The position numbers and the translations under genes were made by a program. The notes under the pieces are model-generated. The model searched no databases and was not told the origin of the DNA. It worked only from the letters and a program-made list of their open reading frames with translations. Below are positions 1 through 64,000 of a stretch of 64,000 nt of DNA, in pieces (the stretch's first letter is position 1; every line of letters begins with the position of its first letter). This DNA is from Streptomyces mirabilis (GTDB lineage: Bacteria > Actinomycetota > Actinomycetes > Streptomycetales > Streptomycetaceae): contig NZ_CP074102.1 in the NCBI RefSeq assembly GCF_018310535.1, positions 8,990,001 to 9,054,000 of the forward strand, written 5' to 3'.

Positions 1-173
1 TCGGAGGGGCGCGTCAGGCCGATGGACGGCAGGGCACCCTCGTATCGCTCCCAGAGGGAGGCGTAGACGAGCCTGAGGGGAACCCCGTGGCGGACTGCCT
101 CGTCCACGGCCCAGTCGAGGGCAAGCAGACTCGAGTCCGATCCGTCGATGCCTACAACCAGAGGGAGTGTCAT
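1..173 (-). CDS. Universal stress protein, N-terminal part (runs off left edge)
   Basis: The reverse strand reads from an ATG at 171-173 into MTLPLVVGIDGSDSSLLALD, then a stretch ending ERYEGALPSIGLTRPSE at the window edge. The opening beta-strand followed by GxDGSxxSxxALxWAxxEA is the standard start of a UspA domain, an ATP-binding stress protein of the cytoplasm. Only 57 codons are visible, so one or two domains cannot be decided. A tandem pair of DevR-like palindromes lies 80-113 bp upstream, which places this USP in the same regulon as the rest of the island. Confidence 0.85.
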   Translation of the reverse strand, partial: MTLPLVVGIDGSDSSLLALDWAVDEAVRHGVPLRLVYASLWERYEGALPSIGLTRPS

Positions 174-252
174 CGTCCCCACCGCCTTTCTTGGGACTTA
201 CAGCGCATGGGACCGACTTCAACCGTTGCACCCTCTCTCGCCGGGGCACGAG

Positions 253-286
253 GGGCCCTTCGGCCCCTTCCGGGGCCCATAGGTCC
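253..286. promoter_or_regulatory. Tandem DevR/OsdR-like boxes upstream of USP
   Basis: GGGCCCTTCGGCCC at 253-266 matches GGGNCNNNNGNCCC perfectly. GGGCCCATAGGTCC at 273-286 matches with one mismatch and starts exactly 20 bp further on. A mycobacterial-style half-site, GGGACTT, also occurs at 193-199. The pair lies upstream of the reverse-strand USP starting at 173. Confidence 0.6.
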
Positions 287-314
287 ATGGCTCGTCCATC
301 CCCGCCACGGCCGC

Positions 315-820
315 TCACGGTAGAGGCGCACCGCCAGACGTCTGCCGCTGGTGGTTCCCTTCGCGGGCCTGAAGTACGGAGGCGGAGGTGCGCTCGATCA
401 ATTCGGAGAGGGCCGACCGCACCGGGTCGCTCAGTCCCGTGCCGAGTTCGACATCGGCCACCTCAACGGCGTGCACGACGACCTTCCGCGGGAGCAGGTC
501 GAGGGCTTCCGCCAGAGCGAGGCATTCCCCCAGCCCCAGGGCGTGTGTGCTCGCCGTACCAGTCCCGCGGCCGGCCGCCTCCGTCGCTGTCAGGGTGTGC
601 AGCGCGCCCGGCCTGGCCGGATGTAGACGGAGGGCTTCCACCACGACCGCGGTGTCCGCTCCGCGCCACAGTTCGAGCATCCGGCCGGGTTCGCCGTCGC
701 TGACCGCCAGCACGACGTCCTCGGGGACCCTGCCCCGCAAGGCCTCCACCACCGCCGGACCCGCCCCGTCGTCACCGCGAGGGGGTTGCCCACGCCGATC
801 ACCACGACCCGGCCGGTCAT
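315..820 (-). pseudogene. Hydrogenase maturation endopeptidase (HyaD/HycI family), apparently frameshifted
   Basis: The ATG at 818-820 overlaps the stop of the hydrogenase large subunit (ATGA), and translation starts [14 protein letters not shown], the usual first strand of this protease family. The expected continuation, RGDDGAGPAVVEALRG, appears only after a change of reading frame at about 780, beside a run of five C. From there an open frame runs to the stop at 315 and ends with a plausible C-terminus. The family removes the C-terminal peptide of the large subunit after nickel insertion. The metal-binding acidic residue of the GDD motif lies beyond the shift. Either one base is missing from the sequence or the gene is broken. 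Confidence 0.75.
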
Positions 821-2163
821 GCGCGTTCCACGGTCAGATCGAGGAAGTGGGCGGCGCAGGAGATGCAGGGGTCGTGATTGCGGATGGCCCGCTCGCACAA
901 GCGAATGAGCTCCTCGTCGTCGGCTGCGGCTCCGAGCCTGTCCAGGCGTGCCTGGACGGCCCGGCGTACGTCCTCCTCGATGGCCGTCTGGTTCTGTGCC
1001 GTGGGCGGGATGATGCGGGCCGAGGTGAGCGTGCCGTCCTCGGCAAGGGCGTAGCGGTGGTACAGCAGCCCGCGGGGTGCCTCGGTCGCTCCGGCGCCCA
1101 CCGCCTTCCGCGGGAGGACGTCGAGAGCCGACCGCGACGGTTGTTCGTAGCCCTCGATGATCCTCAGGGCTTCCTCGACGGCCTGCACCACCTCCACGGC
1201 GCGTACGACGATGCTTCGGAAGGGGTTGTCGCAGATGTCCCCGGCCAGGGGATCGCCCAGCCCGGCGTCCCTGGCGGCTTGGGCCGCCACCGGGTGGAGC
1301 CACCGGCCGTTGATCGCGTAGCGGGCCAGTGGGCCGGTCAGGTAGCGGCGGCCGTCGAGCGCGGCGGTCAGAGCGGTGCTGTGCGGCACCTGCTCTTCGT
1401 GCACGTGCTGTTCGAGGTCGGACACGGGGAACTCGCGCAGCGCAGGGGTTCGGCCGTGGGCGGTGATGGCCGTTGGTGTGCCGGAGTCGATGGCGTAGCG
1501 GCCGGGGTCGCGCAGTGCGAGCAGGTCGTGATCGCTTGCCGCGTCGGGGAAGTCGAACGCCGCCACCCAGCGGACGGTTTCCAGTGCGTCGTCGCGGGCC
1601 TGCCGCAACCGTTCGGCCAACGGACGGAGTTCCTCGGGCGCCGGTGTGCGGTAGAAGCCGCCGACGCGGACGTTGACCGGGTGGATGGGGCGTCCGCCCA
1701 GTTGTTCGAGGATCGCGTTGCCGGTCTGTTTGATCCGCAGGCCGCGCTCGACGGCCGCCCGCTGGTCGCGGGCGAGTTCGATGGCATCGGCCCGGCCGAG
1801 GAAGTCGGGGGCGTGCAGCAGGTAGATGTGCAGGGTGTGGCTCTCGATCCATTCGCCGCAGTACAGCAGGCGGCGCAGCTCCGCGAGAGGCCCGTCCACG
1901 GTGACACCGCAGGCGTTCTCGATCGCCTGGCAGGCGCTCATCTGGTAGGCGACCGGGCAGATTCCGCAGATGCGGGCGGTGATGTCCGGTGGCTCGGTGT
2001 GGCCCCGGCCGATCAGGAAGGCCTCGAAGAACCGGGGTGGTTCGTAGATGCGCAGCCGCGCCTCGGTGACCGTCTCCTCCTGTACGCGCAGGTGCAGGGC
2101 GGCTTCGCCTTCCACCCGGGCCAGTGCGTCCAGCCGCAGGACGCGGGTTCCGCGATGGCTCAT
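817..2163 (-). CDS. hydA: Group 3b [NiFe]-hydrogenase large (alpha) subunit
   Basis: This 448-aa protein carries both nickel-binding motifs of [NiFe]-hydrogenases. The N-terminal RICGICP has C66 and C69; the C-terminal DPCISCAAH has C433 and C436. The nine residues after H439 are the peptide normally removed by the maturation protease, whose gene follows with an ATGA overlap. Y replaces the usual H after RICGICPVA, as is common in the soluble bidirectional 3b group. The subunit holds the Ni-Fe(CN)2CO site where H2 is split or formed. The ATG at 2161-2163 overlaps the small-subunit stop, so translation is coupled through the operon. No signal peptide is visible, so it is cytoplasmic. Confidence 0.93.
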
Positions 2164-3110
2164 GCGGGCCTTTCCGGGTCGGTTTCTGTTCCTGCCCGAG
2201 GGGTGTCCTGCTCCTCGGCGGCGAGATCGGCTACGGGGGCATATTCCGGCGACGCGGCGTTGAAGGTGCGGAAGACACGCAGGATGTCCGCCTCGCTCAT
2301 TCCGTCGCGGCGCAGCTGCGCGACCATGGAGCGCAGGTTGGGCCGCTCGGCCGGTCCGAAGCAGCCGTAGCACCCGCGTCCGTAGGCGGGGCAGATGGCA
2401 CCGCACCCGGCATGGGTGACCGGGCCCAGGCAGGGGGTGCCGTGGGCCACTGTGACGCAGGTGGTGCCGCGCCTCTTGCACTCGAAGCAGACGCTGTGGC
2501 TGGGGATCTGGGGTTTGCGTCCGGACAGGTGGGCGGTGATGACTTCGAGGAGCTGGCGGCGGTCGATGGGGCAGCCCCGGAGTTCGAAATCGACCGGTAC
2601 GTGTGCCGAGATCGGGGTCGAGGTCTCCAGGGTGGCGATGTAGTCCGGGCGGGCATAGACCGCCGCGCGGAATGCGTCGACGTCTCCGAAGTTGCGCAGT
2701 GCCTGGATGCCGCCCGCGGTGGCGCAGGCTCCGATGGTCACCATGCGCCGGGAGATGCGCCGGATGTGTTGGATTCGCTCGGCGTCCTCGGCCGTGGTGA
2801 TCGAGCCCTCGACCAGGGAGAGGTCGTACGGACCCCGTCCGGACAGCTCCGCGCGCCCCCCGCTGGGACCCTCGGTGGCGGACATCTCCAGGAAGTGCTC
2901 GATGCGTACCTGCTCGGTGAGGCCGAGCAGTTCGTCCTCGCAGTCGAGCAGGGTCAGCTGGCAGCCGTCGCAGGACGCGAACTTCCATACGGCGAGCGTG
3001 GGCCGACGGTCCGGGTTCGCTCGTCGGCGGGCGGCGTCTCCCAGATCGGTGTCCGCCGCTCGGGCGGTGGACCGTCCTGGGGCGCCGGCCAGTCCTCGGT
3101 CGGATTCCAT
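2160..3110 (-). CDS. hydD: Group 3b [NiFe]-hydrogenase small (delta) subunit
   Basis: This 316-aa protein transfers electrons from the NiFe site. After about 40 poorly conserved residues comes [21 protein letters not shown] (C47 and C50 bind the proximal [4Fe-4S]). [15 protein letters not shown] segment and a cysteine-rich C-terminal half follow (CFECKRRG, then [17 protein letters not shown]), which supply the other clusters. There is no twin-arginine leader, which fits a cytoplasmic NAD(P)-linked enzyme and not a group 1 membrane uptake enzyme. The ATG at 3108-3110 starts 2 bp after the hydG stop. The first ATG is used because the frame is open and the operon spacing is tight, but a later start is possible. 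Confidence 0.92.
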
Positions 3111-3111
3111 C

Positions 3112-3930
3112 TCACAACTCCCGTACGGACAGCAGGCGTTCCACGCGGTCGTAGCCGACCACAGGTCCGTCCCGGCACAGCAGCAGCGGGCCGAGCTGGC
3201 AGTGGCCGCAGTGGCCGGAGGCGCAGCGCATGTTGCGTTCCAGCGACACCTGAACGCGGTGCGCGGCGAGGCCTCGGCCCATCAGGGCTCGCGCGGTGTG
3301 GCGCATCATCACCTCGGGCCCGCACACCAGCGCGTGGGTCCGGTCCGGCCGGAGTGCCAACGCGTCGAGGAGGGTGGTGACGACCCCCACCGAGCCTTGC
3401 CAGCCCGGGCCGGGGCGGTCGACGGTCACTCCCACCTCGGCCCTGCTGCGCCAGTTTTCGATGTCCTCCAGGTAGATCAGATCGCCAGGGCTACGGGTTC
3501 CCACCAGGATCCCCAGCCGACCGTAGGCGGCCGGCCGGTCCAGGACCGCGTGCACCACCGGTCGCAGTGGCGCCAGCCCGATGCCGCCGGCGATCACCAG
3601 TACGTCCTGGCCGGCTGCCGCGTCCAGGTCCCAGCGGGTGCCGAACGGCCCGCGCAGCCCGACGGTGTCCCCCGGACACAGGTCGTACAGGGCGGTCGAG
3701 ACCGCCCCCACCGCGCGTACGGTGTGCACGAGGCCCCCGTGCGAGCCGCGCAGGGCGCTGACCGAGACCGGCACCTCACCGACCCCGAACGCGTAGATCA
3801 TCGCGAACTGGCCCGGTGAGAAGGGCGGGAGTTCCCTGCTGGCAGGAACCAGTTCCACCGAACGGGTGTCGGCAGTCTCCGCCCGGGTTTCTGCGACCCG
3901 GTACGGCAGCGGTGGCGTCACGGTGCTCAT
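3112..3930 (-). CDS. hydG: Group 3b hydrogenase gamma subunit, FAD/NAD(P)-binding reductase
   Basis: This 272-aa ferredoxin-NADP reductase-type subunit passes electrons between the hydrogenase and NAD(P). An N-terminal FAD barrel has the PVSVS segment where RxYS is usual. A glycine-rich [12 protein letters not shown] stretch binds the nucleotide, and a C-terminal [2Fe-2S] motif has C236, C241, C244 and C252 (CASGHCGHC then C). The same layout occurs in PyrK and in HydG of archaeal sulfhydrogenase. The ATG overlaps the stop of the upstream cyclic-nucleotide-binding gene (ATGA), so the five genes form one translationally coupled unit. Confidence 0.9.
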
Positions 3931-4385
3931 GGCGGGCCGCTTCCGTGGGGTGCGTAGAGGTCCAGCAGCCTGATGCGGGTGGCCTGCAGGCGCTCGGCGA
4001 CAACCTCGGTGAAGCGGCGCATCAGGGCGTAGCCGAGTTCTGGGTCGGCGGCGCAGAGGGCGAGGACGTCGGTGGCGGGGAACTCCGTGGCTTCCACCGC
4101 GGTCACCGCTCGTGCGCCGAGGTGCCAGCGGTACGGCGGGCAGATCCACGACCAGCCCAGTAGTTGGCCCGGACCGAGCGTTTCCACCAGCGCCTCCGGT
4201 TGCCTGCCGGGAACGCAGATGTCGAGGGCGACCCTGCCGCCGCGCAGCAGCCAGAAGCGGTCGGCTTCTGCACCCTCGTCGAACAGGCGCGCGTCGGCCG
4301 GGAACACCACGTCGAGCCCGAGGGCCATCAGCCGCTCGCGCTGTGCGAGTGGCAGGAAGTCCAGGGGCGGCGGCAGCTCGGTCAC
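3927..4385 (-). CDS. Cyclic nucleotide-binding-domain protein inside the hydrogenase operon
   Basis: A 152-aa protein that is little more than one Crp/cNMP-binding beta-barrel: hydrophobic start [37 protein letters not shown], then [18 protein letters not shown], ending in a helix and [13 protein letters not shown]. There is no helix-turn-helix, so it is probably a ligand-responsive partner of the hydrogenase and not a transcription factor. The GTG at 4383-4385 overlaps the hydB stop (GTGA) and its own stop overlaps the hydG ATG. It is therefore coupled on both sides and probably made in step with the enzyme. The ligand is unknown: the canonical cAMP-contact motif RExAL is not recognisable. 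A truncated paralogue lies at 28092-28259. Confidence 0.75.
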
Positions 4386-5557
4386 GGTGCCTGCCCCGAT
4401 GCCTCGGACCGCGTCCAGTCGTGCAGAGCGGCGGCCTCCTCGGTGATGTCGATGCCCACCGGGCACCACACGATGCAGCGGCCGCAGCCCACACAGCCGG
4501 AGGAGCCGAACTGGTCGTACCACGTGCCGAGTTTGTGGGTCATCCACTGCCGGTAGCGACTGCGCGGGGACGTACGGACGGGGCCGCCGTGCAACTGGGA
4601 GAAGTCCAGGTCGAAGCACGAGTCCCACAGCCGCCACCGCTCCGCGTGGTCACCGGTGAGGTCGGTGACGTCCTCGGTGGTGGTGCAGAAGCATGTGGGA
4701 CACACCATGGTGCAGTTGCCGCACGTCAGGCAGCGCCCGGCAACGTCGTCCCAGCGGGGGGCGTCGAGCGTACCGGCCATCAGCTCCCGCAGGTCGGCCT
4801 CGGGCATGGTCCGTCCCATCCGGTCCGCGGCGGCGGCGACGCCCGCGCGGGCCGCCTCACGGGTGGCGGGGTCGGCCGGGCGGACGGGCAGTTGCGCCAG
4901 GATCTCGTCGCCTTCCCGGCTACCGCCGCGGATCCAGAAGCGGTGGCCGTCGTCATCGACCACCTCGGTGATCACCAGGTCACAGCCGAGAGGGGCCGCG
5001 GGTCCCGTGCCCATCGAGACACAGAAGCAGGTACCGCCGGGCTCCGTGCACTCGACCGCGATGAGCAGCGCTCCTGCGCGCCGCCCCTGGTAGGCGGGGT
5101 CGCGGTGGGTCCCCCCGGTGAGTACCCGGTCCTGGATGGCGATGGCCCGTGCGTCGCAGGGACGCACCCCGAGGAAGGCGTACCGCGGTGCCGGGGGCTC
5201 CTCGGCCGTGAACACGATCTCCTCGCCCACCCGGTCGGCACGCCACTGCCGCACCTTCGCCGGATGCAGGAACTGCTTCCACGACTGGGGGCCCGCCGCG
5301 TTCGCGAAGGCGGCACCGTCGGTCCGCTCCCGCAGCTGGTACCGCCCGGCTTCAAGTTCTACACCCCACCCGTACGGCAGCTCGTCGGCCGACTCCAGCT
5401 CGGCCAGCACGATCGCACCGTCCCGCACGGTGGGCCCGATCACGGTGAAACCGCGCCCGGTCAACACCTCCACCAGCGCGACCATGCCGTCCTTCCCCAT
5501 ATTCGACCCGCCGGACGCAGGAGGGGAGCAGGCGTTCATGTCGGGGTCCGTAGTCAT
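4382..5557 (-). CDS. hydB: Group 3b hydrogenase beta subunit, [4Fe-4S] protein
   Basis: This 391-aa iron-sulfur subunit is related to the archaeal sulfhydrogenase beta subunit and to AsrA. Two ferredoxin-type sites are visible near the C-terminus: [16 protein letters not shown] (C276 to C291) and [12 protein letters not shown] (C355 to C365). The N-terminal two-thirds carries the family segment [17 protein letters not shown]. It probably accepts electrons from the gamma subunit; in archaea the beta-gamma pair can reduce polysulfide. It is the first gene of the operon. The ATG at 5555-5557 is preceded by a GGAGAACGG-type ribosome-binding site and by a DevR-like box at 5656-5669. Confidence 0.9.
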
Positions 5558-5655
5558 GGCCGTTCTCCTTCAGCACCGCGTCTGGCAAGTGGGACATCGC
5601 GGGTGCCTCACAGAGTCCACGAACCCAGGATTTCTGGTCCGGCACCACTCGGGTA

Positions 5656-5669
5656 GGGCCATGCGGGCC
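5656..5669. promoter_or_regulatory. DevR-like box upstream of hydrogenase operon
   Basis: GGGCCATGCGGGCC resembles the island consensus GGGNCNNNNGNCCC, with a one-base change in the second half. A weaker copy, GGGCCGTTCGTCTT, lies at 5679-5692. The site is about 100 bp upstream of hydB, at the same distance seen for the better boxes. Confidence 0.4.
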
Positions 5670-5713
5670 ATGGGCCGGGGGCCGTTCGTCTTCGCCCACT
5701 CGATCGGCCCGGC

Positions 5714-6216
5714 TCACACTGCTGCGAAGTCGAGCAGGGCATCGGAGGTCCTGTGCAGTTTCAGGGCCACGACCACACGGCTGGCGGGTGCCGGGGTCGG
5801 TCCCTGGTACCTGGGTTCGGCGCGGAGCAGCAACACCGGCCGCTCGGCCCGTGCTACGACGGGCATGCTGACGTCACCCAGGAAGTAGCTCTCGACGCGC
5901 TCCAGACCACGCGAACCCAGCACCGTCGTCTCCGACGCCGACTCCGACGCCGCTTGGAGCAGGGCTTCGAAGCGTCGTCGGCAACAAGGTTCCCGACGAT
6001 GGGCAGGCCCGGATGGCGCGCCTGGAGCTCCGCCCGCGCGGTGCGGACGAGACGCTTCGCCCGGTAGTTCTGAACGACTTCCGCGGGGACGCAGGTCGGT
6101 TCCGGCGCCAGCAGCGGCCACGCGTGCAGCAGGCGCAGGGTGAGCTTGTGCTTCTCGGCCTCGTCGGCGGCCCAGTGGGCAGCGGCAAGGCTCTCGGGCG
6201 AGCCGTCGAGGCCCAC
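5714..6216 (-). pseudogene. Universal stress protein, frameshifted
   Basis: The N-terminal half reads VGLDGSPESLAAAHWAADEA to about GNLVADDAS in one frame. The C-terminal half (EALLQAASE, then the nucleotide-binding TTVLGSRGLERVESYFLGDVS and PVVARAERPVLLLRA) continues in another frame and stops at 5714. The shift is near 5975. No ATG precedes the first strand: only a GTG at 6214-6216, which would cut off the expected HTAVTV residues, so the start may be damaged too. It is a single UspA-type domain. It is divergent from the Rv1733c-like gene, with a DevR-like box between them. Confidence 0.7.
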
Positions 6217-6305
6217 GGTGACGGCTGTATGACCGCCACCACCGCCACCGGCTGAGACGGACCGTGTCGACGGCCGACCCTTCGGGGCCGGACGCCGGTC
6301 CCGAA

Positions 6306-6319
6306 GGGACTTTCGGCCT
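6306..6319. promoter_or_regulatory. DevR-like box between USP remnant and Rv1733c-like gene
   Basis: GGGACTTTCGGCCT is the closest match in the window to the mycobacterial DosR half-site GGGACTT. It lies 77 bp upstream of the forward gene at 6396 and could also serve the reverse USP. Confidence 0.55.
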
Positions 6320-6395
6320 CGTGACCGAAGCCCACTGTCGTTCGATTGTGGGACGAGGTGGGGGAACGGACCAGCAACGTGCTGGAGGCCGCATC

Positions 6396-7001
6396 ATGAG
6401 CGCAAAAGGTTCGCCGTCCGCATCCGGTCCGCCCCGGCCGCGCAAAGGCAACGCGCCACATGGGGCGAACCCTCTGAGGCGTACGTCCGACAGGTTTGAA
6501 TCCTGGTTCCGCCGCGTACTGATGCTCCTCCTCGTCCTCGGACTGCCGGTGGCGGCGCTCAGCACGGGGCTGACGGCGTACGAGTCATCCATGCGCACCG
6601 TGCAGGCCCAGGTTGCGGAACGACACGAGGTCACCGCCCGAGTGACGCCGAACGCGCCGGGCGACGACCGTGTGTCGAAGCAACGGGCGCAGATCCGCTG
6701 GACCGAGCGGAACGGCATCGTGCGCACGGGGATCACCCTCGTGGGACCGGGAACACCCACGGGCGCCACCATGCGGGTGTGGGTGGACCGGGACGGAGCC
6801 ATCACCGGTGCACCCATGAACGCGGTCACCGCAAAGGCCAACGGCTGGTTCGTGGGTGGCATGGCGGCACTCTGTGTGGTCGCCTGGTTCTACGCGGCAC
6901 GAGCAGCCATGCTCCTCGCGTTGGACCGGAGAAGGTACGCGCAGTGGGATGTCGAATGGGACCTGGTGGAGCCGCTGTGGTCCGAGCGCTTCCGTCGGTG
7001 A
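6396..7001 (+). CDS. Rv1733c-like two-helix membrane protein
   Basis: This 201-aa protein resembles the Streptomyces homologues of Rv1733c, a DosR-regulon membrane antigen. A basic N-terminus with NPLRRTSDRFESW precedes a hydrophobic helix at about residues 44-66. A soluble stretch with VRTGITLVGPGTPTGATMRVWVDRDG follows, then a second helix (GMAALCVVAWFYAARAAMLL) and a short cytoplasmic tail, DRRRYAQWDVEWD. The ATG at 6396 is chosen because GGAGGCC lies just upstream; an in-frame ATG at 6264 lies before the regulatory box. Its function is unknown. Two decayed paralogues occur at 25886-26431 and 26892-27384. Confidence 0.8.
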   Translation: MSAKGSPSASGPPRPRKGNAPHGANPLRRTSDRFESWFRRVLMLLLVLGLPVAALSTGLTAYESSMRTVQAQVAERHEVTARVTPNAPGDDRVSKQRAQIRWTERNGIVRTGITLVGPGTPTGATMRVWVDRDGAITGAPMNAVTAKANGWFVGGMAALCVVAWFYAARAAMLLALDRRRYAQWDVEWDLVEPLWSERFRR

Positions 7002-7215
7002 CGCGCAGGACCGGACGGGGGCCGAGGAAGTGCGGTCGATGATGTCTGCACAGGGTCTCCGCCGGATACCAACTGGTTCGGATCACATCGGCCCGGACTG
7101 GAGGCCTCCGACGTTGTACACGGGATCTGTCATGGGTGATCCCTCTGGAATCCGCCGGGTTTCACATGGGCCATCCAGCGGGACGGCTGCCGGCCGCCGT
7201 GCCTGCCGGCCCTCG

Positions 7216-7890
7216 TCAGACGCCGGTGGGGGAAGGGTCGGCGTCATCCGTCCGGTACGCGATGTGGCCGGCGACCGAGACAACGCCGTCGACGCCGCGG
7301 CACAGCTGCTCGATGACAGGGATCAGACTCCGGAACTCCACGGACCCGCCGAGGGCGACCCTCCCGTCGCGCACCTCGACCGTCACCTCCGAGGGACCGA
7401 GCCTCATCGTGCGCCGCAGCACGTCCGCTGCGATCTCGTCGCGGATGGCGTCGTCACGGCGCAGGAAGATCCGCAGCAGATCACCACGACTGACGATGCC
7501 CAGGAGCCGGTCCGCCTCGTCCACCACAGGCAGCCGCTTGACATGCTGGGCCTCCATGAGGCGCGCAGCCTCGACCACACTCCACTCCGGACGTGCGCAG
7601 ACCGCGGGAGCCGACATCAGTTCCTCGGCGCGGGAACCCTCGGCCTTGGCCCGCTCCCAGGCCTCCAGGTGCGGAACGGGGATCCTGCCTGACGGATCGG
7701 TCTGGTCTGCGCTCTTGCGCAGCAGGTCGGCCTCGGACACCAGACCCATGGGGCGGTCCAGATCGTCCACCACGGGCACGGCGGTGACGTCGTTCTCCGC
7801 CAGCAGCCTGACGAGCTCTTTGAACGGCGTGTCACGCCGTGCCCTGACGACGCCCCGGGTCATGAGCTCTTCGACTGTTCGGTGGTGCAT
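7216..7890 (-). CDS. CBS-domain pair plus BON domain protein
   Basis: This 224-aa protein has two CBS motifs. The first is TVEELMTRGVVRARRDTPFKE to PVVDDLDRPMGLVSEADLL; the second is AEELMSAPAVCARPEWSV to LLGIVSRGDLLRIFLR. A BON-like C-terminal domain follows (VTVEVRDGRVALGGSVEFRSL). CBS pairs usually bind adenine nucleotides. A small CBS protein (Hrp1, Rv2626c) is one of the most strongly induced DosR-regulon products in mycobacteria. The ATG at 7888-7890 follows GGGAGGCGAC, a good ribosome-binding site. A perfect DevR-like box lies 41 bp upstream. Related copies are at 20822-21694 and 27415-28065. Confidence 0.85.
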   Translation of the reverse strand: MHHRTVEELMTRGVVRARRDTPFKELVRLLAENDVTAVPVVDDLDRPMGLVSEADLLRKSADQTDPSGRIPVPHLEAWERAKAEGSRAEELMSAPAVCARPEWSVVEAARLMEAQHVKRLPVVDEADRLLGIVSRGDLLRIFLRRDDAIRDEIAADVLRRTMRLGPSEVTVEVRDGRVALGGSVEFRSLIPVIEQLCRGVDGVVSVAGHIAYRTDDADPSPTGV

Positions 7891-7930
7891 GTCGCCTCCC
7901 GGATATGGGCCGCCCACCTCGCGGACAGCA

Positions 7931-7944
7931 GGGGCTCTCGTCCC
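7931..7944. promoter_or_regulatory. DevR-like box between divergent CBS-BON and DUF1918 genes
   Basis: GGGGCTCTCGTCCC matches GGGNCNNNNGNCCC with no mismatch. It lies 41 bp upstream of the reverse CBS gene and 65 bp upstream of the forward DUF1918 gene, so it could control both. Confidence 0.6.
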
Positions 7945-8008
7945 ATGTGGTGGGGCGTCCCGCGTGGCAGGTTGGATACAGCACCATTCTGAGCAGAGGG
8001 CGGCGATC

Positions 8009-8242
8009 ATGCGAGCTCACCTCGGTGACCAACTCGTCATCGAAAGTCCGACCGCCGACGGCGCCAAGCGCGACGGCGAGATTGTCGGGCTCCACCACGA
8101 GGACGGAACACCTCCCTACGACGTGCACTGGTCGGACACGGACGAAGTGACGCTCGTCTTCCCCGGGCCCGATGCGCACATCCGCCACCTCGAGTACGAA
8201 CAGTCCGGGACCCCCCCGCGAGTCGCAGCAGGGCACGGGTGA
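8009..8242 (+). CDS. DUF1918 small protein
   Basis: This 77-aa protein begins MRAHLGDQLVIES and contains the family pattern DGEIVGLHHEDGTPPYDVHW followed by VFPGPDAHI. It is a small SH3-like barrel typical of actinobacteria and of unknown function. It often sits next to stress genes, and a second copy occurs at 10580-10852. The downstream HTH-PPOX gene starts 10 bp after its stop, so the two probably form an operon read from the divergent promoter at about 7931. Confidence 0.85.
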   Translation: MRAHLGDQLVIESPTADGAKRDGEIVGLHHEDGTPPYDVHWSDTDEVTLVFPGPDAHIRHLEYEQSGTPPRVAAGHG

Positions 8243-8252
8243 GGCGGAGGCC

Positions 8253-8930
8253 GTGCCCGCGGCTGCCCCACCAACCGGTGCAGCCCATCCTGGCGACATC
8301 GGTCGGCGTGTGGGCGTCGAACGCCGGAGACAGGGGCTCAGCCGGGAGGAAACTGCCCGCCGCGCCCGAATGTCGCCCCATTACCTGGCATACCTGGAGG
8401 AGCGGCCCGCCAACCCCACGATGGCGGCTCTCATCAGGCTGGCCGACGCGCTGGGTACCACGGTCACGGCTCTGCTCGGCGGAGGCATCGATCTCCCGCC
8501 CGGACAAGGCCACGCACTGCTGCACCCTCAACTGTTGGACCTCGGCCCGGACGAATGCCGCACTCTGCTCTCCACGCACGGCGTCGGGCGCGTCGCGGTA
8601 TCGGCGTCCGACGGCCGCCCGGCGGTCGTACCGGTCAACTACGAGGTCGTCGACGAAGCCATCGTCTTCCGGACCGCGCCCGACGCCGTGGCCGCAGCGG
8701 CCGTGGAAACGGAAGTCGCCTTCGAGGTCGACCACGTGGACGAGGCTCTGAGCCAGGGCTGGAGCGTGCTCGCCGTCGGCCCCGCGAGCGTTGTGACGGA
8801 GCCTGACGCCGTGCGCCGTCTCACCCAACGCGCCCACACCACGCCATGGCCCGGCGGCGAACGCGAGATGTGGGTGTCGATCCGGCCCACGAGCCTCACG
8901 GGGCGTCGCATCACTCCGGCCGATCAGTAG
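8253..8930 (+). CDS. XRE-type HTH fused to pyridoxamine 5'-phosphate oxidase-like domain
   Basis: This protein has about 225 aa. The N-terminal third is a Cro/CI helix-turn-helix (IGRRVGVERRRQGLSREETARRARMSPHYLAYLEERPANPTMAALIRLADALGTT). The rest is a split-barrel flavin/F420-binding domain: the CRTLLSTHGVGRVAVSASDGRPAVVPVNYEV segment is typical of PPOX-like proteins, ending in WVSIRPTSLTGRRI. Such fusions are probably cofactor-sensing regulators or oxidoreductases with a DNA-binding arm. The GTG at 8253 is preferred because it follows GGCGGAGG just after the DUF1918 stop, although the spacing is short. An in-frame ATG at 8172 would overlap the DUF1918 gene. Confidence 0.8.
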   Translation: MPAAAPPTGAAHPGDIGRRVGVERRRQGLSREETARRARMSPHYLAYLEERPANPTMAALIRLADALGTTVTALLGGGIDLPPGQGHALLHPQLLDLGPDECRTLLSTHGVGRVAVSASDGRPAVVPVNYEVVDEAIVFRTAPDAVAAAAVETEVAFEVDHVDEALSQGWSVLAVGPASVVTEPDAVRRLTQRAHTTPWPGGEREMWVSIRPTSLTGRRITPADQ

Positions 8931-9153
8931 ACGCCGATGCGCTGGTGAAGTGCTGGCCCCTCCACCGACCCCAGATGAATGAGTCCAAGGGCTCTTAGCC
9001 GTAGGCCGCCAGCGAGCGGTGGCACATGTCCCTGCCATCGCTCGCCCAGCGCGTGCAAGGCGTCCCCGTCGTCCTGGCGATCAGCGGTAAGCACGTGACG
9101 CGTGCTCAGCGACTCGGAGGACGTCTCGGTCGGGGACCAGATGGGGAATAGCC

Positions 9154-9184
9154 TTGAGTCTCCAGTGACTGGAGACAGCAGAGT
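9154..9184 (+). promoter_or_regulatory. MerR-type promoter and operator
   Basis: The -35 hexamer TTGAGT (9154-9159) and a -10 candidate CAGAGT (9179-9184) are separated by 19 bp. That spacing is typical of MerR-activated promoters. The spacer holds a perfect 9-bp inverted repeat, GTCTCCAGT-G-ACTGGAGAC (9158-9176). The MerR gene begins 10 bp after the -10 element, which indicates autoregulation. Confidence 0.7.
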
Positions 9185-9194
9185 GGGGGGGGAC

Positions 9195-9743
9195 ATGGAC
9201 GTTACGACCCTCTACTCGATCGGGGAGCTTTCCCGGCGGACCGGCTTGCCTGTGAGGACCATCCGGTTCTACTCCGATTCGGGGGTGGTAGCGCCTACCC
9301 CCCGAAGTCCCGCCGGCTATCGGCGCTACGACCTCGACGCACTGCTTCGTCTGGAACTCCTCCGGACACTGCGCGAGCTGGGCATGGACCTGCCCACGAT
9401 TCAACGGGTACTGGACCGCGAGCTGCGGAACGTCCAGGGCTGTGCGTTGTGCAGCGAGGGTGCCGCCGCGGCCTCCGTCACGAGCGCGGAGACGGTCTTC
9501 ACGTCCAGGGATTGTGCAGTCACGATGGCTTCCCTTTGCGGCAGGGTGCGCCGAGCTCGGCCAGGGGGACCCCGTCTTTGCTCGGACGACAGCCCGAGGA
9601 CCTCCTCGAATCCCGTCTCCAGCATGTGCGCGCGGACCGTCGTAGGGCAGGGGCCGTCTGGACCCGGCGTGGGGCCGAATGGGCTTCCCGCGCCTCCTGC
9701 TCGCCCGGGACTCCTCATGTCGGCCTCGACGGAACGGCGATGA
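9195..9743 (+). CDS. MerR-family regulator with a replaced C-terminus
   Basis: The ATG at 9195 follows a G-rich ribosome-binding site. Residues 6-75 are a clear MerR winged helix: LYSIGELSRRTGLPVRTIRFYSDSG, then YRRYDLDALLRLELLRTLRELGMDLPTIQRVL. After the DRE motif near residue 77 similarity ends, and the frame reads antisense through a nitroreductase remnant to a stop at 9743. The effector-sensing helix of a normal MerR is therefore missing. DNA binding to its own operator is still plausible, but signal sensing is not. The break point is near 9420. Confidence 0.7.
   Translation: MDVTTLYSIGELSRRTGLPVRTIRFYSDSGVVAPTPRSPAGYRRYDLDALLRLELLRTLRELGMDLPTIQRVLDRELRNVQGCALCSEGAAAASVTSAETVFTSRDCAVTMASLCGRVRRARPGGPRLCSDDSPRTSSNPVSSMCARTVVGQGPSGPGVGPNGLPAPPARPGLLMSASTERR
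9401..9523 (-). pseudogene. Acg-type nitroreductase, N-terminal fragment
   Basis: The reverse strand from the GTG at 9521-9523 reads VTAQSLDVKTVSALVTEAAAA, then PSLHNAQPWTFR. This is the conserved N-terminus of the Acg/Rv2032 family of degenerate nitroreductases, which are DosR-regulon members in mycobacteria. Similarity stops at about 9425, where the truncated MerR gene begins, and a stop follows at 9401. About 30 residues survive out of roughly 320. The fragment is tail-to-tail with the truncated MerR gene, so a single deletion probably removed both ends. Confidence 0.65.
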
Positions 9744-10596
9744 CGGGGCAGCGGGCATAGTGCAGTACGCCCTGGCTGACCGAGCCCAGCAACATGCCGG
9801 TGAATCCTCCGTGACCCCGGGTTCCCACCACCAGGCCCAGCGCGTGGGCCGAGGCGTCGGTGAGCACCTGCACGGGATGCCCGACGAGCAGTTCGTGGCG
9901 CAGGTCCACCTCTGGGTAGCGGGCCTGGCGGCCGGCCACGGTCTCGGAGAGCAACCGGCGGGCCTCCTGCTGCGGGGCGTACTCGTCGAAGATCCTGAGC
10001 GGACCTGGCTCCCAGACGTACAGGGCCCGCACCTCGGCGCCACGCAGGGCCGCCTCCTCGAATGCCACGTCGACGGCGGCGGCCGAGTGCTCGCTGCCGT
10101 CGACGCCGACGACGTAGTACGCGGGCTCCTGGGTGACGTGCTCCGGCTCGGGCACGACGACCACGGGGCAGTGCGCGTGGGCCATGACCGGCAGGGCGAC
10201 CGAGGCGGAGCCGAACACCTCCTGCGTCCGGCTCAGATGTCGCGAGCCCAGTACGACAGCCGTGGCGTCGCGGCTCTGCTCACGCAGCACCCATACGGGG
10301 TCGCCCTCCGCGAGCACAGCGTCCACCTCGACCTGCGGGTGCCGTGCCGTGACGAAGTCCGCGGCTTCTTCGAGTACCTGTTTCCCGGCCCTGTGCAGAG
10401 CCTCGTTCCATTCCTCCCAGGAAGGCGGGATCTCTTGCCCCCGATAGCCCCTGGTCGGCACGCCCTCGACGTGGACCGGACGCAACGGCAGCCGACGGCG
10501 GGCGGCCTCGTCGGCTGCCCAGGCCAGGGCCATCCGTCGGCTGGGGTCGGGATCGACGCCCACCACGATCGGCCGACGGTCACCGGGTCGGGACAT
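9715..10596 (-). CDS. Two-domain universal stress protein
   Basis: This 293-aa protein has two UspA domains. The first opens RPIVVGVDPDPSRRMALAWAADEA and ends with the ATP-site motif VVLGSRHLSRTQEVFGSAS. The second opens AYYVVGVDGSEHSAAAVDVAFEEA and ends VVGTRGHGGFTGMLLGSVSQGVLHYARCPV, with a complete G-2x-G-9x-G-(S/T) nucleotide site. Tandem USPs of this size (like Rv2623) bind ATP and are typical of the DosR regulon. Its ATG at 10594-10596 lies inside the end of the DUF1918 gene, so the two are co-translated from the promoter with paired DevR-like boxes at 11007-11040. Confidence 0.9.
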   Translation of the reverse strand: MSRPGDRRPIVVGVDPDPSRRMALAWAADEAARRRLPLRPVHVEGVPTRGYRGQEIPPSWEEWNEALHRAGKQVLEEAADFVTARHPQVEVDAVLAEGDPVWVLREQSRDATAVVLGSRHLSRTQEVFGSASVALPVMAHAHCPVVVVPEPEHVTQEPAYYVVGVDGSEHSAAAVDVAFEEAALRGAEVRALYVWEPGPLRIFDEYAPQQEARRLLSETVAGRQARYPEVDLRHELLVGHPVQVLTDASAHALGLVVGTRGHGGFTGMLLGSVSQGVLHYARCPVIAVPSRPT

Positions 10597-10852
10597 GACC
10601 GCCTCCAGTCACCAGTCCGTCGGAGGCCGACGAGGTGTGTGCGGACGAGCGTGCCGGGTGCGGCGTGGGCGTCAGATGCCCGATGGCGTCGGGCCCGGGC
10701 AAGTACAGGGTCACCTGTCTGTTCTCGGCCCAGCGCATGTCGTACGGCGGGCTGCCGTCCGGATGGGAGAGCCCCACGACCTCGCCGTCCCGGGCCACGA
10801 CCCCGGCAGTAGTGCCGTGTATGACGATCTCGTCGCCCACGCGGGCGCGCAT
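10580..10852 (-). CDS. DUF1918 small protein
   Basis: A 90-aa protein starting MRARVGDEIVIHG with DGEVVGLSHPDGSPPYDMRW and LPGPDAIGHL, the same fold family as the 77-aa protein at 8009. The last 20 residues are extra and overlap the start of the USP by 17 bp. Its function is unknown, and it is paired with a USP as elsewhere in streptomycetes. The ATG at 10850-10852 is the start that matches the family N-terminus. Confidence 0.82.
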   Translation of the reverse strand: MRARVGDEIVIHGTTAGVVARDGEVVGLSHPDGSPPYDMRWAENRQVTLYLPGPDAIGHLTPTPHPARSSAHTSSASDGLVTGGGHVPTR

Positions 10853-11006
10853 CGAGGCGCCGGTCGCCTCGGGTCCGGTACTCGGCACGGGCCTGTTCCT
10901 TCTTCCTTGTTGGTGGAGGAGCGGACATCTCGCTCGCCTCCTCCCTGTGGTGGCGCGGAGCAGTGCCGCCGATTTCATGGAAGACCTGGCGCGGTCAGGG
11001 TTCCAG

Positions 11007-11040
11007 GGGCCATTGGTCCTCGCCTCGTCCCCGTTGGCCC
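11007..11040. promoter_or_regulatory. Tandem DevR-like boxes upstream of DUF1918-USP operon
   Basis: GGGCCATTGGTCCT (11007-11020) and GTCCCCGTTGGCCC (11027-11040) start exactly 20 bp apart. The second has a perfect right half-site. They lie 155-188 bp upstream of the DUF1918 start at 10852 and just beyond the end of pncB. Confidence 0.5.
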
Positions 11041-11054
11041 CACCGCCGGGCCCC

Positions 11055-12449
11055 TCATGGTGCACCGGCCGACAACGTCGAAGAGTGGGAGGCAGCCGTG
11101 CCGCAGGGAGCGGCGAGGTGGTCCGGGCGGAACCGTGCTTCGATGCTCGCACGTACCGTGGCTGTCAGCTTCTGCAGAGCCTGGGACCAAACCGGTCGGA
11201 CCGGTTCGGGGTTCTCGATCCGGAGCGTCGGGCCGGGCAGATCGGCGATGTCCCCGCGGAACCGGTCGCGGGCGTCCTGCCAGCGGTCCGGCGGCCCCGT
11301 CCGACGGCCGCCGCACATCACCGTGCGCAGCAGCGGCCGTGCCGAGTCCGGCGGTTCCTCTCGCCGCAGGGCGATGACGTCGGGCTGCCCGGCGCGGCGG
11401 AAGACCTGCTTGCCGCCCGGGGCCGTGACCTTCGCCGAGGACAGCTTCATGACCGGGCGGCCGTCGTACTCGACGAGCTTGTACGCGGCATCCAGGTACG
11501 GGGCGTCCGCGGCCACACCCACACGCGTGCCCACGGCGTACACGTCGATCGGGGCACCGGCGCGCACCAGCCGGGCGACGGCGTACTCGTCGAGTCCGCC
11601 GCTGGCCACGATTCGTACGTCGGTCAGCCCCGCGGTGTCCAGAATGGCGCGTGCCCGGCACGAGAGTGCGTGGAGGTCTCCGCTGTCCAGCCGGATCGCG
11701 CAGCCGGTACCGCGCCCCAGGTCTCTCAGCACCCGCGCCGCGATCCGCACGCCTTCCTCGGTGTCGTAGGTGTCGACGAGGAAGGTGACCGGGCCGGGGT
11801 GACTGCGTGCGAAGGCGTGGAACGCTTCCTCCTCGCCGGGGAACGCCTCGATGTACGAATGGGCCATGGTGCCCGAGGCCGGGACGGCCAGCGCGGTGGC
11901 GGCGGCGACGTTGCTGGTACCGGCGAAGCCGACCAGGACGCCCAGCCGGGCCGCTTGGTATCCGGCCCCGGGGCCGTGCGTGCGGCGCAGCGAGAAGTCC
12001 ACCACGGGCCGCCCGGCGGCGGCCAGGACGCAGCGTGCAGCCTTGGACGCCACCGCCGTCTGGTGGCAGACCTGGTTCAGCAGGTACGTCTCGACCAGCT
12101 GGGCCTGCGGCAGCGGGGCGGTCACCTCCAGCAACGGCTCCCCGGCGAACACCGTACGGCCCTCCGGCACGGCGCGCACCTCGCCTTCGAAGGCGAGGCC
12201 GAGGAGCGGTTCGAGGTCCCGTACCGGACGGTGCAGCGCGGTCGCGAACTCCTCGACGTCCTCCCGCTCCACGCGGTAGTCGGCAAGAAAGTCCAGGGCG
12301 GGTTCCAGCCCTGCGGTGACCAGGAAGCCCCGGCCGGGCGGGAGGTCGCGGACGAAGAGGCTGAAGGTGGCCGGGGCCCACATGTCCTCCCGGAGGTAGG
12401 ACAGGGCCATGGTTACTTCGTAGAGATCGGTGGTCGTGACGTCGGACAT
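11055..12449 (-). CDS. pncB: Nicotinate phosphoribosyltransferase
   Basis: This 464-aa enzyme makes nicotinate mononucleotide from nicotinate and PRPP, with ATP hydrolysis, for NAD salvage. The N-terminus TTDLYEVTMALSYLREDMWAPATFSLFVR is characteristic. The active-site segments DFSLRRTHGPGAGYQAAR, GTMAHSYIEAF and RLDSGDLHALS are all present, as is the conserved SGGLDEYAVARLV. It corresponds to DosR-regulated pncB2 (Rv0573c), not the housekeeping copy. The ATG at 12447-12449 starts MSDVTTTDLYE. The upstream gap holds DevR-like sites at the usual distance for this gene. Confidence 0.9.
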   Translation of the reverse strand: MSDVTTTDLYEVTMALSYLREDMWAPATFSLFVRDLPPGRGFLVTAGLEPALDFLADYRVEREDVEEFATALHRPVRDLEPLLGLAFEGEVRAVPEGRTVFAGEPLLEVTAPLPQAQLVETYLLNQVCHQTAVASKAARCVLAAAGRPVVDFSLRRTHGPGAGYQAARLGVLVGFAGTSNVAAATALAVPASGTMAHSYIEAFPGEEEAFHAFARSHPGPVTFLVDTYDTEEGVRIAARVLRDLGRGTGCAIRLDSGDLHALSCRARAILDTAGLTDVRIVASGGLDEYAVARLVRAGAPIDVYAVGTRVGVAADAPYLDAAYKLVEYDGRPVMKLSSAKVTAPGGKQVFRRAGQPDVIALRREEPPDSARPLLRTVMCGGRRTGPPDRWQDARDRFRGDIADLPGPTLRIENPEPVRPVWSQALQKLTATVRASIEARFRPDHLAAPCGTAASHSSTLSAGAP

Positions 12450-12515
12450 GATGATCGCCGCCGAATGTGGTCGTCCCTTCTTTTACCAGTCTGACCGCGC
12501 ATGCGTGGGAGGAAA

Positions 12516-12552
12516 GGGACGTTTGGGACCATCGGCATGGGCTGTTCGGCCT
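12516..12552. promoter_or_regulatory. DevR-like sites upstream of pncB
   Basis: GGGACGTTTGGGACC (12516-12530) and GGGCTGTTCGGCCT (12539-12552) resemble the sites before adhE. They are 67-103 bp from the pncB start, but only 16-52 bp from the Hsp20 GTG on the other side, so they fit pncB better. Confidence 0.45.
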
Positions 12553-12567
12553 TAGCGGTACGGGCCC

Positions 12568-12879
12568 GTGCGCGCTGGACTGGAAGTGTCGGCAGGCTAC
12601 GTGATGCGAGCGGAACTTCCGGGCATGTCCCCCGAGGACACCGACGTCTTCATCAGTGACGGGGTGCTGACCGTTCAGGCCGAACGCACCGAGAAGGACG
12701 TCACGAAGACTCACAACGAGATCGGCTACGGCGCGATGAGCCGCAGCGTGACGCTGCCGCCGGGCGCCGACGAGGACGACGTCACGGCCGACTACACCGA
12801 CGGCATGCTCACCGTCAGCGTCGGCCTGGGCGCCGAGAAGGCGGAGGCCAAGCACGTCGAGATCCAGCACGGCGGCTGA
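12568..12879 (+). CDS. Hsp20/alpha-crystallin small heat-shock protein, short and probably 5'-truncated
   Basis: The open frame gives 103 aa that are essentially one alpha-crystallin domain: YVMRAELPGMSPEDTDVFISDGVLTVQAERTE, GYGAMSRSVTLPPGADEDDV and the DGMLTVSVGL strand. The roughly 35-residue N-terminal arm usual in Hsp20 chaperones (and in mycobacterial Acr/HspX) is missing, and so is the IXI-type tail. The GTG at 12568 has no clear ribosome-binding site. The nearby boxes are too close to act as its activator sites. I infer that the 5' end was lost, leaving a promoterless remnant beside pncB. Confidence 0.7.
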   Translation: MRAGLEVSAGYVMRAELPGMSPEDTDVFISDGVLTVQAERTEKDVTKTHNEIGYGAMSRSVTLPPGADEDDVTADYTDGMLTVSVGLGAEKAEAKHVEIQHGG

Positions 12880-12885
12880 CGGCAT

Positions 12886-12912
12886 TTGGCGGGTCCCGCG
12901 TGGGCCCGCCAA
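12886..12912. terminator. Bidirectional terminator between Hsp20 and V-ATPase operon
   Basis: TTGGCGGG (12886-12893) pairs perfectly with CCCGCCAA (12905-12912), with part of the 11-nt loop able to pair further. CCTTTTC follows on the forward side. It separates two convergent transcription units. Confidence 0.7.
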
Positions 12913-12936
12913 CGCCGTGCCCTTTTCGCGGCGCCA

Positions 12937-13557
12937 TCACCGTACCCCCTGTGAGGCGGCCCAGCGGCGTCGCACCGCTTCCTCGTGTTCGGCCTCCTCC
13001 AACGCCAGCTCCACCGCGGACAGTTCACGTTGCAACCGGGGGATCCAGTGTCGGCGCAGGGCGCGGGATCGCCGCCGCGTCCGTTCGGCTTCGGCGGCGA
13101 GCAGTTCGGCCGCTGTCCGGTGGGCGGCGTGTTCCGCCGCTGCGCGGACCGCCGAGCGGTAGGCCGTCTCGGCGTGCGCCAGCGCGGTGTTGGGCGGCAT
13201 CTGTTCCGCGGGGGAGCGGACGGGGGCGGTCCAGGCCACGGCCGCGGGATGGCGTACGCCCATCAGCGCTGCCCACTCGACGTCGATGCAGGCTCGGTTC
13301 ACAGGCAGCGCCTGGGTCAGTGCTCGTTCGCCGCCGAGGAGCACCCCGCGCAGCAGCCAGGTGTCGGCGGCGGCCAGTTCTTCCCGCCACACCGAACCCG
13401 CATCCTCCGCAGCCCGTCGTTGCACACGCTCCCGGTCCAGCAGGAGCCGGAGTTTGCGTTCCAGCAGGTCAGCTCCGCGCTGCGCGGTGGCGAGGTTACG
13501 GCGAAGCCGCAACCGCCCGGCCCGTCCCACCGGCACTCGGCGCCCGTGCGTGCTCAC
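12937..13557 (-). CDS. atpD: V/A-type ATPase subunit D (central rotor shaft)
   Basis: This 206-aa, almost entirely helical, arginine-rich protein begins RVPVGRAGRLRLRRNLATAQRGADLLERKLRLLL, the normal start of V-ATPase subunit D. It ends in a second long coiled coil (RALRRHWIPRLQRELSAVELALEEAEHEEAV). Together these form the antiparallel coiled-coil shaft that turns inside A3B3. The GTG at 13555-13557 overlaps the stop of subunit B (GTGA). It is the last gene of the nine-gene operon. Confidence 0.85.
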   Translation of the reverse strand: MSTHGRRVPVGRAGRLRLRRNLATAQRGADLLERKLRLLLDRERVQRRAAEDAGSVWREELAAADTWLLRGVLLGGERALTQALPVNRACIDVEWAALMGVRHPAAVAWTAPVRSPAEQMPPNTALAHAETAYRSAVRAAAEHAAHRTAAELLAAEAERTRRRSRALRRHWIPRLQRELSAVELALEEAEHEEAVRRRWAASQGVR

Positions 13558-14945
13558 GGCGGCCCCTCGCCCTGCGGCGGGGCGTGGGCGTCGAGCAGGT
13601 CCGCCGGGATCATGCCGAGCTGGCTGCGCGGCAAGGTCAGCAGCACTTCCCAGGCCCGGTCCAGGGACTCGTCCAATGACCGGTTCTCCTTCGTTCCCTG
13701 GGCCAGGAACCGGTGCCGGACAGCGTTCTCCAAGTCGAGGTGGCGCAGGTCGGTCGGGCTGAGTGCCGACCGTCCGATCAGGTCGGCGAGTTCCCGCACC
13801 TGCCGGGACCGGGCCAGCGCGGCGATCAGCTGCGCGGCGACGGCCGGATGGTCCGCGCGGGTCCGTCCCGCTCCGGTTCCCTTGCGCATCAGGCGCGACA
13901 GCGAGGCCAGCGGATCCACGGGCGGATACGTGCCGGCCGCGTGCACCTCGGCGGACAGCACGATCTGCCCCTCCGTGATGTAACCGGTGAGGTCCGGAAC
14001 GGGGTGGGTGATGTCGCCCGCCGGCATGGTGAGCACCGGCAGGACGGTCACCGACCCCGGGCGGCCCCTGATCCTGCCGCAGCGTTCGTAAAGGGACGCG
14101 AGGTCGCTGTAGAGGTAGCCCGGATACGCCCGCCGGGCCGGAATCTCGCCCCGTGCAGCGGACACCTCGCGCAGCGCTTCCGAATAGGCCGTCATATCTG
14201 TCATCACGACCAGGACGTGACGGCCCTCGGCGAACGCCAGGTGCTCGGCGACGGTCAGCGCGAGACGCGGCGTCAGCAACCGTTCGATCACCGGGTCGTC
14301 CGCGGTGTTGAGGAACAGGACCAGTTCTCGCGCGGCGGAGCGGGCGGCCAGTCCGTCACGGACGAACGCCGTGTCGGCGTGTGTGAGCCCCATACCGGCG
14401 AACACGACGGCGAACGCCTCGCCGCCGCACGTCGCTTGGGCCGCGATCTGCACCGCCAGTTCCAGGTGCGGCAGCCCGGCCACCGAGAACACCGGCAGCT
14501 TCTGTCCCCGCACCAGCGTGGTGAGCACGTCCACGGCGCCCACGCCGGTGAGCACCGGCTCGTCAGGGGGTTCCCGCCGTACCGGATTGATCGGTGCGCC
14601 GCCCACCGCCACGGACGTGCTGCCCAGCACCGGCGGCCCGCCATCGGCCGGTTCGCCCCTCCCGTTGCACACCCTCCCCAGCCATCCGCTTCCGGCCGGG
14701 ATCCGCAGTGGCGTGCCCGAGAACGCGACGCGGGTGCCCGTGCGGTTCATGCCGGCCGTGTCCTCCAGGACCTGCACCACCGCAAGGTCGCGGTCCACCT
14801 CGAGGACCAGCCCGTGCCGTCGTTCTCCGAAGTCGAGGACGATCGTGGCGAACTCGTCCCACCCCACCCCGCTCACGCCTTCGACGACCACGAGCGGGCC
14901 GCGCAGTTCCCGCACGCCCGTGTACTCGATGTCCGCACTGTTCAT
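13554..14945 (-). CDS. atpB: V/A-type ATPase subunit B (regulatory nucleotide subunit)
   Basis: This 463-aa protein alternates with subunit A in the catalytic head. It has the V-type B features: an N-terminal beta-barrel (VEGVSGVGWDEFATI), GLPHLELAVQIAAQA where catalytic subunits have a P-loop, VVFAGMGLTHADTAFVRDGL, MTDMTAYSEALREVSAARGEIPARRAYPGYLYSDLASLYERCG and PVLTMPAGDITHPVPDLTGYITEGQI. The length is normal. The first codon overlaps the A-subunit stop. No frame breaks are visible. Confidence 0.93.
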   Translation of the reverse strand: MNSADIEYTGVRELRGPLVVVEGVSGVGWDEFATIVLDFGERRHGLVLEVDRDLAVVQVLEDTAGMNRTGTRVAFSGTPLRIPAGSGWLGRVCNGRGEPADGGPPVLGSTSVAVGGAPINPVRREPPDEPVLTGVGAVDVLTTLVRGQKLPVFSVAGLPHLELAVQIAAQATCGGEAFAVVFAGMGLTHADTAFVRDGLAARSAARELVLFLNTADDPVIERLLTPRLALTVAEHLAFAEGRHVLVVMTDMTAYSEALREVSAARGEIPARRAYPGYLYSDLASLYERCGRIRGRPGSVTVLPVLTMPAGDITHPVPDLTGYITEGQIVLSAEVHAAGTYPPVDPLASLSRLMRKGTGAGRTRADHPAVAAQLIAALARSRQVRELADLIGRSALSPTDLRHLDLENAVRHRFLAQGTKENRSLDESLDRAWEVLLTLPRSQLGMIPADLLDAHAPPQGEGPP

Positions 14946-16729
14946 GCCGCCTCCTTGAGCCGGGCCAGCACGGTGTCGCGGGCCGCCGCCACGGGAGCGG
15001 TCTCCGTTGGGCCCGCGGTCTCACGGGCCCGCAGCAGCGGGGTGAAGTCGACCGCCTCGACTGCGTCCGCCGGGGCACCGGAGTCCACCAGCTCCAGACA
15101 GCAGTCGATCGCTGCCAGCACGGCGTCCACGAGGGCCGCGGTCTTCTCGGGGGCGCTGTAGGCGTCCGCCGGCGACAGTGCGCTCTGCTGGATCACGGCT
15201 TCGCGCAGCAGCCGTCCCGCGAGCACGCTGATCCGCTCCCGCGGCGGCAGGGCCGTGATGCCGACCAGTTCGACAAGATCGGCCAGCCGGTCGGCCTCGG
15301 CCAGCAGCCGCGTCACTCGCCCGTGCCGCTCGGTCCACTCGGGGTCGCCGGCCCGCGCGTGCGCAGCGGCCAGCGCGGCGGTGTCCCGCGAGAAGGAGTC
15401 CGCCCAGGAGATGGCCGGATAGTGCCGTGCATAGGCGAGGTCGCGGTCCAGGCTCCACAGGCACCGCACGAACCGTTCGGTGTGCGCGGTGACCGGCTCG
15501 GTGCGGTCGCCACCCGGCGGGGACACGGCTCCGATCACCGTGACGGAGCCACGGGTGTTGCCGAGGGTGCGCACCGCGGCGGCCCGTTCATAGAACGCGG
15601 CCAGTTGGGAGGCGAGCCCCGCCGGATAGCCTTCCTCGGCAGGGAGTTCGCCCATGCGGGAGGCGAACTCGCGCAGTGCCTCCGCCCAGCGGGAGGTCGA
15701 GTCGGCGATCAGGACGACTTCGAGGCCCATGTCGCGGAAGTACTCGGCGACCGTCGCACCCGTGTGCACGCTTGATTCGCGGGCCATCATCGGCATGTTG
15801 GAGGTGTTCGCGATTGTCACGGTCCGATCCGCCAGACGGCCTCCGGTACGGGGATCGGTCAGCTCCGCAAGCTCCTCGATGACGTCCGCCATCTCGTTGC
15901 CGCGCTCGCCGCAGCCGACGTAGACGATCACGTCGGTGTCGCACCACTTGGCGATCTGTTGCAGCAGCATGGTCTTGCCAGTCCCGAAGCCGCCCGGTAC
16001 GGCGACCGTGCTGCCGCGGGCCACCGGGAAAAGCAGATCGACGGCCCGCTGCCCGGTGTTCAGTGGCATGTCGGCCGGCAGCCGCCGCGCTACCGGTCGC
16101 GGCCTGCGCACGGGCCAGGACTGCGCCATCCGCACCTCGTGTCCGCCCACCACGGCGAGCACGGCGTCGGCGGAGTGCTCGCCCGCCGCCGCGACCCGGG
16201 TCACCTCGCCCGAGCGGTCCGGAGGCACCAGGAGCCGCATGGGCACGCTCGCGGCGATCTCCCCGAGGACGTCCCCGCCCGCGACCCGCGCTCCCTCGGC
16301 CACCCCTGGTGTGAACGACCAACTGCGCGCTTCCGGTGCTTCGCTCGGCTCGCCTGTCGTGAGAAGGTCGCCGGCGCCGGCCAGGGGGCGCAGCAGGCCG
16401 TCGTACACGCCGCCGAGCAGATCCGGGGCCAGGCGTACCGACAACGGTCGGCCTTGGGGCTCCGCCGGATGTCCCGGGCTCAGTCCACCCGTGTACTCGT
16501 ACGCCTCGACGGTGGCCGTGTCGCCGTGGATGGCGACCACCTCGCCCGGCAGCCGGGCGGCGCCGAGCACGACCATGTCGTGCATGGCGACCGAAGGGGG
16601 GCAGACGATCTCTACCAGGGGGCCGGTCACGCGGAGAATCCGAGAGCGGGATGGATCGTCCGCCTGGAGGCGTGCCGGTCCGGCACACGTGGCCTGCCGG
16701 CCTGGCCCCGAACTGCTGGGTGTGGTCAC
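14942..16729 (-). CDS. atpA: V/A-type ATPase subunit A (catalytic)
   Basis: This catalytic subunit of about 595 aa has its P-loop GGFGTGKTMLL near residues 246-256, followed by IVYVGCGERGNEMADVIEEL (GER motif with the catalytic glutamate) and ADSTSRWAEALREFASRMGELPAEEGYPAGLASQLAAFYERA. The long non-homologous region typical of V/A-type A subunits is present (residues about 110-200), separating it from F1 beta. The GTG at 16727-16729 is used because it overlaps the subunit E stop and is preceded by GGAGG; a GTG four codons upstream is also in frame. Confidence 0.93.
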   Translation of the reverse strand: MTTPSSSGPGRQATCAGPARLQADDPSRSRILRVTGPLVEIVCPPSVAMHDMVVLGAARLPGEVVAIHGDTATVEAYEYTGGLSPGHPAEPQGRPLSVRLAPDLLGGVYDGLLRPLAGAGDLLTTGEPSEAPEARSWSFTPGVAEGARVAGGDVLGEIAASVPMRLLVPPDRSGEVTRVAAAGEHSADAVLAVVGGHEVRMAQSWPVRRPRPVARRLPADMPLNTGQRAVDLLFPVARGSTVAVPGGFGTGKTMLLQQIAKWCDTDVIVYVGCGERGNEMADVIEELAELTDPRTGGRLADRTVTIANTSNMPMMARESSVHTGATVAEYFRDMGLEVVLIADSTSRWAEALREFASRMGELPAEEGYPAGLASQLAAFYERAAAVRTLGNTRGSVTVIGAVSPPGGDRTEPVTAHTERFVRCLWSLDRDLAYARHYPAISWADSFSRDTAALAAAHARAGDPEWTERHGRVTRLLAEADRLADLVELVGITALPPRERISVLAGRLLREAVIQQSALSPADAYSAPEKTAALVDAVLAAIDCCLELVDSGAPADAVEAVDFTPLLRARETAGPTETAPVAAARDTVLARLKEAA

Positions 16730-17231
16730 GGCGGCCTCCACAGCGTCTCGGCCTGCGCACCCAGCCGTTCCAGGGCACGGTCGGCGAGGGCGTCCGCCGA
16801 CAGGTCGACCCGTCGGCCGGGCACCTCGGCCGTCACTCCACCCTCCGCGGCAGCCGTGACCCGCGCCTGTGTTCCCAACAGCGCCCGTGCCGCCTCGGCG
16901 AGTCGGGCCTGAGGTACGGCACCTTCCGCCATCGCTCGGCGCACGCCCGTGCGGACCGCGGCCCTGAGTTCGGCGTAGACCTCGGAGCGAGCCGCGAGTT
17001 CCGCCGCCCAGGCGTCCTGCACCGCTCGCACTCGTTCCCGGGCCGCCTCGGCGGCGCCGTCTGCCTCCCCGAGGTCCCGGGCTTGCGCGAGCACCTCGTC
17101 AGCAGAACCGTGTGCCGCGCGCAGGGTTTCCTCCGCGTCGGCCCGCGCTCGTTCCCGGACAGCGTCGGCCGACGCCCGTGCCGCGCGCAACAACTCGGCG
17201 CGCACGGGGTCCAGTGCGTCCATGGACGCGG

Positions 17232-17235
<4 letters not shown>
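16726..17235 (-). CDS. atpE: V/A-type ATPase subunit E (peripheral stalk)
   Basis: This 169-aa protein has a long alanine/arginine-rich helix (RAELLRAARASADAVRERARADAEETLRAAHG) and a compact C-terminal domain with GGVTAEVPGRRVDLSADALADRALERL, as in subunit E. It pairs with the H/G-type subunit to form the stator stalk that holds A3B3 still. The sequence is divergent, so the assignment rests on length, architecture and operon position between F and A. ATGA overlap upstream, GTGA overlap downstream. Confidence 0.75.
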
Positions 17236-19285
<2,050 letters not shown>

Positions 19286-19299
<14 letters not shown>

Positions 19300-20215
19300 C
19301 GAAGACCTCCCCGGACCGTCCGCCACGCGCCGCCGACTCCAGCGCCGCCCGCACCCGCCAGGCGTCCACGGACAGCACCGCGACCGCACCCACGACCACG
19401 CGGAGCCCGTACCGGCCCTCGCGCAGCATCGCCGCACCGTCGGCCTGAACCGTCCGCCACCAGCGGGCCTCGGCCTTCCACAGCGCGCCCGCTTCCTCGA
19501 TGTCGGCCAGGACCCAACCGGCCGTTGCGGGAAGACGCTCGCGAAACTCCTGGTACGAGGTGGCGGCCGACGCCCGCGCCCCGAGCAGTCGTGCCGCGTC
19601 ACGCCGCGCGGGCCCCGGCAGAGGGCGCTGATACACGAACAGTTCACGAGCCGTCAGCAGGACGGCGCGTCCCTGGGCCCAGCGACGCGCGGGCGGTACG
19701 GCGACGGCGGTGCGCCGCGCGGCGGCCATCCTCATGCCCGTGATCAGGGCCCACGGCGTGTCGCCACCCGGATCGCCCCAGGGTGAGGCGATGAGCGCCG
19801 CCCGCAGTTCCGCAGGTGTCCCGGCACGCTCCAGCGTCCGCCAGGCAGTCTCCAGCGCGCCGAGCCGGTACGGTTCCGGGGCCTCCGCACGGCGACCGTC
19901 CGGCGCGGGCAGCAGGGAGGCCACGTTGGCGATCTCGAACCCCGCAGCAAGCGGAACGAGCAAGCGGGCACCACCCCGGGGCAGCCAGCCGGCCAGCACC
20001 CGCAGATGCCACAGCAGCGTGGCGGTCACCGCCCGCTGAGCCTCGGGCAGGCCGACCACCGTCCGCGCATATCTCGAGTACGGGGTCGCCGCCAGGCATC
20101 GCAGGGCGTCGTCGAACGTGCCACACCCGGCGATCTCCCTCGCCCCACCGGCACCCGGGTACCGGCAGACGAGGGCCTTGGCCCGTACCGCCCCGGCGAC
20201 CCAACCGGCACTCAT
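19286..20215 (-). CDS. atpC: V/A-type ATPase subunit C/d (rotor-ring adaptor)
   Basis: This all-helical 309-aa protein matches subunit C (eukaryotic d), the funnel that couples the central shaft to the c-ring. It contains KALVCRYPGAGGAREIAGCGTFDDALRCLAATPYSRY, WHLRVLAGWLPRGGARLLVPLAAGFEIANVASLL and EARWWRTVQADGAAMLREGRYGLRVVVGAVAVLSVDAWRVRAAL. The ATG overlaps the stop of the upstream stalk subunit, and its own end overlaps the start of subunit I by 14 bp. Confidence 0.8.
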
Positions 20216-20655
20216 GGCGCTTCGCCTTCGCCGGGGCCTCCTGCCAGGCGCAGCGCGTCGGCCACCGCACGGTCCACCAGATCCGGCATGCGCTCCCCGG
20301 CCCGCTCCCGGACGGCCGAAGTGGCGAGGCCCCCGGCGACGCGCAGGGCCTCCGCCTCCCGCCGCGCCTCCCGGAGGACGGGTTCCGCGGCCTGTCGTCG
20401 GATCTCGGGAGCACGCTCGCGGGCGGCCGCCACGAGCTCTGCCGCCTGCCGCACGGCGTCCTGCCGTACGGCTGCGGCCGCCGCGTCCGCCGCGGCCCGG
20501 ATCCGTTCCGCCTCCTGCTGCACATCCGTCAGCTGTGCGAGGGCGGGCTCCAGTTCCGCGGCCCGTTCTGCCGTACGGTCGGCGGGCACGCCAGTGGCGG
20601 ACGCTCCCGGCGTCCCCACCGGACGGAACCGCTCCAGGAAGTCCCGCAGGCTCAT
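20212..20655 (-). CDS. V/A-type ATPase peripheral stalk subunit, G/H-like
   Basis: First gene of the ATPase operon, 147 aa. Nearly the whole protein is a charged alanine/arginine/glutamate coiled coil (EPALAQLTDVQQEAERIRAAADAAAAAVRQDAVRQAAELVAAARERAPEIRRQAAEPVLREARREAEAL). This suits the G/H stalk partner of subunit E. Sequence identity in coiled coils is a poor guide, so the call depends on position. The ATG at 20653-20655 follows AGGAGGCC. A DevR-like box lies 90 bp upstream. Confidence 0.7.
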   Translation of the reverse strand: MSLRDFLERFRPVGTPGASATGVPADRTAERAAELEPALAQLTDVQQEAERIRAAADAAAAAVRQDAVRQAAELVAAARERAPEIRRQAAEPVLREARREAEALRVAGGLATSAVRERAGERMPDLVDRAVADALRLAGGPGEGEAP

Positions 20656-20744
20656 CGGCGGCCTCCTGCCGGTCGGCTGCTCTCTCAGTGTCACCGTTCT
20701 CCTTCCGCCCCGCACCGGCTAGGGCCGTAACGCCGTCGATCAGG

Positions 20745-20758
20745 GCCGTTCGGCTCTT
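20745..20758. promoter_or_regulatory. DevR-like box between V-ATPase operon and CBS-BON gene
   Basis: GGGCCGTTCGGCTC has one mismatch to GGGNCNNNNGNCCC. It is 90 bp from the ATPase operon start and 64 bp from the divergent CBS-BON gene, so it may control both. A weak second copy starts at 20724. Confidence 0.55.
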
Positions 20759-20821
20759 GGCGACGGCGGTCAGAGCGAAAGACTGGGACGGTAGGCAACT
20801 CGACGGAGTCCGGAGGCGGCC

Positions 20822-21694
20822 GTGAACGACCACGAGAACTTCTCCGCGGAGGCCGAGGCCCGGCAGGACCTGCCCTCCCAACCCTGGAGCCCCGGCGAGG
20901 CGGGCCGACAGGACATGCTGATTCGCTACCTGGGAGCCGTGGCCACAGCCGCGGCCGAACACGCACATGCCGAAGAGCAGGCCCCTGTACGCGGCACCGC
21001 CCGCCCCGCGACGCCGGCCGCCTCGCCCTCGCGGCAACCTTCGCCGCCCGAAGCCGGGGTCCCGCTGGTGAGGGACGTGATGGACGTACCCGCTGCCTCC
21101 CTGCGCGACGACCTGCCGTACCGCGACATCGCCCGTCTGCTGGCGCGTGAGCGGGTCGGCGCCCTCCCGGTCGTGGACGGCGAGGGCCACGTGGTCGGCG
21201 TCGTCTCGGAGTCCGACCTGCTGGCGAAGGTGGCCTTCGAGGCTTCCGGCCATCGGCCCGGACGCATCGGAAGGCTGCGCGAGCGACGGATGTACAGCAA
21301 GGCCCGCGGTGAGACGGCCGCCGACCTGATGACGAGCCCCGCGGTCACGGTGCTCCCGGGCGCGACCGTCGCCGAGGCCGCCTGGCTGGCCGCACTGTCC
21401 CGGCTCAAGCGGCTTCCGGTCACCGATGGCTTGGGTCGCCTGGTCGGAGTCGTGCCCCGCGACGCGCTGCTCCAAGCCCTCATCAGGGACGACGCAGGCA
21501 TACGGGCAGAGGCCGAGGCCAGGATCGAGGCCTGTTGCCCGCCGGAAGACCGGGCCACGGTGGAGGTGGCCGTCCATGACGGCATCGTGGAACTGACGGG
21601 ACGGATGCCGTCGGCCACCTCGGCCCGGCTGGTGGCGGAGGTGGAAGACATCGCTGATGTCGTCGAGGTGAAGAACCTCCTCACCGCCGCCTGA
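20822..21694 (+). CDS. CBS-domain pair plus BON domain protein (long N-terminus)
   Basis: This 290-aa protein starts with a GTG. About 80 residues of acidic and proline-rich sequence (AEAEARQDLPSQPWSPGEAGRQDMLIRYLGAVA) come first. Two CBS repeats follow (LVRDVMDVPAASLRDDLPYRD to VVGVVSESDLL, then AADLMTSPAVTVLPGATVAE to LVGVVPRDALLQAL), and a BON domain (VEVAVHDGIVELTGRMPSATSARLV). It is divergent from the V-ATPase operon and shares its DevR-like box. Adenine-nucleotide sensing is the usual CBS role; the target is unknown. Confidence 0.83.
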   Translation: MNDHENFSAEAEARQDLPSQPWSPGEAGRQDMLIRYLGAVATAAAEHAHAEEQAPVRGTARPATPAASPSRQPSPPEAGVPLVRDVMDVPAASLRDDLPYRDIARLLARERVGALPVVDGEGHVVGVVSESDLLAKVAFEASGHRPGRIGRLRERRMYSKARGETAADLMTSPAVTVLPGATVAEAAWLAALSRLKRLPVTDGLGRLVGVVPRDALLQALIRDDAGIRAEAEARIEACCPPEDRATVEVAVHDGIVELTGRMPSATSARLVAEVEDIADVVEVKNLLTAA

Positions 21695-21715
21695 CTCAGG
21701 GTTCCTTGATGTCGA

Positions 21716-22417
21716 TCAATGCGCTGAGTGGTCCCCGGCCTCGTCCTGGTCGAGGTGGGAGGCGAGGACCGCCGCCTGGACCCGGCGCTGGACGCCCAGC
21801 TTGGCCAACAGCCGGGAGATGTGGTTCTTGACGGTCTTCTCCGACAAGTACCGCTTCCTGCCGATCTCACGGTTGGTCAGGCCATCGCCAATCAGGGCGA
21901 GGATGTTCCGTTCCCGGGGCGACAGACTCGTCAGTTCGGGCGGCAGCGACGGTGTCCCGGCCGGCTCTGCACGCGGCGACCGCATGAGTTGGGCTGTCGT
22001 GGCCGGGTCGAGCATCGATTGTCCCGAAGCGACGGTGCGCACCGCCGACACCAGGTCGGAGCCCTTGATGTGTTTCAGCACATAGCCGGAGGCACCGGCC
22101 ATGATCGCGTCCAGTAGGGCGTCCTCGTCGTCGAATGAGGTCAGCATCAGACATGCGAGCCGCGGCATCCGGTCGCGCAGCTCCCGGCAGACCGAGATCC
22201 CGTCACCGTCGGGGAGACGTACGTCGAGTACGGCGACGTGCGGGCGGAGCGCGGGGCCGCGGGCGAGGGCGTGTTCGGCGGTGTCGGCGTCGCCGACGAC
22301 GGAGATGTCCGGTTCGGTGTTGAGCAGGTCGGTCAGGCCGCGTCGTACGACCTCGTGGTCGTCGAGCAGGAACACCCGGATCGGGTTCTGTTCCGTGAAG
22401 GCGCCTGTCTCGGCCAT
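21716..22417 (-). CDS. devR: DevR/DosR-like NarL-family response regulator
   Basis: This 233-aa protein has a receiver domain with VFLLDDHEVVRRGLTDLL, phosphoacceptor segment AVLDVRLPDGDGI, LMLTSFDDEDALLDAIMAGASGYVLKHIKG, and a LuxR-type HTH with SLSPRERNILALIGDGLTNREIGRKRYLSEKTVKNHISRLLAKLGVQRR. The stretches DDHEVVRRGL, LDAIxAGASGYVxKxIKG and EKTVKNxxSRLLAKLG are those of mycobacterial DevR/DosR. No histidine kinase is adjacent, so it is an orphan here and a DevS-like sensor must be elsewhere. It is the obvious candidate to bind the palindromes described in this window. A box about 83 bp upstream suggests autoregulation. Confidence 0.88.
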   Translation of the reverse strand: MAETGAFTEQNPIRVFLLDDHEVVRRGLTDLLNTEPDISVVGDADTAEHALARGPALRPHVAVLDVRLPDGDGISVCRELRDRMPRLACLMLTSFDDEDALLDAIMAGASGYVLKHIKGSDLVSAVRTVASGQSMLDPATTAQLMRSPRAEPAGTPSLPPELTSLSPRERNILALIGDGLTNREIGRKRYLSEKTVKNHISRLLAKLGVQRRVQAAVLASHLDQDEAGDHSAH

Positions 22418-22499
22418 GATCACCCCTCGGCCCCCGGGCAAGCACGGACTGCGAGCTGTCGACGAAGGCGATCGTCACCCACAGTTGCCGAACACACCA

Positions 22500-22515
22500 G
22501 GGCCGTCCGGGTCCC
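22500..22515. promoter_or_regulatory. DevR-like box upstream of devR
   Basis: GGGCCGTCCGGGTCCC has two good half-sites but one or two extra bases between them compared with the 14-bp consensus. It lies about 83 bp upstream of the devR ATG. Confidence 0.45.
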
Positions 22516-22556
22516 ACTCATCTGGAGACGGGCCTCCTACGATGAGTGCGCACCGC

Positions 22557-22817
22557 CTACCGCACACCAGCCCCCCGAGTGAGGTCGCACTCCACGTCCA
22601 CCACTCCCTCGACGGCCCGCACCAAACGAGCGGCCACGGGGATCAGGGCAGAGTCGCGGACCTTGCCTGTCAGGGTGGCCACTCCGTCGTGCACCTTCAC
22701 CTGGATGGCAGAGGACGGCAGGGGGAAGAGGTTCGCCACGATGTCGCGCCGGACCTCCTCGGCGATGTCCTCCTCGTCGCGCAGGAAGACCTTGAGCAGG
22801 TCGGTGCGGCTGATCAC
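22557..22817 (-). pseudogene. CBS-BON protein, C-terminal fragment
   Basis: The reverse frame reads EGVISRTDLLKVFLRDEEDIAEEV, then a BON domain (IQVKVHDGVATLTGKVRDSALIPVAARLVRAVEGVVDVECDLT). This matches the last third of the CBS-BON proteins in the window. Both CBS cores and any proper start are missing. The break lies just before the GVISRxDLLKVFLR segment, the same place as in the other fragment at 26500-26832. Confidence 0.75.
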
Positions 22818-23008
22818 GCCCTCAGTGCAGACCCCGCAAGCCGCTCACATCCTCCGCACCCACACTGCCCGCACACCGACCCGCACGGCAGGGCCGTTCG
22901 GGGTCACGGAGACAGACCTCCGATATCCGGCACGCCGAGTACCTGCGGTACGACCAGCGGGTGAGGGACACCGCGGCCCTGTGCACCCCGGGCCACCGCC
23001 GCTCCTGT

Positions 23009-23042
23009 GGGCCGGTTGGCCCCGCTCAGGGACGTGTGGCCC
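23009..23042. promoter_or_regulatory. Perfect tandem DevR-like boxes upstream of USP
   Basis: GGGCCGGTTGGCCC (23009-23022) and GGGACGTGTGGCCC (23029-23042) both match GGGNCNNNNGNCCC without mismatch and start exactly 20 bp apart, 64-97 bp before the USP ATG at 23106. This is the clearest example in the window. A weaker GGGCCGTTCGGGGTC lies at 22891. Confidence 0.7.
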
Positions 23043-23105
23043 CTGACCTCAGCCACGACCGCGTCATCACGCTGGAATCGAACCCTCACCCGGGAGGTGG
23101 AGACC

Positions 23106-24011
23106 ATGTCCCGAACCGTCACCGTAGGCCTCGACAGATCGCCCGAGAGCCGGGCTGCCGCCGAGTGGGCGGCGCGTGAAGCCCTGCTGCGCGCACTGCC
23201 GCTGAAGATCGTCCACGTCTGGGAGCCGGTGCCCGAGTACACGGCTCACCTTCTGCACGGTTCCGAGACCCACGAGCACTGGATCGAGCAGCTGACGCGC
23301 GAGTCCGCCGAGGGCCTGCGCTTGGGCCACCCCGGTCTCGAGGTGATCAGCGAGCAGCTCACAGGGGGGACCGTGGTCGACATCCTGTGCGAGACGGCGG
23401 GCTTGGCAGAGCTGTTGGCGCTGGGCTCGCGGGGCTTCGGTGAGATCGGCGGGTTCATGTTCGGCTCGGTGAGTCTGCCCGTCGTCGCCCGCGCTGAACG
23501 GCCGGTGGTACTCGTGCGGGCGGAAGAGCAGGCCGCGGACGAGCGCAAGATGGACCCGACGGGTGCGCCCTCCGCTTCGGCACCCTTCCGACCCGTGGTG
23601 CTCGGCCTCGACACCGATGCTCCGGACGACACCCTGCTGGAGTTCGCCTTCGACGCCGCCGCGCGCCGGGAAGCGTCCCTGCGTGTCGTGCACGCCTGGC
23701 CCGAGCCGCCCACCTCCTTCTACCGTTTCTCCGGCGACGCCGAACTCTACGACTCTCTCGAGCGTCAGCAGGCCGCTGCCCTGACCGAGGTTCTGCGTCC
23801 CTGGCGGCAGAAGTTCCCGGGTGTCGAAGTGATCGAGGCCAGCCGGTGCGGCAGCGCCGGACAGGTTCTCGTCAGCGCCTCACACGACGCATCACTGGCT
23901 GTCGTCGGCCGGCGTATCCGCACCAGCCCCCTCGGTGCTCATATCGGCCACGTCACGCACGCGGCTCTGCACCACATCACCGCCCCTGTCGCCGTCGTGG
24001 CGCACGGCTAA
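23106..24011 (+). CDS. Two-domain universal stress protein
   Basis: This 301-aa tandem USP starts at an ATG following GGAGGTGGAGACC. The first domain opens RTVTVGLDRSPESRAAAEWAAREALLR and closes LLALGSRGFGEIGGFMFGSVSLPVVARAERPVVLVRA, a full nucleotide-binding loop. The second opens FRPVVLGLDTDAPDDTLLEFAFDAA and closes LAVVGRRIRTSPLGAHIGHVTHAALHHITAPVAVV; here the loop is degenerate (RRIRTSPLGAHIG), so only the first domain may bind ATP. A perfect pair of DevR-like boxes precedes it. Confidence 0.92.
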   Translation: MSRTVTVGLDRSPESRAAAEWAAREALLRALPLKIVHVWEPVPEYTAHLLHGSETHEHWIEQLTRESAEGLRLGHPGLEVISEQLTGGTVVDILCETAGLAELLALGSRGFGEIGGFMFGSVSLPVVARAERPVVLVRAEEQAADERKMDPTGAPSASAPFRPVVLGLDTDAPDDTLLEFAFDAAARREASLRVVHAWPEPPTSFYRFSGDAELYDSLERQQAAALTEVLRPWRQKFPGVEVIEASRCGSAGQVLVSASHDASLAVVGRRIRTSPLGAHIGHVTHAALHHITAPVAVVAHG

Positions 24012-24348
24012 CCCGGCGTTCTGAGCAGGAGAACGTACTACGGCAAGCGCTCGGCCATGACGATCGCGGGTGTCGGCAGCCGGCGGAACGACGAACTGCG
24101 CCCCGCCCGTGCGGTGCCGGACCTCCACCACGAGCAGCGCGGTACTCACCGGACGATGCGGCAATGCCGAGGAGAGTGCTGAACGCCGCTGCGGCAGGGC
24201 GTATCCGGGGCACTGCACCGGGTCCATTGAGGAGACGGGTCACCTGAACGCGACCCGAATACTGCGAAAGCCAGGCCTTCGAAGTCAGGAAGCCCCACCT
24301 GCACTCGGCCCGGAGTTACCGGGGTGATAGGCGGGCTGTTGTTCGTCA
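24012..24348. other. Intergenic region without a recognisable gene
   Basis: This 337-bp stretch lies between the convergent USP and site-2 protease genes. A reverse-strand frame near 24010-24150 encodes about 45 residues (ALLVVEVRHRTGGAQFVVPP and so on) that look protein-like but match no family I can name. I see no convincing terminator hairpin. Confidence 0.4.
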
Positions 24349-25521
24349 TCATGTTTCCTTCGGTTGTGCGGGTGGACCGTGGTGCGGCCCGTCAGGGCCG
24401 GGCGTGCCCGGCCAAGCCAGGGCACGGGTGACGTCGGCGATGGTGAGGATGCCGACGAGGCGGCCCTCGTCGAGGATCAGCGCCCGGCGCACCGGGCTCG
24501 CCTGCAGGCGGGGGAGCAGGCCGAGCACGGGTTCCACGGGGGCGGCCGTGACGATGTCGCCGAGGGGACGCATCACCTCGTGGACCATCGTGCTCGCCCG
24601 GGCCTGGGGCGGGGTCGCTTCGACGCGCCTAAGGCTAATCACACCGGTCACCGAGCCATCGGCTGCAAGCACTGGGAACGCGGAGTGGCGGTACTGGCCG
24701 AAGGGCCCCTCGGCAAGGAAGTCGGCGAGGGTCGCCGTGGCCGGCACGGTCACCGGGTCCGGAGTCATGACCCGGCTGACCGGGACACCGCCCAGCAGGC
24801 TGCGCATCTCGGCCTGACGAGCCTCGGCGGTGGCCGCACCTATGAGGAACCAGCCGATCAGCGCGGCCCACAGACCAGACAGGTCACGCCCGTACAGCAC
24901 GGCCACGAATCCGGTCACCACCATGAACCAGCCCAGTGCCCGGCCCGCCGACGATGCACCTCGAGTGGCCCTCAGACGGTCGCCGGTGCGATGCCACAAG
25001 TACGCGCGCAGCAGCCGCCCCCCGTCCAACGGCGCGGCGGGCAGCGCGTTGAAGACAGCCAACAGAACGTTGATCGCGGCCAGCCAGACGAACGCCTCGA
25101 CCACCAGCCCGGACGCGTGGAGTGCGTCCAGCCCTGCCGCGACGCCCGCGAGCACACCACCGGCCAGCAGGCTCGTGAGCGGACCCACACCCGCGATGCG
25201 CAGTTCCGCGGCCGGAGTCGGCGCCTCGTCGTGCAGGCGGGCGGCACCACCCAGCATCCACAGAGTGATGCCCTCCACCTGGACGCCGTTGCGGCGGGCG
25301 ACCACAGCGTGTGCCAGTTCGTGCGTCAGCAGGGAGCCGAGGAAGACGACTGCGGTCAGCAGCGCGAGTGCCCAGTACGCGATGGCGGAGTGGCCCGGGT
25401 GGGCATCGGGAAACCGGCCGCGCGCCAATGCGACCGTCACCAGGGCGACGATGACCAGGACACTCCAGTGCAGGCCGACCCGCACGCCGGCGATCCGGCC
25501 GAGGGGCAACGTCTCGTTCAT
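24349..25521 (-). CDS. Site-2 protease (M50) with C-terminal CBS domains, Rv2625c/Rip3-like
   Basis: This 390-aa membrane metalloprotease has the zinc motif HELAH within GSLLTHELAHAVVARRNGVQVEGITLWMLGGAARL. The third ligand lies in FNALPAAPLDGGRLLRAYLW, and several hydrophobic helices surround both. Two CBS motifs follow (VSRVMTPDPVTVPATATLADFL, then VHEVMRPLGDIVTAAPVEPVL to GILTIADVTRAL). The layout is that of Rv2625c (Rip3), a DosR-regulon intramembrane protease. The ATG at 25519-25521 is chosen with AGGCGAG upstream; a GTG 15 bp earlier is in frame. Paired DevR-like boxes lie upstream. Substrates are unknown. Confidence 0.88.
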   Translation of the reverse strand: MNETLPLGRIAGVRVGLHWSVLVIVALVTVALARGRFPDAHPGHSAIAYWALALLTAVVFLGSLLTHELAHAVVARRNGVQVEGITLWMLGGAARLHDEAPTPAAELRIAGVGPLTSLLAGGVLAGVAAGLDALHASGLVVEAFVWLAAINVLLAVFNALPAAPLDGGRLLRAYLWHRTGDRLRATRGASSAGRALGWFMVVTGFVAVLYGRDLSGLWAALIGWFLIGAATAEARQAEMRSLLGGVPVSRVMTPDPVTVPATATLADFLAEGPFGQYRHSAFPVLAADGSVTGVISLRRVEATPPQARASTMVHEVMRPLGDIVTAAPVEPVLGLLPRLQASPVRRALILDEGRLVGILTIADVTRALAWPGTPGPDGPHHGPPAQPKET

Positions 25522-25643
25522 GAAATCTCGCCTCACCCTCCGACTGGCGCCTCGGCCGTCACGCGGGCGGACGGCGCCGATCTCCCTGCTAGAAGCAGGT
25601 CCGCAGCACCTTCATCGTCCGGCGGCGGTCGTCTCGCGGGGAG

Positions 25644-25677
25644 GGGCCGATCGGCTCGCACCAGGGACGACCGGCCC
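25644..25677. promoter_or_regulatory. Tandem DevR-like boxes upstream of site-2 protease
   Basis: GGGCCGATCGGCTC (25644-25657, one mismatch) and GGGACGACCGGCCC (25664-25677, perfect) start exactly 20 bp apart. They are 123-156 bp upstream of the protease ATG at 25521. I see no coding function in the rest of the 25522-25885 gap. Confidence 0.62.
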
Positions 25678-25885
25678 GGGCGCTGCCACGGCTCCTCTCC
25701 AGGGAGACCACCTTGGAGCCGCTCATGCCGTTGCGACGATGTCGGGGGCACCGCGAGCAACCATGGTCAGTTGGTGTGTGCAGGGCTCAGCGTCGTGCCA
25801 GGGGCAGCCCGACAAAAGGGAGTTGATCGCCCATGGCCCCAGAGGGAGTCGGCCCTGGCTCTCCTGGTTCAGCTCGCCCTCGAGG

Positions 25886-26431
25886 TTACCGTCGCCCCAC
25901 CAGATCCCATTCCCGGTCCCACCGGGCAACACGACGCCGGTCGAGCCGCGCTCGTGCGAGGGCCCCGCGCCGAGAGCCGGAGCTGCGACCGCGAGTGCGG
26001 CCGCAGAGCCGAAGAGGTCGGCTTCGACGGCTGCTTCGATGCGGTCCATGGGCTGCGTGGTGAGACGGCCCCAGACGTCCAGCCAGACCACCACACGGGC
26101 GCCGGCCTTCAGCCCACCCTCGACCAGCGTCCGCCCGGTACGAGACGTACCCGTCGGGAGCGTTCCAGCGCACCGGACCCTGGACCCGGCCTCTTGTCGG
26201 CCAGGCCGCCTCGCCCAGCGCGTCGGAGCGCAGTACCGCGTAGGCAGGATGCCGTTGGGCCCGCTGCTGCGCGAACATCTCTCCTGCAGCGCGAGCCGTC
26301 ACCAGTCCGGCGGTGGCCCCGCCGACAACCACGGTGATCCAGACGGCGAGGATGACCCATGCCTCGACAATGTCCTCGTGCCGCCGCAGCGGATTGCTCC
26401 GCCATCGCCACATCGACTTCCTCGCGCTCAT
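25886..26431 (-). pseudogene. Rv1733c-like membrane protein with two compensating frameshifts
   Basis: The ATG at 26429-26431, with GGAGGTG upstream, starts MSARKSMWRWRSNPLRRHEDIVEAWVILAVWITVVVGGATAGLVTARAAG, close to the Rv1733c family N-terminus. Near 26138 similarity moves to another frame (RTLVEGGLKAGARVVVWLDVWGRLTTQPMDR, then a hydrophobic helix). Near 25960 it moves back (LARARLDRRRVARWDREWDLV) to end at the TAA 25886-25888. If repaired the protein would be about 181 aa. Either the gene is decaying or the sequence has two single-base errors. Confidence 0.7.
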
Positions 26432-26499
26432 GGCGGGACACCTCCTCGCCGTGGTGATGACCTCGACGCTCGTCCCGCGAGGCCCCGCGCCACAAGGCC

Positions 26500-26832
26500 G
26501 TGGCGGCCGGCGTCGCTCTGAAGGGCATCGTGAGCCGCTCCGACCTGCTGAGGGTGTTCCTGCGGGACGACGCGGACATCGCCGAGGAGGTCCAGCGCGA
26601 GATCGTCCTACGCCTCTTCGGTACGCACGCCGAAGCGGTCCGGATCGAGGTGCACGACGGTGTTGTGACACTCGGTGGCCGGGTGCACGGCACCGCGCTC
26701 GTCCCACTCGCCACCCTGCCGGCGCGGGCCGTCGAAGGCGTGGTGGACGCACAGTGCGTGCTGACCGGTCCGCCGCGCCATCCGGACCTCGATCCTGACC
26801 TGCCGGACCCACAGCGAGCGGCCCCCGCCTGA
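26500..26832 (+). pseudogene. CBS-BON protein, C-terminal fragment
   Basis: The forward frame reads LKGIVSRSDLLRVFLRDDADIAEEVQREIV, then a BON domain (VRIEVHDGVVTLGGRVHGTALVPLATLPARAVEGVVDAQCVLT). The CBS pair that should precede it is absent. The residues before GIVSRSDLL (VAAGVALK) have no family match. The truncation point is the same as in the fragment at 22557-22817. Confidence 0.72.
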
Positions 26833-26891
26833 CGGCGGGCGGCGCCCGCCGAGAGGAGGTGGCGACCGCGACGCGGACACCTCCCACGACG

Positions 26892-27384
26892 GTGAAGCGC
26901 GCACGACTGTGGCGCTGGCGGCGGAAACCCGCTCCGTCGGCACAGTGATGTCGTCGAGGTCCGGATCGTGCTCGCCACCTGGATCTGCTCCCTCCTCGGC
27001 GGGGTCCTCGCGGGCGCGGCGGCAGCCCAGGGACGTTCGCCGCGCGGCAGGCCCAGGTCCACGCTGTGTCCGCCGTCCTCACCGACGACGCGCCGAGAAA
27101 CCCGCTCGGAGGGACCGGATACGACGACGGCCCGGTATGGACCCCCGTGTATCCGGATCACGGTCTGGACGGACCCCTCCGGCCGGAGGGTGTCCGCACC
27201 CGTCACGGGGACCGCCGCAAGGCTGCAGGCAGGCCTGATCGGCGCGCTCGTCGCCCCGGCGGCCGGTGCTGCTGTCTCGGCAGCAGGGTGGGTGGTCCGC
27301 ACCCGGCTCATCCGGCGGCGTAAGGCCGAATGGGGCCAGGAATGGAAGCAGGCCGGACTTCAGTGGGGGAACCTGAGCGCTTGA
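26892..27384 (+). pseudogene. Rv1733c-like membrane protein with several frameshifts
   Basis: From the GTG at 26892 the frame reads KRARLWRWRR. An extra A in GGAAACCCG then shifts it; LRRHSDVVEVRIVLATWICSLLGGVLAGAAAAQ continues in a second frame. TFAARQAQVHAVSAVLTDDAP to VWTPVYPDHG lies in a third, and the tail (ITVWTDPSGRRV to WVVRTRLIRRRKAEWGQEWKQAGLQWGN) is back in the second. All segments fit the Rv1733c family order, so one ancestral gene carries at least three indels. This is the most decayed of the three paralogues. Confidence 0.65.
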
Positions 27385-27414
27385 GCGGGGTTAGGCAGAC
27401 GCTGGCGAGGGCCA

Positions 27415-28065
27415 CTACTCATCGGTCGCGGTGAGTCGGCAGTCCACGTCCACCACGCCCTCGACGCCCCGCACGAGGCGGACGGCGAGAGGAATCCGGG
27501 TGGCGTCCGGCACTCGTCCGGTCAGCGTCGCGACGCCCTCGGTGACCGTGATGTGCACGGGCTCGACCGGAGCGGGGAAGAGGAGGTCGACCACGTCGCG
27601 GCGAATCTCGTTGGCAAGATCATTGTCCCGGCGCAGGAACACCTTGAGCAGGTCCCCGCGGCTGACGACGCCCTCAAGCAGACCCTCGGCGTTCACGACG
27701 GGCAGTCGCTTGACTTGGCGCAGGGCCATGATGCGGGCCGCTTCGGCGAGCGTCGCGTCGGAGTGGACGGTGACGGCCGGGGTGCTCATGAGCTCCTCCG
27801 CGTTCATCGCCCCGGCCTTGGCCAGGTCGGGCAGCCGGCGCAGCTGGGTGAACCGGTCCGGATCGCTGTCCCGGAACTCCTCCTTTGGCAGCAGATCGGC
27901 CTCCGACACCACCCCGATCACCCGGCCGTCGCCCTCCAGCACGGGAAGGGCACTGACCTTCCACTGCTCCATGCGCTCGACGATGTCCTTGAACAGAGCC
28001 TCGCGGCCCACCGCGACGACGGCACCCGTCATCACGTCACTCACTCGATGCGGGCTACTGTGCAT
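27415..28065 (-). CDS. CBS-domain pair plus BON domain protein
   Basis: This intact 216-aa protein begins HRVSDVMTGAVVAVGREALFKDIVERMEQWKVSALPVLEGDGRVIGVVSEADLL. The second CBS is AEELMSTPAVTVHSDATLAEAARIM to EGVVSRGDLLKVFLRRDNDLANEIRRDVV, and a BON domain (VHITVTEGVATLTGRVPDATRIPLAVRLVRGVEGVVDVDC) completes it. It is the best-preserved copy of the family whose C-terminal thirds recur as fragments nearby. The ATG at 28063-28065 follows GAGGAGGACAGC. No clear DevR-like box lies directly upstream; that DNA is a truncated gene. Confidence 0.88.
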   Translation of the reverse strand: MHSSPHRVSDVMTGAVVAVGREALFKDIVERMEQWKVSALPVLEGDGRVIGVVSEADLLPKEEFRDSDPDRFTQLRRLPDLAKAGAMNAEELMSTPAVTVHSDATLAEAARIMALRQVKRLPVVNAEGLLEGVVSRGDLLKVFLRRDNDLANEIRRDVVDLLFPAPVEPVHITVTEGVATLTGRVPDATRIPLAVRLVRGVEGVVDVDCRLTATDE

Positions 28066-28091
28066 GCTGTCCTCCTCACCAGGCCGGGTGG

Positions 28092-28259
28092 TCACGTCAG
28101 ACCACCGCTGCCGTAGGGGGCGTAAAGGTCGAGCAGCCGGATCCGGGAGGCGTGCAGCCGCTGGGCGACCACGCGCCCGACCCAGACTGCGATCGCCCGG
28201 CCGAACTCGGGGTCCTCGGCGCACATCGCCCGGACCGTCTCGGCGTCGAACTTCCAAGC
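28092..28259 (-). pseudogene. Cyclic nucleotide-binding protein, C-terminal fragment
   Basis: The reverse frame gives [49 protein letters not shown] and a stop. It closely parallels the last 55 residues of the protein at 3927-4385 ([22 protein letters not shown]). The upstream end is lost at 28259, where unrelated sequence begins. It is a remnant of a second hydrogenase-associated sensor gene. Confidence 0.75.
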
Positions 28260-28495
28260 GGGCCGGATCCTCTGCCGGGCTGACCGACGATGCGGCCTCC
28301 GAGCGAGAAGCCGCGGCCGAGTTCAACGATGACATGGCGGAGGCGAACCGCAAGTTCCGCTGGGAGGCGTTCATCCGGAACCCCGTTGATCAGTCCTCCC
28401 CGGGTGTCGGGCTGTTGCAGTGTCTGCAGGCGTCGGGCGAACTCGACGCGGAGGTCAGCGTAGGGGCGGGTGCCGCACCCGGTCCGTTCAAGCGG
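28260..28495. other. Junction DNA with an unassigned forward peptide
   Basis: Forward-strand codons from 28274 read about 40 residues rich in A, E and R (AASEREAAAEFNDDMAEANRKF then RWEAFIRNPVDQ), which look like part of a real protein, but no start or end is preserved. It abuts the broken cyclic-nucleotide-binding fragment, consistent with a recombination junction. Confidence 0.35.
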
Positions 28496-29020
28496 TCAGC
28501 CCACGGGCGAAGTGGCGAAGTCGTGCCAGGACGCGGCCGTGCTGCTGGTCTGCTTGAGCAGCCGGGCCGGTTCGGGCGGGGCAGGCCAGAACTGCAGCAG
28601 ATACCGGTCATCCGTCTGAGACTCGTCGTCCTCCCGGACGTTCTTACTCTTGCCGGCATCCATACCGGTGGCGGAGTACCGCACGCGGTAGTCGCGCACC
28701 TCCAGTCCCAACTCCCACCACTTTTTCCAGTTCCACTGCCGCAGCTTGGTCTCCTCCGACACCGGACGGAACGGGACCTCGACGATTTCCTCCCACGTCT
28801 CGTCCAGTACAGGTCGGCTGTCATGCAGCTCGGCGGTGAAGCCGATGCCACCGATGCGCAGACCGGTCAGTAAGAACAGCGTCCCGTCCGTCCCGCCTCC
28901 GCAGAGCCCGACGCCCTCTTGCCCGGTGAAGGCATCGTGCAGGTCGCATTCGTCCCCGCCGCTCTCTACAAAGATCTGGCCGTAGTCCACATGCACCTCG
29001 CCACTGACAAGCAACTTCAT
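28496..29020 (-). CDS. Hypothetical protein, 174 aa
   Basis: The ATG at 29018-29020 (GAGGTGAGAGCGGGATCA upstream) starts MKLLVSGEVHVDYGQIFVESG. The protein is acidic, beta-rich and soluble, with motifs GQEGVGLCGGGTDGTLFLLTGLRIGGIGFTAELHDSRP and LRQWNWKKWWELGLEVRDYRVRYSATGMD. There is no signal peptide or membrane helix. I do not recognise the family. Codon usage and third-position GC look coding. Small proteins of this kind next to IS remnants are sometimes immunity or competence-related, but nothing here proves it. Confidence 0.6.
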   Translation of the reverse strand: MKLLVSGEVHVDYGQIFVESGGDECDLHDAFTGQEGVGLCGGGTDGTLFLLTGLRIGGIGFTAELHDSRPVLDETWEEIVEVPFRPVSEETKLRQWNWKKWWELGLEVRDYRVRYSATGMDAGKSKNVREDDESQTDDRYLLQFWPAPPEPARLLKQTSSTAASWHDFATSPVG

Positions 29021-29189
29021 TGATCCCGCTCTCACCTCGGCTGATTTGCTCTCTGATCCTGCCAGTCGGCACTGACAACGGGGCGGGCAGGGACGGCTTC
29101 GGCTGATGCCGGCGGTTTGCGCGGTCCGGGGTGACGGACAGGCGGACCAGGCTGCTGTTGCCGCGGGTGATGCGGCGGCCCAACGGCGG

Positions 29190-29560
29190 GGCAGGACGGC
29201 GAACCCGGACGCGTCTTTGGAACGGCGTCGGCCAGTCGGCGCCAGGCGGTCGGCGTGGAGGCGAGGGGGGCCGAACACCTCCGCCTGGTGGCGCAGCAAG
29301 GCCAGGTCCGCTGTCGCCTCGCCGCCGTCGGTGAGCATGACCGCGAGATCGACCGCGATCCGGCCGGGGCCGTGCCCGGTGCCACGTGGTCGCAGTCGAC
29401 GCAGCGCGTCCGTGCTGGCTCTGGTCAGACCAGTGGTGTCGGCGAGGTCGGCCAGCAGGCGGGATCCCGCGTGGCTGACCACCCCGTGACCGTCGGCCGA
29501 GAGGACGAGCTTGGGACGCGACCCGGTCGTGTGCGCGCAGAAAGTGCCCTCCGGCTGTGA
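29190..29560 (-). pseudogene. IS1380-type transposase, N-terminal fragment
   Basis: The reverse strand reads RPKLVLSADGHGVVSHAGSR, LLADLADTTGLTRASTDALR and then GRIAVDLAVMLTDGGEATADLALLRHQAEVFGPPR. This is the usual N-terminus of Streptomyces IS1380-family transposases. A frameshift follows near 29260, and no catalytic DDE part is found. No terminal inverted repeats were recognised. Confidence 0.7.
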
Positions 29561-29711
29561 TGACAGAGACCTTCGGCAAGCCTCATCTTCCCAGTTCAGA
29601 AGACACTTTCGCTTTTCCGATCAAGACTCGGACACCGCCGCAAGTGAATCGCGCAGGTTAGTGCCGCTGTCAGCAGTGGTATGGACGGTGACGCTCATTG
29701 CGCCGCCCTTC

Positions 29712-29736
29712 CCGGGACGCGGAGGCTGCGTCCCGG
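29712..29736. terminator. Hairpin downstream of oleate hydratase
   Basis: CCGGGACGC (29712-29720) pairs perfectly with GCGTCCCGG (29728-29736) around a 7-nt loop. It lies about 80 bp after the oleate hydratase stop. Confidence 0.55.
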
Positions 29737-29813
29737 CCCCCCAGGAGTCCGAGCGGACTTGGCGGCTGTCTTTCCTCCCCCCGACGGGAGCGCGTCGGTG
29801 ATCACGCTCTGAG

Positions 29814-31385
29814 TTATCGACGGTGCATGGTCTCCAGAGCGGCGGCCAGTACGTGGGGGTCGTGGTGGCCCTTGTAGACCGCCGGAGGGCGCTTGTCCAG
29901 GTTCAGGAGCTGAGCCACCGCCGTCCAGGCGGTTCGCACGGAGTACTCGACGGTGAAGACGACATCGTCGGGCACTTCGGCGAACTGCCCGATGAAGGCG
30001 AGGTTCACCGATCCCTCGGGTACCACCTGGGGCCGGTCGGCGCGGCGACGGGCCAGGAACTGGCTGGTGATGTACGGCATCACACAGGGCACGACGCTGG
30101 ACGTCTCCAGGACCCGGGCCGCTGTCTGCTCGTCGAACGGGAGGTGGTGCAGGACCTCTTCGAGGATCTCCCGGCCGGAGCACATGGTCATCGGCTTGGG
30201 CGTGTGGTTGCCCGCACGGTCGGGGAACAGGCCGTAGCCCCACCAGACGGAGACGTCCTCGGGCTGGTCGTGGTAGACGGGCTGTCGGTTGGCGACGATG
30301 GTAAGCAGCCAGTTGGAGTTGGTGAAGGTCATCAGGCCGCCCTTGCCGGCCGGACGGCCGCTGAACTCCTCGAGAGCCTTCAGGAAGGCGGGGTCCTTCG
30401 CGGTGACCGTGAACGACTCCCAGCGGGACGCCTTGACGTCCTTGTCGAAGACGGCCGGGTCGCCGAAGTCGTCGCGTCCGCGGGCCAGCCGGTGCCACAG
30501 CAGCCAGGCGTCCGAGCGATGCGGAGCCGACGGGGGTGCGGAGGTGTGCGAGCCGACGCTGGAGGCATCGGTCATGGAGCCGTTGGTGACGAAGACGAGG
30601 TCCTCGGGAGCGACGGCGATCTTCTCGTCGTGGCCGTCCCGGCTCAGGTAGAGAATCTCGACAGTGCCGCTTTCGACTCCCGGGGTGAACCCGAGGTCGA
30701 TCACACGGCAGCCGGTGTGGACGGTGACACCGCGTTCGCGGAGCCAGGTTGTCAGCGGCCGCACGATGGAGTCGTACTGGTGGTAGCGGGTCCGGTGGAT
30801 GCCCGACATCGTGGCGAACTGGGGGAAGAGGTGGATGAAGCGCCTCAGGTAGCGGCGGAACTCGATCGCGCTGTGCCAGGGCTGGAAGGCGAACGTGGTG
30901 CACCACATGAACCAGAAGTTGGTGGTGAAGAAGTGCTCGCCGAAGCAGTCGGTGATCCGCCTGCCGTCCAGGTGCCCCTCGGGGGTGGCCAGGCAGCGGA
31001 CCAGCTCCAGCCGGTCGCGCTCGGAGAATCCCATCGAGGTCGTGTCCACGATCTCGCCATCCCCGTTGACGAGACGGGCGATGTCGTCCCAGGCGGACTC
31101 CTCGTGTCCGGCCAAGATCTCCTCGGTCACGGAGACGGAGGGGTCGTCGAGGGTGGGGATGCCGGACAGCAGGTCGTAGGTGCAGCGGAACTCGGCCTCG
31201 AACATCCGCCCTCCGCGCATGGTGTAGCCGGCGTCCGGTGTGCCGGCCGCGTCCAGGCTGCCGCCGATGGTCCGCTGTTCCTCGAAGAGGTGGATGTCGG
31301 ATCCCTTGAATCCGCCGTCGCGGATCAGGAACGTGGCAGCGGCGAGTGCCGCGATTCCGCTGCCCACCAGATATGCCTTGGCCAT
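29814..31385 (-). CDS. ohyA: Oleate hydratase (fatty acid double-bond hydratase)
   Basis: This 523-aa FAD protein of the myosin-cross-reactive antigen family adds water to cis-unsaturated fatty acids such as oleate, making 10-hydroxystearate. The N-terminal dinucleotide site is AYLVGSGIAALAAATFLIRDG, with FEEQRTIGGSLDAAG. Family segments YTMRGGRMFEAEFRCTYDLL, FWFMWCTTFAFQPWHSAIEFRRYLRRFIH and WWGYGLFPDRAGNHTPKPMTMCSGREIL are present. The ATG at 31383-31385 follows GAGGAG. Tandem DevR-like boxes upstream put membrane-lipid modification in the hypoxia programme, which I have not seen described. Confidence 0.9.
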   Translation of the reverse strand: MAKAYLVGSGIAALAAATFLIRDGGFKGSDIHLFEEQRTIGGSLDAAGTPDAGYTMRGGRMFEAEFRCTYDLLSGIPTLDDPSVSVTEEILAGHEESAWDDIARLVNGDGEIVDTTSMGFSERDRLELVRCLATPEGHLDGRRITDCFGEHFFTTNFWFMWCTTFAFQPWHSAIEFRRYLRRFIHLFPQFATMSGIHRTRYHQYDSIVRPLTTWLRERGVTVHTGCRVIDLGFTPGVESGTVEILYLSRDGHDEKIAVAPEDLVFVTNGSMTDASSVGSHTSAPPSAPHRSDAWLLWHRLARGRDDFGDPAVFDKDVKASRWESFTVTAKDPAFLKALEEFSGRPAGKGGLMTFTNSNWLLTIVANRQPVYHDQPEDVSVWWGYGLFPDRAGNHTPKPMTMCSGREILEEVLHHLPFDEQTAARVLETSSVVPCVMPYITSQFLARRRADRPQVVPEGSVNLAFIGQFAEVPDDVVFTVEYSVRTAWTAVAQLLNLDKRPPAVYKGHHDPHVLAAALETMHRR

Positions 31386-31461
31386 CACACAACTCCTCGT
31401 TCTCACCGGTCGATCGGGAACCACTCGTCCCACGGTCTCCCTAGGCCCGGAATTCCGCAGT

Positions 31462-31495
31462 GGGCCGTTGGTCACTTCATTGGTCCGGACGGCCC
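31462..31495. promoter_or_regulatory. Tandem DevR-like boxes upstream of ohyA
   Basis: GGGCCGTTGGTCAC (31462-31475) and GGTCCGGACGGCCC (31482-31495) each have one mismatch to the consensus. They start exactly 20 bp apart, 77-110 bp before the ohyA ATG. Confidence 0.6.
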
Positions 31496-31591
31496 TCGAA
31501 GTGAGTTTCGGCGGTTGCCGCCTGCAGGCGGAGGACAGGGCGGCGGCCCGGTCGGTGGACAGTCACCGACCGGGCCTGTTCTCACGCGGAT

Positions 31592-32014
31592 TCATGCAGT
31601 GCGGGAGTCCTCTGCCGTGCTGCCGGGCTCCGTGGCGGGACGCGACTGTCGGCTTCCGCCGCGCCACGGCGGGGCAGTCGTCCGGTGACCGTTCTCCCAG
31701 GCCTGGGCGGCCTTGTCGATCTGGCGGCGCACCCGGTCCTGAAGCCGGTCGACGACCTCCGTGCCCGTAGCGTCCTCGGCCATGGCGATCACCTGGTGAC
31801 CGCTGACCTGCAGGTCGGCCGTGGCCGACCACGGGCGGTCGGCGTGGTGGGTGGCTGCCCGCACGATGCGCACCTCCCCCGTGACGGCGGGCAAGCCCGG
31901 CCTGCTCACGACGGCGTCGATCTTCGTACGGGCGTACGCCAGGGTCTCTTCGTCCACGGCGCCATCGGAGCGCAGCCGAATCGTGGGCGTCGCCTGGGTG
32001 TTGTCGGTGGTCAT
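31592..32014 (-). CDS. Ribosome hibernation factor (HPF/S30AE family), short form
   Basis: This 140-aa protein has a single S30AE-type domain: PTIRLRSDGAVDEETLAYARTKIDAVVSRPGLPAVTGEVRIVRAATHHADRPWSATADLQVSGHQVIAMAEDATGTEVVDRLQDRVRRQIDKAA. The C-terminal dimerisation domain of long HPF is absent, replaced by a basic, serine-rich tail. A short hypoxia-specific HPF (RafH) is DosR-regulated in mycobacteria. It binds the small subunit and stops translation. The gene begins 42 bp after hmp ends, so the two probably share a transcript. Confidence 0.8.
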   Translation of the reverse strand: MTTDNTQATPTIRLRSDGAVDEETLAYARTKIDAVVSRPGLPAVTGEVRIVRAATHHADRPWSATADLQVSGHQVIAMAEDATGTEVVDRLQDRVRRQIDKAAQAWENGHRTTAPPWRGGSRQSRPATEPGSTAEDSRTA

Positions 32015-32055
32015 GCGAGGTGCCTCCTTGGGGATATCAAAAAGTTCGGCGCGGT

Positions 32056-33270
32056 TCAGGCCGCGGTGTCGGGCAGCCACAGGTCGGGTCCGAAGACCTC
32101 GTAGCGGATGCGTCGTGCGGGAACCCCGGCGCTCAGCAGTTGTCCGCGTACCTCGCGCATGAAGGGGAGCGGGCCGCACAGAAACAGAGTGGCGTCGTCG
32201 GGGAGTTGGGTCTCCCTCAGGTCCATCAGGCCGGTGAGGGCGTCGGGTTCTTCCGGTCCGGGTCGCTCGTACCAGAAGACGGCGCGGGCTTCCGGAAGTT
32301 GGCCGAGGAGGTCGCGTGTCTCGGCGTGCAGGGCGTGGTCGCCCGGGGAGTGGTCGGCGTGCAGGACCAGTACCGGGCGGGTCGAGCCGTGGGCGGCGAG
32401 ATCGGCCAGGATGCTGGTCATGGGAGTGCAGCCGATTCCCGCTGAGACCAGGACGAGTGGGGTGGTGGCGTCGGCCGGGGCGTCGAGGAAGACGTCGCCG
32501 AACGGCGTGGACAGTGTCAGCTCGTCCCCTTCACGGATGTGGTCGTGCAGCAGGTTGGAGACCTCGCCGTCCGGCCCGCCGGTGTCACGAGTGACACGCT
32601 TCACGGTGATCCGCCGCAGTTCTCGGCCCGGGTCCGAGGACAGGCTGTACTGACGCAACTGGTGGACTCCGTCGGTCATGCGCACGCGTACGCTCACGTA
32701 CTGTCCCGCCCGAGCCCGCGGCGCCGGCTCGCCGTCCGCCGGGCGGAGCAGGAGGGACACGACGTCCGCGGTCTCGGTGCGGCGTTCGACGACCGTCCAC
32801 TGCCGCCAGATCTTGCCGGGCTGCACCCCGGCGGCCTGGTAGAGGCGGGCTTCCTGGCTGATCAGGGCGCCGGCCATCAGCCAGTAGACCTCGTCCCAGG
32901 CGGCCGCCACCTCGGGTGTGACCGCGTCGCCGAGGACCTCGGCTATCGCGCCGAACAGGTATTTGTGCACGATCGTGTACTGGTCCTCAGTGACGCCGAC
33001 GGCCGTGTGCTTGTGCGCGATCCGGGCCAGCAGTGTGTCCGGGCGGGTGTCCGGATCGTCGAGCAGCGCAGTCGCGAAGGCGGCGATCGAGCCGGCCAGG
33101 GCGCGGCGCTGGGCGCCGCTGGCCTGGTTGCCGCGGTTGAACATCCCGTCGAGCAGTTCCGGCCGGTCGTGGAACATCATGTCGTAGAAGCGGGTGGTGA
33201 TCTCGTCGAGCGCCCCAGCCACGGTGGGCAGGGTGGCCCGTACGAGAGCGGCGGATTCTGCGGACAGCAT
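32056..33270 (-). CDS. hmp: Flavohemoprotein (nitric oxide dioxygenase)
   Basis: This 404-aa protein has a globin domain (LPTVAGALDEITTRFYDMMFHDRPELLDGMFNRGNQASGAQRRAL, with proximal His in LLARIAHKHTAVGVTEDQY). An FAD domain follows (RAGQYVSVRV, LRQYSLSSDPG), then an NAD domain (PLVLVSAGIGCTPMTSILADL, LFLCGPLPFM). It converts NO to nitrate with O2 and NAD(P)H, protecting respiration when oxygen is low. The ATG at 33268-33270 follows GGGAGGTTCC. It is the first gene of a likely hmp-hpf operon with a perfect DevR-like box 122 bp upstream. Confidence 0.93.
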   Translation of the reverse strand: MLSAESAALVRATLPTVAGALDEITTRFYDMMFHDRPELLDGMFNRGNQASGAQRRALAGSIAAFATALLDDPDTRPDTLLARIAHKHTAVGVTEDQYTIVHKYLFGAIAEVLGDAVTPEVAAAWDEVYWLMAGALISQEARLYQAAGVQPGKIWRQWTVVERRTETADVVSLLLRPADGEPAPRARAGQYVSVRVRMTDGVHQLRQYSLSSDPGRELRRITVKRVTRDTGGPDGEVSNLLHDHIREGDELTLSTPFGDVFLDAPADATTPLVLVSAGIGCTPMTSILADLAAHGSTRPVLVLHADHSPGDHALHAETRDLLGQLPEARAVFWYERPGPEEPDALTGLMDLRETQLPDDATLFLCGPLPFMREVRGQLLSAGVPARRIRYEVFGPDLWLPDTAA

Positions 33271-33391
33271 GGAACCTCCCGGAAAGGGCGGATGAAGAGG
33301 AAAGGAGCCGCATCGCGTCAGGGCGGCGGTCTTCTGTGTAGCAGGCGGGCGGACCGCGTTTCGACGCCGTTTGGCGGCAGCGGGTGAAGTA

Positions 33392-33405
33392 GGGCCGAAG
33401 GGCCC
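33392..33405. promoter_or_regulatory. DevR-like box upstream of hmp-hpf
   Basis: GGGCCGAAGGGCCC matches GGGNCNNNNGNCCC with no mismatch. It is 122 bp upstream of the hmp ATG. The rest of the 33271-33623 gap shows no gene, only the adhE terminator. Confidence 0.6.
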
Positions 33406-33540
33406 CATCACCTGGGGCACATCGGCTCCACCGGGTCCATGCGGCCGGGGTCGGACGGCGCTTGGCGCTACCCTCTCGGCCCCTGCCACCGCCGTTCTCG
33501 CGGAGGAGCGCTTACGAGGCAGTCGTCGCCCGGCTGATGT

Positions 33541-33560
33541 GGGCGGGACGAGGCCCGCCC
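33541..33560. terminator. Hairpin downstream of adhE
   Basis: GGGCGGG (33541-33547) pairs with CCCGCCC (33554-33560) around a 6-nt loop, 64 bp after the adhE stop on the reverse strand. Confidence 0.5.
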
Positions 33561-33623
33561 GCACGGTCGCTTGAACACGTCAGGCCTGGTCGGTTCATCG
33601 GAACGACGGCCGCGATGCGCACG

Positions 33624-36317
33624 CTACGGTCGTTCTGCCCGCTCGTCGTCCGGAGGGCCCTGCACACGGCCGTAGTAGGCCGTACGCATGAGTTCCTGCA
33701 TGTCGTCGAGCATGGGCATCCGTGGGTTGGCTGGGGCGCACTGGTCCTCGTAGGCGTTGAGGGCCTGCAGGGGCAGCGCGTCCAGGAAGGCCCGCTCGTC
33801 GACGCCGAGGGCCTGGAACGTAGGCTCGATACTCAAGGCGTCGCGGAGACGTTCCACTGCTGAGGCGAGCGACTCGACGCCCTGGGCCGGGGTGGTGGCG
33901 GGCAGTCCGAGGCTGCGGGCGATTTCCTGAAAGCGTTCGGGGGCGCGGTAGTCCTCGTACTTGGGCCAGGCGGTGAGTTTCGGGGGGACGGTGCCGTTGT
34001 AGCGGATGACGTGTGGAAGCAGAACGGCGTTGGTACGGCCGTGCGCGATGTGGAAGGTGGCGCCGAGCGTGTGGGACATGGCGTGGACGATGCCGAGGAA
34101 GGCGTTGCCGAAGGCCATGCCCGCGATGGTGCCGGCGTTGTGCATCTTCTCCCGGGCTTCCGGCTGGGCCGCGCGGTCGTTGACCGCTGCCTCGATGTTG
34201 TCGAAGATCAGTCGGATCGCCTGCAGGGCGAGGCCGTCGGTGAAGTCGTTGGCGTAGACCGACAGGTACGCCTCGATGGCGTGGGTGAGGGCGTCGAAGC
34301 CGCTGTCGGCGGCCAGCGCCCGGGGCAGCCCGGTGGTGAGCAGTGGGTCGACGATGGCCACGCTGGGAGTGAGCGCGTAGTCGGCCAGCGGGTACTTCTT
34401 TCCGGTGGAAGGGTCGGAGATGACGGCGAAGGGGGTCACCTCGGCGCCGGTGCCGGAGGTGGTGGGGACGCACACCAGGCGGGCTAGCCTGCCGAGGACG
34501 GGGAAGCGGAAGGCTCGCTTGCGGATGTCGGAGAACTTGTGCCGCATGTCGGCGAAGTCGACGTCCTTGCCCATGGCCTGCTGCTCGTACAGCAGCCACA
34601 TCACCTTGGCCGCGTCCATGGGAGAGCCGCCGCCGAGCGCGATGATGGTGTCCGGGTGGAAGTCGCCCATCAGGCGGGCGCCGTGCCGGACGGAGTCGAT
34701 GCTGGGCTCGGGCTCGACGTTGTCGATGACCTGGATGGTGACCGGTTCCCGGCGCCGCCGTAGCACGCGCTCGACCCGGTCGACGAGGCCGAGGCGGGTC
34801 ATTGTCGCGTCAGTGACGATGGTGACGCGGTGGACCTCCGGCATGGAGGCGAGGTACTGGATGGCCTGTGGCTCGAAGTAGATCTTCGGTGGCACCTTGA
34901 ACCACTGCAGGTTGTTGCGGCGCACCGAGACGCGCTTGACGTTCAGCAGCTGGGCGGCGGAGACGTTGTTCGACACCGACGTGCTGCCCCACGAGCCGCA
35001 CCCCAGTGTCAGCGACGGCAGCAGGCTGTTGTAGATACCACCGATCGCGCCCTGCGAGGACGGGGCGTTGACGATGATCCGCACGGTCTTCATGCGCCTT
35101 CCGTACGCCTCGGCCAGTGCGGGGTCCTCGGTGTGGATGACGGCGCTGTGTCCCTGCCCGTGGAAGGCCACCATGTCGGCGGCCAGGTCGAAGCCTTGCT
35201 GTTCGGAGCCGGCGCGGAGCACGGCGAGGACCGGGCAGAGCTTTTCCCGGGTGAGCGGTTCGTCCGCGCCGACCCGGTCGGCCTCGACCAGGATGAGCGA
35301 CGTGTCGTCAGGCACGGAGAATCCGGCCTGTTCGGCGATCCAGGCCGGACTCCGGCCGACCGCCGCGGAGTTGACCTTGGGCTCGCAGCCGGCGCCCTTG
35401 GTGCCTGCGGGGAACAGGAACGCCTCCAGCTTCGCCTTCTCCTCGGCGGTCGCCAGATGGGCATGCAGGGTGTGGAACTCGGCGAGGGCCGCGTCGTAGA
35501 TCTGCTCGTCCAGGATGACGGCCTGCTCGGAGGCGCAGATCATGCCGTTGTCGAACGACTTGGACAGCACCAGGTCGTTGACGGCCCGGCGCAGCTTGGC
35601 GCTCCTGTGGACATAGGCGGGGACGTTTCCGGCGCCCACGCCCAGAGCGGGCTTGCCCGCCGAATAGGCGGCCTTGACCATGGCGTTGCCGCCGGTGGCG
35701 AGGATCAGCGAGACACCCGGGTGTCGCATCAGGGTGCCGGTCGCCTCCACGGACGGGGTCTCGATCCACTGCACGCAGTGCTCGGGCGCACCCGCTGCGA
35801 CCGCGGCGTCGCGCACGATGCGGGCCGCCTGCGCGCTGCAGCGCTGGGCGGAAGGGTGGAAGGCGAACACGACCGGGTTGCGTGTCTTCAGCGCCATCAG
35901 TGCCTTGAAGATCGTGGTGGAGGTCGGGTTGGTTACCGGAGTGATCGCGCAGACCACACCGACGGGCTCGGCCACCTCGATCATGTCTTCGATGTCGTCG
36001 CGGGCGATGACGCCGACCGTCTTCATCGGGTCCATGCTGTGCGTGACGTGCTCGCAGGCGAACATGTTCTTGGCGGCTTTGTCTTCGAAGACGCCGCGTC
36101 CGGTCTCGTCCACCGCGAGCCGCGCGAGCGCGGTGTGCTGGTCCAGGGCGGCGACTGATGCCTTCTTCACGATGTGGTCGACCTGCTCCTGATCGAGCGT
36201 CTCATAGTCGGCGAGCGCCTTGAGCCCGTTCGTCACCAGCCGGTCCACCGCGATGGCGATGTCGGACGGCGTGGCGGCGGGGCCGGCGGTCGCGCCTGGG
36301 TCGTCGTGGCGGGTCAT
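33624..36317 (-). CDS. adhE: Bifunctional acetaldehyde-CoA/alcohol dehydrogenase
   Basis: This 897-aa fusion is of normal AdhE length. The N-terminal aldehyde dehydrogenase half carries the CoA-acylating catalytic cysteine C261 (SFDNGMICASEQAVI) and EPVGVVCAITPVTNPTSTTIFKALMALKTRN. The C-terminal iron-dependent alcohol dehydrogenase half has DTIIALGGGSPMDAAKVMWLLYE, the CVPTTSGTGAEVTPFAVI segment and histidine ligands in SGFDALTHAIEAYLS and GIVHAMSHTLGATFHIAHGRTNA. It reduces acetyl-CoA to ethanol and regenerates two NAD+. The ATG at 36315-36317 follows GGAGGCTTGCC; an in-frame start 108 bp upstream would lie in the promoter region. Fermentative AdhE is notable in an obligate aerobe. Confidence 0.93.
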   Translation of the reverse strand: MTRHDDPGATAGPAATPSDIAIAVDRLVTNGLKALADYETLDQEQVDHIVKKASVAALDQHTALARLAVDETGRGVFEDKAAKNMFACEHVTHSMDPMKTVGVIARDDIEDMIEVAEPVGVVCAITPVTNPTSTTIFKALMALKTRNPVVFAFHPSAQRCSAQAARIVRDAAVAAGAPEHCVQWIETPSVEATGTLMRHPGVSLILATGGNAMVKAAYSAGKPALGVGAGNVPAYVHRSAKLRRAVNDLVLSKSFDNGMICASEQAVILDEQIYDAALAEFHTLHAHLATAEEKAKLEAFLFPAGTKGAGCEPKVNSAAVGRSPAWIAEQAGFSVPDDTSLILVEADRVGADEPLTREKLCPVLAVLRAGSEQQGFDLAADMVAFHGQGHSAVIHTEDPALAEAYGRRMKTVRIIVNAPSSQGAIGGIYNSLLPSLTLGCGSWGSTSVSNNVSAAQLLNVKRVSVRRNNLQWFKVPPKIYFEPQAIQYLASMPEVHRVTIVTDATMTRLGLVDRVERVLRRRREPVTIQVIDNVEPEPSIDSVRHGARLMGDFHPDTIIALGGGSPMDAAKVMWLLYEQQAMGKDVDFADMRHKFSDIRKRAFRFPVLGRLARLVCVPTTSGTGAEVTPFAVISDPSTGKKYPLADYALTPSVAIVDPLLTTGLPRALAADSGFDALTHAIEAYLSVYANDFTDGLALQAIRLIFDNIEAAVNDRAAQPEAREKMHNAGTIAGMAFGNAFLGIVHAMSHTLGATFHIAHGRTNAVLLPHVIRYNGTVPPKLTAWPKYEDYRAPERFQEIARSLGLPATTPAQGVESLASAVERLRDALSIEPTFQALGVDERAFLDALPLQALNAYEDQCAPANPRMPMLDDMQELMRTAYYGRVQGPPDDERAERP

Positions 36318-36454
36318 GGGGGCAAGCCTCCGTTGTCGAGAGGGCGACGCCGCACAGGCGGCGGCGCGCGGAGGGAACGGCACGGCGGGAGGAGAGAGAA
36401 AGACCGGTACCGCTCCCACCGGCACCGTCTCTCGTCCGCGGTTCTCCGACCCAG

Positions 36455-36488
36455 GTCCCGTTGGTCCCTTTGCTGGGCTGACCGGCCT
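36455..36488. promoter_or_regulatory. Tandem DevR-like sites upstream of adhE
   Basis: GTCCCGTTGGTCCC (36455-36468, perfect right half) and GGGCTGACCGGCCT (36475-36488, two mismatches) start exactly 20 bp apart, 138-171 bp before the adhE ATG. The remainder of 36318-36710 shows no gene. Confidence 0.5.
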
Positions 36489-36710
36489 CGAAGTCGCCGG
36501 GCCGTGCTACTCGCCCCGCCACGGCCACTCGTGCCGGCTGGTGCCGTGACCGCAGAGCCACCTCACGCTTCTGACATGTCAAGCGGTCTGGGCAAGTTGG
36601 GTGGGAACGCGGTGTGATCGTCGAACAGTTCGTGGTTCTGGAGGGAGCGGGCTCGGGTCATTCTGTTGATCTTGCGGGAGCAGGGCAGGGGCGAGGGCGC
36701 AGGTAGCGTT

Positions 36711-36857
36711 GGCGATCTTCTTCAGGAGTCCCCTCACTCGGACTACCTGGTCCACGGCGAACCGGACGCGGCAGCCGTGCTGCGCGACCGGATCGATCGG
36801 ACCCTGGGCTGGGCGGAGGTGGTGTCATGGCCCGGGGAGGACGCGCTAGTCCGCTGA
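36711..36857 (+). pseudogene. MBL-fold hydrolase with RNA-specificity domain, C-terminal fragment
   Basis: The forward frame ends LLQESPHSDYLVHGEPDAAAVLRDRIDRTLGWAEVVSWPGE. The YLVHGEPDAAxxLRDRIxxxLGW signature is the C-terminus of metallo-beta-lactamase-fold proteins of the YSH1-like type. About 45 residues of some 450 remain, and the metal-binding domain is gone. MBL-fold genes of this type often sit in streptomycete stress islands, so this is probably a deletion scar. Confidence 0.65.
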
Positions 36858-37172
36858 GGGTGCGACCCCGCAGGGCGCGACGTATGCCTTCATGATCGCC
36901 GCCTCCGGCACGGATGTCCGCGCTCGGCCGGCTTCTTCGGCACCGTGTCCGTGGCCTCGTCTGTGACGGGCGGCCGGATCATGAGGCGATCGTCCACCAA
37001 CCTCGGGACCTCTCGCTCTTCCCCCTCGGGTGGGCCGGCCCAAGGCCGGTGAGCCCCCGTGTGCAAGGGCCGTTGTGGACCTCTGGCAGGCCCTCTTGGC
37101 CCATGCGCCCCGACCTGCGGCGGAGTTGGCTGGGAGCACGGAGAAGGACGTCGACCAGGGAGGGCGAGGGCA
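36858..37172. other. Intergenic DNA upstream of the small membrane protein
   Basis: I find no convincing gene in this 315-bp stretch. It holds the paired DevR-like sites at 37069-37102. A GC-rich run, GGGCCGGCCCAAGGCCGG, at about 37032 may form a short hairpin after the MBL fragment. Confidence 0.4.
37069..37102. promoter_or_regulatory. Tandem DevR-like sites upstream of small membrane protein
   Basis: GCCGTTGTGGACCT (37069-37082, good right half) and GGCCCTCTTGGCCC (37089-37102, one mismatch) start exactly 20 bp apart. The second is 71 bp before the GTG at 37173. Confidence 0.45.
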
Positions 37173-37370
37173 GTGGGTACCAGTCTCACACCGGAGTTTT
37201 GGGAGCGGTTCGCGGTGCTGCTCGTGCTGGCGGCGGGTCTGACGTGTGTCCTCGCCGCGGTCTTCGACGATCTCGCCGTCCGGGTTTTGCGCCTTCGGGC
37301 ACACAGGACGCCGCCACAGGCGCCGTACCGGCCGGAGCGGAACGACCACCGTACGTCGGTGCACTGCTGA
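37173..37370 (+). CDS. Small single-helix membrane protein, 65 aa
   Basis: The GTG at 37173 is preceded by GGGAGGGCGAGGG. The protein reads MGTSLTPEFWERFAVLLVLA, then AGLTCVLAAVFDDLAVRVLRLRAHRTP and a polar tail. It therefore has one transmembrane helix (residues 12-32) followed by a basic cytoplasmic segment. I do not know its function. The DevR-like pair upstream and the clean ribosome-binding site argue that it is a genuine member of the hypoxia set. Confidence 0.65.
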   Translation: MGTSLTPEFWERFAVLLVLAAGLTCVLAAVFDDLAVRVLRLRAHRTPPQAPYRPERNDHRTSVHC

Positions 37371-37571
37371 CGCTTTCGGCGAGCAACGTTTCGTGGGCTG
37401 GGGACCTGGTCCCCGGCCCACGCTGCTGAGTACAACTCCGGCGGCGTCGCCACGCGTTTCCGTGAACGTTACGCGGCTCCGCTCTTGAGGAGCACCAGCG
37501 TTCCGGTTTTCCCGAGCGGCCGCATCGGCTGGTCCGTCGCCGGCACCGCGACCACAGGGGACAGCCGCGTG
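37371..37571. other. Short reverse-strand coding remnant, unassigned
   Basis: On the reverse strand about 30 codons (LSPVVAVPATDQPMRPLGKT, then GTLVLLKSGAA and a stop near 37485) look like the C-terminus of a protein. No start or family could be assigned. Confidence 0.3.
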
Positions 37572-37970
37572 TCATAGGCACTCCCGGCAGACGGCGCCTC
37601 TCACTGGTGATCCGCCTTCTTCATGAGCCGTGCCCCCGGTGGCCGGCGGGAGCGCTCCGCGAGCGGACCCCGGCGGGCTTCCCTCGGCCACGAAGGTACG
37701 TACGGTGCTGTCGACGTACGAGCTGTGGACCTCGCGAAGGGACTGGGCGAGTACTTGCTTGGCCTCCTGCCTGTTGGGACATCGTCGGGTCAGCCTGCAC
37801 AGGAGCGTAGGGGCGAGCCTGGGCCGCTCCCATGCGTGGACGGCAACCCTCCGGCTCTGCGGGGCTCCGGCCTGCTCCGCGGCCCAGCGGAGAGCGGCCG
37901 GGGGTGCCATGGATCCGTCGACGCCCACAACGGCCCGTTTGTCGGCGGTGATGACGCCGATGTCGAGCGG
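37572..37970 (-). pseudogene. Universal stress protein, N-terminal fragment
   Basis: The reverse frame contains ADKRAVVGVDGSMAPPAALRWAAEQAGA, VAVHAWERPRLAPTLL and LAQSLREVHSSYVDSTVRTFVAEGSP, the first two-thirds of a UspA domain. There is no ATG or GTG before the first strand. After EGSP the similarity ends, and the nucleotide-binding loop is replaced by unrelated residues up to the stop at 37572. It faces the intact USP at 38170 across a DevR-like box. Confidence 0.65.
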
Positions 37971-38067
37971 AACGCCGAGGATCAGACTGCCGGACCGCGC
38001 TGTCCGCGTGCAGCCGGGGAGGGGCGTGCCGGCTGCTGCTTCCGGGGCTGACGAGGGCGGTGCGGCA

Positions 38068-38101
38068 GGGCCGGACGGCCCTCCGAGGGGACCTGACAGC
38101 C
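38068..38101. promoter_or_regulatory. DevR-like box pair upstream of USP-SHOCT
   Basis: GGGCCGGACGGCCC (38068-38081) is a perfect match and palindrome. GGGACC with a degenerate right half starts exactly 20 bp later (38088-38101). They lie 69-102 bp upstream of the USP ATG at 38170. Confidence 0.62.
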
Positions 38102-38169
38102 CCTGCCCCAGTGCGGGCCGCGGCGTGACGCTGGTACTGGATGACAGACCTGGCGCTGGAGGTGCCGGC

Positions 38170-38844
38170 ATGCTTCTGCCCGTTGTTGCCGGAGTCGACG
38201 GATCCGCGGAGAGCCTGGCCGCCGGCGCATGGGTGGTGCGCGAGGCCGTGCGGCGAGGACGACCGCTGCGCCTGGTACACGTCTGGGACTGGCACCCCCG
38301 CCAGCGGGACGGTGAGATCGCGAACGCCGCGCAACGGCATCTGGCCCGGCGTTCACTGTGCCAGGCGGAGGAACGCGTCCGCACCGAGTGTCCGGACGTC
38401 CGTCTCTCCGACGAGCAGGTGGAGGGCCCGGCCGTCGCGGCCCTGCTGAAGGCGGTGGACCAGGCCGACGTGACGGTTCTGGGCTCGCGCGGACTGAGCG
38501 GTTTCACCGGATTCCTCGTGGGTTCCGTCGCGTTCGGCGTGGTCGCGGAGGTCACGCGTCCCGTCGTCCTCGTACGGGCGGACGAGGAGGCGGAGGACGA
38601 ACACGTACCGACGGGTGAGGGAAGAGCCTCGACGGACACCGGATACCGGGACGTGGTGCTCGCCATCGACCTGGACGACCCCTGCTACGAGGTCATCGAG
38701 TTCGCCTTCGAGGCGGCCCGGCTCCGGCATGCGCGGCTGCGGGCTGTGCATGCCTGGCACGCGCCCCACCGGACCGGCCTCGGATCCGGCGACAGTGACG
38801 GGTTGCGCCCGGCGACCCGCGCAGCTCACCTGGGAAGGAACTGA
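38170..38844 (+). CDS. Universal stress protein with truncated second domain
   Basis: This 224-aa protein has a complete first UspA domain (LPVVAGVDGSAESLAAGAWVVREAVRRG to VLGSRGLSGFTGFLVGSVAFGVVAEVTRPVVLVRA). The second domain starts normally (YRDVVLAIDLDDPCYEVIEFAFEAARLRHARLRAVHAWHAP) but ends after about 60 residues in RTGLGSGDSDGLRPATRAAHLGRN, without its nucleotide loop. A deletion has probably joined the domain to sequence just upstream of the SHOCT gene. The ATG at 38170 follows GGAGGTGCCGGC. Confidence 0.8.
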   Translation: MLLPVVAGVDGSAESLAAGAWVVREAVRRGRPLRLVHVWDWHPRQRDGEIANAAQRHLARRSLCQAEERVRTECPDVRLSDEQVEGPAVAALLKAVDQADVTVLGSRGLSGFTGFLVGSVAFGVVAEVTRPVVLVRADEEAEDEHVPTGEGRASTDTGYRDVVLAIDLDDPCYEVIEFAFEAARLRHARLRAVHAWHAPHRTGLGSGDSDGLRPATRAAHLGRN

Positions 38845-38848
38845 CACC

Positions 38849-39325
38849 ATGTACTGGAACTCGAACCACATGAACGACTGGGGCTGGCTCACCATGTCGC
38901 TGAGCATGGTCCTCTTCTGGGCATTGCTGATCGCCGTCGGCGTCCTGCTCTTCCGGGCTCTGAGCCGAGGCACTACGGACATGCATACGCGTGCCTCTCG
39001 AACCACACCGGAGCAGCTGCTGGCCGAGCGGTTCGCACGCGGGGAGGTCGACGAGGACGAGTACCGGCGCCGACTACGTAATTACCGAGACCTGGACGAG
39101 TCGTCGCTGCGGATGCCTGGAAGACCTCAACTGCCCACGCAGTCGAGGAACAGGACGCCGGACCGTCTGAGGCAACGAGCGAATCGGACCAGATCACTTG
39201 AGACGGGGACCAGATCGAGAGAGACGGGACACCAAGCGACTCGATTGGGCGACAAGGGACAGCAGTTGTCCGTTCTCAACGAACCCAGTCGACGGCAGGC
39301 GGCTGACCTGAGCGGACCAACTTGA
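38849..39325 (+). CDS. SHOCT-domain membrane protein with an IS-derived C-terminal extension
   Basis: The ATG at 38849 follows GGAAGGAACTGACACC. MYWNSNHMNDWGWLTMSLSM leads into one transmembrane helix (VLFWALLIAVGVLLFRAL) and a SHOCT motif (TPEQLLAERFARGEVDEDEYRRRLRNYRD). Streptomyces members normally end a few residues later. Here the frame continues for about 60 residues of RNRTPDRLRQRANRTRSLETGTRSRE-type sequence, encoded by repeat DNA (39120-39325). I infer that a repeat insertion replaced the original stop. It lies 4 bp after the USP stop, so the two are co-transcribed. Confidence 0.75.
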   Translation: MYWNSNHMNDWGWLTMSLSMVLFWALLIAVGVLLFRALSRGTTDMHTRASRTTPEQLLAERFARGEVDEDEYRRRLRNYRDLDESSLRMPGRPQLPTQSRNRTPDRLRQRANRTRSLETGTRSRETGHQATRLGDKGQQLSVLNEPSRRQAADLSGPT

Positions 39326-39335
39326 TTGAGACGGC
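39241..39335 (+). repeat. Interspersed repeat copy R1
   Basis: Starts TCGATTGGGCGACAAGGGAC, has the core GGACAGCAGTTGTCC, then CGAACCCAGTCG and CTGACCTGAGCGGACCAACT. It aligns with copies R2-R5 in the same orientation and encodes the tail of the SHOCT protein. An extra half copy (CGACCTGCGGTGACTGGATT) follows at 39368, next to a small hairpin, GATTCGT-TGAG-ACGAATC. Confidence 0.65.
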
Positions 39336-39410
39336 CTCTCTCGGGCCGGCCTACTGCTCCATATCGCCGACCTGCGGTGACTGGATTCGTTGAGACGAAT
39401 CGATGCCGAC

Positions 39411-39505
39411 TCGGTTCGATGAGACGGGACAGCAGTTGTCCTTTGACAGCGAAGTTAGTCGTTCCGTTCGCGTTGACCTGCGGCGACTGGATTGGTTGGC
39501 AAACG
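39411..39505 (+). repeat. Interspersed repeat copy R2
   Basis: TCGGTTCGATGAGACGGGAC, core GGACAGCAGTTGTCC, then TTTGACAGCGAAGTTAGTCG and TTGACCTGCGGCGACTGGAT. It lies just beyond the end of the GNAT gene. Confidence 0.7.
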
Positions 39506-39586
39506 ATCAGGCGAGGCGGGTCGGGTTCGTCACCGAGATCCGACTCTGATGGGTGAACCCTGGTCGCTGTGCTGGGTGGCCCTCCG

Positions 39587-40123
39587 TCACATAGGGAGCG
39601 AGAACAGCCGTACTGTCCCTGAGGGCCAGCGGGCGTCGTCGCGCAGGGGCGTCACCATAGTTCGCAGCGGCATGGTCACCAGGCGGCCTTCGGGTTGTTC
39701 GACGAGTACGTCCTTGTCGAGCGAGTGCCATCCAAGGCGCTGGTAGAGCGGCACGAGGGCAGGCCGACAGAACAGCAGTGCGTGTTGAGGACCCATCGCG
39801 CGGGCGTGCTCCAGGGCAGCTGTGACGACGAGCCGAGCCAGGCCCTGACCTTGCATGCAGGGTGCGACGGCCACCCCGCCGACACCCACCACCTCTGTCT
39901 CGGCGTCGCCGATCGCGACAGGCAGTCGCAGCAGGCCGGCGTGTGCCACGAGCCGGCCTTCGTGTCTGATGCCGAAGTGTTCTTCTTTCGGCAGCCAGGT
40001 CAGACCGGTCGAGGCGACGCCGAAGGGATCGTCGCTTTTGCCAAGGATCTCCTCCTGGTCCGCCTTCGTATACTGGGGGAGCCGCACCGCGCTCGGTGCC
40101 ACAGAGAATCGGTTCTCAGACAT
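39587..40123 (-). CDS. GNAT-family N-acetyltransferase
   Basis: This 178-aa protein starts MSENRFSVAPSAVRLPQYTKADQEEILG at the ATG 40121-40123. The acetyl-CoA binding motif is VVGVGGVAVAPCMQGQGLARLVVTAALEHARAMGPQHALLFC (Q/RxxGxG/A as QGQGLA), followed by LVPLYQRLGWHSLDKDVLVEQPEG, the usual last strands. It resembles aminoglycoside- or small-molecule-acetylating GNATs of streptomycetes; the substrate cannot be read from sequence. It sits between repeat copies R2 and R3, like a cassette. Confidence 0.82.
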   Translation of the reverse strand: MSENRFSVAPSAVRLPQYTKADQEEILGKSDDPFGVASTGLTWLPKEEHFGIRHEGRLVAHAGLLRLPVAIGDAETEVVGVGGVAVAPCMQGQGLARLVVTAALEHARAMGPQHALLFCRPALVPLYQRLGWHSLDKDVLVEQPEGRLVTMPLRTMVTPLRDDARWPSGTVRLFSLPM

Positions 40124-40398
40124 TCCGACATGATGATCTCTCCGCCGAGCACTGGCCAAGCGATTCTCCGCCGACGTTGGGCGCTGTCGCTCCCGGTCGA
40201 CATACGGTGTCGGGACTCAGTCGCGCAGTCCAGCAGCGGACGCCGCCGAGACTCGCGTACAGCATCCACGTACGACAGCTCGACATACGGCTCCGCAAGA
40301 TCTGCCCCGACCGGTACGGCCACCCAGCACCCCCAGTACGTCCCCTCGTACGACTAGGTTCGCTGGCAAGGAAGCCGAAACGGCTTAGGTCGTTGTCA

Positions 40399-40500
40399 AA
40401 CGCCTCGATTGGAGGACAAAGGACAACAGTTGTCCTTCGACATCGAAGATAGTCGTGTGCAGCGCGCTGATCTGGGGCGACTGGGTCGGATGTCAATGGA
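40399..40500 (+). repeat. Interspersed repeat copy R3
   Basis: TTGTCAAACGCCTCGATTGG opens it, and TGTCAATGG lies at its far end. The core AAGGACAAC-A-GTTGTCCTT is a perfect 9-bp inverted repeat; the other copies differ at one arm base. CGAAGATAGTCGTGTGCAGC and CTGATCTGGGGCGACTGGGT follow. The rest of 40124-40551 shows no gene. Confidence 0.72.
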
Positions 40501-40551
40501 TGCGGCTCGTCTCGAGTGGGCTACGTGTGCTGTCTCGTGAGGCTGGTACCG

Positions 40552-41094
40552 CTAGGCGGAACTGGTGGTGCTGGTTGGCAGAGCCTGCTGATAGAGCGCC
40601 ACCAACACACCGTGCACTGGCTGGTCCTCTGCATTTTCCTCGGCCTCGTCGACCAGTTTGGCGAGAGCCTCGCCGAGTTCTCTTGCCTTCGCAGGGCTGA
40701 GACGCAGGTGGCGCAGTGTCAGGTGGGTCTCGGCGGGAGAGAGGTCCAGCTCCTGGGCGATGGCGGCGAGCATCGCGGCGGTGCCTGCCGCTTGGGGTTC
40801 GGCGACGACCATCTGGCGGGCCGTGCGCTGGTAGTACTGCTCGGTGCCGCCGCGGACCTGGCGGGTCTCGGCGACGTGGACCAGCCCGGCTTCGCGGAGC
40901 ACTTTGAGGTGGTGGGCCACGTTGCCCTTCTTCGCGTCGAGCTGCGCCGCAAGCTGGCTGATGGTGGCAGGCCGGTGGCCCAGGGCGAAGAGCAACCGCT
41001 GACGCAACGGGTGGGCGAGCGCCGCGAACTGGTCAGGCGCACCGATCTCCAGAACATCCTCAGGGGGTGGCAGGTGGGAAGGCTGATCACGCAT
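40552..41094 (-). CDS. ArsR-type winged-helix regulator
   Basis: This 180-aa protein has a clear ArsR DNA-binding domain: FAALAHPLRQRLLFALGHRPATISQLAAQLDAKKGNVAHHLKVLREAGLVHVAETRQVRGGTEQYYQRTARQMV. A C-terminal helical region follows (LAAIAQELDLSPAETHLTLRHLRLSPAKARELGEALAKL). No metal-binding cysteine pair is seen, so it is not an ArsR/SmtB metal sensor of the classic kind. The ATG at 41092-41094 is preferred over one 21 bp upstream, which would fall inside the promoter. It is divergent from the S41 protease, with a palindrome between them. Confidence 0.82.
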   Translation of the reverse strand: MRDQPSHLPPPEDVLEIGAPDQFAALAHPLRQRLLFALGHRPATISQLAAQLDAKKGNVAHHLKVLREAGLVHVAETRQVRGGTEQYYQRTARQMVVAEPQAAGTAAMLAAIAQELDLSPAETHLTLRHLRLSPAKARELGEALAKLVDEAEENAEDQPVHGVLVALYQQALPTSTTSSA

Positions 41095-41116
41095 ACCGGA
41101 AGTGTCTAATCTCATT

Positions 41117-41130
41117 GACGCTTTCGCAAG
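41117..41130. promoter_or_regulatory. Palindrome in the divergent ArsR/S41 promoter
   Basis: CGCTTTCGCAAGCG has 5-bp arms (CGCTT/AAGCG) around TCGC. It overlaps TTGACG, a -35 candidate for the S41 gene, and a reverse TTGCGA for the regulator. It is a likely operator of the adjacent ArsR-type regulator. Confidence 0.5.
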
Positions 41131-41151
41131 CGCAGTGCTCTACTCCCTGTC

Positions 41152-42057
41152 ATGACGACTCTGACGAAGCTTCAGCCCGCCCCTGTCATCGACGAGACAG
41201 CCCGGCTGCTGACCGAGCACTACGTTTTCCCCGAGATAGCCGAGCAGCTCGCCGGCCTGCTGCACCGACGCCTCACCGAGGGCGCCTATGACGTCGACGA
41301 CGCCGAGGCGCTCGCCCGTCTGGTCACCGCGGACCTGCAGTCCGTCAACGGCGACCGACACCTGAGACTGAAGCACCACGCCGACCCCGTGCCCCCCAAG
41401 CAGGGGGCGGCCAACCGGGCCGCCATCCGCCGGGACTTCGACACCTCGCTGGGCGGTGCGCCCCGGGTGGAGTTGCTCGGCGGAGGGGTCGCCGTGGTGG
41501 AGCTGGCGCCGATGCTGTTTCCGCTGGAGTGGGCCGCCGAGCCGCTGAGCGCCGCGCTCACCATGGCCTCCCGCGCCCAGGCGCTGATCGTGGACCTTCG
41601 CGCCAACCGGGGTGGCGACCCGGACACGGTCGCCTTCGTCTGCAGTTACCTACTGGACGAGCGCACGCACCTCAACACCATGTACTGGCGCGGCGGCGAG
41701 CGCAGCGAGCAGTCCTGGAGCCTGCCGCACGTTCCCGGCGCGTGCTTCGGTGGCAGCAAGCCGTTGTATGTGTTGTCCAGTGACAGCACCTTCTCTGCCG
41801 CTGAGGAGCTGGCGTACGACCTCCAGCAGCTCGGCCGCGCCGTTGTCGTCGGCGAGCGCACCCGCGGCGGCGCACATCCGTGCGAGGGCTGGACCGTGCA
41901 CCCACACCTGGAAGCCACCGTCCCCGTTGGCCGCGCCATCAATCCCGTCTCCGGCGCGAACTGGGAGGGTGCCGGTGTGCAGCCGGACGTCCCTTGCGCT
42001 GCTGTTGACTCCCTCAGCCAGGCGCACGCGCTGGCCCTCGCCCGACTGGCAGGCTGA
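41152..42057 (+). CDS. S41-family (C-terminal processing/IRBP-like) peptidase
   Basis: This 301-aa protein has an N-terminal helical domain (IDETARLLTEHYVFPEIAEQLAGLLHRRL) and an S41 core: ALIVDLRANRGGDPDTVAFVCSYLL, the catalytic-serine segment YVLSSDSTFSAAEELAYDLQQLGRAVVVGERTRGGAHP, and PVGRAINPVSGANWEGAGVQPDVPC. TFSAAEE is the conserved TxSAAE box. No signal peptide is visible, so it is probably cytoplasmic. Homologues are often annotated as IRBP-like proteases in actinobacteria. It is likely repressed by the divergent ArsR protein. Confidence 0.85.
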   Translation: MTTLTKLQPAPVIDETARLLTEHYVFPEIAEQLAGLLHRRLTEGAYDVDDAEALARLVTADLQSVNGDRHLRLKHHADPVPPKQGAANRAAIRRDFDTSLGGAPRVELLGGGVAVVELAPMLFPLEWAAEPLSAALTMASRAQALIVDLRANRGGDPDTVAFVCSYLLDERTHLNTMYWRGGERSEQSWSLPHVPGACFGGSKPLYVLSSDSTFSAAEELAYDLQQLGRAVVVGERTRGGAHPCEGWTVHPHLEATVPVGRAINPVSGANWEGAGVQPDVPCAAVDSLSQAHALALARLAG

Positions 42058-42186
42058 CCCGGTCCAGCTCATCGACAGCACTGCGCGCAGTGCCCCTATC
42101 CACGTCCGTGGCTGGCTTCGGCGGCGGAGGCCCCAGTCTCCGGCGGCCCCTACGTGCTCACCCCGAAACGGCCGGGTCCGCTGTCA

Positions 42187-42292
42187 ACCGCCTTGATTGG
42201 ACGGCAGAGGACAGCAGTTGTCCTTTGATAGCGAAGTTAGTCGTGTGCAGCCACTTGACCTGGGTCGACGGGTTGGATGTCAACGAGTCTGC
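42187..42292 (+). repeat. Interspersed repeat copy R4
   Basis: AACCGCCTTGATTGGACGGC opens it. The core GGACAGCAGTTGTCCTTTGA is followed by AGCGAAGTTAGTCGTGTGCA and CTTGACCTGGGTCGACGGGT, ending near TGTCAACGAG. It lies after the S41 gene. No gene is seen in the rest of 42058-42392. Confidence 0.72.
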
Positions 42293-42392
42293 TCGTGCTG
42301 ACGCCGTTCGGGGTCGTGTGTATCTCATGGGTCTGCTGCAGGTTTGGGTGACAGGTTGACGTGCCCCACGGTTTGGGTTCCAGCCGCAGTGG

Positions 42393-42624
42393 CTAACTGG
42401 CGGCGGGGATGGTGTCTTGCTCGAAGAGTAGTTCGTACTCGATCGGGGTGCGGTAGCCCAGTGCTGAGTGGCGCCGCTGTCGGTTGTGAAAGACCTCGAT
42501 GTATTCGAAGATCGCGTTCGCCAACTCGACCCGGGTCTTCCACCGCCTGCGATTTAACAGCTCGATCTGCATCGAGGACCAGAACGACTCCATCATCGCG
42601 TTGTCCAGGCCGTCCCCGACGGTC
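42393..42624 (-). pseudogene. IS3-family transposase, C-terminal fragment
   Basis: The reverse frame reads GDGLDNAMMESFWSSMQIEL, LNRRRWKTRVELANAIFEYI and EVFHNRQRRHSALGYRTPIEYE. This is the end of an OrfB integrase domain with the final catalytic glutamate (MESF). The rest of the transposase is missing upstream of 42624, where the sequence changes to the repeat copy at 42640. Confidence 0.85.
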
Positions 42625-42639
42625 GTGGCCGATCGGCCA

Positions 42640-42800
42640 TCGATTGGCCATTGGCCGTGAGATTCGGCCCCGGAATCTGAGATCCCACAATTGTAGGATC
42701 TTGCCGCTCGTTGCATAGGCAGCGTTCGCTGAACTGCGGTTCTTCCGCTGTCTCAGGACGGTGGCACAGCCGCTCGGTCTCACGAACGTGGCATTTCCCT
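42640..42800 (+). repeat. Left copy of diverged direct repeat (IS-end-like)
   Basis: It contains GCCGTGAGATTCGGCC, TGAGATCCCACA, TTGTAGGATCTTGCCGC, GCTGTCTCA and CGGTCTCA, in the same order as at 45698-45845. The two copies bracket the HAD-MFS-DeoR genes. No coding sequence is seen from here to 42969. Confidence 0.55.
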
Positions 42801-42969
42801 CTGGTCTTGGTCGGCCGGAGTCGGCGTACCGCATTTCCTGCGGTACGCCGTCGCGGCCGGGGCCTCGTGCGCTCCGCCGGCGCCCCGGAGGAAGCCTCCG
42901 AGGCACTGATGCGGTTGCCGGCCCGGGGTACCAGGACAGTTGGTCCGGAGTCAGGCGGTGACGGAGGTG

Positions 42970-43602
42970 TCATTTCCACGTGAGTCCTCGAGTCGGCAAC
43001 CAGGTGTCGATGACGGCTGCCAGCTCGTCGCGATCGGTGAAGACGTGTCCGTTCATACCCATGGCCTGCGCGGAGCGTACGTTCTCCTCGCGGTCGTCGA
43101 CGAAGAGGAAGTCGGTCGGGGCGGCCCGCATGGCGACGACGCAGTGATGGAAGGCTGCCGGGGCCGGCTTCGCCGCTTTGATCTTCCCGGAGAAGGCAAC
43201 GTGGTCCAGATGGTGCAGCCAGGGTTGCGCGGCGAGGAAGGCGTCCGCGTGGTCCGAGGGGATGTTGGACAGCAAGGCGACCTCGGCGACGTCGCGGAGG
43301 GACTGGGCGTAGGCGACCATCCGGTCGTCGATGCGTGACCAGCTGTCGATGTCGGTGAGGCGCAGTTCCTCGATGGTGTCGGCGTCGACGGACAGGGACA
43401 GCCGTCGCAGTACGGCGGTCCAGTATTCGGGCGCGGACTGCTGACCGGCGTCGTAGGGCGGGCGGCAGGCCCAGTAGGCCGTGGTGAAGGCGTCGGTGGG
43501 TGTGTGACAGCGGGCGGCCATCTTTCCCAGGGCGCCCGGGCGTTGGTGGCGGGCGACGACCCCGAAGAGGTCGAACAGCACGATGCTGCGGTCGGTGGAC
43601 AT
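42970..43602 (-). CDS. HAD-superfamily hydrolase
   Basis: This 210-aa protein opens RSIVLFDLFGVVARHQRPGALGKMA, the DxF/DLFGV start of epoxide-hydrolase-like/2-haloacid-type HAD enzymes. The usual second aspartate of DxDGT is replaced in this subgroup. Motif II is VALLSNIPSDHADAF, and motif III/IV is KPAPAAFHHCV then PTDFLFVDDREENVRSAQAMGMNGHVF. It probably dephosphorylates a small metabolite. The ATG at 43600-43602 lies 32 bp after the MFS gene, so the two form an operon. Confidence 0.83.
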   Translation of the reverse strand: MSTDRSIVLFDLFGVVARHQRPGALGKMAARCHTPTDAFTTAYWACRPPYDAGQQSAPEYWTAVLRRLSLSVDADTIEELRLTDIDSWSRIDDRMVAYAQSLRDVAEVALLSNIPSDHADAFLAAQPWLHHLDHVAFSGKIKAAKPAPAAFHHCVVAMRAAPTDFLFVDDREENVRSAQAMGMNGHVFTDRDELAAVIDTWLPTRGLTWK

Positions 43603-43634
43603 CGTCGTGGGTTCCTCCGGATCCCGAGGGGCGT

Positions 43635-44837
43635 TCAGCTGCTGCTTGCTGCCATCTCGCTCGTGCGGTCGGATCCGGTGCGCAGGATCCCGGCGGCCAC
43701 AGAGGTGATCGCACACAGCAGGATCAGCAGTACGAAGGCGTGGTTCAGAGCGACGAGGTGGGTCAACCAGCCGATGGCGGCGGGGCCGGCGAGCATGCCG
43801 ACGTAGCCGAGCCCGGCGACGCGGGAGACATTGGCCCCCGCAGCGGAGGGGTCGGCGTGCCCGGCCGCGCTGAACAACTGCGGGACACAGCCGGACAGCC
43901 CCAGACCGAACAGCGCCCACCCCGCGAACGCGGCCCATATCCACGGGGAGACGGTCACGATCGTGATGCCGGCGGCAGCCGTCGCCGCGCCGTATCTCAG
44001 GATCGCCATGGACCCGAACCGGTCGGCGAGGCGGTCGGCGAGCAGTCGGCCGATGGTCATGGTCGCTGCGAAGGTGCCGTACGCGAAGGCGGCAGTGCTC
44101 GCGGGTGCGCCGAGGACGTCCTTCAGGTGTAGCGCGCTCCAGTCGTTGGCGGCTCCCTCGCACAGCATGACCATCAGAGCCAGGGCGGCGAGGATCCAGA
44201 TGCGCCTGCTGGTGCCGCGCTGCTCGGCGGCCGGCGCCTGCTCGGTCTCCCCCGCGGAGCCGGTGTCGGCAGCGGTGGGTGCGTTCGGCAGCAGGGCACG
44301 TGCCGACACCAGGGCGATCGCGATGCCCAGGGCTCCCATGGCGGCCATGCCTGCGGCCGGGCTCAGGCCGGCGCTCGCGGTAGCAGCTCCGACGAGCGCG
44401 GCGAGGATGCCGCCGACCGAGAACGTGGCGTGGAAGGCCGACATGACGGGCCGGCCGTACGCCTTCTCCACGTGCACGGCGTGGGCGTTCATGCTCACGT
44501 CCAGGCAACCGTTGCAGAATCCGAAGGCCAGCAGGGCACCTGCCAGCGTCCACGGCTCCCGGGGAAGGCCGGTCAGCACCAGGGTCGCGCTGCACAGCAC
44601 GCCGGTGGCGGGAACGACGATGCGCGCCCCGAGCCTGTCAGTCAGACGTCCGGCCACCTGCATACCGATGAAGGCTCCCAACCCCAGCAGCACCAGCAGT
44701 CCCCCGAGCGTCGCGTGGCTGATGCCCACGCGCTCCTCGATGGCGGGGATGTTGACCACCCAGGTGCCCATCAGAGTGCCGCACAGGCTGAAGTAGACAA
44801 AGGTCGCTACTCGGGCGGCTCGAAGCGAATCGTTCAT
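43635..44837 (-). CDS. Major facilitator superfamily transporter
   Basis: This 400-aa protein has about 12 hydrophobic segments. The first reads ARVATFVYFSLCGTLMGTWVVNIPAIEERVGISHATLGGLLVLLGLGAFIGMQVAGRLTDRLGAR, with the MFS loop motif GRLTDRLG. A central acidic cytoplasmic loop (TAADTGSAGETEQAPAAEQRG) divides the halves. The second half repeats the loop as GRLLADRLADRFG. It resembles YbjJ-type transporters. The ATG at 44835-44837 begins MNDSLRAAR. It is divergent from a DeoR regulator and followed by a HAD phosphatase, so uptake of a sugar-like compound is a fair guess. Confidence 0.85.
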   Translation of the reverse strand: MNDSLRAARVATFVYFSLCGTLMGTWVVNIPAIEERVGISHATLGGLLVLLGLGAFIGMQVAGRLTDRLGARIVVPATGVLCSATLVLTGLPREPWTLAGALLAFGFCNGCLDVSMNAHAVHVEKAYGRPVMSAFHATFSVGGILAALVGAATASAGLSPAAGMAAMGALGIAIALVSARALLPNAPTAADTGSAGETEQAPAAEQRGTSRRIWILAALALMVMLCEGAANDWSALHLKDVLGAPASTAAFAYGTFAATMTIGRLLADRLADRFGSMAILRYGAATAAAGITIVTVSPWIWAAFAGWALFGLGLSGCVPQLFSAAGHADPSAAGANVSRVAGLGYVGMLAGPAAIGWLTHLVALNHAFVLLILLCAITSVAAGILRTGSDRTSEMAASSS

Positions 44838-44849
44838 GACAGGCACCGT

Positions 44850-44920
44850 AACGAACATAGTGAGCGGTTGAATACTGTCCATTCGCACACATTGATTGTT
44901 CGTTTCGTGTGGTGTTCAAT
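44850..44920. promoter_or_regulatory. Likely DeoR operator region between MFS and deoR-like genes
   Basis: ACGAACA (about 44851) and TGTTCGT (about 44897) form a spaced inverted repeat. TTGAA and TTCAA half-sites lie between the divergent starts. AT-rich hexamers here (TTGATT, TTGAAT) suit two back-to-back promoters. Confidence 0.45.
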
Positions 44921-44926
44921 CGCGGT

Positions 44927-45688
44927 ATGAGCAACGCAGACCGGCACGGGATGATCGCGCAGGCCGTCAGAGAGACGGGAAGGATCACGGTCCAGGAACT
45001 CGCCGAACTGACCGGCGCCTCCGAGATGACCATCCGGCGCGACCTCGACGCGCTGGCCGCGCAAGGCGTCCTCGAGCGCGTCCGCGGCGGGGCGCGCACC
45101 CTGCTGCTCAGGGGCGAGGAACCGCCCTTCGCGCTGCGTGCTCACGAGGCCGTCGACGCCAAGCGCCGCATCGCCGCCGAGGTGTCCTCGCTGATCGCCG
45201 ACGGCGAGACCGTCCTCCTCGACAGCGGCACCACCTGCCTGGAGATCGCCCACCTGCTGCGCCGGCGGCCGATCACTGTGATGCCCCTGTCATTGCAGGC
45301 CATCCACGTACTCGGCGAGGGCCCGGGCCCGGCCACACTGATGGTGCCCGGCGGGCAGCCACGGGCCGCCGAGGGAGCCCTCACCGGCCCCCTCACCCTC
45401 GCGTCCCTGGCGGCGCTGCGCTTCGACACTGCCGTCATGGGTTGCTGCGGTCTCAGCGCAGCCCAGGGCCTGACCGCCTACGACCTCGACGATGCGGCCG
45501 TGAAGAAGGCCGGCATCGCCTCCACCCGCCGCATCATCGTCGCCGCCGACGGCAGCAAGCTCGGCCACACTGCCTACGCCTACGTCGGTCCCTCCACACT
45601 CCTGGACACCCTCGTCACCGACACCGCAGCACCCGTCGACGAGGTCACCGCGCTCGAAGGCACTGGCACCGTCGTCAAGGCCGTCTGA
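44927..45688 (+). CDS. DeoR-family transcriptional regulator
   Basis: This 253-aa protein has an N-terminal HTH (RHGMIAQAVRETGRITVQELAELTGASEMTIRRDLDALAAQGVLERVRGGA), the exact DeoR pattern. A C-terminal sugar-phosphate-binding domain follows (VLLDSGTTCLEIAHLL, TAVMGCCGLSAAQGLTAYDLDDAAVKKAGI, RIIVAADGSKLGHTAYAYV). The ADGSKxG segment and SGTT loop bind a phosphorylated sugar effector. It probably represses the divergent MFS-HAD operon until its substrate appears. The ATG at 44927 starts MSNADRHGM. Confidence 0.9.
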   Translation: MSNADRHGMIAQAVRETGRITVQELAELTGASEMTIRRDLDALAAQGVLERVRGGARTLLLRGEEPPFALRAHEAVDAKRRIAAEVSSLIADGETVLLDSGTTCLEIAHLLRRRPITVMPLSLQAIHVLGEGPGPATLMVPGGQPRAAEGALTGPLTLASLAALRFDTAVMGCCGLSAAQGLTAYDLDDAAVKKAGIASTRRIIVAADGSKLGHTAYAYVGPSTLLDTLVTDTAAPVDEVTALEGTGTVVKAV

Positions 45689-45697
45689 CAAGACCGT

Positions 45698-45845
45698 CGG
45701 CCATCGGTCGTGAGATTTGGCCACGGGATGTGAGATCCCACAGCTGGTTGTAGGGTCTCGCCGCGAGTGGCCGAGCGCGCGCCCGTGACCTGCTGCTTCT
45801 CGGGCTGTCTCACGCCGTGGCCAAGCTGTTCGGTCTCAATGCAGT
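45698..45845 (+). repeat. Right copy of diverged direct repeat (IS-end-like)
   Basis: GTCGTGAGATTTGGCC, TGAGATCCCACA, TTGTAGGGTCTCGCCGC, GCTGTCTCA and CGGTCTCA occur in the same order as in the left copy at 42640-42800. No gene is seen from 45689 to 46217. Confidence 0.55.
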
Positions 45846-45906
45846 GGCCGGTCTCGGCTCGGAGGCCAGCGAGGCGGCGCTGTCATCCTTGTGGGTGATG
45901 GCGCCG

Positions 45907-45990
45907 AGTGCCCTTGTCCCGTCTCGTTAGATCTCGCAGAGACGGGGCCGCTGACCTGCGGGGTGACTGGTTGATTTGCGACTCACGGCA
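45907..45990 (+). repeat. Partial repeat copy R5
   Basis: GTTAGATCTCGCAGAGACGG then GCTGACCTGCGGGGTGACTG and GTTGATTTGCGAC align with the right half of R1-R4. The GGACA-TGTCC palindrome is lost. Confidence 0.45.
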
Positions 45991-46217
45991 GGCGAGGCGA
46001 GGTGTTCCGGCAGTGATGTGGCCGCTGTCGCGCATGTGTCCCATCGATCATGGCGAGGGCGGTGCTTGTTGAGCTGGGCCTCGTCAGGACATCGGGCCAC
46101 CTGCTTCAAGAATTCGCAGTGAAGGTGGCAGTTTCCGGACATGGGGGCGGGGCCGAACCCATCGCCCGGGGGCGAAGGCCGCAGATCGTCCGCCGTACCG
46201 CTGCTTCGGGCTCTCGG

Positions 46218-46790
46218 TCACCAGCCCGTCCGGACACCTCGGCCCGGCTCCCGGGACGGACGCGGCAGCGAGCGGACCGCCAACAGCGTGCACAGCGTCG
46301 CCATGGGCAGCTCGGCGCACAGGGCCATCACGACGGCCGTGGTGAACTCGGTGCCTGCGGCCGAAGTTGTCACGTCGAACCAGGCATCGGTGACCAGGAG
46401 GGCGGCGGTGGCCGTGGCCGTGAGGGCGCAGCGGGGATCCCGGCGCAGCAGCAGCCGGCCGGTGGTAGCCAGACCGAGCGCCTCGAGGGCGTCGAGTCCC
46501 ACCCAGGCGGTCGACCAGTGCCGGACGCGCATGGTGTCCGGCAGGGTCTTCGCGAGGACGACGAGCCAGGGCAGCATGGCCACGCCGCAGCCGACGAGCG
46601 CCAGGCTGAGGCAACGGGGCTCGCCACCGCGCCACTTGCGTCGCGACGACGGCCCAGGACCGGGCGCCGCCTCCGCGTCGTACGGAACTCCGGTCTCCTG
46701 GAGTTCGGTGACCGTCCGCCCCGCGGACCGCGGCTGCTGAGGCGCCTGCTCACGGTGGGCTCCCGGACCTTGCGCGTGTGGTGCGTCCAT
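46218..46790 (-). CDS. Four-helix membrane protein, unknown function
   Basis: This 190-aa protein has a polar N-terminus of about 55 residues containing RTVTELQETGVPYDAEAAPG. Four hydrophobic helices follow (CLSLALVGCGVAMLPWLVVLAKTLP; TAWVGLDALEALGLATTGRLLL; LTATATAALLVTDAWFDVTTSAAGTEF; TAVVMALCAELPMATLCTLLAVRSL). The pattern is that of a common Streptomyces integral membrane protein family of unknown role. The ATG at 46788-46790 follows GGGGTGGAAG; a GTG four codons upstream is also in frame. It is divergent from the sensor kinase. Confidence 0.75.
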   Translation of the reverse strand: MDAPHAQGPGAHREQAPQQPRSAGRTVTELQETGVPYDAEAAPGPGPSSRRKWRGGEPRCLSLALVGCGVAMLPWLVVLAKTLPDTMRVRHWSTAWVGLDALEALGLATTGRLLLRRDPRCALTATATAALLVTDAWFDVTTSAAGTEFTTAVVMALCAELPMATLCTLLAVRSLPRPSREPGRGVRTGW

Positions 46791-46974
46791 GGCGTCTTCC
46801 ACCCCGTCCCTGTCAGTACCGCAGCGGGTCTGCGGCCTTGTGGAAACAGCGTGGCTGTGGGGCGCGCGAAGGTCAGTAACGGACGGATCCGGCTTCGGGG
46901 TGGTGCGGACTTCACCATCGAACCTGAAGACAGGTGCATGGTCCCCGCCCCACCTGGAGCTTTACGGTCGGTCC

Positions 46975-48267
46975 ATGACGCTCTCCTCCGTACTCGGGCC
47001 GCCCCGCCGTTTACTGCGACGACGGGGGCAGGACACCACCTTCCTGGCCGCGGGCGTGGTGCCGCATCTCGCCGCGGTACCGGCGTGGCTGTGGCTCGGG
47101 GCCAAGCCGATCGTCAGATCGGTGCACACGCCTTGGGACATCGTTCCCGGCCTGGTCGCCGTCGTCCTCCTGCTCCTCCTGGTCGCGCTGCCGCTGACGG
47201 CGGCTCAAAGGTGGCGTCATCGAGAACTGCTCGGAGCGGACATCCCCCGCTCCCTGCCGGCCTCGGCACCGGCGGCGGGAGAGCGTCTGGGGCCGCATCA
47301 CCCGCTCCGTCTGCTCGCTTCCGCGCAGACCTGGCGGAAGGCCGCCTACCACACGCTCCTGGGGCCGCTTCTCGCCGCCGCGGAAGTGCTGGTCCTGGCC
47401 GTATGGGGCACCGGCATCGCGTGCGCCACCGTCTACGGGTGGATGTGGGTGGTGCCCCCGCACATGGGACTCACCGACCTCTACACGATCCAGGCGGCGT
47501 ACGTCACCGCGGTAGGCGTGCTGCTCCTCGCCGCGGCGCCCCCGCTCGCCGCGGCGGTGACCCGGGTGGAGACCCGCGCGGCGCGGGTGCTGCTCGGGCC
47601 CAGCCGTGCGCAGCGACTCGAGCGGCGGGTCACGGATCTCGCCGTGAGCCGCGCCGACCTGGCCGAGGCGGCCGACGCCGAGCGCCGCCGGATCGAACGC
47701 GATCTGCACGACGGCACTCAGCAGCGCCTGGTCTCCCTCGCGGTCAACCTGGGGTTGGCCAGGGCGACGCTCACGGACCTGCCGGACGAGGCGCGCAGGG
47801 TGATCGACGAGGCGCACCGTGAGGCGAAGGAGGCCATCAGCGAACTGAACGACCTTGTCCGCGGACTGCATCCCGCGGTGCTCGACGACCGCGGCCTCGA
47901 CGCGGCGCTGTCCGGTCTGGCCGCCCGGGTACCGTTGCCCGTACGCCTCCACGTCGACCTGGACGGGCGTGTGGCGCCCGGTGCCGAATCGGTCGCGTAC
48001 TTCGTCGTCTCCGAGGCGCTGACCAACGTCACCAAGCACGCCCGCGCCACACGCGTGGACGTGAGCGTACGGCGGACCGGAAAGGCGGTGCGGGTGGAGG
48101 TCACCGACGACGGTGTGGGTGGCGCCGACACGGCCGCTGGCACCGGGCTGACCGGGCTGGCCAAGCGCGTCGGTTCCGTCGACGGCGTCTTCCGGATCAG
48201 CAGCCCCGCCGGAGGCCCGACCACGGTCGCCGCGGAGCTGCCGTGGGAGTCGCTGTGCGAGCGGTGA
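46975..48267 (+). CDS. NarL-type sensor histidine kinase
   Basis: This 430-aa membrane kinase has about four helices in the first 200 residues (AAVPAWLWLGAKPIV, LVAVVLLLLLVALPLTAA, PLLAAAEVLVLAVWGTGIACAT, AAYVTAVGVLLLAAAPPL). The HisKA_3 dimerisation motif is AEAADAERRRIERDLHDGTQQRLVSLAVNLGLA, with the phospho-histidine in RDLHDGTQQR. An ATPase domain follows (VSEALTNVTKHARATRVDVSVRR, VTDDGVGGADTAAGTGLTGLAKRV). It is followed by its response regulator with a 25-bp overlap. The ligand is unknown. Confidence 0.88.
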   Translation: MTLSSVLGPPRRLLRRRGQDTTFLAAGVVPHLAAVPAWLWLGAKPIVRSVHTPWDIVPGLVAVVLLLLLVALPLTAAQRWRHRELLGADIPRSLPASAPAAGERLGPHHPLRLLASAQTWRKAAYHTLLGPLLAAAEVLVLAVWGTGIACATVYGWMWVVPPHMGLTDLYTIQAAYVTAVGVLLLAAAPPLAAAVTRVETRAARVLLGPSRAQRLERRVTDLAVSRADLAEAADAERRRIERDLHDGTQQRLVSLAVNLGLARATLTDLPDEARRVIDEAHREAKEAISELNDLVRGLHPAVLDDRGLDAALSGLAARVPLPVRLHVDLDGRVAPGAESVAYFVVSEALTNVTKHARATRVDVSVRRTGKAVRVEVTDDGVGGADTAAGTGLTGLAKRVGSVDGVFRISSPAGGPTTVAAELPWESLCER

Positions 48268-48905
48268 TCGCCGAGGACTCCGTGCTGCTGCGGGTGGGGC
48301 TGGTCAAGGTGCTAGAGATGGCGGGCTTCGAGGTCAGGGCCGAAGTGGGCGACACCGAGGCGTTGTTGGCCTCGGTCGGGGAACACCGGCCCGATCTGGC
48401 GCTGATCGACGTCCGCATGCCGCCCGGTTTCACCGACGAGGGCGTGCACGCGGCGCTGGCGATCCGTCGGCAGTGGCCGGCTACGGCCGTCGTGCTGCTG
48501 TCCCAGTACGTCGAGGAGCGGTACGCCGCCGACCTGCTGACCGCCGACACCAGCGGGGTGGGCTATCTGCTCAAGCAACGCGTCGCCGACGTCGAGGAGT
48601 TCGCCGCGACGGTACGGCGGGTGGCGGCCGGCGGCACGGCACTGGATCCGCAGGTCGTCGCCCAGTTGCTACTGCGCCGTGACAGTGACCCGCTGGAGCG
48701 GCTGACGCCGCGCGAGCGAGAGGTACTCGCCCTGATGGCCGAAGGCCGCTCGAACGCCGCCATCGCCGAAGACCTGGTTGTCACCGACAGCGCGGTCGCC
48801 AAACACATCAACAACATCTTCGCCAAGCTCGACCTGCCCCCCGCGGACGGCCATCACAGGCGCGTCCTTGCCGTCCTGCGTTTCCTGCACGCCGCACCCA
48901 ACTGA
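48243..48905 (+). CDS. NarL/LuxR-type response regulator
   Basis: This 220-aa partner of the upstream kinase has a receiver domain (RAVIAEDSVLLRVGLVKVLEMAGFEVRAEV, phosphoacceptor LALIDVRMPP, VVLLSQYVEERYA) and a LuxR HTH (LERLTPREREVLALMAEGRSNAAIAEDLVVTDSAVAKHINNIFAKLDLP). The GTG at 48243 lies inside the kinase gene with GGAG five bases before it; GTG codons at 48255 and 48264 are alternatives. Translation is coupled to the kinase. Confidence 0.9.
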   Translation: MGVAVRAVIAEDSVLLRVGLVKVLEMAGFEVRAEVGDTEALLASVGEHRPDLALIDVRMPPGFTDEGVHAALAIRRQWPATAVVLLSQYVEERYAADLLTADTSGVGYLLKQRVADVEEFAATVRRVAAGGTALDPQVVAQLLLRRDSDPLERLTPREREVLALMAEGRSNAAIAEDLVVTDSAVAKHINNIFAKLDLPPADGHHRRVLAVLRFLHAAPN

Positions 48906-48959
48906 CGGCCCGTCAATTGATCGTCGGCTTCGCCCTCCTGGCAGGGCCACCGGCAGCCC

Positions 48960-49200
48960 CACGGGCCCACCGTGAGACAAGCCACCTTGAACGAGACGCG
49001 AGTCACCCCAGTGGGTGACCGCACCCTCGACAACAGCCACCGGACATGAGATTCGAGGCCATCCCGCTCGGATCAGTGACACTTCTCCAAGCTCAGTGAG
49101 ACGAGACAACAGCGGCACCAACGGGAACAGATCATCTGAGACGACGGGCGAATCGGGCCAGATCATTTGAGACAGGGATCAGATCGGCTGAGACGGAACA
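48960..49200. repeat. Cluster of TGAGACG-type repeats, IS-end-like
   Basis: Repeated units such as GTGAGACAAG, AGTGAGACGAGAC, CATCTGAGACGACGG, CATTTGAGACAGGG and GGCTGAGACGGAAC occur within 240 bp. CGAATCGGGCCAGATCATTT here nearly repeats CGAATCGGACCAGATCACTT at 39179. Multiple short terminal repeats of this kind are typical of IS21-like ends. No transposase is adjacent. Confidence 0.5.
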
Positions 49201-49301
49201 AGTACCGGTGTTCCGTGAGTTCCGTCCAGACTGGCTGCGGCGGTGTCAGCCGGCCCCAGCAAAACGGCCGACGCTGGCGCCGACAGGCGTTCGAGGCGGC
49301 G

Positions 49302-49357
49302 CGAAGTGGCCCCACCCACCTTCTTGACCGTGCAGTTCGGCCGGTGGGGCCACTTCG
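49302..49357. repeat. Perfect 15-bp inverted repeat beside IS256 remnant
   Basis: CGAAGTGGCCCCACC (49302-49316) and GGTGGGGCCACTTCG (49343-49357) are exact inverse copies separated by 26 bp. The right arm is followed by the leader (GAGTGTAAATCTAACGG) before the IS256 transposase start, so it is probably that element's terminal repeat. The left arm would then be a second end lying head to head. Confidence 0.6.
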
Positions 49358-49412
49358 AACCGGGGAGTGTAAATCTAACGGCGGATCCCGACGATCATGG
49401 GAGAGACGTCAA

Positions 49413-49773
49413 GTGACTGACACCGCCGTGGAGTTGGAGGCCGTGGAGCCTGTCGAGAGTGCCCGGTCCGGGCAGCCTGCGCCCGTGTCCGACGAGCAAC
49501 TGGTCGCGATGCTGGTGGAGCGGGCCCGGTCGGAGGACCGGACAGGGTGGGCTGCTGCAGCAGCTGACCAAGCGGGTCTTGGAATCTGCCCTGGAAGGCG
49601 AGATCACCGACCACCTCGGTTATGAGAAGCATGATCCGGCAGGGAAGAACAACGGCAACAGCCGCAACGGCACCCGCGCCAAGACCGTGCTGACCGACGT
49701 CGGGCCGGTGGAAGTGAAGGTGCCTCGTGACACTGCCGGCAGCTTCGAGCCGCAGATCGTCAAGAAGCGGCGA
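49413..49773 (+). pseudogene. IS256-family transposase, N-terminal fragment with frameshift
   Basis: The GTG at 49413 starts TDTAVELEAVEPVESARSGQ, PAPVSDEQLVAMLVERARSE. After a small deletion the frame changes to LLQQLTKRVLESALEGEITD, HLGYEKHDPAGKNNGNSRNG and TRAKTVLTDVGPVEVKVPRD, up to FEPQIVKKRR, where similarity ends. Only about 120 of some 410 residues remain, and the DDE triad is missing. The sequence from 49774 to 50130 has no recognisable gene. Confidence 0.85.
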
Positions 49774-50130
49774 TCGCCAGCCGCCACAAAGGCGGTGATC
49801 CTGGACTGTTGCCATGCCGAACTCGGCCTGGACGCCGACTTCCACTTCCAGTCAGGCCGCCGATCTGACGGACCTCCGGCCGGTCGACGGGCTGATTTCG
49901 CGGGCGCCAGTTCGCGCTACGAGAAGGCCAAGACTCCTCTGGGCGGTCGGCTGACGCACTTCGCCCGCACGCCCGGCGACGAGGGGACGGACAGGGCGCT
50001 GGGGATGATCTGCCCGCACGCTGCACGGTTCGCCGAACAGCGGACCCGCGCCGCGTGTGACCGGCTCCCTCGTGGCGCCGCCCGTGTCCCGGAAGCCGGC
50101 CCGGAAGGCGGTGACGGCGTTCCGGGAAGC

Positions 50131-50171
50131 CCCGGCGTGGCTCTCCGGCGAGGTCGGAGAGCCACACCGGG
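50131..50171. terminator. Strong terminator of the dpg operon
   Basis: GTGGCTCTCCG (50137-50147) pairs perfectly with CGGAGAGCCAC (50155-50165), extended by CCCGG/CCGGG outside one mismatch. It lies 4 bp after the dpgC stop on the reverse strand, so the operon ends here by design and not by truncation. Confidence 0.75.
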
Positions 50172-50174
50172 GCG

Positions 50175-53451
<3,277 letters not shown>

Positions 53452-53519
53452 ATACGTGGCTTGCTGCGAATGAGCTGGACTGCTTTCAGCACTGCACTCG
53501 GCCCTTCTGCGTGTGGTGG

Positions 53520-54866
53520 TCAGTGGGACCCGGCCGCCTGGTCGGTGATGAACCCGGCCAGCCGGTCGATTCCCTCGGCGATGTCGGCCTGCGTCAGATA
53601 GCTGACGGACAGCCTGAGCGTGCGCTCGCCACCGCCCTGGGGGTAGAAGTACGACATCGGCGTCCAGATGACGCCGAATTCCTCGGCCGACCTGGTGAGC
53701 GCGGCGTTGTCGGCGGTGAACGGGACGTCGACGGCCAGGAAGAAGCCTCCGCTCGGAGTGTTCCAGCGGACGCCGAGACCGGCCCGGACATCGTCCGGGA
53801 AGCACGCGTCCAGCCGTCGCAGCGTGGCGTGCATGGCCTGCTCGTAGTGGGCGGACGTCTCGGTGTTGAGCTGTGAGGGACGGCCGTCCGAAGCGAGCAG
53901 CATGCCGGCGACCACCGCCTGGCTCAGCGGTGAGGTGTTCACCGTGACCATGCTCTTGATCTTGGCGAGTTCGTCCGCGAGCAGTCCGCTGCCGCCCCTG
54001 CGGTCGGCGACGATCTGGTCCGCGACGGCGAAACCCAGCCGAGCACCGGGAAACAGCGTCTTGGAGTACGAGCCGAGATGGACCACCCGGCGCTCGCGGT
54101 CCAGGGACTTGAGCGTCGGCAGTTGCCGTCCGGGGCTCACCAGACGGTAGGGACTGTCCTCGAGGATCAGGAAGTCGTGCCGCGCGGCCAGGTCGAGGAG
54201 TTCGTGCCGGGTGCGCAGCGGCATGGTCGTACCGGACGGGTTCGAGTGGTCAGGGACGACGTAGAACGCCCGGGGGCGGCGCCCGCGGTCCCGTTCGACG
54301 AGGAGCGCCGTCTCCAGGTCGTCGCAGCTGAACCCGTCCGGCCTCTCCGCCACCGCCGTCAGACCGATGTCGAGCAGGCCGGCGGCACCGGTGATGCCGA
54401 CATAGCAGGGGCTGGACACCAGCAGCACGTCGTCGGGTCCCGGGATGAGGGCGCGCAGCGTCAGGAACATCGCCTCCTGGCACCCCACCGTGACCACGAT
54501 GGACTCCGGCGGGACGTCGATGCCCTCGTCCTTGAGCAGCGAGTCGGCGATCAGGTCGCGGATCCGGCCGCTGGTCGGGCCGTACTGGAAGAGCGCGTCC
54601 CGGATCTCGCCGGATGAGCAGCCGGTCTCCACCAAGTGATCGAGGTAGCGGCGCATATGGACGAAGATCTGCTCGGTGTCGAAGAAGCCGTCGTACGGGC
54701 GGCCGGGGGCGAACGAGATCGCGTGGGGATACCGGTGGGTGACCTCGTTGAGGAAGTTCATCGTGTCCAGCACCGGATCGCAGACGCTGGCGTGCAGCTC
54801 GTCCTGGAAGAGGTCGGCCGACGCGGTGACGGCCGCCGCCGTGCCGGCGGACTCCGTGCGGCTCAT
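53520..54866 (-). CDS. hpgT: HpgT-like PLP aminotransferase
   Basis: This 448-aa fold-type I aminotransferase is of the kind that makes phenylglycines from phenylglyoxylates, with tyrosine as amino donor. Markers are FAPGRPYDGFFDTEQIFVHMRRYLDHL, YGPTSGRIRDLIADSLLKDEGIDV, VTVGCQEAMFLTLRALI, FYVVPDHSNPSGTTMPLRTRHELLDLA and the PLP lysine segment VHLGSYSKTLFPGARLGF. In glycopeptide clusters one HpgT serves both Hpg and Dpg. The ATG overlaps the stop of the HmaS-like gene. Here it probably makes Dpg from the DpgC product. Confidence 0.9.
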   Translation of the reverse strand: MSRTESAGTAAAVTASADLFQDELHASVCDPVLDTMNFLNEVTHRYPHAISFAPGRPYDGFFDTEQIFVHMRRYLDHLVETGCSSGEIRDALFQYGPTSGRIRDLIADSLLKDEGIDVPPESIVVTVGCQEAMFLTLRALIPGPDDVLLVSSPCYVGITGAAGLLDIGLTAVAERPDGFSCDDLETALLVERDRGRRPRAFYVVPDHSNPSGTTMPLRTRHELLDLAARHDFLILEDSPYRLVSPGRQLPTLKSLDRERRVVHLGSYSKTLFPGARLGFAVADQIVADRRGGSGLLADELAKIKSMVTVNTSPLSQAVVAGMLLASDGRPSQLNTETSAHYEQAMHATLRRLDACFPDDVRAGLGVRWNTPSGGFFLAVDVPFTADNAALTRSAEEFGVIWTPMSYFYPQGGGERTLRLSVSYLTQADIAEGIDRLAGFITDQAAGSH

Positions 54867-55657
54867 GGGGCCACCGCGCTCTGGTGGGCCATGGCACGAC
54901 CATGGAAGACGTGCGTCACGGGCGCCGGCCCGGCGACCGGGAACGTGAGCTGCCGTACGCCCGGACCGCCGTGCGCGGCCAGGAACGCGGCGGGACCCCC
55001 CGGCCTCGGATCCTCCCCCGGACCGGGTGCCATAAGGGAGAACGTCACATCCCCCGAGGCGCTGCGGACGACACGGGAACCCACCGGTGGCCCGCCGGGG
55101 CCGGAGCGGGCGGCGCCGTCCGGAGAGAAAGCGAAGGCGTCACGGTAGAAGCCCTCGTGTTCGGTGAGACGGTCCCCTTCCACGACGATCTCCACGCGCT
55201 GCGGACGGTGGCGCTCCCTCCGGCCGCGCACCGTAGGAGGCGGACTCGCCGGATCCGTCGCCCAACGCCTGCCCGAAGGCAGCCCGGTGCGGGAACCGCG
55301 GGGGAGCGGGAGCAGGGTGTGGCGGATACCGCCGAACCCGGAGATCACCGGATTTCCCCCCATGACATCGGCCAGTACGGCGCCGGCGGCCAGCGCCGAG
55401 TCCAGGGTGGCCGCCACGTCGTCGCACACGAGTGCGATGTCGGCGACACCATCGCCGTGCCGGTCCAGGTACTTCCAGCAGGCGGGGCCCGAGGTGATCA
55501 GCAGATGTGCCGTGCCCAGCCGCAGCAGTACCGAACTCCGGTCCACACCGACCGAGTCCACCAGACGTGTGAAGCCGAGGGTGGCTGCAAGACGGTCGAC
55601 GGTGGACAGTTTGTCCTTCGCGTAGACATCGATGTACGCCACATCGCGCACAACCAT
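54863..55657 (-). CDS. HmaS-like VOC protein lacking all metal ligands
   Basis: This 264-aa protein aligns with 4-hydroxymandelate synthase (usually about 350 aa). Shared features are VRDVAYIDVYAKDKLSTVDRLAATLGF, HGDGVADIALVCDDVAATLDSALAAGA, FYRDAFAFS, VRSASGDVTFSLMAPGPGEDP and FLAAHGGPGVRQLTFPV. The iron ligands do not survive. The first histidine (IDHFAI in HmaS) is R154, the second (GVQHIAF) is Q236, and the C-terminal glutamate region is absent. The frame is otherwise clean with normal codon use, so it looks maintained. It is unlikely to oxidise 4-hydroxyphenylpyruvate; a binding or scaffold role, or slow decay, are the options. It is translationally coupled to hpgT. Confidence 0.75.
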   Translation of the reverse strand: MVVRDVAYIDVYAKDKLSTVDRLAATLGFTRLVDSVGVDRSSVLLRLGTAHLLITSGPACWKYLDRHGDGVADIALVCDDVAATLDSALAAGAVLADVMGGNPVISGFGGIRHTLLPLPRGSRTGLPSGRRWATDPASPPPTVRGRRERHRPQRVEIVVEGDRLTEHEGFYRDAFAFSPDGAARSGPGGPPVGSRVVRSASGDVTFSLMAPGPGEDPRPGGPAAFLAAHGGPGVRQLTFPVAGPAPVTHVFHGRAMAHQSAVAP

Positions 55658-55939
55658 GAGAGCACCTCCTCAAGGCGCTGGAGCCGCTGGAGAACCGGCG
55701 CACGGCACGGGGGCGATGCGGTCGGTGAGCGGAAATTCAGATAAGCGCAGCCCGTGCTTCTGGCGGCGGATAAAGGAAAGTGGAGAATGCCTGACGCCCG
55801 CGGCGCCGAGGGCCGGAAATTCCGCTGAACGGAACGTGCTGGATAGAACTATGACCTGCCGCGGCCGGGTCGATCAATACTTGCCCGCGTCGGTGCGTTC
55901 AACTGACGCCGGGGCCGGGGTTGGACAGCCGCCGAGCGG
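55658..55939. promoter_or_regulatory. Upstream region of the HmaS-like/hpgT/dpg operon
   Basis: This 282-bp gap has no gene. It is less GC-rich in the middle (GGAAATTCAGATAAGCGCAG, GATAAAGGAAAGTGGAGAAT on the forward strand), as expected for a promoter. GTTCAACTG at 55897-55905, followed after about 12 bp by GGGTTGGAC, loosely resembles the StrR/Bbr consensus GTTCGACTG-N11-CAGTCGAAC, but with several mismatches. Confidence 0.4.
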
Positions 55940-57022
55940 CTAGCGCAGCCGCCAGCCGCGCTCTTGGAGGGTGTTCTCCACCAGCGCGACCGACTCCTGG
56001 GCCACGCTGAGGTACACCACACCCGCGAGCCGGCCCGTGGCGTGCTCCAGACGAACGTCCTCGATGTTGACGCCCGAGCGGCCGGCGTCGGTGAACAGCC
56101 GGGCCATCTCGCCGGGCTGGTCGCCGATCAGCACCGACACGGCCGCGTACCGCACGGGGCGGCCGTCGTGCTTGCCGGGGATCCGGGCGCGCCCTGTGTT
56201 GCCCTGGCGCAGTACGTCCTCGATGACCTCGGCACCGTGGGCGCGCTTGGCGTCGTCCGTCGCTGCCATCGCGCGCAGACCGCCGATGGTGGTGTCCAGG
56301 TCGGCCGCCAGCTCTTCGAGGAGGTCGGCCACGACGCCCGCGTTGGCGCTGAGGATGTCGACCCACAGCCGCGGGTCCGAGGCGGCGATCCGGGTGAGAT
56401 CCCGGATGCTGGGACCCGCCAGGCTCACGGCCCGCCCTTCCGCCTGCGTCAGCCGCATGGCGACCAGGCTCGCCACCAGATGGGGCATGTGCGACACCAG
56501 CCCGACCGCCATGTCGTGCGCCGCAGCGCCCATCACCACGGGCGTGGCGCCGCACAGGGCCACCAGTTCCAGCGCCGTGTTGAGGGTCTCCGTGTCGGTC
56601 TCGGCGGTGGGCGTGAGCACCCACGCACGCCCCTCGAAGAGGTCACCCCGGGCCGCCAGCGGGCCGCTGCGCTCGGCGCCGGCCATGGGGTGTCCGCCGA
56701 TGTAGCGGCGCATGTCGCAGTCCAGCGCGCCGAGGTCCTGTTCCAACCCGCCCTTGACCCCGGCGACGTCCGTGTAGTGACGTGCCACGCCCTCGTCCTG
56801 GAGTGCCCGCAGGACCCGGCCGACCATGGCCGGGGGTACGGCGACGACCGCCAGATCCACCACTCCCTCGGGTGGCTGTCCGGTGCCGGAACCGAGCGAC
56901 GCGGCCGTGCGGACCGCGAGCGGATCGAGATCCCTCAGATGCACGTTCACGCCCCGGTTGCTGAGCGCCAGCGCCGCGGAAGTGCCTATCAGTCCTGTAC
57001 CGACCACAACGGCGGAGAGCAT
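55940..57022 (-). CDS. Prephenate dehydrogenase with C-terminal ACT domain
   Basis: This 360-aa enzyme converts prephenate to 4-hydroxyphenylpyruvate. The NAD site is LSAVVVGTGLIGTSAALALSNRG. Family blocks DVAGVKGGLEQDLG, YIGGHPMAGAERSGPLAARGDLFEGRAWVLTP and DMAVGLVSHMPHLVASLVAMRL (catalytic histidines) are intact. A C-terminal ACT domain (VSVLIGDQPGEMARLFTDAGRSGVNIEDVRLEHA) suggests feedback control by an aromatic amino acid. In glycopeptide-type clusters this gene feeds tyrosine and hydroxyphenylglycine. Here it most likely supplies tyrosine, the amino donor for HpgT. Confidence 0.92.
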   Translation of the reverse strand: MLSAVVVGTGLIGTSAALALSNRGVNVHLRDLDPLAVRTAASLGSGTGQPPEGVVDLAVVAVPPAMVGRVLRALQDEGVARHYTDVAGVKGGLEQDLGALDCDMRRYIGGHPMAGAERSGPLAARGDLFEGRAWVLTPTAETDTETLNTALELVALCGATPVVMGAAAHDMAVGLVSHMPHLVASLVAMRLTQAEGRAVSLAGPSIRDLTRIAASDPRLWVDILSANAGVVADLLEELAADLDTTIGGLRAMAATDDAKRAHGAEVIEDVLRQGNTGRARIPGKHDGRPVRYAAVSVLIGDQPGEMARLFTDAGRSGVNIEDVRLEHATGRLAGVVYLSVAQESVALVENTLQERGWRLR

Positions 57023-57243
57023 GGGAGCTGTATCCGTTTCTTCGGGATGTCCGGACGGGGTCTTCGAGCGCGAAGAGAAAGGTACGGGACCGGGAATCCG
57101 GAAGGGAAACGTGTGTGGGGGGAATGCGCTGGAACACATGGGGGAATGCGCGAGATACGTGGGAGGAAATGACGAGCGGATGCCCGCCGATCCACGCGGG
57201 AACGCGATGTCTGGCAGCTCCCCGTGGGTCGGCAGGCACCGGT

Positions 57244-58326
57244 TCACTCGGCGACGGATGTGACAGGGATGGACCGGACGCGGTCGTCCAGTTCCTGGGC
57301 GAACTCCCGCCAGGTGTTGGAGTACTGTCGGGCGAGGTTCACGACCAGGCCGCCGCAGTGCGGCGGCACCGCCGACGTCAGTCTGGCCAGTTCCTCCCCC
57401 TGGACCGCGTTGTGCTGCAGGAGGCGGAGCAGATGGCGGCCCTCCTCCTTGTGGCGCAGCGACGGATCCCGCAGCAGCTTCTCGATCACCGAGACGGGAT
57501 CCAACTGTGCGTCCCGCACGCGGCGTTCGGCCTTGGCCCGCGTCGTGGGCGTCTCGGCCGCCGCCTTGGCCGGCTTGCCGCCGACCGCAGTGGCACCGTG
57601 ACCGAGTACGGCATCCTCTCCGGACTCGATGCGACGCCGTACGTCGCTCACCGTCGCCGGAGAGATCCCAGCCAGCCGGGCGATCTCCCGCAGCGAGGCG
57701 CCCGGGTTCTCGGCGATCGCCTGGGCCGCCCGTCTGCGGCCCTCTGTGCTGTCGAGGGGGCGGGTCTTGCCGTCGCGGCCGACGCGGACGCCCAACTGCG
57801 GCAGACTGTCGGTCAGTCGGCGCCGGATCGCCGCCACCGTCCGGGTGCCCAGCCCCGACGCCTTGGCGATGGCCCGGTCGGACATGTGCGGATGGGACAT
57901 GATGATGCGTTCCGCCGCCGTGCGACGGTCGACCTGTGACAGCGGAAGCCCGTGGGCGGCGTTCGCCTCGACAGCCCGAAGGAACGCTTCTTCGCTCGTG
58001 CCGTCGAAGAACTCGACGTCGATCGTCGCCAGGCCCTTCCGCAGCGTGGCGAGATAGCGGTGCATGCCGTCGATGACCCGCATGGTGGCGCTGTGTACGA
58101 GGATCGGCGCTAACGGCCCGTCTAATTCGGCTAGTTGTGAGACATGGCTGTGATCCGGCCCTTCGGACCGGGGTGAATCTCCTGGCAGCAGCGTCGCGAT
58201 AGGAACGGTGACGATTTCCGTTGCGTTGAGTACGGCGGCCCTGCGGGGCGCCCTCCCTTCCGGTGCTCTGTCGAGTGAGTCGGTGCGTGACTGATGCAAC
58301 CTTCTACCCTCCCCCGTTGACTTCAT
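57244..58326 (-). CDS. StrR/Bbr-type pathway-specific activator (ParB-like)
   Basis: This 360-aa regulator has a ParB-like N-terminal part (VPIATLLPGDSPRSEGPDHSHVSQLAELDGPLAPILVHSATMRVIDGMHRYLATLRKG) and a first HTH (AAERIIMSHPHMSDRAIAKASGLGTRTVAAIRRRL). A second helix pair is SLREIARLAGISPATVSDVRRRIESGEDAV, and the C-terminal LVVNLARQYSNTWREFAQELDDRV is typical of the StrR family. Such proteins activate streptomycin and glycopeptide clusters (StrR, Bbr, Tei15*). It is upstream of and co-oriented with pdh, 221 bp apart, so it probably drives this operon. Confidence 0.9.
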   Translation of the reverse strand: MKSTGEGRRLHQSRTDSLDRAPEGRAPRRAAVLNATEIVTVPIATLLPGDSPRSEGPDHSHVSQLAELDGPLAPILVHSATMRVIDGMHRYLATLRKGLATIDVEFFDGTSEEAFLRAVEANAAHGLPLSQVDRRTAAERIIMSHPHMSDRAIAKASGLGTRTVAAIRRRLTDSLPQLGVRVGRDGKTRPLDSTEGRRRAAQAIAENPGASLREIARLAGISPATVSDVRRRIESGEDAVLGHGATAVGGKPAKAAAETPTTRAKAERRVRDAQLDPVSVIEKLLRDPSLRHKEEGRHLLRLLQHNAVQGEELARLTSAVPPHCGGLVVNLARQYSNTWREFAQELDDRVRSIPVTSVAE

Positions 58327-58883
58327 CTCAGAATCCGTCCGTCCTCCGTGACTCAGGCATTCGCTGGATGGAGACGCCTGCCACGGAGCCGTGCCTGGTG
58401 CCCTGGGCCACCGTCAGCGCCCCTCCCTCGAGGTGATGTTGCGCGTTGTCGTGCGAATGCCCGCTTCGGTAAGACGGGTCCCATCGTCACCACGGGTCCT
58501 GCACACTGTCGAGCCATCCGACTCGGGCGGTTTTTGTCAGAGATGTGCGAGATTCTGTACTTCTGTGCTGTGGCGGAAAGAGGTCACCTGGCTGTGGTCG
58601 AGGGCCTATCCGGAGCCGAGTCCGTGGTATTGCGGTGGGATACCGCAGTGGCGTGCCGACGACCTCGCCCCAGGTCAGCGCTTCGCCGATGGCCCCGGAC
58701 GATGCGCACCCGCCAAGTGACTCGTGAGTACCGGAGTCCGGTGTCGAGCCCGGCGCCGACCAGCGCTGTCGCGCCTTGATGGACGAACCTTTGCCGAACG
58801 CACGTCCGATGGGGGCGGTACGGGCGGCACCGTGATCACGCACTGCCATCGGTCGACGACACTCCGCGGTGCCGGAAACGGCG
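58327..58883. other. Intergenic region upstream of StrR-type gene
   Basis: No gene can be supported in this stretch of about 560 bp. A small hairpin, TGCGGT-GGGA-TACCGCA, lies near 58634. A lower-GC segment around 58540-58580 (CGGTTTTTGTCAGAGATGTG, GATTCTGTACTTCTGTGCTG) could hold a promoter. Forward codons there read about 30 plausible residues without a family match. Confidence 0.35.
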
Positions 58884-58915
58884 CGGGCCCGGTCCGCCGT
58901 GGCGAACCGGGCCCG
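58884..58915. terminator. Terminator downstream of response regulator
   Basis: CGGGCCCGGT (58884-58893) pairs perfectly with ACCGGGCCCG (58906-58915) around a 12-nt loop, 12 bp after the stop of the reverse-strand regulator. Confidence 0.65.
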
Positions 58916-58927
58916 GGACGGCGCACG

Positions 58928-59614
58928 TCAGTCGTCGGCGGCACTTGTCGACCCCGGGGTGACGAGCCCCGATTCATAGGCCAGGACGATCGCCTGGGCG
59001 CGGTCGCGCAGACTGAGCTTGAACAGAACGCGTGTCACATGGGTCTTGACGGTCGTCTCGCTCACGTGGAGCCGCGCGGCGAGTTCGGCGTTGCTCAGTC
59101 CCTTGGCCAGCAGCTTGAGCACCTCCAGCTCGCGAGGTGTGAGGTCCGACACATCGCGGCGCAGGGTCGCGACCGCGTTGTCCCGGGGTGCGAAACGCTC
59201 TATCAGGCGCCGGGTGATCGTCGGCGCGAGCAGCGCGTCTCCGGAGCGCACCAGCCGAACGGCGGACACCAGGTGCTCGGGCGAGACGTCCTTCAGCAGG
59301 AATCCGCTGGCTCCCGCGGTCAGCGCCGCGTACACATACTCATCCAGGTCGAATGTGGTCAGGATGATGACGCGCGGTGGATCCACCGCTTGCTGTGACA
59401 GGATGCGCCGGGTCGCCTCCAGTCCGTCCAGCTCGGGCATTCGGATGTCCATGAGCACGACATCGGGCAGGGTGCGGCGGACCAGGGTGATGGCCTCCTC
59501 GCCGTCCGCGGCCTCGCCCACCACGTCGATCCCGTCGGCAGCGAGGATCAGCTTGAAGCCGGTGCGGACCAGCGCCAGATCGTCGGCGATCACCACACGC
59601 AGCGGGTCGGTCAC
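58928..59614 (-). CDS. NarL/LuxR-type response regulator
   Basis: This 228-aa protein has a receiver domain (LRVVIADDLALVRTGFKLILAADGIDVVGEA, phosphoacceptor DVVLMDIRMPELDG, VIILTTFDLDEYVYAALTAGASGFLLKD) and a HTH (DLTPRELEVLKLLAKGLSNAELAARLHVSETTVKTHVTRVLFKLSLRDRAQAIVLAYESGLV). The GTG at 59612-59614 overlaps the stop of the kinase. It forms a two-component pair and probably controls the divergent ABC transporter. Confidence 0.92.
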   Translation of the reverse strand: MTDPLRVVIADDLALVRTGFKLILAADGIDVVGEAADGEEAITLVRRTLPDVVLMDIRMPELDGLEATRRILSQQAVDPPRVIILTTFDLDEYVYAALTAGASGFLLKDVSPEHLVSAVRLVRSGDALLAPTITRRLIERFAPRDNAVATLRRDVSDLTPRELEVLKLLAKGLSNAELAARLHVSETTVKTHVTRVLFKLSLRDRAQAIVLAYESGLVTPGSTSAADD

Positions 59615-60900
59615 ACGTCCTCCAACGGAATCGCGGCGTGCACGCGGTAACCGCCGGCGGGCACTTCGCCCGCTTCCAGATTGCCCCCGTACAGGCTGAG
59701 GCGTTCCCGCAGCCCGATCAGTCCCCGGCCGCTGCCGGAACGGGCTGCCGCGGTGCGGGTACCGCCGGTGTCGGTCACCTCGAGCCGTAGCATACGGGGA
59801 GTGTAGTCAATCGCGATCTTCACGCGGGCCCCTTCGGCATGTTTGACCGTATTGGTCAGCGCCTCCTGCACCACCCGGTACGCGGTGAGGTCGACGCCTG
59901 CCGGCAGCGGCGTCTCGAAGCCCGTCACGACCAGTTCGACCGGAACGCCGGTGGAGCGGAGCCGGGCGGCCAGCGACGCGATCTGGCCCAGCCGCGGGGG
60001 AGGAGCGAGAGTGGCGGTCCCGGCCGGATCCGTGTCCTCGGCGTTCATCGTCAGTAGGCCCATCACATGGCGCAGTTCGGTCATCGCGGCCCGCCCGCCG
60101 GACTCGACGGCGAGCATCGCCTGCTCGGCCTGGTCGGGAGCGGTCATGATCACCTTCCGTGCCGCCCCGGCCTGCACCACCATCACACTGACGTTGTGTG
60201 TGACCACGTCGTGCAGCTCGCGTGCGATGCGGGACCGCTCCTGCTCGACGGCCCGCCGCGTCGCCGCCTCCTGTTCTTCCTCCAGACTTCGCACCCGGTG
60301 CTTCCACGTGTGGATCGCGTGCGAGGCGATCCCTATCGGGATCAGCAGCAGGAAGGTGACGACACCGGAACGGATGGAGGGCACGCTCGCCTTGTGGGTC
60401 CCCATGATCAGCCCGGCCCCGACCAGCGTGCTGGCCGTCGCAAGGATCTGGTACGGGCTGTACATCGAGGCGCTGAACGCCGCGACCACACTGACGATGA
60501 AGGTGAACGTGGGGTCGAAACCGGGACTCAGGTGGTAAATCTGCGAGGCGCCGATCACCACCCAGAACGTTGCGAGCGGATAGCGCCGGCGGGTGACGAG
60601 CGCCAGCCCGGTCAGCGCGGCCAGCAACACCTGCCACGGCTGGGCGGCCCCGTAGTGGTGCGCCAGCGGACTGGGACCGGCCGGGCCCGGCGGCAGCGGC
60701 ACACCGGGCGGAGCCCCGGGGTCCGTGGAGTAGTCCGCCCTGCTGAGAGCGTCGTTCACGGTCCCGGCGGTCAGAGCGATGGCGAGGAGCGCGTCGGTCG
60801 CCCAGGCGCGGCGGGACAACCGCGGAGGCGGGCTCGTGGCCGGCCGCAGCGCCGCCGCCACGCCCGCTTTCCATCGGTCCACGATCTCTGATCTGTTCAC
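59611..60900 (-). CDS. NarL-type sensor histidine kinase
   Basis: This 429-aa kinase has a membrane part of about five helices (ATDALLAIALTAGTVNDAL, VLLAALTGLALVTRRRYPLATFWVVIGASQIYHL, TFIVSVVAAFSASMYSPYQI, SGVVTFLLLIPIGIASHAIH). The HisKA_3 motif is EQERSRIARELHDVVTHNVSVMVVQAGAA. An ATPase domain follows (YRVVQEALTNTVKHAEGARVKIAIDY, GSGRGLIGLRERLSLYGG). The GTG at 60898-60900 is the chosen start. It is divergent from the ABC genes, the layout used by systems that sense and export membrane-active compounds. Confidence 0.92.
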   Translation of the reverse strand: MNRSEIVDRWKAGVAAALRPATSPPPRLSRRAWATDALLAIALTAGTVNDALSRADYSTDPGAPPGVPLPPGPAGPSPLAHHYGAAQPWQVLLAALTGLALVTRRRYPLATFWVVIGASQIYHLSPGFDPTFTFIVSVVAAFSASMYSPYQILATASTLVGAGLIMGTHKASVPSIRSGVVTFLLLIPIGIASHAIHTWKHRVRSLEEEQEAATRRAVEQERSRIARELHDVVTHNVSVMVVQAGAARKVIMTAPDQAEQAMLAVESGGRAAMTELRHVMGLLTMNAEDTDPAGTATLAPPPRLGQIASLAARLRSTGVPVELVVTGFETPLPAGVDLTAYRVVQEALTNTVKHAEGARVKIAIDYTPRMLRLEVTDTGGTRTAAARSGSGRGLIGLRERLSLYGGNLEAGEVPAGGYRVHAAIPLEDV

Positions 60901-61106
60901 GCGGCCAGTGTGGCAACTCGGCCGGTACGTGACATCCCTCGACGTGAGGATCGCGTCCGCACCCTCCTCGTACGACCTTTGGACGACCCGGAACGTCCGT
61001 CCTCCGCACGGTGGACTCGACTTCGTCAGCTTGCCGGACGTCCGCACCCGTGGCCCGCACCTAGCGTCGGGACGGCACGAAAGCCGAGTCGACCGTGGAG
61101 GACCCC

Positions 61107-61793
61107 GTGACGGCGCCGATCATCCAGATCCGCGATGTGAGCAAGAAGTACGACGTCGGGCGCCCCGCGCTGGCCGGCCTGAATCTGGAGGTGAACGCGG
61201 GGGAGGCGCTCGCCGTGCTCGGCCCGTCCGGCAGCGGGAAGTCCACCCTGCTCAACATGATCGCCGGGCTGGACAAACCGACCGAGGGCACCGTCACCGT
61301 GGACGGCGTGCGCATCGACGACAGGACCGAGGCCGAGCTGGCCCGCTACCGCCGGGAACGGATCGGCATGGTGTTCCAGTTCTTCAACCTGCTGGACGAT
61401 CTGACGGTCGAGGACAACGTCCTGCTGCCCGCGCAGTTGGCCGGTATGGGGCGGGGCGAGTCCCGGCAGCGCGCGACGGAACTGCTGCAGTACCTCGGCA
61501 TCGCCCGGCACACCCGCGCCTTCCCCGGCCGGCTCTCCGGCGGTGAGCGCCAACGGGTCGCCGTCGCCCGCGCGATGATGAACCGTCCGGCACTCCTGCT
61601 GGCCGACGAGCCGACCGGTGCGCTGGACCGGCGGTCCGCCGCGGACGTCAGGGAGCTGCTGATCGAGCTGAACGAGAAGAGCCAGACGATCGTGCTGGTC
61701 ACCCATGACACCGAACTCGCCGAGTACTGCGCGACCAGGACCATCGAGCTGGTCGACGGCAAGATCGTCCGTGACGTCCAGGCGGCGGTGTGA
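61107..61793 (+). CDS. ABC transporter ATP-binding protein (MacB/LolD type)
   Basis: This 228-aa ATPase has Walker A GPSGSGKSTLLNMIAGLD, Q-loop MVFQFFNLLDDLTVEDNVLLP, signature LSGGERQRVAVARAMMNRPALLLADEPTGALD (Walker B included) and H-loop VLVTHDTELA. The GTG at 61107 follows GGAGGACCCC; another GTG at 61095 would add four residues. It overlaps the permease spacing by design: the permease ATG begins directly after the stop. It likely powers export or resistance for a peptide-type product. Confidence 0.92.
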   Translation: MTAPIIQIRDVSKKYDVGRPALAGLNLEVNAGEALAVLGPSGSGKSTLLNMIAGLDKPTEGTVTVDGVRIDDRTEAELARYRRERIGMVFQFFNLLDDLTVEDNVLLPAQLAGMGRGESRQRATELLQYLGIARHTRAFPGRLSGGERQRVAVARAMMNRPALLLADEPTGALDRRSAADVRELLIELNEKSQTIVLVTHDTELAEYCATRTIELVDGKIVRDVQAAV

Positions 61794-64000
61794 TGAGCGC
61801 GCTCGGCAAGGTGGTGCGCGCAGGTGTCGGCAGGCGCCGTATCCAGACCTTCGTGATGATGCTGACCACCATGATGGCGGTCACCGCGTCCGTCCTGGCC
61901 ACTGGCCTTCTGGTGGCCTCCCAGGCACCCTTCGACCAGGCCTTCTCCCGACAGCACGGCGCCCATCTGACCGTCCAGTTCAACGGCGCCAAGGTGGACG
62001 CGGCACGGGCCGCCGCGACCGGGCAGGTGGCCGGAGTGACGGCCTCCGCCGGCCCGAATCCGGTGCTGTCACTGCGCCCGCACGTGGGCCGGAACTCCGC
62101 CGGGATGACGGTCGGCGACAAACTGGCGCCGATGACCGTCACTGGCCGGGCCGACGCCGGCGGACCGGTGGACGACCTCGTCCTCACCTCGGGCAAGTGG
62201 GCCACCACAACCGGGCAGATCGTGCTCAGCGACCAGAACGCGCCCCTCGGTGTCGGTGACACCATGACCTTCCCCGAGCTGCCCGGCCGTCCCACGCTGA
62301 CCGTCGTCGGGCTGGCCAGGTCGGTGGCCGAAAGCTCCGAGGCCTGGGTGCAGCCGGCGCAGCTCACCGCACTCACCGCGTCCGGCACCGTCCCCGACTA
62401 CCAGATGCTCTACCGCTTCCGGGACGCGGCGACCAACAACCAGATCGCGGCAGACCGGGTGGCCGTCGCCCGGGCCGTACCGGCGGGGTCGATGACCGCG
62501 GCGGCGTCCTATCTGAAGGTCAAGCTCGCCGTGGACCGCACCTCCGCGACGTATGTGCCGTTCGTGGTGGCCTTCGGTGTGCTCGGCCTCTTCATGTCCG
62601 TCCTGATCATCGGCATCGTGGTCAGCGGCGCGGTCGGCGCCGCGACCCGGCGGATCGGCATTCTCAAGTCCCTCGGTTTCACACCGTCACAGGTAGTCCG
62701 CGCCTACATTGGCCAGGCACTGCTGCCCGCGGGAGTCGGCACCGCTCTGGGCGTGGTGTGCGGCAATCTGCTGGCCATCCCGGTCATGGGTGACATGGAG
62801 ACCGCCTTCGGCACCGGGACCACGGTGCTCGCTCCCTGGATCGACATCGCCGTGCCCGCCGCTGCGCTCGCCGCCGTCGCCACCACCGCCCTGGTACCCG
62901 CGCTGCGCGCCGGCCGGCTGCGGACCGTGGAGGCGCTCGCCTTCGGACGCACCCCGCAGAACGGACGCGGCCGCGTGATCAGGCGCCTGACCGGGCGGCT
63001 GCCGCTGCCTCGCTCGGTCAGCCTCGGCCTGGCCAATCCGTTCACCCGGCCTGGGCGGACGGCCACCATGGCGGCGGCGGTCGCCTTCGGTACGATCGGT
63101 GTCACCTTCGGCTCCGGACTGGCCATCTCACTCAACGCCATCCAGCAGGGCATCAACCGCCACTCGGTCGGTTCGGTCGTCGTCCAGACCTTCGGACCGC
63201 CTCCTCCGCCCGCTCCCGGGCCTGGCGGAGAGACCACCACCGTCAAGACCAAGCCCGTCGACCTCGCCGACGTCGGCCGGAAGATCGCGGCGCAGCCGGG
63301 CACCCGGCGGTACTTCACCACCGGTGAGACCAAGATCAGTGTGGCGGGACTGGCGGGCGGGACCACGGTGATCCCATACCAGGGTGACTCGTCCTGGGGG
63401 GCCTACCAGATGGTCTCCGGACGGTGGTTCCACGGCAAGGGCCAGGCGGTCGTGCCCTCGGGATTCCTGAATGCCACCAGTACCCATGTCGGTGACACCA
63501 TCACCCTGGCCAACCAGGGGCACACCTCCCGGGTGCGCATCGTCGGCGAGGTCTTCGACCTGCGCGAGGAGGGCATGGTCATCCTGACCGACAGCTCCTC
63601 CCTGGCGGGCCTCGGCGCCTATGTCCTGCCGCAGTCGGTCCAGTTCGACATCGACCTCAAATCCGGTACCGACCGGCAGGCCTACGTACAGACCCTCGAC
63701 CAGGCCCTCGCCGAGTACGGCATCAGCGCCCAGACCAACGCCGGAGGGATGAGCAACACGGTCATCGCGATGGACACCCTCGCCGCCATGCTCACCCTGA
63801 TGCTCGTGGTCGTCGCGGGCCTGGGCGTCCTCAACACGGTCGTCCTGGACACCCGTGAACGCATCCACGACCTCGGAGTGTTCAAGGCGCTGGGGATGTC
63901 GCCGAAGCAGACCGTCGTCATGGTTCTCACCTCCGTCGCCGGGACCGGCCTGGTGGCGGGTGCGATCGGCGTTCCGATCGGCGTGGCGCTGCACGACTAC
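61794..64000 (+). CDS. FtsX/MacB-type ABC transporter permease (runs off right edge)
   Basis: The ATG at 61794-61796 is immediately after the ATPase stop. About 735 codons are visible, with no stop. The first helix is near residues 12-40 (IQTFVMMLTTMMAVTASVLATGLLVAS). An extracellular domain and three helices follow (YVPFVVAFGVLGLFMSVLIIGIVVSGAVGAATRRIGILKSLGFTP and so on). The same pattern repeats after about residue 420, giving the usual two FtsX units. A second extracellular domain has a proline/glycine stretch (GPPPPPAPGPGGETTTV). Such large permeases act with LolD-type ATPases in antibiotic export or sensing. Confidence 0.9.

Follow-up and report, generated by a model that had tools for sequence, protein, structure and literature searches.

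Judged from its sequence, the operon that occupies positions 12937-20655 on the minus strand of the window (the whole stretch of 64,000 nucleotides of Streptomyces mirabilis DNA that was analysed) is a complete V/A-type rotary ATPase belonging to an actinobacterial clade. Its setting is a gene island of the DevR/OsdR hypoxia-dormancy type, in which the operon forms an accessory module. We give a probability of about 0.55 to the reading in which the enzyme, as a module of this island, is a hypoxia-induced H+ pump that would spend fermentation ATP to hold the proton-motive force. Such a second rotary ATPase may act as a dedicated engine for anoxic survival.

The nine genes are coupled in the order H-C-I-K-F-E-A-B-D. 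Every one of them was found open at its position among the ORF translations of the window, and neighbouring genes overlap by 4-16 bases at all 8 junctions, in agreement with the original prediction of nine coupled, open V/A-type genes. That prediction had placed the operon at 12937..20758; the genes are indeed there, but the operon proper ends at 20655 and positions 20656-20758 are promoter region. The dN/dS ratios lie between 0.08 and 0.40 across the nine genes, which indicates purifying selection and, together with the open frames, rules out a pseudogene or degenerate operon. The integrity of the operon, its catalytic residues, the purifying selection and the conservation in relatives were established by computation, as were the position of the regulatory box, the island setting, the co-occurrence with a hydrogenase and the absence of a stator lobe, all described below.

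Subunits A, B, D, I, K and F were recognised by Pfam above cut-off, and A and B also pass the cut-offs of NCBIfam subfamilies. Catalytic subunit A (14942..16741, 599 aa, GTG start) matches NF003220 over residues 32-570 (8.8e-191); its start is uncertain because about the first 31 residues are outside the family models. Subunit B (13554..14945, 463 aa) matches NF003235 (3.1e-179) and the central axle subunit D (12937..13557, 206 aa) matches PF01813 (7.7e-29). The claim that the catalytic motifs are intact holds: Walker-A K256 and the catalytic Glu E279 of A are kept in 80/80 loci, the Arg finger R351 of B in 77/77, the membrane carboxylate E119 of ring subunit K in 77/77, and the two essential Arg of I, R381 and R439, in 74/74, counting among loci L027-L106 those readable for each residue. 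The remaining three subunits were harder to recognise. The rotor adaptor C (19286..20215, 309 aa, AC39-like) scores weakly against Pfam AC39 (E 0.0079, 16 bits for a cut-off of 29) and had no V-type match in the PDB profile search; its position and length fit an adaptor C/d, and one of its relatives is annotated 'V-type ATPase subunit'. The putative peripheral-stalk subunits H/G (20212..20655, 147 aa, coiled coil) and E (16726..17235, 169 aa) had no V-ATPase Pfam match above cut-off. Their family profiles match a V-type G chain (5y5x_I, E 2.5e-05) and a V-type E chain (2dm9_A, 4.7e-05) in the PDB, respectively, to which we give modest weight as support for stator subunits, because a designed helical bundle ranks above them in both searches.

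An OsdR/DevR-like box, AGGGCCGTTCGGCTCT, is located at 20742..20757 (PWM score 15.7), between the operon and a CBS-BON gene on the plus strand (20822..21694; in Pfam, CBS passes the cut-off and BON falls just short of it). As predicted, it is common to these divergent genes, its centre lying 95 bp from H and 72 bp from the CBS-BON gene, upstream of both. A possible second, weaker box (20721..20736, score 9.2) lies 21 bp off. The core of the box is nearly unchanged across 18 close relatives. The best score ahead of H is at least 12 in 33 of 65 loci, for 0.6 expected from shuffles, and 15 of 650 pieces taken from the operon interior score as high. Among the Streptomycetaceae, 31 of the 46 loci reach this value, leaving 15 of these and 17 of the 19 other loci under 12; no clear box was detected upstream of Mycobacterium V-ATPase loci. 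Outside Streptomyces, mycobacterial-type DevR cores reach 11 of 14 positions in 10 of 22 loci, versus 3.05 expected (14 base composition-keeping, i.e. plain, shuffles), and are suggestive only. Within the first 40 kb of the window, 12 sites score at least 11. Nine of them lie upstream of an island gene, the distance from centre to start being 90-130 bp in 8 cases and 150 bp in one; the other 3 have no start nearby. We chose the gene starts for this count ourselves, and that of the USP at the edge of the window is assumed. Across the whole genome, the OsdR pattern shows no enrichment when one mismatch is allowed (22 sites, versus 35 in the reversed control); the 64-kb window holds 2 of these 22 sites, compared with about 0.15 expected by length. 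Next to the CBS-BON gene, a response regulator of NarL/DevR type (21716..22441, minus strand) combines Pfam Response_reg and GerE domains; the nearest NCBIfam models, MadR and NarL, both score below cut-off. Control of the operon by OsdR/DevR is supported in silico. In the part of the matching open-access literature that was covered, no paper was found that connects DosR, DevR or OsdR with a V-type ATPase.

The composition of the island was compared among genomes. On the minus strand, positions 817..5557 encode an NAD(P)-linked [NiFe] hydrogenase made of alpha, small, FAD/NAD and Fe-S subunits with one small extra gene, which we take to be similar to group 3b. A homologous hydrogenase is found in 30 of 36 genomes with the V-ATPase and in 45 of 355 others (Fisher p 1e-18, kinship of genomes ignored), while a control PKS is found in 2/36 and 53/355, respectively (p 0.20, same test, kinship again ignored). 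Where both stand on one contig, the hydrogenase is within 100 kb of the V-ATPase in 17 of 20 genomes, so that the linkage anticipated from the window extends to other genomes. The dormancy-type setting is likewise borne out: 37 of 146 USP domains are located within 50 kb of subunit A for 1.5 expected, the 146 being the best domains listed, with four rows left out: two from G380 that lie on a different contig, and two from G311, of which one was close to the V-ATPase of that genome. The predicted linkage to AdhE found no support. AdhE occurs in 13/36 V-ATPase genomes and 84/355 others (Fisher p 0.11, kinship ignored) and does not figure in the list of the 45 commonest flanking clusters, and it was dropped as an operon partner since the co-occurrence is not significant. 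The reading of a 938-aa neighbour (cluster 10) as an ADP-forming acetate ligase was also set aside, the tested representative of the cluster being a P-type cation ATPase.

From these elements we propose the following sequence of events. On exhaustion of oxygen, OsdR~P would turn the operon on; A3B3 would hydrolyse ATP made by fermentation, with the NAD(P)-linked hydrogenase maintaining redox balance. Hydrolysis would turn D-F-C-K, and E119 of K, together with R381 and R439 of I, would export H+, holding the proton-motive force and the internal pH in resting mycelium. The suggestion that the ATPase might draw on H+ gradients associated with the hydrogenase close by received no support: this hydrogenase shows similarity to NAD(P)-linked sulfhydrogenases, with scores below the cut-offs of those models, and enzymes of this type are soluble proteins that are not known to pump protons. 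How aerobic actinobacteria keep up their membrane potential without respiration is an open question that bears on soil survival and dormancy, and a rotary ATPase in a dormancy island of cultivable soil streptomycetes opens it to gene deletion.

The direction of the enzyme was considered in the light of ring subunit K (17462..17872, 136 aa; Pfam PF00137, 5.5e-15). K bears an additional N-terminal hydrophobic pair that ends at A56-x-A58, with A58 nearly invariant in the family alignment; a count of A-x-A ahead of the hairpin (72/72) relied on too loose a pattern and was set aside in favour of A58. A cut at A-x-A would give a Thermus-like ring, suited to ATP synthesis as well. The enzyme could then be a hypoxia-induced ATP synthase, with a large ring of small K and a higher H+/ATP ratio, making ATP at a proton-motive force that would not suffice for F1Fo, for instance during nitrate or trace-oxygen respiration. 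The near-invariant A58 fits such a cut, by which K would lose the N-terminal pair and become a small ring subunit of two helices, and the PDB chains that match A best carry the name A-type or V-type ATP synthase (about 500-528 bits, versus 454 for the sodium V-ATPase). We nevertheless hold synthesis to be a tentative alternative with perhaps a minority of the odds, because the AF2 model of K retains four helices (moderate confidence), as in a pump-like ring, and because the genetic company of the operon, with its hydrogenase and USPs, is of fermentative or dormancy type.

The H+ pump reading was also weighed against the distribution of the operon. The original prediction had described streptomycetes as relying on F1Fo, with V/A-type enzymes unusual among them. 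F1-type alpha and beta genes are indeed present in the same S. mirabilis genome, but the V/A-type enzyme belongs to a clade with members in 37 of 392 sampled genomes of the genus, this one included, and also in Kitasatospora, Nocardia, Mycobacterium, Micromonosporaceae and others. All nine subunits occur in identical order in 60 of 80 loci, and in 79 of 80 the subunits present stand in order, many short loci being contig ends. This patchiness, together with copies on some large plasmid records and some genus mixing in the tree (a quick tree, of which the inner grouping alone was read; its outgroup branches are long and row L112 is bad), would fit an operon that is a passenger of variable chromosome arms and giant plasmids and owes its island company to shared mobility rather than function. 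One relative, locus L084, has even lost four subunits (C, I, K and F) and can thus do without the enzyme. We consider a mere passenger improbable, given the purifying selection in all nine genes, the conserved gene order and box, and a hydrogenase co-occurrence that the patchy control gene does not show. Least probable of all is translocation of Na+, as by the V-type sodium ATPase of Enterococcus hirae, which does provide the best solved match of subunit I: in Na+-type rings, K carries polar ligands for the ion, such as Gln, whereas the hairpin around E119 reads AEGIAVYG, with Gly after E119 and no Gln in the window protein or its relatives, in line with the predicted lack of Na+-type ligands, and A scores lower against the sodium enzyme than against A-type chains.

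The H+-pumping enzyme that we favour was compared with known systems. It shares with the Thermus thermophilus V/A-ATPase the subunit types, the catalytic motifs, a one-carboxylate ring hairpin and the I membrane domain, and differs from it in gene order, in regulation, in a subunit F cut short and in the length of I (480 versus 652 aa). With the E. hirae Na+-ATPase it has the V-type architecture in common. The OsdR regulon paper describes, for S. coelicolor OsdR and M. tuberculosis DevR, the same 16-bp palindromic box and the same kind of genes, with USPs near osdR, and the word ATPase is absent from its main text (PMC5069765); the S. mirabilis island differs in holding a whole rotary ATPase. 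Another actinobacterial A/V-type ATPase is reported as gained in Melissospora conviva relative to Micromonospora strains, in passages that do not cover regulation, gene island or structure (PMC12451618).

Subunit I/a (17857..19299; Pfam PF01496, 2.5e-20) matches Vo a/I subunits in a fold search with its AF2 model, has a membrane domain and, in that model, one alpha/beta lobe. Its residue 50 aligns to position 236 of E. hirae I, and the arm and distal lobe, about 190 residues of the E. hirae chain (roughly positions 45-235), have no counterpart in the S. mirabilis protein. By this alignment, the model and clade lengths, it falls outside the two-lobed (dumb-bell) a/I subgroup. In eukaryotic a/I subunits, the proximal and distal lobes of the soluble arm each make one peripheral stalk contact (PMC10313074), and loss of the distal lobe therefore predicts one peripheral-stalk attachment fewer. 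The short subunit I offers a natural test of the peripheral stalk number needed by a V/A rotary motor. It is conceivable, though we rather doubt it, that the enzyme represents an unrecognised rotary ATPase class: a compact actinobacterial V/A enzyme without the distal stator lobe and one peripheral stalk, between V/A and F types, with the F tail absent, which in dormant cells would work as a proton pump switched by DevR and coupled to fermentation that the hydrogenase supports.

Subunit F (17232..17465, 77 aa) lacks the C-terminal part, matching Pfam PF01990 over profile positions 1-59 of 91 (4e-06) and a V-type F in the PDB profile search (0.0044). The shortening of I and F, noted in the original prediction, recurs in relatives. 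Among genes predicted with a simple caller, those of the window included and some of them fragments at contig ends, the median length is 474 aa for I (75 genes) and 75 aa for F (65 genes). These similar medians speak against gene-calling errors, and the short I and short F are, at the level of predicted proteins, clade traits.

The predicted nine-gene V/A-type ATPase operon is present on the minus strand from 20655 to 12937, in the order H, C, I, K, F, E, A, B and D, and as every gene junction overlaps by 4 to 16 bases, translation of the nine genes is probably coupled. Pfam and NCBIfam searches identified the catalytic-head subunits A (635 bits) and B (597 bits), and likewise D, I, K and F. 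The Pfam AC39 match of subunit C fell below threshold, and the fast-evolving coiled coils H and E were tied to V-type G and E weakly, through family profiles only. In a related operon on plasmid p1 of S. fungicidicus, H, F and E carry the product name 'hypothetical protein'. Consistent with intact catalytic motifs, as originally claimed, the Walker-A Lys, the catalytic Glu, the Arg finger, the Glu of the ring and the two Arg residues of I were invariant in all readable loci. The dN/dS values calculated against three relatives (L028, L034 and L042; C and D without L028, where these genes were uncalled) ranged from 0.08 to 0.40 across the nine subunits. Judged by selection, the operon is functional.

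Subunit A was detected (E <= 1e-80) in 37/392 genomes of the genus, own genome included, with identities of 65-100%. A contig scan detected 232 relatives, the best 80 of which were retained as loci for comparison. Streptomyces predominates among these 80, together with Kitasatospora, Streptantibioticus, Nocardia, Mycobacterium, Mycolicibacterium, Nocardioides, Georgenia, Myceligenerans, Pedococcus, Amycolatopsis, Saccharopolyspora, Rhodococcus, Dactylosporangium, Virgisporangium, Actinoplanes, Actinoallomurus and some metagenome bins. Some relatives lie on 0.9-3.1 Mb records filed as plasmids. The complete set was found in the same order in 60 of the 80 loci and the detected subunits keep that order in 79, most gaps being, by eye, contig ends or undetected short subunits. 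There are two true exceptions: in L093 C is inverted, and in L084 (Streptomyces sp. CB02959) C, I, K and F have been deleted, so that the beginning of H now runs into the last part of E (L084:9579-9965); subunits A, B and D remain there, as do the hydrogenase genes.

In the phylum sample, 93/396 genomes gave a subunit A match; own genome aside, one partial match reached 69% identity, the remainder 41-51%, and all were labelled as outside the class. By sequence comparison the V-ATPase forms an actinobacterial clade. A quickly built tree placed the Streptomycetaceae in a single group, with an SH-aLRT of 88 that falls short of the 95 mark, and split both Mycobacterium and Nocardia, so that some transfer or paralogy is likely. 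Five A matches from other actinobacterial classes (G669:C57, G617:C69, G462:C14, G649:C69 and G576:C3) cover only the later part of open frames that are 1068-1151 aa long; these look like A genes with inteins.

The predicted dormancy-island setting was recovered: the window holds group-3b-like hydrogenase genes (817..5557), universal-stress-type proteins (USPs), CBS-BON proteins, nicotinate phosphoribosyltransferase (NAPRT), Hsp20, a DevR-type regulator, an M50-CBS protease, oleate hydratase, flavohaemoglobin and AdhE. Neighbours were counted in flanks of up to 10 kb over the 80 loci, window excluded, with one representative identified per cluster. USPs were found in 51 loci (57 if another USP cluster is added; 17/26 outside Streptomycetaceae), CBS proteins in 46, a PMR1/SERCA-like P-type cation ATPase in 21, nitroreductase and AMP ligase in 19 each, Hsp20 in 18, TrkA proteins in 15, NAPRT in 11 and hydrogenase alpha in 5. 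In 16 V-ATPase genomes, 37/146 USP domains lay within 50 kb of subunit A vs 1.5 expected, the USPs being clustered and the events thus not independent. Pyruvate-dehydrogenase-type E1a, E1b and E2 (16, 15 and 14 loci, respectively) form an operon that is a frequent neighbour in Streptomyces, often with an AMP ligase upstream and a small ACP-like protein downstream (L036:15959-19944; similar in L044, L052, L053, L055, L056, L061 and others).

Own genome left out, hydrogenase alpha (E <= 1e-60) was found in 30/36 V-ATPase genomes vs 45/355 others (p 1e-18, a statistic that ignores genome relatedness), which bears out the anticipated linkage. A patchy control gene, polyketide-synthase-like and within 50175-56860, gave 2/36 vs 53/355 (p 0.20); judged from protein starts only, this gene and its neighbours resemble a biosynthetic cluster of the hydroxyphenylglycine type, outside the island. 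V-ATPase and hydrogenase share a contig in 20 genomes (own included), at most 100 kb apart in 17 and 20 kb in 12. The linkage proposed for AdhE found no support in the other genomes (13/36 vs 84/355, p 0.11). In one relative, hydrogenase alpha near the V-ATPase was found as two pieces (G080:C1:69110-70498) and is probably broken.

The DevR-like box of the original prediction was recovered with a matrix built from 25 published OsdR sites (PMC5069765). Five window sites scored at least 14 (mean of 0.45 in 20 shuffles), and the predicted box at 20742 (score 15.7) is centred 95 bp before H. The best upstream score reached 12 in 33/65 loci vs 0.6 expected (31/46 in Streptomycetaceae, 2/19 elsewhere); among pieces from the operon interior, 15/650 reached 12. 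The box core is nearly unchanged and the surrounding spacer more variable in 18 close relatives, which share recent descent. Against a regulatory link, 15/46 Streptomycetaceae and 17/19 other loci scored below 12, the upstream search gave nothing clear in Mycobacterium loci, and the plain OsdR pattern shows no genome-wide enrichment. OsdR-like sites also occur in pairs 20-21 bp apart (31461/31481, 25643/25663, 23008/23028 and 9650/9671), with weak partners; cooperative binding of the DevR type would be expected to show such a spacing.

The operon is most economically read as encoding a hypoxia-switched proton pump spending fermentation ATP. From genome-level evidence we infer that hypoxia would turn on the operon, and we likewise infer direction and ion in proposing that the enzyme would spend ATP from fermentation to pump protons. 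The main rival is that it would run as an ATP synthase rather than a pump. Among the matches listed, the open-access literature gave no paper tying actinobacterial V-type ATPases to OsdR/DevR or noting the lobe missing from subunit I. V-type ATPase genes of Streptomyces are already auto-annotated in databases, and the literature mentions V-type enzymes in Nocardia seriolae (as a KEGG module in a table) and, as A/V-type, in Melissospora (PMC12451618).

The window corresponds to C1:8990001-9054000 of a 9.62 Mb genome, a search of which found two more alpha/beta-type ATPase genes, adjoining each other at 2.52 Mb, an arrangement in keeping with F1Fo. Judged by eye, a second, weaker family match at 2.54 Mb may be the usual Rho, and a Rho-like protein of ~415 aa is encoded at locus L006 (G000:C1:8119046-8119657).
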